Of a stretch of 28,253 nucleotides of DNA, positions 1 through 28,253 are shown in pieces; position 1 is the stretch's first letter, and every line of letters begins with the position of its first letter. The stretch covers positions 1 through 28,253 of IMG/VR virus record IMGVR_UViG_3300042924_003653; one strand, written 5' to 3'. The translations under genes and the position numbers were made by a program. Below the pieces are notes generated by a model. That model worked only from the letters and a program-made list of their open reading frames with translations. It had not been told where the DNA came from and did not search any database. The stretch comes from a virus.

Positions 1-1
1 A

Positions 2-124
2 GTTGAAGGTTTCTTGAATGCCGAAAAAGTGCTTTCTAGGGATCCGTTAGATTTTGATGACGCTAATAAGAATCGGATTGATGACCGGCTTGAGCCGAAA
101 TCCGAGATCACACCCCAAAATTAA
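2..124 (+). CDS. 3' end of an unrecognised protein (partial)
   Basis: The window opens inside a reading frame that runs 40 codons to a TAA stop at 122-124. The visible C-terminus is charged, rich in Asp, Asn, Lys and Arg, and contains the stretch DPLDFDDANKNRIDDRLEP. This looks like a soluble protein end rather than random translation, and no other frame here is open. Forty residues are too few to assign a family. It lies on the same strand as everything downstream and is followed by a terminator-like stem-loop, so it is probably the last gene of the preceding operon. Confidence 0.55.
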   Translation, partial: VEGFLNAEKVLSRDPLDFDDANKNRIDDRLEPKSEITPQN

Positions 125-136
125 AATCAACGCTAA

Positions 137-151
137 GGCCTCTGGGAGGCC
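137..151. repeat. Short perfect hairpin GGCCTC-TGG-GAGGCC
   Basis: A 6-bp GC-rich perfect inverted repeat with a 3-nt loop lies 12 nt after the stop of the upstream partial gene. No T-run follows it directly. It may act together with the larger stem-loop at 156-213 at the end of the upstream transcript. Confidence 0.4.
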
Positions 152-155
152 GTAT

Positions 156-213
156 AAATGATCTGAATTAGCAAATAGGGTGGTGTATCCATTTGGCATA
201 TCGGATCATTTTT
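156..213 (+). terminator. Two-tier stem-loop ending in five T
   Basis: AAATGATCTGA (156-166) pairs with TCGGATCATTT (201-211), 11 pairs if one G-U pair is allowed in RNA. Inside it CAAAT (172-176) pairs with ATTTG (191-195), and G171 can pair with C197. The 3' arm runs into TTTTT (209-213). It lies 31 nt after the stop of the preceding partial gene and upstream of the next promoter region, as expected for an intrinsic terminator. The lower stem is AT-rich and weak, so a recombination or regulatory role is also possible. Confidence 0.4.
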
Positions 214-375
214 CAGGGATAACTATCTACTACAAATCTAGTTTGATCTTTGTTATTAAGCATTTGTAGAAGCTAGTGTTAAATTGATATTTTAGTACCC
301 GATAGCAACCCTTCTTTCCCCCTTGCATCCCCCTATCATCTGAAACTTAAATATAACTAGCTTACTTATGGGTTA

Positions 376-385
376 TGTTATAACA
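376..385. promoter_or_regulatory. Perfect palindrome TGTTATAACA (operator-like)
   Basis: A 10-bp perfect palindrome built from the half-site TGTTA lies about 110 nt upstream of the first downstream gene. The same half-site recurs, arranged the other way round, in the palindrome at 437-450. Two related dyads near a promoter fit a dimeric repressor, but no regulator is encoded in view except the recombinase. Confidence 0.3.
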
Positions 386-425
386 GGAAATCTATCTTTA
401 ATACTGTATGATTAAGTGTAACCTT

Positions 426-454
426 TATACAGGTTGTAACATATATGTTATACT
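426..454 (+). promoter_or_regulatory. Candidate sigma-70 promoter
   Basis: TATACT (449-454) is a good -10 match, with a poor -35 match TATACA (426-431) 17 nt upstream. Transcription would begin near 461 and give a leader of about 33 nt before the ATG at 494. The poor -35 and the overlapping palindrome suggest regulated use. It is the only promoter-like site I see upstream of the long run of + strand genes. Confidence 0.35.
437..450. promoter_or_regulatory. Perfect palindrome TAACATATATGTTA over a possible -10
   Basis: This 14-bp perfect palindrome overlaps the candidate -10 box TATACT (449-454). A further dyad AACCT-6 nt-AGGTT (420-435) lies immediately upstream, where a -35 would be. A protein bound here would cover the promoter, so I read it as a likely operator. 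It could instead be a binding subsite for the serine recombinase encoded just downstream. Confidence 0.35.
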
Positions 455-493
455 CCTGATCTGTAACTATTATGGAGAGATGTAAGAGAACCA

Positions 494-1012
494 ATGTTGA
501 TAGTGAAGGCTATCTGGATACTAACACTAATTTCGTTAGCTATGTTGAATTGGGTTAGTTTTTGCGGACGAAATATGTTTAAGGTTATGAAAATAATAAT
601 ACTGCTAACACTAGCCCTAACCCTCAACGTAACCGCCGGTGATCGGCCGCCACCTTGGCAAGCAATTGAACCCATGCGTAAGTATGGCGGAACCCAGCTG
701 GTCAAAGTCAAGGAACGGGACGCTACCCTTGACGAAGTTAAGGCTTATGGAGATCTTATTCGTCGAGTTCCAGCGCACCTTATTTCCGAGGTGTCTTGCT
801 ACATGCCCGACTACTTTAAGGAGTTCTTTATTAACGGCAAAAAGATGCCCGGCGCACCATTTCCATCGGCCTACTGCTGGGATCGGTTTTATGCCGACGT
901 TAATGCTGGCAAGAAAGTGCCCTTACACATGCGTCACATCGACAACTATAACAAAGCCCAAGAGAAATTTTTTAAGGACAATCCCGGATCCAGACCCGAG
1001 GAGATCAAATGA
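494..1012 (+). CDS. Small exported protein of unknown function
   Basis: From the first ATG the frame gives 172 residues with two hydrophobic N-terminal stretches, residues 2-24 and about 32-48. The second, MKIIILLTLALTLNVTAG, looks like a classical signal peptide with cleavage near residue 48. ATGs at 575 and 587 would leave only this signal, but neither has a good Shine-Dalgarno; GGAGAG at 474-479 lies 14 nt before 494. The mature part is about 120 residues, hydrophilic, with two cysteines that could form a disulfide (in SEVSCYMPDYF and SAYCWDRF). I do not recognise a family. Its stop overlaps the recombinase start (ATGA, 1009-1012), so the two are probably co-translated. An exported protein here could be a lysogenic-conversion or envelope-acting factor, but this is speculation. 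Confidence 0.65.
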   Translation: MLIVKAIWILTLISLAMLNWVSFCGRNMFKVMKIIILLTLALTLNVTAGDRPPPWQAIEPMRKYGGTQLVKVKERDATLDEVKAYGDLIRRVPAHLISEVSCYMPDYFKEFFINGKKMPGAPFPSAYCWDRFYADVNAGKKVPLHMRHIDNYNKAQEKFFKDNPGSRPEEIK

Positions 1013-1635
1013 TTACCCTCAACCCACGCAAAGTAGCCATCTACACCAGGGTTTCTACGGACGATCAAGACACCGCACTGCAGACAACCGAGCTGCTGGA
1101 GTATTCCAAAAAGCGCGGATGGGAACCGATCTTGTTCGAAGATCACGGCATATCTGGAGCCAAGTTTGACCGACCAGCTCTAAACAAAATGATGGATGCC
1201 GTTCGTTCCGGATCCGTGGATCTTGTGCTGACTTGGAAGCTGGATCGGATGGGTAGGTCAACCCAACATCTAGCCGGAATCATTAACGAGCTTTTGGATT
1301 CTGATGTTGGTCTAGTCGTCCCAACCCAAGGTATCGATACGTCCGCCGGCTCGATCAATCCTGCCAGCAAACTGCAGCTTAATGTGCTGGCGGCCGTGGC
1401 TGAGTTCGAGCGCGACTTAATCCGTGAACGAACCAAAGCAGGGATGAAAGCTGCCAAGTCTCGGGGGATCCTGATTGGTCGCAAAACCATTGTGACCGAG
1501 GAACAGCTTGCCCACGCAAAGCTTTTGGTTAGCACAGGCAACGACGTGACCATTCGCCATATCGCTACATCGGTTGGGGTTTCCCGCGGGACCGCTTGGA
1601 GGCTTCGTCGCAAGATCGAGGACGGCTTAGTATGA
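1009..1635 (+). CDS. Small serine recombinase (DNA invertase/resolvase family)
   Basis: The 208-residue protein has all the marks of the Hin/Gin/Tn3 resolvase group. The catalytic block is YTRVST (Ser16, Arg14), followed by GISG and DRPAL near residues 47-58, then KLDRMGRS (Asp79, Arg80, Arg83), and the long E helix AEFERDLIRERTKAG (131-145). A GRK linker leads into a C-terminal helix-turn-helix at about 165-202. Family members cut both strands through a phosphoserine link and rotate the ends, inverting or resolving DNA between short dyad sites. The start has a good Shine-Dalgarno, GAGGAG at 998-1003. It sits two genes upstream of the tail fibre, the usual place for a phage invertase that switches fibre variants. 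I could not find paired inverted crossover sites, so a resolvase role is equally open. Confidence 0.93.
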   Translation: MITLNPRKVAIYTRVSTDDQDTALQTTELLEYSKKRGWEPILFEDHGISGAKFDRPALNKMMDAVRSGSVDLVLTWKLDRMGRSTQHLAGIINELLDSDVGLVVPTQGIDTSAGSINPASKLQLNVLAAVAEFERDLIRERTKAGMKAAKSRGILIGRKTIVTEEQLAHAKLLVSTGNDVTIRHIATSVGVSRGTAWRLRRKIEDGLV

Positions 1636-1796
1636 AGCCCATTGTAGGCGTAAAGATTGTATGCAAAACGCCAGTACCAAGAGGGGAACGCGTGGTTCAT
1701 CATCATCCGCTTTTAGGATGGTTGCGAATTGTTTGGCTTCAGCACCAGCACCGGATCCCAGTATTTCCAAAGTGGAAATGGAAAGGCAGGAACTAA
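1632..1796 (+). CDS. Small basic ORF (54 residues), unknown
   Basis: The ATG overlaps the recombinase stop in the arrangement ATGA (1632-1635), and GAGGA (1618-1622) lies 9 nt upstream, so translational coupling is likely. The product is basic and rich in Val, His, Trp and Pro, with HHH near residue 23 and the tail PKWKWKGRN. No family is recognised. Its overlap and ribosome binding site support it; its small size and odd composition weaken the case. The stop codon begins the direct repeat TAAGCGGCACAC also seen after the terminase. Confidence 0.45.
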   Translation: MKPIVGVKIVCKTPVPRGERVVHHHPLLGWLRIVWLQHQHRIPVFPKWKWKGRN

Positions 1797-1829
1797 GCGG
1801 CACACTGCAAGGTTGAGGGTTGGCTTGGA

Positions 1830-4547
1830 TTGGCAAGCGTACAAATTTGCAACGTGCCAGAACTGCCATTCATCGACCCAGCCGCTCAACTGCCAGACGA
1901 CGGAGCATCGCTTTTGTCTGCAAAGGAAGACAAGGCGAATAAAGGTGTAGCCAACGGCTATGCCCCGCTAGACGTAAACGCAAAGGTTCCAGTAGCCAAC
2001 CTCCCAGACCAAGCATCACTAGACGCAGAGGTTGATGCCAAAATCACAACTCACAACTCTGCCACTACCTCAGTCCACGGAATTGCAAACACGGCCAATC
2101 TTGTTTTGACCAACGATGCAAGGCTTGCAGATTCTAGGCAACCAACGACTCACACACACAACAACGCTGATCTGCCCGAGCTTGGCGAGGTTCTCGGCCA
2201 GCAGGTAGATACCCTTTATGCTAATGCGCCCCAAAACACTCAAAACAGGTTCACGGCATCCAGAAATAAAAGATGGTCAGTCGAGTTCAGCGGAAGTGGA
2301 ACTATTAATATTTATTTTCCAAGCTCAGGGGTAAGGGCTGGCGATAGGCTGAGATTTGCATTCACTACGCCAGCAGGGGTAACGGCAAGAATTAACCTCA
2401 CCCCAGCGGGTTCTCTGGATGTACCGCCCCTAACTCCATACCGCTGGTCTGGTTACAGCATGATTACTGATGCTGGAATGATATGGAGATCGGATCATGA
2501 ATATACAGCTACCTCGACTTCAGATGGCTCCATGTCATCGAGCGATAAAGCAAAACTAGATGGAGTCGCAAGCGGAGCCGAGGTCAACGTTAATGCAGAT
2601 TGGACTGCCGCCTCTGGCGATGCACAAATCCTTAACAAGCCCAATTCATTTACTCCGTCCGCACACACCCACGCTCCTTCCGAAATTACTGGTACCGCCG
2701 TTGTCACCAATGATTCAAGACTTTCAAACCCAAGAACACCTACGGCCCATAAATCCACTCACGCAACGGGCGGGGCAGATGCCTTAACTCCCTCTGATAT
2801 TGGAGCTTCACCGACTTCTCACTCTCACGATACGGCTACAAGCGGTTCTGCTGGATTTATGTCTGCCTCGGACAAGGCGAAGTTAGACGGCGTAGCCAGC
2901 GGGGCTGGGGTAAGCACAAACGCAGATTGGACTGCCGTCTCTGGTGGTGCCCAAATCCTAAACAAGCCCAATTCATTTGCTCCGACTGCCCACAAATCTT
3001 CACACGCAACTGGTGGGTCAGATGCCTTAACCCCAGCTGATATTGGAGCGCAACCCTTTGGTAGCTACGCTCCCTCAACTGGAATTGCCCCTTCCGCCAT
3101 AACTGGAACAGCGGTTGTAACGGATGATTCACGCTTATCAGATAATAGAACACCGACTTCTCATCCCCACGGAAACATTACCAACGCTGGCGCAGTAGGT
3201 TCAACTGCCAACCTTCCTTTAATAACGACAACCTCTGGCGTTGTGACAACTGGATCGTTTGGAACGACTGCCAATACCTTTGCACAAGGAGATCATGCTC
3301 ACAACAAAGGAGCCTCTAGTAACGCTAATACCGCCATCGGAGCGGTTGCTCTTGAATCTAACACAACTGGGATTCTCAACACCGCCCTCGGGTACCGTGC
3401 CCTTCGAGTAAACACAACAGGGGGTGGGAACACAGCTTTGGGTAGTGACGCACTTAGCGGCAGTAATGGGTACGGGAACACGGCTGCTGGCTCGTCAAGC
3501 CTCTACTCCAATGGTTCTGGGAGCCAAAACACAGCTTTAGGTCTTAGCACACTCCGATCATCGAATAGTGGGAACAACAACACCGCCGTCGGGGCGCAAG
3601 CCCTTTTCAAAAACCTTGCAAGCAATAACACAGCGGTTGGCTTTTCTGCGCTCACAGAAAACACAACAGGCATTGGCAATGTTGCCTTGGGATTTAGTTC
3701 ACTCGCAGGAAATACGACTGCTATAAACAATACCGCCGTGGGGATGAGCGCACTTGCCTCTAACCAAACTGGAGGCAATAACACCGCCATCGGAAAAGAT
3801 GCCCTCTATCTTAATATTGGAAACCGCAATGTCGCTTCTGGCGTGAACAGCCTTTACTCAAATACAACTGGAGGCAACAACACAGCCTTGGGGGTGAACG
3901 CACTTTCCAATAACCAAACCTATTCAAATGCTTCGGGCTTGGGGCAGAACTCTCAAGTTAACGCATCCAATCAAATTCAGTTGGGAGATTCAGCCACTAC
4001 AACTTATGTCTATGGAGTGGTTCAAAATCGTTCTGATGCCCGAGACAAATCGGACATCCGAGATACCGCCTTGGGACTGCAATTTATCAATGCACTTCGT
4101 CCAGTAGATTTCAAATGGGATATGCGTGAGGACTATCGCCCAGCTCCTCCATCCCAAGTTGAAAAGCCCATCGAGATAAAAGAAGACGCAAGCGATGCAG
4201 AAAAAGCCCAATACGAACAAGAGTCACTTGCTTATCAGGCTTACATGGCTCAACACGAGGCATGGCTTGAAAGCGTCAAGCTATCCAACATATCGCATGA
4301 CGGCTCAAAGAAACGAAACAGATTGCATCACGGATTGATAGCGCAAGAAGTAAAGGCAGTTTTGGATTCTAGCGGAGTCGATTTTGGGGGCTTTCAAGAC
4401 CATTCGATTAAAGGTGGCGATGATGTTCTTTCCATCGGCTACTCAGAGCTAATCGCCCCAATGATTAAAGCCATTCAACAGCTTTCCGCAAAAATCAATA
4501 CCCTAGAGACACAACTGGCTAACGGAGCGCGAGGTGATGGCCAATGA
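1830..4547 (+). CDS. Tail fibre with YadA-like repeats and S74 chaperone
   Basis: The 905-residue frame starts at TTG, with GAGGG 10 nt upstream; no in-frame ATG lies nearby. The N-terminus has the phage-fibre linker ANGYAPLDVNAKVPVANLP (41-59), likely near the virion attachment end. Two related modules of about 109 residues begin at 235 and 344 (SSDKAKLDG, NADWT, QILNKPNSF, HATGG, DALTP). Residues about 500-705 hold about twelve repeats, mostly 17 residues long, of the form NTA-x-G-x-x-AL, resembling the YadA-head beta-roll and implying a trimeric shaft. The C-terminus (730-905) is a peptidase S74 intramolecular chaperone: Ser735 and Lys740 in SDARDK form the expected cleavage dyad, followed by HHGLIAQEV and an end helix suited to trimer assembly. 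Family members fold the trimer and then cut themselves off. The gene lacks the GGATCC sites common elsewhere, hinting at separate origin. Confidence 0.92.
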   Translation: MASVQICNVPELPFIDPAAQLPDDGASLLSAKEDKANKGVANGYAPLDVNAKVPVANLPDQASLDAEVDAKITTHNSATTSVHGIANTANLVLTNDARLADSRQPTTHTHNNADLPELGEVLGQQVDTLYANAPQNTQNRFTASRNKRWSVEFSGSGTINIYFPSSGVRAGDRLRFAFTTPAGVTARINLTPAGSLDVPPLTPYRWSGYSMITDAGMIWRSDHEYTATSTSDGSMSSSDKAKLDGVASGAEVNVNADWTAASGDAQILNKPNSFTPSAHTHAPSEITGTAVVTNDSRLSNPRTPTAHKSTHATGGADALTPSDIGASPTSHSHDTATSGSAGFMSASDKAKLDGVASGAGVSTNADWTAVSGGAQILNKPNSFAPTAHKSSHATGGSDALTPADIGAQPFGSYAPSTGIAPSAITGTAVVTDDSRLSDNRTPTSHPHGNITNAGAVGSTANLPLITTTSGVVTTGSFGTTANTFAQGDHAHNKGASSNANTAIGAVALESNTTGILNTALGYRALRVNTTGGGNTALGSDALSGSNGYGNTAAGSSSLYSNGSGSQNTALGLSTLRSSNSGNNNTAVGAQALFKNLASNNTAVGFSALTENTTGIGNVALGFSSLAGNTTAINNTAVGMSALASNQTGGNNTAIGKDALYLNIGNRNVASGVNSLYSNTTGGNNTALGVNALSNNQTYSNASGLGQNSQVNASNQIQLGDSATTTYVYGVVQNRSDARDKSDIRDTALGLQFINALRPVDFKWDMREDYRPAPPSQVEKPIEIKEDASDAEKAQYEQESLAYQAYMAQHEAWLESVKLSNISHDGSKKRNRLHHGLIAQEVKAVLDSSGVDFGGFQDHSIKGGDDVLSIGYSELIAPMIKAIQQLSAKINTLETQLANGARGDGQ
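3327..3940 (+). repeat. In-gene tandem repeats, mostly 51 nt, in the fibre shaft
   Basis: About twelve degenerate units, mostly 51 nt with some shorter, encode NTA-x-G-x-x-AL followed by NTTG-like turns. The unit length stays a multiple of three, so copy number can change without breaking the frame. Such arrays can expand or contract by recombination and so vary fibre length. The similarity is clearer in protein than in DNA, so the array is not very recent. Confidence 0.8.
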
Positions 4548-4792
4548 GCAACCGAGAGGATCAATGCATAAAAGCATTACAGTACCTTTGGGACGAGGGT
4601 TTTTTGCGGTTATGGGAGGAGAACGGCGAGGCAAAGCTTGCCCTTACAACCGAGCTATCTGAGGTGCATGACGCAATTAAGGTGAAGTTTAGGCGTAAGG
4701 CCGATCCGGCGGACTGGTGGAAGAATGAAAAAACAATTTCAGAACTAAAAACTAAATCGACAGATTCCGCCGATTGGCGGGAAAAGTCATAA
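4544..4792 (+). CDS. Small acidic/basic mixed ORF (82 residues), unknown
   Basis: The start overlaps the fibre stop (ATGA, 4544-4547) and is preceded by a near-perfect Shine-Dalgarno, GAGGTGA (4531-4537), 6 nt away. The product is charged and helical in look, with WDEGFLRLWEE near the N-terminus and DWWKNEKTISELK near the C-terminus. Position after a fibre gene is often held by fibre-assembly or small virion proteins, but I see no diagnostic motif. The strong ribosome site makes it a credible gene. Confidence 0.65.
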   Translation: MSNREDQCIKALQYLWDEGFLRLWEENGEAKLALTTELSEVHDAIKVKFRRKADPADWWKNEKTISELKTKSTDSADWREKS

Positions 4793-4809
4793 CCAAGGAG
4801 AAAACATAT

Positions 4810-5091
4810 ATGTCAACACAAGTAAAAGATCAAACCATTGAAGGAGTCGCAAAAGACATCAGCCTGTCCTTGGGGCAAGGCGGAGCAGTCTATGTGGCCG
4901 ACACAACCCAAACCGACGGAGCCTTCGGAGCAATCCAAGCGGTAGCTGATACAGTCTTTTCAGCCCTAGTAGCCGGTAACTGGACAGGAACTACTGCCAG
5001 CTTGCCCCTGCCCGCTGGAGCTACCATCTTTGGTAACTTCACATCCTTTACGCTGACCAGCGGAAAAGTAGTCGCATACAGGAATGTCTAA
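4810..5091 (+). CDS. Small beta-rich phage protein (93 residues), possible virion component
   Basis: I start at the ATG at 4810 because AAGGAG (4795-4800) lies 9 nt upstream; an earlier in-frame start at 4774 has none. The product is rich in Gly, Ala, Thr and Val and ends in GNFTSFTLTSGKVVAYRNV. That C-terminus resembles small proteins found beside structural genes in many environmental phages, probably virion-associated, though I cannot name a role. It is followed without a gap by the next gene. Confidence 0.6.
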   Translation: MSTQVKDQTIEGVAKDISLSLGQGGAVYVADTTQTDGAFGAIQAVADTVFSALVAGNWTGTTASLPLPAGATIFGNFTSFTLTSGKVVAYRNV

Positions 5092-5415
5092 ATGAAGCTG
5101 GGTCTCGGGCTGTCGTTAGATAATCGAATTAAGACTGCCCCTGCAAGCCCGTGTCCAGACGCTACGGCGCTGGTCTTAATGACTGGCGAAAACGCAATAT
5201 GGTTTCATGGCCCACGCACTCTTACACCTATTGGATACGCCCCATACGGATTCGAGACCTACCAATATGGCGATGAGGTTGTGCGATATGACGGTTCTGC
5301 ATGGATATACGAGAACAATGGAGGCATTGGTGAAATTGTAAGAGTGTACAGCAACCAGCCGCGGCCTTGGCTGGTTACTTGGCCAGACTTCACAGCCACG
5401 AAGGTTTGTCCGTAA
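5092..5415 (+). CDS. Small unrecognised protein (107 residues)
   Basis: The ATG follows the preceding TAA directly, with AGGA 8 nt upstream, so translation is probably coupled. The product is aromatic-rich with YGFETYQYGDEVVRYDG and SAWIYENNG near the middle, a pattern typical of small beta-sheet proteins. No signal peptide, membrane segment or known motif is seen. Its place in the fibre-to-terminase cluster suggests a minor structural or assembly role. Confidence 0.55.
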   Translation: MKLGLGLSLDNRIKTAPASPCPDATALVLMTGENAIWFHGPRTLTPIGYAPYGFETYQYGDEVVRYDGSAWIYENNGGIGEIVRVYSNQPRPWLVTWPDFTATKVCP

Positions 5416-5558
5416 TGAAAAAGAACAAGCCTAAGAGTCTTTCGGAAAAACGTCGGGAAAACAAATTCGGAGAGTGGAAAACAGCCACCTTTGGATCTGG
5501 TAAAGGCACCGAAGTCTACTGGTCATGGCCAAAGCAAAAGTCGAAGAAAAGGAATTAA
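5415..5558 (+). CDS. Very small basic ORF (47 residues), unknown
   Basis: The start overlaps the preceding stop by one base (TAATG, 5413-5417) and GAAGG lies 10 nt upstream. The product is very basic, with many Lys and Arg at both ends and a short FGEWKTATFG core, so it could bind nucleic acid. It overlaps the terminase start by 34 nt. Its position just before the large terminase is where a small terminase subunit usually lies, but it is far shorter than known ones. Confidence 0.4.
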   Translation: MKKNKPKSLSEKRRENKFGEWKTATFGSGKGTEVYWSWPKQKSKKRN

Positions 5559-7288
5559 CCCTTGAGGCCGTCGAGGCCATAGCTCGCAAGGACTTTTTAT
5601 CTTGGTGGGAGGGATTCACAAAGATCCTCAACAAAGACGCCAAGTTGGTTAATCCGGTTGCTAACTACTTGCAACGCCGAGTGGCAGAGATTGTTTCTTT
5701 CATGCGGGACAACCAGAAGCCGATTCGGCTTGTTGTGCTGAAGCCACGGCAAATGGGCAGCTCCACTATAACGTCTGCCGTCATAACACATTTTGTTAGA
5801 TCCATGCCAAACGTATCGGCGTGCTTGATTGGAGATGAGCTGGATACATCTCAAAACCTTTTCAATATGGTCAATCGGTATATCGAGAACGACTCGCTGG
5901 ATTGGGGCAGTACCTACAACCCAAGCCGAGGTGAATTCAGTCATGGCTCACGAGTTGTAAAGGAAACGGCAAACGACCCTGGTGCCGGAAGGTCTATGAC
6001 CCTGCAAGCCCTTCTGTGTTCTGAGGTTGCTCATTACCGCAGAGCCGGGGAGAGGTCTGGAGAGAAAATCTTATTGGCCATCCGTAACTGCGTTCCAGCG
6101 AAACCTGATACTATCGTGATCGAGGAGTCCACGCCAAACGGAGCTGGGGGAGCTTTTTACAATACATGGCAGAACGCCGTGGAGTTCGAAGATTTCAAGA
6201 AAGGGCAGACCGGCAATGGCTATGTTCGGGTATTCGCGGCTTGGCACGACTTCGAGGAAAACAGCGAGCCACACGAGAATGACCTTGAGCTGACCTTTCG
6301 AGAGGAGGATCTAAAAAGCCGATTCAATCTAAGCAACGGACAGATCCTATGGAGGCGCAGGGTCTTAAAAGAAAAGTGCGCCGGCGACAGCAAACAGTTT
6401 GACCAGGAGTATCCGAATGATCCGATTACATGCTTCTTAACTTCCGGCCGGCCGAGGTTTGACCAGGATGGAATGATTCACCTAGACCAGCTGGCAAGGA
6501 AAGAGCCTCTCTACGGAGTGCTGGATACGCCGAGCAATTTCACCAAGCCGATCTTTCGGAAAACATCCCAGCAAGAAAGCTGGCTCTATGTGTGGGAGCA
6601 ACCCCAGAGCATGGCCAGATACTTGATTGCGGTGGACGCTATGACCGGAAGCTCGCAAGTAAGCGGGGCGGATCCCGACGCACATGCAGTATTTGTGCTT
6701 AAAGCTGGGTACCACGACGTAACCGACAAATGGGTTCGACACTCGGTTGTAGCGAGGATCCGGCCACCATGCAGGGTCGACATCGATGTATTGGCAGATC
6801 TGGTGGAAAGAATCGCGCTCTATTATGGAGGATGCCTAATCGTTCCAGAGGTCAACGGCCCCGGGCTTGCGCTGATTGAGTTACTAAAGACAGCGAGCCT
6901 AAACATATATCAAAGGGAGATCTTTAATCTTCGGGAGTCAAAGCGATCAAAAGCTCTCGGCTGGCAAACCACCGACAAGACAAGAAGGATGGTTGTCGAA
7001 AACCTTGCGTCCCACATTCGTGACTACAACGAGAAAGAGTTTGGAATCGACGTCTACTGCAAACACGCAGTCTCTGAGTTTAGAAGTTTTGTAATCGCAG
7101 AAAATGGAAGGCCGGAAGCTGCGACTGGGAAGCATGACGACGATGTGCTGGCTATAGCGATTGGACTAGCAACGATTGAGGGGGCAACGCCGTACACCGA
7201 GCCAAAGGCCATCCGTAATCTTCCGCCAGACTTGCAAAAGCTCGTTGATTCGCAGTCAAAAAACCGTTTAGTCACCACCTTCAGTTAA
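5525..7288 (+). CDS. terL: Terminase large subunit (DNA-packaging motor)
   Basis: The 587-residue protein has both terminase domains. In the ATPase half, the P-loop is KPRQMGSST (73-81), Walker B ends at Ser166-Glu167 in LLCSEVAHY, and the coupling motif is STPNG (202-206). In the nuclease half, acidic residues sit where the RNase H-like fold places metal ligands: Asp371 in IAVDAMTG, Glu442 in VPEVNGPG, and Asp538-540 in KHDDDVLAIAI. The enzyme pumps DNA into the prohead through the portal and cuts the concatemer. The length is normal for the family and no key residue is missing. The start at 5525 has only a weak ribosome site and overlaps the preceding ORF. No convincing small subunit is visible nearby. 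The portal gene is unusually far away, beyond the giant gene. Confidence 0.95.
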   Translation: MAKAKVEEKELTLEAVEAIARKDFLSWWEGFTKILNKDAKLVNPVANYLQRRVAEIVSFMRDNQKPIRLVVLKPRQMGSSTITSAVITHFVRSMPNVSACLIGDELDTSQNLFNMVNRYIENDSLDWGSTYNPSRGEFSHGSRVVKETANDPGAGRSMTLQALLCSEVAHYRRAGERSGEKILLAIRNCVPAKPDTIVIEESTPNGAGGAFYNTWQNAVEFEDFKKGQTGNGYVRVFAAWHDFEENSEPHENDLELTFREEDLKSRFNLSNGQILWRRRVLKEKCAGDSKQFDQEYPNDPITCFLTSGRPRFDQDGMIHLDQLARKEPLYGVLDTPSNFTKPIFRKTSQQESWLYVWEQPQSMARYLIAVDAMTGSSQVSGADPDAHAVFVLKAGYHDVTDKWVRHSVVARIRPPCRVDIDVLADLVERIALYYGGCLIVPEVNGPGLALIELLKTASLNIYQREIFNLRESKRSKALGWQTTDKTRRMVVENLASHIRDYNEKEFGIDVYCKHAVSEFRSFVIAENGRPEAATGKHDDDVLAIAIGLATIEGATPYTEPKAIRNLPPDLQKLVDSQSKNRLVTTFS

Positions 7289-7345
7289 GCGGCACACAGC
7301 TACAGAAGTAGTTGTCCCGCATCTGCGCAGGGCAAGATTAGTGGG
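7289..7345. other. Short gap after terminase beginning with a repeated 12-mer
   Basis: The 57-nt gap starts in TAAGCGGCACAC (7286-7297), identical to 1794-1805, where it also begins at a stop codon. The next bases are also similar (nGCnA). No promoter or terminator is clear. Confidence 0.4.
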
Positions 7346-7564
7346 ATGGACTCCTACAAATCAGCAAAATATGTCGGGCCTGCCCCGAAAAAACAAAAGC
7401 CTAAGTTCGATGTGGACACGCGGTTTGCTCAAGACATGCAACCCATGGTTCATCACAACGCCGGCGAAACAGAATATAACAAGCCAGCAAAAACAAAAGC
7501 TGCTCGATCCAAAATGGCTGACAAGCCGCCCAAGATCAGCCCTCGGAAAGCCTACCAAGACTAA
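7346..7564 (+). CDS. Small basic protein (72 residues), unknown
   Basis: The product is hydrophilic and Lys/Pro-rich, with repeated Lys-Pro-Lys and Lys-Ala patterns (PAPKKQKPKF, NKPAKTKAAR), and is predicted to be largely disordered. It has no obvious Shine-Dalgarno, and an overlapping frame (7341-7637) is also open, but this frame has the more protein-like composition and ends with a one-base overlap (TAATG) onto the next gene. Function unknown. Confidence 0.55.
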   Translation: MDSYKSAKYVGPAPKKQKPKFDVDTRFAQDMQPMVHHNAGETEYNKPAKTKAARSKMADKPPKISPRKAYQD

Positions 7565-9060
7565 TGGCTATTACGCCTATCGCTCAGCCAGAGGCAATGC
7601 GACGGATCGGCGGAGGACGCGGATCTGGAGGCGATGACTTTGCTGGCCTAGGTGGATCTTTTGCCGGACCCGGATCCGAGTTTACGGCTTCGTATTTGCA
7701 GAACCGCATTTCAGGCATGAGTCGGGCAACGGTAAGTCCGCGAGTTAATCAAAGGCGTGCAATGGCATCTCCGGAGTTTGCTTTAGCCAAGACTCTTGGG
7801 ATTAGCACTCCCTACAACAGCGGTGGGAATCAAGTGGACGTTCAGGCCGCCAGACAAAACTTATCCTCTCCTTATGCGAGCAGGATGGAGCGCGAGGCAT
7901 CTCGAGATCGTTTGGCTAGTTTTAACGAAAGGGCGGCAGCGGCTCCAAGAAACCCTGTGATGGCTGTCGCTGGACTCGCGGCTCCTGGTGACGCCATTCA
8001 GGCGGACGAATACGCAGGGCCGACCGGATCGCAGAGCGCGTTTGATTCTATTCAAGAAAGGTTCGGTAAGCCCCAGCAAAAGATTGCGCCGGTTTCTACA
8101 ACCCCGGGGGCTACCGGCGGAGGCGCACCGCAACCAACTCAAGGCGCTCCTTCTGGCGATCAAGCCGCGGTTCCAATGAGTCCGCAAGCGGCCAGAGATG
8201 CGACTAAAGCTCCAATTGGGGCGGAACTTCCGGCAACTATCGGAGAGCCAGAAAGCCGAAGGACTCCAACACAGGAAACCACCAAGGGCCCAAGGTTAGA
8301 TACCTACCGAGGACCGACCCCTACTGGTAACGCCGGCACGTTCAAGGGCGGGCAAGAAGCAAGAGCGGCCGCAGACGCAAGCCGAGCTGGAGCAATGTCA
8401 CCTCAGGCGCAGATGCAGGGAGCTAATGCTTACCGCAAGCAACAAGGGATGGATGAAGTGGATTTCGCGGGGCAAGAACCGAAGTATGACCAAGCCGGGA
8501 TTAACGAAACCAACGCAAGGCAGAGTGCGGCTGTCGAAGGGATGTCTGGGACGCGAGATGCAGAGAAAAAGATGGCTTACGCTGAAGAGCGAAACAAGGC
8601 TCAGTCCGATAGAGAGGTAATCAAGAAGGGCTTTAACGATCAGTCCGAGATGTTGGCAAGCAAGCAGGCGGCAAACGAGAGCATGTTTGGTAATCCTTAC
8701 GGCCCAGACGGCGGGGAGTCGTTCCGACAGAAAGAGAAAGCTCCGGAACTCGCCCCATTGGGCGGATACGATGAGAAAATCGTTTCTGGAGCTAGGGGCG
8801 GGAATCCCGACGCCAAAAGAGGTGAGGCGGGATATATGGAGAAAGAAACTGTCGCTGTCGGCCCGATGACCAATAAGCCAGCAAGCTCGCAAGCGGAGTA
8901 CGACCAGAGGAGCAAGGCATTCGCTGACGCTGGAGAAAAGCAGAAGCAAGATAACGCCGACGCGGCGATGCGGAAGAAGCAAGCTGGACAACAAAAGAAT
9001 GTAGATGAACTAAACAAGAAGTACGCCGGCCGGGATCCAATCCCAAGGAGAACGGCGTGA
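7564..9060 (+). CDS. Low-complexity 498-residue protein, probable virion-associated
   Basis: The start overlaps the previous stop (TAATG, 7562-7566). The sequence is rich in Ala, Gly, Gln, Pro and charged residues with almost no hydrophobic core, so most of it should be disordered or helical. Gly-rich stretches occur near the N-terminus (GGGRGSGG), Pro/Thr/Gln-rich ones at about 175-265, and a Lys/Glu/Gln-rich helical part over the last 200 residues. There is no signal peptide or catalytic motif. It shares this style with the first 550 residues of the giant gene downstream, which suggests two related linker-like or internal virion proteins. A scaffold or ejection-protein role would suit its place between terminase and portal, but I cannot prove either. 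Confidence 0.75.
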   Translation: MAITPIAQPEAMRRIGGGRGSGGDDFAGLGGSFAGPGSEFTASYLQNRISGMSRATVSPRVNQRRAMASPEFALAKTLGISTPYNSGGNQVDVQAARQNLSSPYASRMEREASRDRLASFNERAAAAPRNPVMAVAGLAAPGDAIQADEYAGPTGSQSAFDSIQERFGKPQQKIAPVSTTPGATGGGAPQPTQGAPSGDQAAVPMSPQAARDATKAPIGAELPATIGEPESRRTPTQETTKGPRLDTYRGPTPTGNAGTFKGGQEARAAADASRAGAMSPQAQMQGANAYRKQQGMDEVDFAGQEPKYDQAGINETNARQSAAVEGMSGTRDAEKKMAYAEERNKAQSDREVIKKGFNDQSEMLASKQAANESMFGNPYGPDGGESFRQKEKAPELAPLGGYDEKIVSGARGGNPDAKRGEAGYMEKETVAVGPMTNKPASSQAEYDQRSKAFADAGEKQKQDNADAAMRKKQAGQQKNVDELNKKYAGRDPIPRRTA

Positions 9061-9118
9061 ACTGGGGATTAGGATCCGCATCCCAAGCGGCCCTGGCGTA
9101 AGCCTGCGGTAATTCAGA
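9061..9118. other. Short gap before the giant gene
   Basis: A 58-nt spacer with no recognisable promoter or terminator and only a weak ribosome binding site (GCGG at about 9105-9108) before the ATG at 9119. Confidence 0.4.
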
Positions 9119-12100
9119 ATGTCCTTACCCGATTTTGGTGGATCTGGAATTGACGGCAAGCCAGAGGATAACTTTGGAGGGCCAGAGCCAGAGTACGTGC
9201 CAAGGACAAGAGGCGAGGCTAGGGCGGTCGAGCAAGAGCAGAGGGGGAAGATTAAGGAAGCCACGCAGGCTTATAATTACGGGTCAGAACAAGCTCTTGA
9301 AGAAGCTGGAATTGAGTACAAGAAAGACGAGCAAGGTTTTGTTCAGCCCCGCTATGCGCCAAGCAATGAGTTTGGGAGAACTGTTGAGTTTGGGACTTCG
9401 GAGTTCCGGGATCCCATTACTGAAGAAACAAGACAGATTGATAAAACCGGAAAAGTTAAGCCAAAGAAACGACAGAATGTAACGTATAAGTCTGGCGACG
9501 CGAACAACCCAAATTTCCCAGATCCGTCTAGGATATACAGAGTATATTCACGCGAACAGGATGCTGGAGTTGCGGATGCCAACCAACCATTTGCAGCAAC
9601 CAAGGCAGAGGACATTGGGAGTGCTTTCGACTTGCAGGGAGTTTCGGATCAGGGCATTTCATCGCTGGCCAAGGAGACCGTAAGGAAGAATAGGCAATAC
9701 GAGCTTGGTTCGGCCAAGTCGGTACTAGACGCAAGAGGCCAGCAGTTGGATGTCGAATCAGAGACACTCAAATCCCAGATCGACACCCTTAATCAAACGC
9801 CGATTCCAGACTGGCAACCCGATGGCGACAAGATGGATCCAGCCATTGCGTCCGAGGTTGGAGGAAAGGCTGACGCAAAATCCCGACAAGATGCAGCAGC
9901 AAGAATTGGGATGTCTAGGGATCAGAAAATTGCAGATTTCAGCTCACAGCTGGCCGAAAAGAATAAGGAAAGAATCCGCAATCGCGCCCTTCAGGTTGAG
10001 CTTCAGTCCCAGATGTCGCTGGATGAGGGCGAATCGATTTACGACAACCGAGTTCAACAGCTTCTTAAGAATGGGGCGAAACAAGAGGATATTGATAAGG
10101 ATCCGCTTATCGGAGCAATCCGAGAGGGGCTGACAAACATTCAGAAGCCTGTTCTGCCTTTGTCGGAGGTTTTCAAGGATCCAGCATTAACCCCGCAGGC
10201 CATCTATGAAACAAGGGCATCCCAACGCGAAAAGGGCAGAATTGAGGCCGAGGGAAGACTTGCTAAAGAAAAGGCCACAGAATTTCTAAAGCCATTCATT
10301 GAGCAAGCGGCCGACACATCCATCAGCTACACGACTCTGGCTGGACGCAGAAACAGGCTTTCATCGGTCTACAACAAGCTTTTGGATGATGCCGATGCGT
10401 CCGACGCGAAGCAAAAGGGAACCGGATTAAACCTTAGAGCGCAAGCGGCTGGGTACGCTGAGGCAATCGGAGTTCTGGATGACCAGCTTAGCAAAATTGG
10501 CAAGCAAGCCACGGTTGCCGAGCAAAGCGCAAAAATCCAAGGCGAGTTTGCTAAAGAAAACGAAAAGAGAGTTCAGCAAGAATTGCAGGGAAGGCTTACA
10601 AAGCTTGAGCAAGAAACAAAGCAAAGGGTTGAAAAACTAAAGCAACGCCGAGGACTAGAGGATGGAACATTTATGGGGCCGCCGGCTCCTGGTGATGTGC
10701 CTCCGGCCACACCAACGCAAGGGACGCCACCAACTCAGCCCACGACGCCTCAACCACAGCCTGAAAGCCCGACAAGCTGGTTCCAAGGCGGTCTTAACAA
10801 CCTATTCAGCAAAGACACGATGCGACAAGCGGCTCGAGGATACTTCGAGCTGAATCAGAAGTTTGCTTCTGGTATTTACCTTTCCGCTGCAAACGCATTA
10901 AGACTTCGCGGAAAAGAAGTGCCGATATCGGGAGGTAAGCTCAAGACAGCTGGGGCTGGCTTTGTTGACGCCATGACTACATCGCCATCTATGCCCGCCA
11001 AAGTTATGGCGGCTCTAAGCATGGTTGATAGGCAGTTTGGCGGGAAACTTCACAACAAGGCGGCAAAGTTCTTTGAGGAATCCGCAACCGCAGCCAAAGA
11101 GAACGAGACGGCAATCCGTGAAGAAAAGTTCCTTGGACTCGAGCCAGTAAGCCCAGAGTGGCGCGAAAGCGATGTCGGCCAAGTGGTCAAGTCCCTGACA
11201 GAGCTTCCGTTTTACATTGGTACAACAATGATCAATCCGGCTGTCGGATTTATTGCAACATTCGGATCCTCTTACGATGAGGCCATTCAGAACCAGCTAA
11301 ATGCTGGCGTTAAAAACCCAGACCACGTTACGGCTTTAGCTGAAGCAATTCCTGTCGCTGCATTTGAGCAACTTGGAAACATGGTGGAGCTGGGACTTGC
11401 TAAAGCTCTTGGCAAAAAGTTCATTCAAAGCCTTGAGAGCATGACTGCCAGAAGCCTTCGAGGGCTTTTTGCAAGTGCAGCCATGAAGATCGGTGGTGGC
11501 GCAATAACCGAAGGAGGGGAGGAAGGCGTACAGCAATTTTGGTCAAACATGATTGCCAAGTATATCGGCAAATTTGATCCCAATAGGCCGCTAGATAAAG
11601 ACGTTTGGAAGAGCGTTAAAGTTGCGATGTGGGCTGGTGGAGCCGGAGTTACCGCAATGGGAGGCGGATCTGTTGCCCTGACAGGCGCACAGAATTACCT
11701 CAACGAGCGTGGCCTCAAGAAGCAAGCCGACGAGATGAAGGCGGCCACAGAGGATATTCCCATGAACGGATGGGAGGACTGGGCAAATAGGCTTCCAGAG
11801 CAAGTTCTGGATCCTGGCTTAGCCGAAAGCTTTGGCGAAATCGGTGCCGATCTTGACGAACAACAAGGCAAGTTCTTGGTTGATTTGGCTGACAGCATTA
11901 AAGGTGCGCCATTCAGAAGATTGCTAGATCTTGGCAAATCAATTGACGAAAGCCTCATTCAACCCCCTGCGCTCCAGAGTCGAGCGGCCGGGATCCTGAC
12001 CGGAGCTAGAAATGAGCAATTGAAGGGCGAGGCAAATCTATATGCCGAAAGGGCTAACCTTGCCGCCCTTATGCAGAGCGAGGCGCAACTTCGCCTGCGT

Positions 12101-15100
12101 GTAGCCAGAGAGCTGGGAGAGCTTCCAACCGACCCCGTGGACGGCGGGCTGGATCAGCAAGCGGCCGGGCTTATCGCGGCCAAGGTTCTGTTTGGATCTA
12201 GCGGAGTAACCCAAGAGGAGCTGAAGGCCAAGTACCGAGGGATGCCAATCATCCAGACCGATTCTAACGGCATCCAAGTGCCATCAGAGTTTGTTAAGCA
12301 GGACATATTCTCAAAAGCACCAACCATGTCCGAACAGCTCAAGGGGTTCTTGTCGCGAGTTAATCAGGCAATGGCAAACCAGACGGACGCTGGAGGTACT
12401 GGGGCAGAACCGCCAGAGCCACCGAAGCCCGAGCAAGAGCCAACCGGAAAGCCTAGGCAAGTTGATCAAGCAAACCTAAAGACACCCCGCCAGATTGCGG
12501 AGGCCAGCGCAAGGACAGGATCCCCAGCTTTAATGGCAAGACTTGAAGGCAAGACTCCGGACGAGAGATGGGCATCGGCAGAATCAAAGATCAAAAACCT
12601 AGTCACCGCAATTGGATCTAAGGGGCTGGATGTAAGGTTCGTGTCCGATGGGGCAGCATCTTCCGTAGCCTTTGAGGCAGACAATAAAACTCTCCGTATC
12701 AGCCTAAACAAACAGGCTTTCATGGATATGGAGAACACGGATCCAGAGGCAAACAACCGGTATGTCAGAGAGGAGATAGCCCACCTTGGGGATATTGCAG
12801 AGGGGGCATTAGACGCAAAAAGGCAGGGCAAGGATAACTACCGCCAGCATTGGGAACAGGAACGCGCGACCATGCTTTCAAGAATCTTTACTGTCGCAAA
12901 GCAAGACAAGGCAGTTGAAGAATCGGTGGTCGCGGCCGCAAATCTTTATCTTGAGAACGTGTTTAGCAAGCCAATGACAGATGACGGTGGAAACACGTTT
13001 TCATCAACTAGCGCACCCATGTCTGCCACGATGGATGCCCTCATGGGTGGCGAAGTAGTGCCCCAGTTTAAGACAGTTGCGGATGTTCAGAAGTACTTAA
13101 TCCGAAATGGAATGTCTGGCGAGAAGGGCGTGCGTGCGATGCCCCTCTTTATGGCCGAGATGCTTCGAATGCTTAAGACGTATGGGCAACCCCAAACAGA
13201 ATCCAGAAACTTTCTACGCACGGCTGCGAAAACAACCGGCGGATCGCGAACCATTATAAAGGTAATTTCCGATTACCTTCGCAAGGTATATAAAGCACTG
13301 TTTTCGATTAAGGATAGCCTGGTCAAAGCCGACCCTCAGTTGGCTGAAGATTTAAGCAATCTGCTGTCTGAGATAGACGATGTTCTCTCTGATTCGCCCA
13401 GCCAACCACGGCCAGAAGTGGCTCAACGTAGCCCAAATGTGCCACAAGCCCCAGAGGCTAAGCCCCGCGCTCCGCCAGAAACAGGAGGTGAAAATGTCCC
13501 GCAAGCCCCAGAAACGCCAGAAATTGTCCCGCCCCAAAATGCAGGTGAACCGCCGGTTATCGGCCAAACTCCTGAAGGGGGTCAAGCAGTTGGAACTATT
13601 GCACCGCCGGCCACAAGGATAGTCCCTCGAGGTCGGATGGTGTCAGTTACCTACGACAAGCTGGGATCTGGAGGAGTTGAATCAGTAACAGAACAAGTCC
13701 AGCTGACAAAAGAGCAGGAAGTGGAGTGGGAAAAGGGCGAGGCAGATTACCGGCAATCAGCGGAGATGGCGAAAAGAACAAGAGATCCCGCTATGCGCTC
13801 CAGCCTAATGCAGAGGGCTGGGTATGAGTGGGCAAAAAGAAAAAGGGAAATAACTGGGCGACTTCATTACAAGGAACAAAGAGAGAAGGAAGCTCGAGAA
13901 AAGAAGAACTACCTTGGCAAGAAGGTCGGGGTACAAACTGAGGGTGGAGTTTTCGCGGCAACCATTACCGGAAATCCTTTCGGGCGGGTCAAGGTTCGGC
14001 TTGAGGATGGGCAAGAGCTGACGGTTTTGCCGGATCAGCTGACAAGCGCACCCGAGATCGAGCAAGAGCAATCACAAGATCCTACGGCAATTCCGTCCGG
14101 TCAGGTGGTTGACTTCCCGATCAATAAAATCGTTGTTAACGACAAGATCCAGCAGTTTAAGAAGAAGGCCAAGAAGGATTCCGGAGTCGTAAAAGCTCTA
14201 ACCGGAGAATACCAAGCAACTCCGAAGAACCCGATTGTTATCTGGCAAAGGAACGACGGCGTATTTGAGGTGATCACCGGCCGACATCGGTTGGATCTCG
14301 CCAAGCGGAACAATATGACAACTGTTCCCGCCCAAATCGTCAAAGAATCAGAGGGCTGGACGCAAGAGAAAGCTGAAACATTTGATGCCGAAGCAAACAT
14401 CCGAGACGGCCAAGGCGACCTAGAGGACTTTGCTTACTATTTTAGAAAGTCCGGGATCAGCCAGCAAGACGCCGAAGCAAAGGGTCTTTTGCGTGATGAC
14501 GGCAAGGGTAAGGCTGGATTCTTAATCGCTAACGAGGCGACTGAGGACGTTTATAGCGGTGTATTGATGGGGAAAATTGACCCGGGCATGGCATATATTA
14601 TCGCCTCTAGCGCCCCAAGGTCAGCAGGAGCATTAAACGAGGGGATTCAACGGCAAGCTCTAGCTCTGATTACCACCGAAAGAACAAATCAATCAGAGCT
14701 TAAGAACTTCATTGCTGGGATGGTCGCAAAATTTGCTGACCAAGGCCCCTCCGAATCACAAGGGGATCTGTTTGGTGGGGATGACTCGGCTCTTGAATTG
14801 ATGAAACAAAGGGCAAAGAAGGCCGCAAAGAAGCAAAAAGGGCTGAAGGACGAGCTTAACGCACTCCTAAGCTATAAGAAGCTTAGCAGTGGACAGAGAG
14901 CGAAAATTTTAGCTGACAGAGGAATTTCGATTGGGGCCGGCGAAGATGTTGACGGCAGAATCGCAAAGGAAATAACAGATTTGCAGGCTGATCTCGCCTC
15001 TTGGGAGAGGTGGGCTACAGATCCAGCAAAAGTAAGCCAAATCGACCAAATGCCTGATATTAAGGCACAAAGGATCGATATTCAGGCCCAACGAATTGAC

Positions 15101-18100
15101 CAAAACCAAGAAGGAGGCGTAGAATCTAATCGTGAAGAAAGAACTCAACCCGGAACAAGTGAAGGAATACAGCCAGATAGCAGCGGAGGAGGCGTATCCC
15201 CGACTGGTGAAGTGGCAACGGGACAACCCGGACAACTTCAGAATGTGGAAGACGGACGCGGACGCACTTTACCAGGATCCGTGGATCAACGACCTGACGG
15301 AGGATCCGGAGAGAACCAAGGATTGGCTGACAACGCTGTTTCGGCAGGCGTGCGGGGCGGTGGAGGGCCACAACCAAATCTTGGCGCTATTCGCACGCTC
15401 CAAAGGAGAGGATCGGGAGTCGAAACTGGGCGAGCTTCTGACGTCAATGACGCTGAACGAGTTTTAGGCGAAGGACTAGAAACCCAAGTTCCTTGGGTTC
15501 CGGTTATTCAGGGCAATGGAGTCAGCTTAAAAACATTTGCTCCAGCTGGTATTGCAGACGAAATTCGAAGAAATCTTGAGAGAATTGACCGCGAGCGAGG
15601 CGGACTCGAAAACTATGTATCGAAGGCGTTAGGGTTTGATGATGTCTCAGAGCTTTACCGAGTCGTAAATCCAAAGGCCGGATCCAGACTCAACAAAGAG
15701 CAAGTAGAGACAATCGCGGCCGCGCTTGACCGGATGGATTCGGGCAAAGCCAATATCATTGGGCATGAGATGGGCATAGGGAAGGGCCGAGCCTGCGCTG
15801 CCTTGCTGTACGCATCTTATTTGAGGGGTCAAACCCCGATATTTTTTACGGCTAATTCCAGAACCCTGTACCCAACCCTAATGGATGACTTTAGGGATCT
15901 TGGATTCAAGATGGATCCATTTATTACCGACCAAGACTTCGAGTCAGTAATGGGAGATGGGAATGTTCTGACAAACAAAGGCAAGAACCCGAAGGCATTG
16001 TTCGAATCAATAACAGCAAGCAAGAAATTGCCGGCTGGCAAGACGATGGTAATGACCACATGGGAACAGGCTCGACTCAAGGATGTGAATGCTGTCCTCA
16101 ACGCTTTGGCTCCAAATGCAGTATTCGTCATCGACGAGGCTCACAAGGGAACAGGTGACTCGCTTTCATCGGAAGTAGCTCGAGGAATTCTAAAGAAAGC
16201 CAAGGGAGTGGCGTTCTCAAGCGGAACGGCCATTAAGAACCTTGAGGCGATGCGACTTTATTTCCCATTCACTTCCGTCAATCGGGCTGTTCCGTCCGTC
16301 CGTCGGTTAAACCAGCTTCTCAAGAAGTTTGCTAATCCTTTGCTCGAGCTGATGAATCGAGGGCTTGTCTCTGCGGGTGAATACATCCGCTACCAGAGAG
16401 GTCTGACCCATAATGGTGAGCCCGTTCCATTTACCCCATTGGCACTCCGTACCGGCCCCCAAGTGGTAGAAGTAAACGAGACCGCAAACGAGATCGCTGG
16501 CGAATTAAAGCAGATCCAAGCGGGTCCTTTCATGAAGCAGTTGCGGGCTGTGCTACAGCCTTTGGCAAAAACTAAGGCCGCCGCAATGATCGAGGACAAG
16601 CCAGAGCTGGCCGAAACCCTGACAATCAAGGTCGAGCCTTACCCCATGAAGTCACAATTCCACAACATTGCAAACATCATGGTATTGGCATCAAAGATCC
16701 CAGAGATTTCAAAGCAGATCAAAACACTGGTCGACCAAGGCAAGAAGGTGTTTGTCGCTTCAGACGCAACCGGAGAAGCAGCGGTACAAGAGTTGCTTGA
16801 CGATGTTTCGCTGGAAACCGATCCAAAGAATGCCTCGTTTGCGGATGCCCTTGCCCGATACACCGACAAGCTGAGGTATGTAACTATCACGGCAAAGGTC
16901 GGCCCAAAGGGAAGACAGCAAACCTTGTTCCGCCAAAAGCTCGATCTGAACAGGACGCAGGAAGAATATCCAGAGGCAGTAGAGAGAGCGCAACAAGTGC
17001 TTCAGCAGATCTCGGATGCCAAGAGCATGATTGAGTCCTCAAGGGATGTTCTCGGTCGGTTAGGTATCTCGCCAATGGATACACTTCGGCAACAGCTGGA
17101 GTCCGTGCAGATCCCCAGCGTCGAGATCTCCGGCCGGTCGGCCACGGTTATGCCCGATGGAACCCGCGAAAAACGGACAGAGCTAGACCAAGACCGGATG
17201 GCATCACTTTCTATGTTTAACAACATGGATGATATGAACGTAATTTCAGTTTCACGCTCTGGCTCAACTGGAATCAACGCCCATAATTCCCCCAAGTTTT
17301 CCTCTCAAAAAGACCGAGTTTTCTTCCTTTTACAGCCCTCTCCGAACGTGGTTGATACGGTTCAAGTAGCGTTCCGCGTGAATCGAACCGGACAGCTGAC
17401 GGCTCCTCACCTCTATATGGCTTATGCAGAGGAGTTGCCCGCCGAGAAGCGGATCATGGCCTTAACGGCCAAGAAGATGTCAAAGCTCGGAGCTTCAAGC
17501 ACCGGAGGTCAACGGCTGGATATGTCGGAAACCTTCGGAGAGGACATGCACAACGCTTACGGAGACCTCGCAATTGCCAATGTTCTGGCAAGGGACGAAA
17601 CGTTCCGACAAGAGTTCCAGACTAGGCATAACGAGTACTTCCCGGGATCCAACGAAGAGGAGATCCGAGCGAACCTAATGAAGGGATCTGGCAACGGAGA
17701 TGTGTTCAGAAGGTTCGAACACATGCTCATTATTATGCCTTTGGATATCTACTCCCAAATTTCGGAGCAAGTACGCGACGAGTACAACGAGATCGTTGAA
17801 ACGGAGAAGATGGCTGGACGCTACAACCTTACGTCCGAAAAGATGGATTACAAAGCCGTGCTGGTGGATGACATGCCTGGAATGGCCCCATACAGCCCTC
17901 GCAAGGAAGGCGAACCAGATATCGGGACCGCCCAGCCCACGCAACTCCGCAGATACAGATTCACCAACCCAACACCACCGCCCGCATCCGAACAGCTGGT
18001 CAAGGACATCGACAAGGTGAAGGCCGAAACAGCTCAACTCGTCCAGAAATACAATGAATCAGCAGAAAAATATCTAAGTGACCGAGTTAATTTCATTAAC

Positions 18101-21100
18101 AGCAGATCTCGCCTTGATCCGAATGCGAAGAATCTCCTTATTCAGGCTATCACCAGAAAGATGGCGGTAGCCCAAACGGCCGTGGCGGATGCGGCTGAAA
18201 AGGTGGGCGGAAGCTACTGGTATCACATTAACGATACCCAAGTTCCAGTATTCGTTACCGGTTTGAGGCTTAACACCAAGTATCCGCATGTAGTCGCTTC
18301 CCAGCGGTTGCTAATCCAAAGCGCAGGATTCAACCATCTAATGCCAGTTCCGCTTTCCGCCAACCCGCTATCACGGCTGGCGTCGGCTCGGGCTGCTTTC
18401 AATAACAACCCGCTTGAGCAAGAGGAGCTTGGCGTTGAGATGCCTCTTCTGGATGTCAGTCCAACCGGCCAAGACGCTGAAGCGGCGTTCTATCGCTCAT
18501 TCAAGCAGACGGAATCTTATGCAGCTGCAAAAGCTTGGGAGAACCATCCGTTCGGGCTTCGCGAGAAATACATGCAATTCGCAATGGATAGAGCTGGGTA
18601 TCGACCAGGATTCTTCCGTGTGAACCGAAAATTCTCAGACGGAAAGACACTGAATGGTCTTTATTATGACGGAAACACGATTATCGAGATGTCGCCTGTG
18701 CGTACCCGCGAGATTCTTTCCTTTGTATCCGAGAGGACTGAAAACGCCCAAACCGAGAAAGACGTAATCGACGCATTTGCAGAAGCGTTGGATGCAACGC
18801 AGGACATCGACACAATGACCGATGAAGGCGCGGTAGCAACGGATGAAGGGCAAAAAGATTTTGTAAGCAAGATGAACAACCGCCGGCGCAACCAAGTTGT
18901 AGCCGAGGCGTATGACCGCGAGCGACAGAAGGCGATGCAACAAGATCACTTCGTCATCGTTGGCAATCCATTGGTGGCCGCCGATATGTCCACACGGCTT
19001 TTTGGTCAGCAGTTAAATCATCGAGTTATGCGGTTCACTAACCAAGACGGAAGCGAGACAACTGGCATTGTTGTTCCTAGCCAAGCTGAGTTCAGCCAGC
19101 TCAAGAAGCTCTCAAATGTGATGACTGTCAGAGAGACAATCCAGCGTTCTGACGCCGAGAAAGTCTTGGACTACCTGAATAGCACAATCACAAGACACCA
19201 TAACGCAACGGAGGTCGTGTTTACGGACGGAGCGACAATTTCTTACGCAACCACAGAGGCAACGGCCATCGAGACCCCGCATTCGCTTAAATCGATAATT
19301 CCGATCAGCAGTTTGGCGGAGAGCCAGCTGGCCGATCTGTCTGTTATGGAAGAGGCCGGAGTGCCAGACGAGGTAAGGACAGAGATCGAGAAGCTTGTGC
19401 CAGGAGCAAAGGTATCTGCGGAAGGGCCATATATTGCAGTTTCAATGGGTGGTTTTGATGCTGGCAATTATATCGCTCGGCGCATGAGGTCGCGAAGCAT
19501 TCCAGATCAAAATGCGGGACAGCGATACTTTTACGCAGATCCAAAGAAGGGGGGCGAAGTCTTTGGGCCAGTCGGCCTCGCAGCATTGAACCAAGATTAC
19601 ATGATGAGCCGAATCAGCGAGGACACCCTTGTGTATCCAGAGGATCCAAGCATGCCGAAAGACTGGAATCCCGGAACCCCATCACTTACGGACGGAACCT
19701 CTGAGTGGATGCCATATGCAGATGTTGCAAAGAGCAAAGCAGTCGAATCTCCTGCCGGATCTGCAATTGAGGGTTACGCATATTCCGGCCCCCGCTCAGT
19801 TCAGATGAACGCTCAGCGGATTGGGGATGAAATCACCCCAGAGATCTGGAACTACTACCGGATCGCTACCCAGCAGACCACCGACTCAGATGGTAATGTG
19901 GGGCCGTCGCCAGCAGTCCGAATGGTTCTGCGGATGTTCCCAAATATGGATGCCTCGTATGTAGAGGATTCGGCCGTTTCCGGTGTTCTGAAGGCCGTCA
20001 AGGCACTTGCCGTAATGCGGACGCAGGATCCGGGCAAGTTCGCCGAAATGGAAGGATCCGCAGCTCCTGAAGGCGGAATACCTAAAAAGGTGTTCTCGTA
20101 CATGGTCGAAGCCGCAAAAAACAGCGTCCTGACGTCCTACCAGAAGTTTGGGCAGTACGAAGTTAACCCGCCCGAGCAACAAGGAATGCAGATGCTTGAG
20201 GACGAGGAGACTGTGGCCGAGCTTCTTGTCGGAAGGGCAACGGCAGTAAGTGAAGATGAGGGGCCGGACATCGTCACACCTAAGGACGTAGAGGAGACCG
20301 AGTTTACCAAGGCCCTTCGTAGCGACATGGAGGCCGCATTCCAGACCATTGATCCGCGCTTGGCTCAAGTGTTTGTAGCTCACAACCGAGGAATGACATT
20401 TGAGGCAATTGCAGATGAATTTGGGTTGCCACCGATTATTGGAGAGGACGGCAAACAGCGTCCAAACAAGCAGATGGCCCAGCGCATGTACGATGATGCG
20501 CTCCGAGCCTTACAAGACTTTGCCGGTGACAACAGCTTGTTCGCAACCAACTCGAAGCCCCAAAAGCCTGTAAGTAAGGCCTTACGGCTTGCGATGGAGG
20601 CAGGGCTAATTCGACCCATGTCGATCAATGCACAGAGGATCTATACAACCAATTCTGAGGAAGATGGTGAAACAGCGAACCTTGTTCGGCAGTTCCGCAA
20701 TACCCAGCTTGGTCAGGCCATTATGGCCCTTCGTTCCGGACCGCAACCAGCTGGCAACCTCATCCGCGGGATCGCAGAGCCAGCAAATGAAAACAACAAA
20801 GCGATCCAAGCCTACTATCGGTTGCTTAGCCAAGCTTTGGTCAAGGGGATTGAGGCCAACCCATCGTCGTTCCTTGGTAGGGCAGCAAATACCGACGTAG
20901 TAATCGATGAATCGATCCCAACATCCCACTTCTCATCGATCAAGATGGATCCGTTTACAATGGGGATCATCCGACTTCATCCTGGTCAATTGAGTCCAAG
21001 GGTAATTCTGCATGAATTCGTCCACTCCTTTACCGCTCAACTTATTGGGAGCGAAATCGTTAAGAATTTCCAGCCTCGGCGCGGAGAAATGTCCGGATCG

Positions 21101-24100
21101 AAGTATCGCGAGGCATTAACTACTTACGCGAATAAGCAACCCCTAGACGCTGATAATCCTACTGGGGCAATCCCAGCCATGCAGAGCCTTGTGAAGGCAT
21201 ATCTAGGGGCGTTGAAGTATGCCAAGGACGATGCTGGTCAACCGATTGAGAACGCAATCTTCGGATCGGGCCTAACGGCCAGCTTCTCAATCACGCTACC
21301 GATGCACCGAGCAAGCTATGCCGGCGGATTACACATGTCGGCCCACATTGATGCCTCAAACTCAAAGGCTATCTATGAACACTTTACCGGACTTGGGCTT
21401 GAAGGTAAGGCCGGAGTGCCAAATGACACTTTGGATGCCTACGTAAATAAGAGTGGGGCGACCAACGACTTCTTTATCTCCAGTCCGGCCGGATCCTTGG
21501 CTGGCTTAGAGGTTGAGGCGGATGGAAAGCTGATTCTTACCCCTTCTGGGCTAGAGAAGCTAAGGACTCAAAGCATAGCCCCTTCGGCATATTCGACTTA
21601 CACCATACGCTCAACGAAGCCTGTGTTTAAGCAGAGGATTCTGGGTGTTGTTGGCGATCCCGGCAAGAAGGCGATGTCGATTTTGTATGGGTTTAAGAAC
21701 ATTGACGAGTTTTCCGCTGAAACAATGAGCAACCCTTCCTTTGTGGGAATGATTGCCAACTTGGATGTCCCAAAAGGGCTGACCAAAACTCCGCACGACT
21801 ATCTGGTGGAATGGTTCGACCAGCTTGAGTCAGACCTATTGAACCTAAAGGGCGGAATGAAGGGAGCCGTGAGGAACATGGCCACCGGAACCCTAGTAGG
21901 ATCAACGGCCGGATCCTTGATGGACATCGGATCCATCAAAATTACCGATTATCAGACAATTGTTGGGAATCGTGATTCAGCCGCAAGGTCGGAACCTACC
22001 ACCCAACAAGGCCAGCTCTTTGCCCAAAGGATCATCGGAGACAAGCTGGAGGACAAGGTTTCTAACACTATTCAAGCGATGCCAAGGGGTGGCCTAATCA
22101 CTACCACTAAAGGGGCATTCTCAATACGGCCGAGGGTTGGTTCGGATGGATGGGTAACAAGGGGCATCGATAACCCAAGAAGGGTAGTCACCAAGACCAT
22201 CTCGGCAGCGGTTGCTGGGTTGCCCGGGATCCGTGGGATGGTGCAAGTGGTCAAATCCTACACCCGCGATGACGTAGCCCCTTCGGATGCGGGCGGGGAG
22301 AAGAACCCATTGGCCTTGGAATACAAGAGATTGACCGACATCCCGACCCCAACCGAAGAGCAACGCAAGCGGATCTCGGAGATCGAGAAGTTTGCCACCA
22401 AATACAAAATGCCAGGAGTTGGGGTTCAGCAAGCCTTGTTTGATACAGAGAAGTACGCTGGATCGCCCAACCGGCCGACGGCATCCAGCCCATCTGTCAT
22501 CGAGACTCCTCCGGCCAAGTTTATCGCTCCCCAAATGGAGCTTGCCCTTAATGCCCAGCGTATTGAGCCAAGCGGAGCGAAGAAAATCCTTTCTGAAATT
22601 AACGAGCTTCGTGCGATGCGTGATTCCGGCCAACCCTATAACGAGAAGCGGTTGCGCCAGTTAGAGTTTACCGCCAACCAAACCAAGCTGTCTGGATATC
22701 AACCAGAAGGCCAGCTGATGCCAACAGAGACCAGCGTGAACCCAACGACTCAGCCTTTTGGGTTAGAGCAAGAAACTCGGGCAGGGATGGTTCAAGGCAA
22801 CCTATTCGCCCAAAGGCTTGATTACGACGAGAACGGAAACCCTGTAATTACGCCAAAGCCACTTACCCCAGAAGAGTTGATGTCTATCCGTGCCGACCTC
22901 TTGGGCGACCTAGGGAAAGATACCCAAGAAGTAATGGCGATGTATCGCAAGTTGCGAGTTCAGCCATCTGGAACCAAGACGCTCGGTGGAGTTTATCAAA
23001 ACGGAGAAAATGGAGGTCCCGCAAGAAGCTTGGCAAACCCTGGACAAACCTCCCAACAGAGAGACCTAATCAACGCCATGGACGCTATGCGGTTCCAGCG
23101 TGGGCTTGGAATTAAGCAGGATACGGCAGTTGAAGACGCCGCTATTCAAATTCTTTCCACCCCAGAAGGCCGGCTTGGAGTCCAAGAGGCCGTTCTTTCC
23201 GGACAGTCCCTAAACACGGAAACAACATTAGCGGCCATGAAGATGGTCGGAGAGATGGCGCAAACGGCAATTACGAGCGGAAACGCCGAGGATCTAGGCA
23301 AGGCATACGCAATGACGTACATGTATCGCGAAGCCAGATCTGAGACGGCTCGCGCCCTGCGAATTGGCTATGACAGACTAATGACGCCAGCTCAGCGTCA
23401 CGCCGAGTTCCTCATGGCCGTAATGGTTCAGCCGGAGCGGAATAGGATTCTCGACCTAAAGTATTACCCAACCGAAGCCCAAAACCGGAACGATATCCGA
23501 AGCCTTCAGGCGACCCTCGAAGACTTAATCAAAGAGAGGAACGGCTTGCTTGAGTCTAGGCAAGAGGCAAGCAACTCAGAAGAAATGAAGGCCGTTCTCG
23601 AGCAGAGGAACGCCGAGATCCAAGCTCTGCAAGGGCAAATCTCAGATTTACAGAATCGCGTGACTCGAGAGCAAGTCATGGCCAAAGAGGCGCAGGATAG
23701 GTTGGCCGACGTGAATCGCACGCTGGCTGGTCTTGGGACAAATCTCGAGCAGTTAATGAAAGAATCCGAGCTTTCGGAAATCAGAACAGGACGGCCGGCC
23801 ACTCAAATGCTCGATCAGGTCAGACTTTCCCCGAAAGAACGCGAGGCGGTGGAGCTGATCATGATTGGGCATGACCCAGTTTCAGTTTCCAAGCAAACAA
23901 AAGTCAAGATGGTGGACATTAAGGGCGCAATGGATGTCATGCGATCCGAGGCCAAGAGAAGGTTTAGCCAGATTGCCCAGAGCGGGATGACCCGCGAACA
24001 GCTCCGTAAAGCACTCTTAGAAAACGCAAGAACGGACGCCTCGATGAGGCAGATCATGGCCCAACGCATTCCGGATAATCAGCCATTAGGTGAGGACGAG

Positions 24101-26377
24101 GCGATGGAAGAGATCTATAACATGCTCGGACTTACGCTTACCCCAACTGGCGAATATAAGTGGGCCGAACGTAAGGGTAGAAGCAACCTTTTCGATCTGC
24201 GGAAGCCAGAGCATATCGTGGTGTTAGCTAAAGCCATGCAGGCAGGGAAGCCGACCATAGACGGAACATTGTTCGAGGCGTATGTCTCAAGTATTTTCAG
24301 CGGAGTCGCAACTCAGCTTGCAAATATGGCGGTCACGCCGGTTTCCCCGATCACAACATCTGTCCATCGTGGATTCCAAGCCATCACTTCGTATCTGCTC
24401 GGGCAAGCCGGGATTAATCAAGAGGTAGAAATCGACAGAATTGATGATCGCCAAGTCCCGCTCTTTAGACCAAGCACGGCCTACAAAACAATGTCAGAGG
24501 CTATTAGAGGAGCGGGGAGTGAAATTGGATACATCTTGAGGTCAGTTGTTCCTGCGTTTTTCGAAGCTTCAACAATGGGTAGGTTAGCTTGGGCAACTGA
24601 AGCGGGGTTCTTCGATTACAATGTTTCTGGAGTGCTTGAGGACATTGACGACCCGCAGACAAGGTTTGGCGCGTTCCTGCAAAAGTATGGAAGAACAAGA
24701 AACACAAGGATCCCCGGAAAGCTTGGTAAAGCTATTCGCGTTCCGCTTCGAGGCCTACTCGCAGCTGACGAATTCACTAAGACATTTAGGGCTTACATGA
24801 CAGTCGGGGCACACGCATACCGGCTGGGCAAAGCGGCCGGGCTTAATGGGGCAGAACTAAGCTCGTTCGTAGAAAAAGAGGTCAGGGGGGCTGGATCAAC
24901 AAGCTGGATGCTCGCAGCTCGTCGGGCGACCAAGGAGACATTCACATTCCAGCTACGGCCTGAGGGAGGAAGTGTTCGTTCTGTCGGAGACTTTGCGGCC
25001 GAAAACGTAGGGCGACTCTCGGATGTCTACGCAAGCCTTGAAAACGCCGCAACTGCCATGGACGGAAATCCAGTATTTATGCCAGCTAGGGCAGCTCTTC
25101 GTCTGATCCAGTCGTTCTTGGTTTTAATTAAAAGCCCATTCAACATTTACCGCGAGGGCTACTCCTACACGCCACCAGCCATACTTAATCTGATCTCAAG
25201 GGCTAGAAGGGTCAAAGAGACAGATGTTGATGGCAAGAAAACTAAGTATTTGCCTGTCACTGAGTATGATGACTACGTTGAGAGACTAACAAGCTTCGGA
25301 ATTGGAGCTGCCGTACTGGCTGGTCTATTGACAGGGGCCGCCGAAGGTGATGACGATGACGATAAGAAGATGGTGCTTATTACCGGAACGCCAGATCCTT
25401 TGGCTCCAGGGGGACAGAGGGTAACTAGGTTCGGAAACCCTCCATTCAAATTAATTCTACGCGGTGACTGGCTGAAAAGTCTCGGCGTTACTACTGGCGA
25501 ATACATCCTCGACTACAGCCGAGTCGAACCCGCAGGAACATTGATTTCGTCAAACGTAAATATCGCCAGAACGATGAAGGAGGCTGTCAGGAACCCGAGC
25601 CGAGCTGGATCTTCTGGCGCAAATCTGTTTAAGGATTATTTCTTGGCTCCCGGGACAAGAACCTACGGCAAAGCATGGCGCGATATGGTCAGCTTGCTTG
25701 ATTTGGAGGGGAGTGGCTGGCAACGAGTCTTAAGAGACAAGTTGTCGGCCATAATGTCGCCCAATCTATTCAAGCAACCATTCGGCGGAATTCCAGAATA
25801 TGAAAAGGACGTCTATAATCCAGATCCATTAGCCCCCGACGCTCTTGCATTTGCGATCCTGCCAGGACTCGGGGATCAGCTGGGAATTCCTGATCGGCGG
25901 ACATTCGAAGGCATGAAAGTCCCTAACCCAGTTCCGTATGAAGGTGCTGGCCCAGTCGCAAGGTCGGTCGTTCGATTACTGCCCGGACGATTTGGGGAAG
26001 GATTCGGGAAAACAGACTTTGAAAAATTCGTAGACAACTACAACCGACAACACCCAGACAAGAGGTGGAACCCAGATCTTTCAAGACCGGATCGGTTCTT
26101 TGACGACAAGTATCTACGCCAGAGGGTTGCGTTGACCAATGACGAGTACGAGATGGTGCTGAAGATGGCAGCTCCCAAAATAAGGGCTTATCTGTATGGC
26201 AATAGTTCAGAGGGCGGTACTTTATCTCAAAAAGACTTATCTGGCTTTATCTCGGAAGATCGTAAGGACGTGATTCAAAGGGGGATATCTGGGTTCTATC
26301 GAGACGCCAAAAAAGCGGTTGTGGATGCGCGGCACAGAAGAGAGCTGAAAGCTTTACAGTCTAACCCCTCAAAGTAA
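9119..26377 (+). CDS. Giant polyvalent-type polyprotein (5752 residues)
   Basis: One uninterrupted frame from ATG 9119 to TAA 26375 encodes a multidomain protein. Order by residue: coiled coil (about 185-518), proline linker (519-554), hydrophobic Gly/Ala segment (about 600-870), altered zincin EEIAH (1218-1222), SH3/KOW-like barrel (1598-1645), ParB/sulfiredoxin-like domain (1660-1767), strawberry-notch SF2 helicase (2118-2939), GYF_2-like domain (3469-3536), sigma-70-like domain (3569-3815), zincin HEFVH (3965-3969), second coiled coil (4788-4895) with helix-turn-helix (4903-4951), and a virion-type C-terminus (4985-5752). Mixtures of ParB, helicase, peptidase and internal-virion domains define the polyvalent proteins of phages and conjugative elements, which enter the recipient with the DNA and resist host defences (phage P1 DarB is a relative in concept). 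The motif x-A-Q-R-[I/L] recurs at domain borders and may be a processing site. The start has a poor ribosome site. The gene sits inside the terminase-portal cluster, so late expression and packaging are likely. Confidence 0.93.
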   Translation: MSLPDFGGSGIDGKPEDNFGGPEPEYVPRTRGEARAVEQEQRGKIKEATQAYNYGSEQALEEAGIEYKKDEQGFVQPRYAPSNEFGRTVEFGTSEFRDPITEETRQIDKTGKVKPKKRQNVTYKSGDANNPNFPDPSRIYRVYSREQDAGVADANQPFAATKAEDIGSAFDLQGVSDQGISSLAKETVRKNRQYELGSAKSVLDARGQQLDVESETLKSQIDTLNQTPIPDWQPDGDKMDPAIASEVGGKADAKSRQDAAARIGMSRDQKIADFSSQLAEKNKERIRNRALQVELQSQMSLDEGESIYDNRVQQLLKNGAKQEDIDKDPLIGAIREGLTNIQKPVLPLSEVFKDPALTPQAIYETRASQREKGRIEAEGRLAKEKATEFLKPFIEQAADTSISYTTLAGRRNRLSSVYNKLLDDADASDAKQKGTGLNLRAQAAGYAEAIGVLDDQLSKIGKQATVAEQSAKIQGEFAKENEKRVQQELQGRLTKLEQETKQRVEKLKQRRGLEDGTFMGPPAPGDVPPATPTQGTPPTQPTTPQPQPESPTSWFQGGLNNLFSKDTMRQAARGYFELNQKFASGIYLSAANALRLRGKEVPISGGKLKTAGAGFVDAMTTSPSMPAKVMAALSMVDRQFGGKLHNKAAKFFEESATAAKENETAIREEKFLGLEPVSPEWRESDVGQVVKSLTELPFYIGTTMINPAVGFIATFGSSYDEAIQNQLNAGVKNPDHVTALAEAIPVAAFEQLGNMVELGLAKALGKKFIQSLESMTARSLRGLFASAAMKIGGGAITEGGEEGVQQFWSNMIAKYIGKFDPNRPLDKDVWKSVKVAMWAGGAGVTAMGGGSVALTGAQNYLNERGLKKQADEMKAATEDIPMNGWEDWANRLPEQVLDPGLAESFGEIGADLDEQQGKFLVDLADSIKGAPFRRLLDLGKSIDESLIQPPALQSRAAGILTGARNEQLKGEANLYAERANLAALMQSEAQLRLRVARELGELPTDPVDGGLDQQAAGLIAAKVLFGSSGVTQEELKAKYRGMPIIQTDSNGIQVPSEFVKQDIFSKAPTMSEQLKGFLSRVNQAMANQTDAGGTGAEPPEPPKPEQEPTGKPRQVDQANLKTPRQIAEASARTGSPALMARLEGKTPDERWASAESKIKNLVTAIGSKGLDVRFVSDGAASSVAFEADNKTLRISLNKQAFMDMENTDPEANNRYVREEIAHLGDIAEGALDAKRQGKDNYRQHWEQERATMLSRIFTVAKQDKAVEESVVAAANLYLENVFSKPMTDDGGNTFSSTSAPMSATMDALMGGEVVPQFKTVADVQKYLIRNGMSGEKGVRAMPLFMAEMLRMLKTYGQPQTESRNFLRTAAKTTGGSRTIIKVISDYLRKVYKALFSIKDSLVKADPQLAEDLSNLLSEIDDVLSDSPSQPRPEVAQRSPNVPQAPEAKPRAPPETGGENVPQAPETPEIVPPQNAGEPPVIGQTPEGGQAVGTIAPPATRIVPRGRMVSVTYDKLGSGGVESVTEQVQLTKEQEVEWEKGEADYRQSAEMAKRTRDPAMRSSLMQRAGYEWAKRKREITGRLHYKEQREKEAREKKNYLGKKVGVQTEGGVFAATITGNPFGRVKVRLEDGQELTVLPDQLTSAPEIEQEQSQDPTAIPSGQVVDFPINKIVVNDKIQQFKKKAKKDSGVVKALTGEYQATPKNPIVIWQRNDGVFEVITGRHRLDLAKRNNMTTVPAQIVKESEGWTQEKAETFDAEANIRDGQGDLEDFAYYFRKSGISQQDAEAKGLLRDDGKGKAGFLIANEATEDVYSGVLMGKIDPGMAYIIASSAPRSAGALNEGIQRQALALITTERTNQSELKNFIAGMVAKFADQGPSESQGDLFGGDDSALELMKQRAKKAAKKQKGLKDELNALLSYKKLSSGQRAKILADRGISIGAGEDVDGRIAKEITDLQADLASWERWATDPAKVSQIDQMPDIKAQRIDIQAQRIDQNQEGGVESNREERTQPGTSEGIQPDSSGGGVSPTGEVATGQPGQLQNVEDGRGRTLPGSVDQRPDGGSGENQGLADNAVSAGVRGGGGPQPNLGAIRTLQRRGSGVETGRASDVNDAERVLGEGLETQVPWVPVIQGNGVSLKTFAPAGIADEIRRNLERIDRERGGLENYVSKALGFDDVSELYRVVNPKAGSRLNKEQVETIAAALDRMDSGKANIIGHEMGIGKGRACAALLYASYLRGQTPIFFTANSRTLYPTLMDDFRDLGFKMDPFITDQDFESVMGDGNVLTNKGKNPKALFESITASKKLPAGKTMVMTTWEQARLKDVNAVLNALAPNAVFVIDEAHKGTGDSLSSEVARGILKKAKGVAFSSGTAIKNLEAMRLYFPFTSVNRAVPSVRRLNQLLKKFANPLLELMNRGLVSAGEYIRYQRGLTHNGEPVPFTPLALRTGPQVVEVNETANEIAGELKQIQAGPFMKQLRAVLQPLAKTKAAAMIEDKPELAETLTIKVEPYPMKSQFHNIANIMVLASKIPEISKQIKTLVDQGKKVFVASDATGEAAVQELLDDVSLETDPKNASFADALARYTDKLRYVTITAKVGPKGRQQTLFRQKLDLNRTQEEYPEAVERAQQVLQQISDAKSMIESSRDVLGRLGISPMDTLRQQLESVQIPSVEISGRSATVMPDGTREKRTELDQDRMASLSMFNNMDDMNVISVSRSGSTGINAHNSPKFSSQKDRVFFLLQPSPNVVDTVQVAFRVNRTGQLTAPHLYMAYAEELPAEKRIMALTAKKMSKLGASSTGGQRLDMSETFGEDMHNAYGDLAIANVLARDETFRQEFQTRHNEYFPGSNEEEIRANLMKGSGNGDVFRRFEHMLIIMPLDIYSQISEQVRDEYNEIVETEKMAGRYNLTSEKMDYKAVLVDDMPGMAPYSPRKEGEPDIGTAQPTQLRRYRFTNPTPPPASEQLVKDIDKVKAETAQLVQKYNESAEKYLSDRVNFINSRSRLDPNAKNLLIQAITRKMAVAQTAVADAAEKVGGSYWYHINDTQVPVFVTGLRLNTKYPHVVASQRLLIQSAGFNHLMPVPLSANPLSRLASARAAFNNNPLEQEELGVEMPLLDVSPTGQDAEAAFYRSFKQTESYAAAKAWENHPFGLREKYMQFAMDRAGYRPGFFRVNRKFSDGKTLNGLYYDGNTIIEMSPVRTREILSFVSERTENAQTEKDVIDAFAEALDATQDIDTMTDEGAVATDEGQKDFVSKMNNRRRNQVVAEAYDRERQKAMQQDHFVIVGNPLVAADMSTRLFGQQLNHRVMRFTNQDGSETTGIVVPSQAEFSQLKKLSNVMTVRETIQRSDAEKVLDYLNSTITRHHNATEVVFTDGATISYATTEATAIETPHSLKSIIPISSLAESQLADLSVMEEAGVPDEVRTEIEKLVPGAKVSAEGPYIAVSMGGFDAGNYIARRMRSRSIPDQNAGQRYFYADPKKGGEVFGPVGLAALNQDYMMSRISEDTLVYPEDPSMPKDWNPGTPSLTDGTSEWMPYADVAKSKAVESPAGSAIEGYAYSGPRSVQMNAQRIGDEITPEIWNYYRIATQQTTDSDGNVGPSPAVRMVLRMFPNMDASYVEDSAVSGVLKAVKALAVMRTQDPGKFAEMEGSAAPEGGIPKKVFSYMVEAAKNSVLTSYQKFGQYEVNPPEQQGMQMLEDEETVAELLVGRATAVSEDEGPDIVTPKDVEETEFTKALRSDMEAAFQTIDPRLAQVFVAHNRGMTFEAIADEFGLPPIIGEDGKQRPNKQMAQRMYDDALRALQDFAGDNSLFATNSKPQKPVSKALRLAMEAGLIRPMSINAQRIYTTNSEEDGETANLVRQFRNTQLGQAIMALRSGPQPAGNLIRGIAEPANENNKAIQAYYRLLSQALVKGIEANPSSFLGRAANTDVVIDESIPTSHFSSIKMDPFTMGIIRLHPGQLSPRVILHEFVHSFTAQLIGSEIVKNFQPRRGEMSGSKYREALTTYANKQPLDADNPTGAIPAMQSLVKAYLGALKYAKDDAGQPIENAIFGSGLTASFSITLPMHRASYAGGLHMSAHIDASNSKAIYEHFTGLGLEGKAGVPNDTLDAYVNKSGATNDFFISSPAGSLAGLEVEADGKLILTPSGLEKLRTQSIAPSAYSTYTIRSTKPVFKQRILGVVGDPGKKAMSILYGFKNIDEFSAETMSNPSFVGMIANLDVPKGLTKTPHDYLVEWFDQLESDLLNLKGGMKGAVRNMATGTLVGSTAGSLMDIGSIKITDYQTIVGNRDSAARSEPTTQQGQLFAQRIIGDKLEDKVSNTIQAMPRGGLITTTKGAFSIRPRVGSDGWVTRGIDNPRRVVTKTISAAVAGLPGIRGMVQVVKSYTRDDVAPSDAGGEKNPLALEYKRLTDIPTPTEEQRKRISEIEKFATKYKMPGVGVQQALFDTEKYAGSPNRPTASSPSVIETPPAKFIAPQMELALNAQRIEPSGAKKILSEINELRAMRDSGQPYNEKRLRQLEFTANQTKLSGYQPEGQLMPTETSVNPTTQPFGLEQETRAGMVQGNLFAQRLDYDENGNPVITPKPLTPEELMSIRADLLGDLGKDTQEVMAMYRKLRVQPSGTKTLGGVYQNGENGGPARSLANPGQTSQQRDLINAMDAMRFQRGLGIKQDTAVEDAAIQILSTPEGRLGVQEAVLSGQSLNTETTLAAMKMVGEMAQTAITSGNAEDLGKAYAMTYMYREARSETARALRIGYDRLMTPAQRHAEFLMAVMVQPERNRILDLKYYPTEAQNRNDIRSLQATLEDLIKERNGLLESRQEASNSEEMKAVLEQRNAEIQALQGQISDLQNRVTREQVMAKEAQDRLADVNRTLAGLGTNLEQLMKESELSEIRTGRPATQMLDQVRLSPKEREAVELIMIGHDPVSVSKQTKVKMVDIKGAMDVMRSEAKRRFSQIAQSGMTREQLRKALLENARTDASMRQIMAQRIPDNQPLGEDEAMEEIYNMLGLTLTPTGEYKWAERKGRSNLFDLRKPEHIVVLAKAMQAGKPTIDGTLFEAYVSSIFSGVATQLANMAVTPVSPITTSVHRGFQAITSYLLGQAGINQEVEIDRIDDRQVPLFRPSTAYKTMSEAIRGAGSEIGYILRSVVPAFFEASTMGRLAWATEAGFFDYNVSGVLEDIDDPQTRFGAFLQKYGRTRNTRIPGKLGKAIRVPLRGLLAADEFTKTFRAYMTVGAHAYRLGKAAGLNGAELSSFVEKEVRGAGSTSWMLAARRATKETFTFQLRPEGGSVRSVGDFAAENVGRLSDVYASLENAATAMDGNPVFMPARAALRLIQSFLVLIKSPFNIYREGYSYTPPAILNLISRARRVKETDVDGKKTKYLPVTEYDDYVERLTSFGIGAAVLAGLLTGAAEGDDDDDKKMVLITGTPDPLAPGGQRVTRFGNPPFKLILRGDWLKSLGVTTGEYILDYSRVEPAGTLISSNVNIARTMKEAVRNPSRAGSSGANLFKDYFLAPGTRTYGKAWRDMVSLLDLEGSGWQRVLRDKLSAIMSPNLFKQPFGGIPEYEKDVYNPDPLAPDALAFAILPGLGDQLGIPDRRTFEGMKVPNPVPYEGAGPVARSVVRLLPGRFGEGFGKTDFEKFVDNYNRQHPDKRWNPDLSRPDRFFDDKYLRQRVALTNDEYEMVLKMAAPKIRAYLYGNSSEGGTLSQKDLSGFISEDRKDVIQRGISGFYRDAKKAVVDARHRRELKALQSNPSK
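9671..10672 (+). other. Giant protein: N-terminal coiled-coil region
   Basis: Residues about 185-518 are rich in Glu, Lys, Gln and Leu with long heptad-like runs such as KENEKRVQQELQGRLTKLEQ, ending in KQRRG just before a proline-rich linker (PPAPGDVPPATPTQGTPP) at 519-554. The region resembles tape-measure and ejection proteins in style. No enzyme motif is seen. Confidence 0.6.
10918..11725 (+). other. Giant protein: hydrophobic, membrane-active-like segment
   Basis: Residues about 600-870 hold long Gly/Ala-rich hydrophobic stretches: ELPFYIGTTMINPAVGFIA, ALAEAIPVAAFEQLGNMVEL and AMWAGGAGVTAMGGGSVAL. The acidic motif ITEGGEEGVQQFWSN (near 795-810) lies between them; similar E-x-x-EE-x-x-Q motifs occur in large phage virion proteins. 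These stretches could insert in the host membrane during DNA ejection. Topology cannot be settled by eye. Confidence 0.5.
12476..12964 (+). other. Giant protein: zincin-like domain with altered motif EEIAH
   Basis: Residues 1120-1282 have the layout of a phage zincin: beta strands (LDVRFV, SSVAFEA, TLRISLN), then a helix with REEIAHLGD. In the motif HExxH the first histidine is replaced by Glu1218, while Glu1219 and His1222 remain. The domain may be inactive, bind metal differently, or not be a peptidase at all. Confidence 0.4.
13910..14054 (+). other. Giant protein: SH3/KOW-like small barrel
   Basis: Residues 1598-1645 read as five short strands: YLGKKVGVQ, GVFAATITG, RVKVRLEDG, QELTVLP. 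The pattern G-K-x-V followed by V-K-V-x-L-x-D-G is typical of KOW/SH3-like barrels that bind nucleic acid or protein. It directly precedes the ParB-like domain. Confidence 0.45.
14096..14422 (+). other. Giant protein: ParB/sulfiredoxin-fold domain
   Basis: Residues 1660-1767 match the ParB/Srx N-terminal fold: VVDFPINKIVVND (first strand), PIVIWQRNDGVFEVITG, and the signature GRHRLDLA (Gly1721, Arg1722, His1723, Arg1724), then PAQIV and an acidic end. Domains of this fold act as CTP-dependent DNA clamps, nucleases or phosphotransferases; in polyvalent proteins they are a hallmark component. Which activity applies here is not visible. Confidence 0.75.
15059..15097 (+). other. Tandem x-A-Q-R-I motifs after the ParB-like part
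   Basis: Residues 1981-1993 read IKAQRIDIQAQRI, two copies of the recurring motif seven residues apart. They end the helical tail of the ParB-like part and precede the long disordered linker that carries the overlapping ORF. This is the first appearance of the motif in the giant protein. Confidence 0.5.
15132..15467 (+). CDS. Overlapping 111-residue ORF nested inside the giant gene
   Basis: In the +1 frame relative to the giant gene, a GTG start at 15132 opens 111 codons ending at TAG 15465. AAGGAGG (15111-15117), a full Shine-Dalgarno match, lies 14 nt upstream, longer than ideal. The product looks natural: balanced, helical, with aromatic anchors (PRLVKWQRDNPDNF, DPWINDLTEDPERTKDWL, LFRQACGAVEGHN, LLTSMTLNEF). 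In the same stretch the giant frame gives a Gly/Ser/Gln/Arg-rich linker, as expected if that frame is the overprinted one. A perfect hairpin follows 13 nt after the stop. I do not recognise the family. Length alone would not prove it, since shadow ORFs of similar size occur elsewhere; composition, ribosome site and hairpin together make the case. Confidence 0.55.
   Translation: MKKELNPEQVKEYSQIAAEEAYPRLVKWQRDNPDNFRMWKTDADALYQDPWINDLTEDPERTKDWLTTLFRQACGAVEGHNQILALFARSKGEDRESKLGELLTSMTLNEF
15470..17935 (+). other. Giant protein: strawberry-notch-type SF2 helicase
   Basis: Residues 2118-2939 contain ordered SF2 motifs: P-loop MGIGKGR (2218-2224) in the G-x-GKGR form typical of strawberry-notch proteins, DEAH (2339-2342) in VFVIDEAHKG, a motif III-like FSSGTAIKN, a motif V-like region VSRSGSTGINAHN, and motif VI with Gln2749, Arg2753, Arg2756 and Gln2759 (QVAFRVNRTGQ). 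All catalytic residues are present, so ATPase activity is expected. Family members in phages and plasmids are thought to remodel nucleoprotein or protect incoming DNA. Confidence 0.88.
15481..15499 (+). terminator. Perfect 8-bp hairpin after the nested ORF
   Basis: AACCCAAG-TTC-CTTGGGTT is a perfect inverted repeat with a 3-nt loop, 13 nt after the stop of the nested ORF. No T-run follows, so strong termination is unlikely; it may be a relic terminator or an mRNA structure. In the giant frame it simply encodes part of TQVPWV. Confidence 0.35.
19523..19726 (+). other. Giant protein: GYF_2-like domain
   Basis: Residues 3469-3536 begin RYFYADPKKGGEVFGPVGL and later have ISEDTLVYPED and, after a loop, SEWMPYADV. 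This matches the GYF_2 pattern: aromatic pair, G-x-x-x-GP, D-T-x-V, and a closing W. GYF-type domains bind proline-rich peptides, and the giant protein has several such linkers. A loop of about 15 residues before the final Trp is longer than usual. Confidence 0.6.
19799..19822 (+). other. x-A-Q-R-I motif before the sigma-like domain
   Basis: VQMNAQRI, residues 3561-3568, in a linker between the GYF_2-like and sigma-like domains. Cleavage here and at 3840 would release a piece of about 273 residues. Confidence 0.5.
19823..20563 (+). other. Giant protein: sigma-70-like domain
   Basis: Residues 3569-3815 look like a compact two-part sigma factor. A region 2-like part (about 3612-3670) has YVEDSAVSGVLKAVKAL, comparable to the D-x-E-D-x-x-Q helix, and VFSYMVEAAKNSVLTSYQKF, comparable to the W-L-x-x-I-A-x-N-x-x-x-D-x-x-R-K helix. 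A region 4-like part (3733-3803) has AAFQTIDPRLAQVFVAHNRG, MTFEAIADEFGLPP and a recognition-type helix MAQRMYDDALRALQDF. The spacing fits the ECF class, with an acidic linker between. A phage protein that redirects host RNA polymerase is a natural reading. Sequence is divergent, and a non-sigma helix-turn-helix protein remains possible. Confidence 0.55.
20621..20641 (+). other. x-A-Q-R-I motif after the sigma-like domain
   Basis: SINAQRI, residues 3835-3841, in a short linker between the sigma-like and zincin domains. The core NAQRI is identical to those at 3564-3568 and 4478-4482. Confidence 0.5.
20642..22012 (+). other. Giant protein: zinc metallopeptidase domain (HEFVH)
   Basis: Residues 3842-4298 contain LHEFVHSF, the zincin motif HExxH with His3965, Glu3966 and His3969. 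The likely third ligand lies in YGFKNIDEFSAETMSNPSF, at Glu4197 or Glu4201; this Y-G-x-x-N-x-x-EF-x-AE block is typical of phage zincins. About 230 residues separate the two parts, far more than usual, so a beta-rich domain appears inserted between them. The protease could process the giant protein itself or act on host targets. Confidence 0.8.
22013..22033 (+). other. x-A-Q-R-I motif after the zincin domain
   Basis: QLFAQRI, residues 4299-4305, just after a Ser/Thr/Gln-rich linker (EPTTQQG) that ends the peptidase domain. Confidence 0.5.
22541..22564 (+). other. x-A-Q-R-I motif between two small modules
   Basis: LALNAQRI, residues 4475-4482, after the Pro/Ser-rich linker ASSPSVIETPPAKFIAP. 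It separates unassigned pieces of about 177 and 85 residues. Confidence 0.5.
22799..22819 (+). other. x-A-Q-R-L motif before the coiled-coil module
   Basis: NLFAQRL, residues 4561-4567. The upstream context GMVQGNLFAQRL closely matches TQQGQLFAQRI at 4295-4305, showing that the repeated unit extends beyond the four core residues. Confidence 0.5.
23480..23968 (+). other. Giant protein: coiled coil plus sigma-region-4-like HTH
   Basis: Residues 4788-4895 form a long heptad-rich coiled coil (SLQATLEDLIKERNGLLESR, IQALQGQISDLQNRV). Residues 4903-4951 follow the pattern LSPKEREAVELIMIGHDPVS, SKQTKVKMVDIKGAM, SEAKRRF, close to region 4 of sigma-70 or a LuxR-type helix-turn-helix. A variant AQRI motif lies 29 residues later. 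Confidence 0.5.
24056..24070 (+). other. M-A-Q-R-I motif before the C-terminal virion segment
   Basis: Residues 4980-4984, in MRQIMAQRIPDNQPLG, between the helix-turn-helix module and the C-terminal segment. Its surroundings look more helical than those of the other copies, so it is the weakest candidate site. Confidence 0.35.
24071..26374 (+). other. Giant protein: C-terminal virion-type segment
   Basis: Residues 4985-5752 resemble the C-terminal region of large internal virion proteins of environmental phages. Typical parts are FEAYVSSIFSGVATQLANMA, LRGLLAADEFTKTFRAYMTV, LGKAAGLNGAELSSFVEKEV, and near 5390-5470 a hydrophobic FGIGAAVLAGLLTGAA with an acidic run GDDDDDKK and an ITGTPDP turn. 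The last 100 residues are basic and hydrophilic. I infer a role inside the capsid or in DNA ejection. Confidence 0.55.
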
Positions 26378-26386
26378 TCGAATTAT

Positions 26387-28253
26387 ATGGCTGAAACGCA
26401 GATAGATACGCTTTTGGAGAGCGCGGACGCCCTTGAAAAGGCCATAGACCAAGCCAAACCGCTGGAAGGCGGAGAGGCACTAGGAGGCGGATCCCCAGCT
26501 CCCAATAGCTTTTCAACAGCCTATCTGCTTACTGCGGAACAGGAGAAAAACCTTGTCGAGCATGCCATAAGAAGGCTCCGGGAAACCGAAGCCGACATGG
26601 GTCGCAACCTCACCCGATCTGCCGCTTGGCATAACAATATGTCGGGCGGGATTCCGGCTCATGACACTTTCCTTGGTAGAAGGCAGATATTTGAATGGAT
26701 CTACGAAAATAACGTAAGCTGGCGTCCTTTCACGATGGGGGGAATTTTTGAGCATAGTAACCTCATCGTTCCCTTAACCCGCAGGATTGCCCGCCAAATG
26801 ATTGCCCGAGCCGTTAAGTATTTCCTTGGGACAGACCCTTGGTTCGGAGTTTTGCCAGAAGGATCCTCGGATCGCAATGTGGCTGACCGACTTGAAAAGT
26901 ATGCCCGCTTCAAGTTTGACCGCTTAAAGATTAAGGATGCCCTCAAGATGGCCATCCAGATCGCTTTTGTCCGTGGTGAATGCGTTGTCAAAACGACCTA
27001 CACCCAGAAAGATCAGATATTCAAGAAGCTCCTGCGGGTCTTGGTGGACGGCCAAGGGAATCCGATTATGGCGGCCGACGGCGATTTCATCACAGAAAAC
27101 GACCGGTTTGCCCCATCCCAAGACGGCCAAATGGTCCTTCAAAGGGATATGCAAACCCCGCAACCTTTATTCCCAATCTTTATGGAGCAGTTGGTTACAC
27201 GAAAATCCGACATATTTATCGGGCCTGCGGCTGAACCAGTATACTTTCAAGACTTTCTGTGTCCGCTGACGGCGGCCTCAGTCGATGATGCTGACTTCTG
27301 TGCGCATCTTTATGATGCACCAGTAATGGAGCTGGCCGACCTTTATAGGAAAAAGGGAGTCGGATCCGAGGATCCAGATGAAGAGGTTGCCAGAATTCGA
27401 AGCGTGATTGAGCAGATTCGGTTGGCTTCAAGCGAAACCGGAAACCCTAAAACAGGGGCAGGGCAGTCTAGGTCAGAACGAGGCGAGGGTCAGGTAGGGG
27501 TCAATAATTCATCCCAGCCGTCCCTTGAGGTCGCTGAGTGCTACATTCGCTACGATGCTGACGGCGATGGGATTACCGAAGAAATCATGCTCCTTCTGGA
27601 TGTTAAGAATCAAAAAGCCATATTTTATGAGTACACAGCCAATGTAACTGCTGACGGGAAAAGGCCATTTACCGTCCTTCGGGTTAACCCAGTCGACGGC
27701 CGGTGGTATGGGATCGGAGCGGTTGAGCAGTTTAAGTCCTCGCAGGACTTCATAGATCTGACAGTCAACCGACTTAACTTTGCCCAAGGCGCAAGCGGGA
27801 GGATCACGTTCTGGAGGCCAGATGCCACTTACGAAGGATCCTCGAACCCAAATCTGGTGCTGAACAATGGCGGAACCTACACGCTTCGCCCGGGATTCTC
27901 AGCCAAGGATGCCGTTGAATATGTGGCACTCCCAGAGACTAAAAACGACCAGCTGAACTTCATGCTCAATTACTTCACGCAGATCGTTCAGCTTGAGTCA
28001 GGGATCGTGAACCCCGGCGACCAAGACTTTGCGGGTCTTCCAAGTTCCAAGCTGGCAACTGGGATCCGCTCGATTGACGCCTCGGGCCAAGAAATGTTCA
28101 GCCAATACATTCAGGACATGCTGGCTCCGCTAATGCAAATCATGAATCGCCTTGTCCTGCTGTTGCTCAAAAACTTAGATAAAAAAGAGGCTTTCAACTA
28201 TCTCGAAGGAGATGCGTTGAGCCTTATCTCTATCGGGCCAGATGACGTAAAGG
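26387..28253 (+). CDS. Portal protein, cut by the window edge
   Basis: An ATG 9 nt after the giant gene's stop opens a frame that stays open to the right edge, giving 622 residues without a stop. It has portal features: an N-terminal helical region, RRIARQMIARAVKYFLGTDP, an acidic YDADGDGITEEIMLLLD block (about 387-403), and YGIGAVEQFKSSQDFIDLTV followed by NRLN (about 441-464), which matches the stem-helix region of podovirus-type portals. The later part, including NYFTQIVQLESGI and SKLATGIRSI, fits the crown side. The portal is the dodecameric gate through which terminase packages DNA. No clear Shine-Dalgarno is seen, so translation may be coupled to the giant gene. Confidence 0.82.
   Translation, partial: MAETQIDTLLESADALEKAIDQAKPLEGGEALGGGSPAPNSFSTAYLLTAEQEKNLVEHAIRRLRETEADMGRNLTRSAAWHNNMSGGIPAHDTFLGRRQIFEWIYENNVSWRPFTMGGIFEHSNLIVPLTRRIARQMIARAVKYFLGTDPWFGVLPEGSSDRNVADRLEKYARFKFDRLKIKDALKMAIQIAFVRGECVVKTTYTQKDQIFKKLLRVLVDGQGNPIMAADGDFITENDRFAPSQDGQMVLQRDMQTPQPLFPIFMEQLVTRKSDIFIGPAAEPVYFQDFLCPLTAASVDDADFCAHLYDAPVMELADLYRKKGVGSEDPDEEVARIRSVIEQIRLASSETGNPKTGAGQSRSERGEGQVGVNNSSQPSLEVAECYIRYDADGDGITEEIMLLLDVKNQKAIFYEYTANVTADGKRPFTVLRVNPVDGRWYGIGAVEQFKSSQDFIDLTVNRLNFAQGASGRITFWRPDATYEGSSNPNLVLNNGGTYTLRPGFSAKDAVEYVALPETKNDQLNFMLNYFTQIVQLESGIVNPGDQDFAGLPSSKLATGIRSIDASGQEMFSQYIQDMLAPLMQIMNRLVLLLLKNLDKKEAFNYLEGDALSLISIGPDDVK

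Follow-up and report, generated by a model that had tools for sequence, protein, structure and literature searches.

The exchange of host-recognising tail-fibre modules between related viruses is a known kind of event and a known route to new targets. The question raised by the viral locus described here is whether its tail-fibre region was exchanged in this way and, if so, where the exchanged segment begins and ends. The original prediction had proposed that positions 1759–6669 might be a swapped module free of GGATCC sites; of the 39 GGATCC sites in the window (i.e., the whole 28,253-base stretch analysed), none indeed falls within this interval. The reading that we favour, with a probability of roughly 0.86, is that an allelic receptor-binding module (the fibre past residue ~100, o82, o105, and o107; ~2127–5414) has been replaced, whole or piecewise, between phages sharing a backbone, with a fibre C-terminus common to other backbones and the GGATCC gap as a by-product. 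The existence of a swapped module was thus borne out, while its proposed borders were not; the first ~100 residues of the fibre are shared with relatives, and the terminase is part of the vertically inherited backbone. What began as a vague compositional hint has become an exchange module of an uncultivated phage group, mapped to within close borders.

Gene order and borders of the exchanged module

The window contains, in order, a 172-aa ORF, a serine recombinase, the fibre, o82, o105, o107, the terminase, a 498-aa ORF, a 5752-aa gene (hereafter the giant gene), and a portal (Table 1). The SU10-like portal runs off the window end; because the window is the whole IMG/VR record and this final gene is cut, the record represents a fragment. 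A search of ORFs below the usual length identified two additional, previously unlisted genes, small1 and small2. While small1 is highly conserved in five relatives (93–100% aa identity; dN ≤0.045, dS 0.31–0.79), its identity in L011 is 65%; small2 presented a dN of 0–0.074 in L018, L008, L019, L020, and L021, and 53–54% identity in L009, L011, and L012. A family search with the 172-aa ORF returned no match. The whole fibre gene spans 1830–4547, with the S74 chaperone near its end. For o82, residues 11–40 of the predicted fold (a helix and a hairpin, followed by another helix) had a mean pLDDT of at least 90; no Foldseek match with E ≤0.001 was found for this fold and no function is claimed. 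A relative of o107 forms the end of a 644-aa ORF in L006, and o105 is probably the head of a second tail-tip cassette.

Table 1. Features in and around the exchanged module (coordinates in the window; L numbers designate related loci).
Feature	Coordinates	Strand	Evidence
172-aa ORF, left flank	494..1012	+	kept in nearest relatives: 94% L019, 95% L020, 99% L018 (partial), 85% L021
Small serine recombinase of resolvase/invertase type, left flank	1009..1635	+	PF00239, E 2.7e-42; PHROG 125, E 3.6e-54
small1, 54-aa gene; left exchange border in L018	1632..1796	+	L018 homology ends at 1796
Fibre N-terminal anchor (~99 residues), shared patch	1830..2126	+	nucleotide homology ends there in relatives
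Fibre shaft and C-terminus, exchanged; carries the S74 intramolecular chaperone	2127..4547	+	PF13884, E 2.9e-10
o82, small gene in module, two main alleles	4544..4792	+	38% identity to L020 (terminase 99%); AU p 0.0005
o105, in module	4774..5091	+	88% identity to L193–L195, whose terminase is 68–69% identical
o107, in module	5092..5415	+	86% identity to clade B L025/L027; 68–73% to L020 (terminase 99%)
small2, 47-aa gene overlapping the terminase start; right border in closest relatives	5415..5558	+	homology resumes at 5413–5421 in L007, L008, L013, L018
Large terminase, right flank	5525..7288	+	92–100% aa identity in L005–L013; clade A support 100/100

A terminase scan yielded 14 related loci, to which the window was aligned at the nucleotide level. 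Homology is present on both sides and is lost in the middle, where the nearest relatives match the fibre shaft and C-terminus only in short, scattered pieces. On the left, homology breaks at 2126 in L006 (94% identity up to there), 2122 in L007 (93%), 2147 in L008 (82%), 2154 in L011 (72%), and 2104 in L013 (85% to 1894, then 71% after a break at 1894–1917); the fibre N-terminus is therefore conserved and the remainder replaced in these five relatives, with all breaks at 2104–2154. In L018, the break is found at 1796 (95%), exactly at the end of small1, and the fibre N-terminus has been replaced too. On the right, homology resumes at the start of small2 in L007 (5415), L008 (5416), L013 (5421), and L018 (5413), at 5209 in L006, where o107 is shared, and only at 5546–5552, the terminase start, in L009, L010, L011, and L012. 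The right border is hence no single fixed point, and the exchanged module, ~2127–5414 (1797–5414 relative to L018), is flanked by two small conserved genes. In two further records (L005 and L017), the sequence is 100% identical to the window over both borders; an assembly slip of the window record therefore does not explain the joins.

Conflict between module and backbone phylogenies

Three clades were recovered in the terminase tree, all supported at 100/100: A, to which the window belongs, B, and C; the portal tree gave the same clades among ten rows (100/100, 100/99, and 100/99). Pairwise identity at the recombinase and at the portal followed that at the terminase (Pearson 0.98 for each), whereas the corresponding values were 0.15 for the fibre N-terminus, 0.24 for o82, 0.07 for o105, and 0.48 for o107, the last from 10 pairs only. 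Spearman coefficients were below Pearson coefficients even for the flank genes (0.53 for the recombinase and 0.64 for the portal), with 0.22, 0.08, −0.07, and 0.32 for the fibre N-terminus, o82, o105, and o107, respectively; pairs with L018, L014, and L135 (and, for the recombinase, L008) were left out of all correlations. Identity between clades is 68–72% for the terminase and 63–73% for the portal; it reaches 98% for o82, 92% for the fibre N-terminus, and 88% for o105.

A formal comparison was carried out for o82 with 16 of 21 rows, leaving out L018, L016, and L135 (partial terminases), L194 (a near repeat of L193), and L014 (outside the three clades); L012 was placed on a long branch in this tree. 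The o82 data rejected clade A of the terminase tree (delta lnL 103, AU p 0.0005). The phylogenies of module genes thus conflict with those of the portal and terminase, the outcome that the original prediction had anticipated for this comparison.

These data bear on the reading that no exchange occurred and that the fibre represents a fast-evolving, vertically inherited gene with an unusual protein composition. Amino-acid content and codons alone bring the number of GGATCC sites expected in the interval down to ~1, as detailed below, and tetranucleotide usage did not separate the module, contrary to what had been predicted; the correlation for 2127–5413 (0.372) lies inside the backbone range (0.294–0.55). 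However, module genes can be nearer to distant backbones than to close ones: the L020 terminase is 99% identical to that of the window, but its o82 is 98% identical to o82 of L025 and L026 (clade B) and 38% identical to that of the window, and the window o107 is likewise closer to clade B than to L020 (Table 1). In addition, L011 (clade A) and L029 (clade C) share 816 bp of fibre shaft at 96.6% nucleotide identity, although their terminase regions are 68% identical. Together with the AU test, these observations make vertical inheritance of the module very unlikely.

Exchange of the whole 1759–6669 interval, terminase included, would fit the extent of the GGATCC gap, which spans it entirely, and the right junction in L009–L012, which extends to the first codons of the terminase. 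Nevertheless, the terminase is 92–100% identical in nine relatives, the modules of which, where readable, differ from that of the window, except in the identical copy L005, and the portal and terminase trees agree on clade A with 100/100 support in both. Terminase codon usage is also ordinary (98% of giant-gene blocks are as far or further), and GGATCC is found at nt 1146 and 1232 of the gene, and nowhere else in it, both in the window and in L006, L007, L008, and L013, which carry other fibres. Co-transfer of the terminase with the fibre is hardly credible, and that claim is corrected here; the terminase lies outside the exchange, except perhaps for its first codons.

Relatives of the fibre C-terminus and routes of exchange

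A search with the last 222 fibre residues identified 151 related stretches, the best 80 of which were kept; two of these represent the window's own copies. Among these best 80 of 151, the relatives were 57–72% identical and were found in phages where the window's backbone was not found; no terminase, portal, giant gene, or recombinase was detected at any of the 78 loci at E up to 1e-4. Of the same loci, 77 showed the fibre and five an o105-like match. The whole records of 22 of the 78 loci, which may be fragments, contained no portal and a single, remote match to the terminase (27% identity over 141 residues); as a control, the portal query found 7 of 11 records, missing L190, the L007 and L020 fragments, and L209 (an S74 record). 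Parts of the module are thus shared with phages in which the backbone was not found. Among the 20 matches listed of 86 to deposited phages, the best were to SPO1-like Bacillus phages (~40% over the second half of the fibre). Two genome scans for prophages with the terminase and portal as queries identified no relative in bacterial genomes.

The positions of the breaks vary from pair to pair and fall within or next to conserved coding patches, a pattern that fits homologous or annealing exchange. We infer that recombination of this type may occur during co-infection and may be seeded by the conserved patches, located at the two ends of the module and within it, that are formed by small1, the fibre N-terminus, the shaft repeats, o82, and small2 with the terminase start; modules would in this way be imported into the clade A backbone, the presumed direction of transfer. 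Of four clade A records, two (G023 and G031) contained an ERF annealing protein; none was found in two clade A fragments or in the six clade B/C records; RecT was found in one of 12 records (G029, more distant) and RecA in none of 10. An exchange might be retained by altering the host surface that is recognised; the type of gene and, by analogy, engineered fibres described in PMC8262889 suggest that a swap could change the recognised host.

A different route would involve the resident serine recombinase, which might invert fibre ends in place as Gin or Hin do, so that the relatives would represent switched states. The gene lies directly upstream of the fibre in the window and is kept upstream of it in clades A, B, and C, its closest solved chains are DNA-invertases, and the longest imperfect inverted pair within 1–9200 (25 nt, 76%; arms at 425–449 and 4803–4827) brackets recombinase and fibre. 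However, inverted repeats were not above shuffles in 1–9200 (top 13; mean 12.8 and maximum 14.5 in 20 shuffles) or in the whole window (top 15; maximum 15.5 in five shuffles), and a scan with a 12-base seed found none in the window. In recombinase loci of clades A–C (L011, L019, L029, L030, and L031), only inverted matches of 16–18 nt were present, at differing places, while the same seed scan can detect arms, finding up to 28–34 nt in L034–L036. Comparison of the window with the 14 terminase-bearing relatives showed no inverted match of at least 60 bp. In-place inversion is accordingly improbable as the source of these alleles. Among the window proteins scanned, those of a genome fragment, no second fibre of the kind that an invertible cassette would store was recognised. 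A literature search for serine recombinases associated with fibre transfer returned no match.

On either side of the distant recombinases of L034–L036 (44–45% identity), a 13-base repeat occurs in 4–6 exact, inward-pointing copies; these may represent either recombination sites or promoters. A diversity-generating retroelement was also considered and rejected; reverse transcriptase (PF00078) was found in none of 12 records, which may be fragments, with 3 of 14 controls positive.

Replacement of an allelic receptor-binding module has parallels in two described systems. As here, the modular receptor-binding proteins of Klebsiella phages (PMC8262889) have a kept N-terminal anchor, a variable C-terminus, transfer across phage groups, and, in some, a C-terminal chaperone. 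In that account, specificity follows depolymerase domains, as shown at the bench, whereas the fibre described here is known from sequence only and has no recognised enzyme domain. The recent shuffling of domains among phage receptor-binding proteins covered in PMC10684548 similarly combines near-identical N-termini with non-homologous C-termini in close relatives and crosses taxonomic lines; unlike the cases in that text, the block found here also has o82, o105, and o107 and reaches the conserved small gene before the terminase.

GGATCC in modules and backbones

The starts of the GGATCC sites flanking the gap are 4917 bases apart, about twice the next-largest spacings (2536 and 2481), and when 39 points were placed uniformly, the longest gap reached this length in 2.3% of trials (P = 0.023). 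When proteins were held fixed and synonymous codons were shuffled within each gene, only 1.07 sites were expected in 1759–6669 with the genes' own codons (none in 32% of shuffles), and 1.47 with window-wide codon usage (P of none 0.22). The original expectation of about eight sites represents a wrong null, because it ignored the encoded content and because the backbone itself is enriched approximately threefold. Against the same synonymous shuffles, the giant gene presented 23 sites (9.1 expected), the portal six (1.0 expected), and the window backbone as a whole 37 (11.5 expected). The unusual part is therefore the GGATCC-enriched rest of the window, the gap interval simply being without this enrichment, and the gap by itself is weak evidence of a swap. 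Even assuming threefold enrichment, the absence of GGATCC from the module of the window is nothing unusual (P 0.18); a gap in a single window is unable to reveal a swap, but modules pooled across relatives do show a GGATCC shortage, as described below.

Other compositional features presented a mixed picture. As predicted, the fibre is poorer in GATC than the giant gene (2.2/kb vs. 7.0/kb) and richer in ACA and ACT (60 vs. 27 per 1000 codons); this excess partly reflects threonine richness (96 vs. 58 per 1000), and is also found when expressed as a share of threonine codons (0.62 vs. 0.47). The predicted A+T richness was only slight (GC 0.498 vs. 0.515; GC3 0.437 vs. 0.531). A predicted shift in codon usage was found solely for the fibre without its N-terminus; the codon distance of the whole fibre lies inside giant-gene blocks of equal length (17% as far), while the fibre, once its first 99 codons are removed, falls beyond every one of these blocks. 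Statistics from the window only (maximum gap, tetranucleotides, and codon distance) were set aside as too weak to decide on exchange. A general foreign hexamer signature was also dropped in favour of GGATCC alone, because much of it is also present in clade B/C backbones and overall correlations are close (backbone 0.262, modules 0.223, clade B/C 0.308); the top 10, 20, or 40 hexamers of the giant gene were enriched 1.15–1.37 in modules, 1.9–2.16 in the rest of the window backbone, and 1.57–1.79 in clade B/C backbones.

In eight clade A loci, modules contained two GGATCC sites with 6.0 expected, and backbones contained 95 with 31.4 expected, an over-representation beyond codon and protein content; these totals omit a ninth locus, L009, for which the module sequence amounts to just 334 bp. 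If the modules followed the pooled backbone ratio, 18.2 sites would be expected in them (Poisson P of at most two, 2.4e-6), and at the lowest single backbone ratio P was 0.0019; both values are optimistic, as backbone sites, being inherited, do not count as independent events. For simply unenriched modules, two sites with 6.0 expected gives P 0.06. The module ratio is below that of its own backbone in seven of the eight loci, the exception being L008, where it is as high as in the backbone. By contrast, six clade B/C loci showed no difference between backbones (9 sites, 13.6 expected) and modules (2 sites, 4.2 expected; p 0.50). Density of GGATCC is 0.82–1.38 per kb in six clade A records (window included), 0.32–0.45 in six clade B/C records, and 0–0.04 in three S74-bearing phages. 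The missing sites are a faint trace of exchange, and the shortage in modules is a symptom of foreign origin in clade A.

The gap would thus arise as a by-product of a clade backbone enriched in GGATCC and modules that are not, and would be lengthened by a terminase stretch that is also free of GGATCC in close relatives. The terminase site pattern common to the four relatives with other fibres indicates that the right quarter of the gap is older than the swap. This site-free stretch is not universal; additional terminase sites are found at nt 98 in L011 and L010, 421 in L012, and 232 in L016. A similar gap (3284–8345) is present in the relative G023, which carries a different module.

Sites in the clade A backbone also appear to be retained. 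The window shares 62% of its GGATCC sites with L009 (73% nucleotide identity), as compared to a median of 19% for hexamers of similar number, and 76% with L013 (83% nucleotide identity), as compared to 43%; the difference is small in closer relatives (88% vs. 76% for L008, 80% vs. 69% for L007). Against a codon-by-codon expectation, retention was clearly higher in two of four comparisons, L009 (9 of 14 sites, 2.6 expected; first of 51 hexamers) and L013 (12 of 17, 5.8 expected; second of 113), and weakly so in L008 (14 of 17, 10.4 expected; 11th of 114) and L007 (13 of 17, 9.0 expected; sixth of 73). Part of this excess reflects shared regional conservation, because the mean z of all hexamers was 0.3–0.6.

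Tentatively, GGATCC could represent a HIP-like palindrome maintained in the clade by selection or by a repair or methylation process of the host, with imported modules appearing as holes in the motif map. The cyanobacterial HIP palindromes described in PMC4390886, one variant of which is GGGATCCC in two Synechococcus, are GATC-centred, over-represented, and retained above expectation, as is the case here; unlike HIP, the motif described here is a hexamer at ~1 per kb in a phage clade, the PF01555 methyltransferase was found in none of 11 phage records, and the HIP text searched has no mention of phages. A palindrome kept in the clade backbone and not in receptor modules would mark recent imports simply and would offer a testable link to host DNA modification; if HIP-like maintenance were true, the count of regained GGATCC sites would date each swap.

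Outside the main finding, few domains were recognised in the 5752 aa of the giant gene (scanned in three pieces), in which it differs from the polyvalent proteins described in PMC5512222; it resembles them in being a very long protein with a Strawberry-notch-type helicase and a ParB-like region, encoded by a phage with portal and terminase.

GGATCC in the clade A backbones

The backbones of clade A, the terminase-tree group to which the window belongs, are enriched about threefold in GGATCC relative to synonymous shuffles; this includes the whole window outside the exchanged tail-fibre segment (2127–5414). GGATCC was also kept above codon expectation when more diverged relatives were compared, and its enrichment was absent from the backbones of clades B and C. 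A more distant virus record, G029, presented a GGATCC density of 0.99 per kb. In being both enriched and retained, GGATCC of the clade A backbones resembles the HIP palindromes, the over-represented GATC-centred palindromes of cyanobacteria.

Small genes of the exchanged segment and its borders

The small gene o82 (see table below for coordinates) occurs as two main alleles with approximately 40% identity to each other; clade A has both, sharing one with clade C and the other with clade B. The core of its protein is predicted to form a helix-hairpin-helix; a fold search with the predicted structure of o82 gave no significant match. The adjacent genes o105 and o107 appear to represent opposite ends of a second tail-tip protein: one related locus (L006) carries o105 followed by a 644-aa ORF with an o107-like part at its end, while a single 241-aa ORF holds both in another (L018).

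Two unlisted genes border the segment. The 54-aa gene showed 93–100% conservation in five relatives, with numerous silent changes, and had no match in NCBIfam. The 47-aa gene was found across clades, including near-same versions in L024 (clade B) and L020 (clade A).

Coordinates of genes in the window and of annealing-protein loci in related virus records
Feature	Record	Position	Remarks
54-aa gene	window	1632–1796	between recombinase and fibre
o82	window	4544–4792	
o105 and o107	window	4774–5415	
47-aa gene	window	5415–5558	overlaps terminase start
5752-aa ORF	window	9119–26377	single ORF; Strawberry-notch-type helicase and ParB-like matches
ERF	G023	51858–52232	
ERF	G031	8032–8427	
RecT	G029	21016–21567	

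Recombination-associated features, giant gene and left end

Distant homologues of the serine recombinase in three related loci (L034, L035, and L036, around 10001–10450) are flanked by four to six copies of a 13-base repeat, with all left copies in plus and all right copies in minus orientation; these repeats are candidates for either invertible sites or inward promoters. Among clade A records, two out of four carry an ERF annealing protein, against none of the six from clades B and C; RecT was present in G029. The 5752-aa ORF is a gene of the polyvalent-protein type. Left of the first gene (1–493), no listed ORF of at least 60 aa lies wholly inside; block 1–1000 presented the minimum of the GC profile (0.414).
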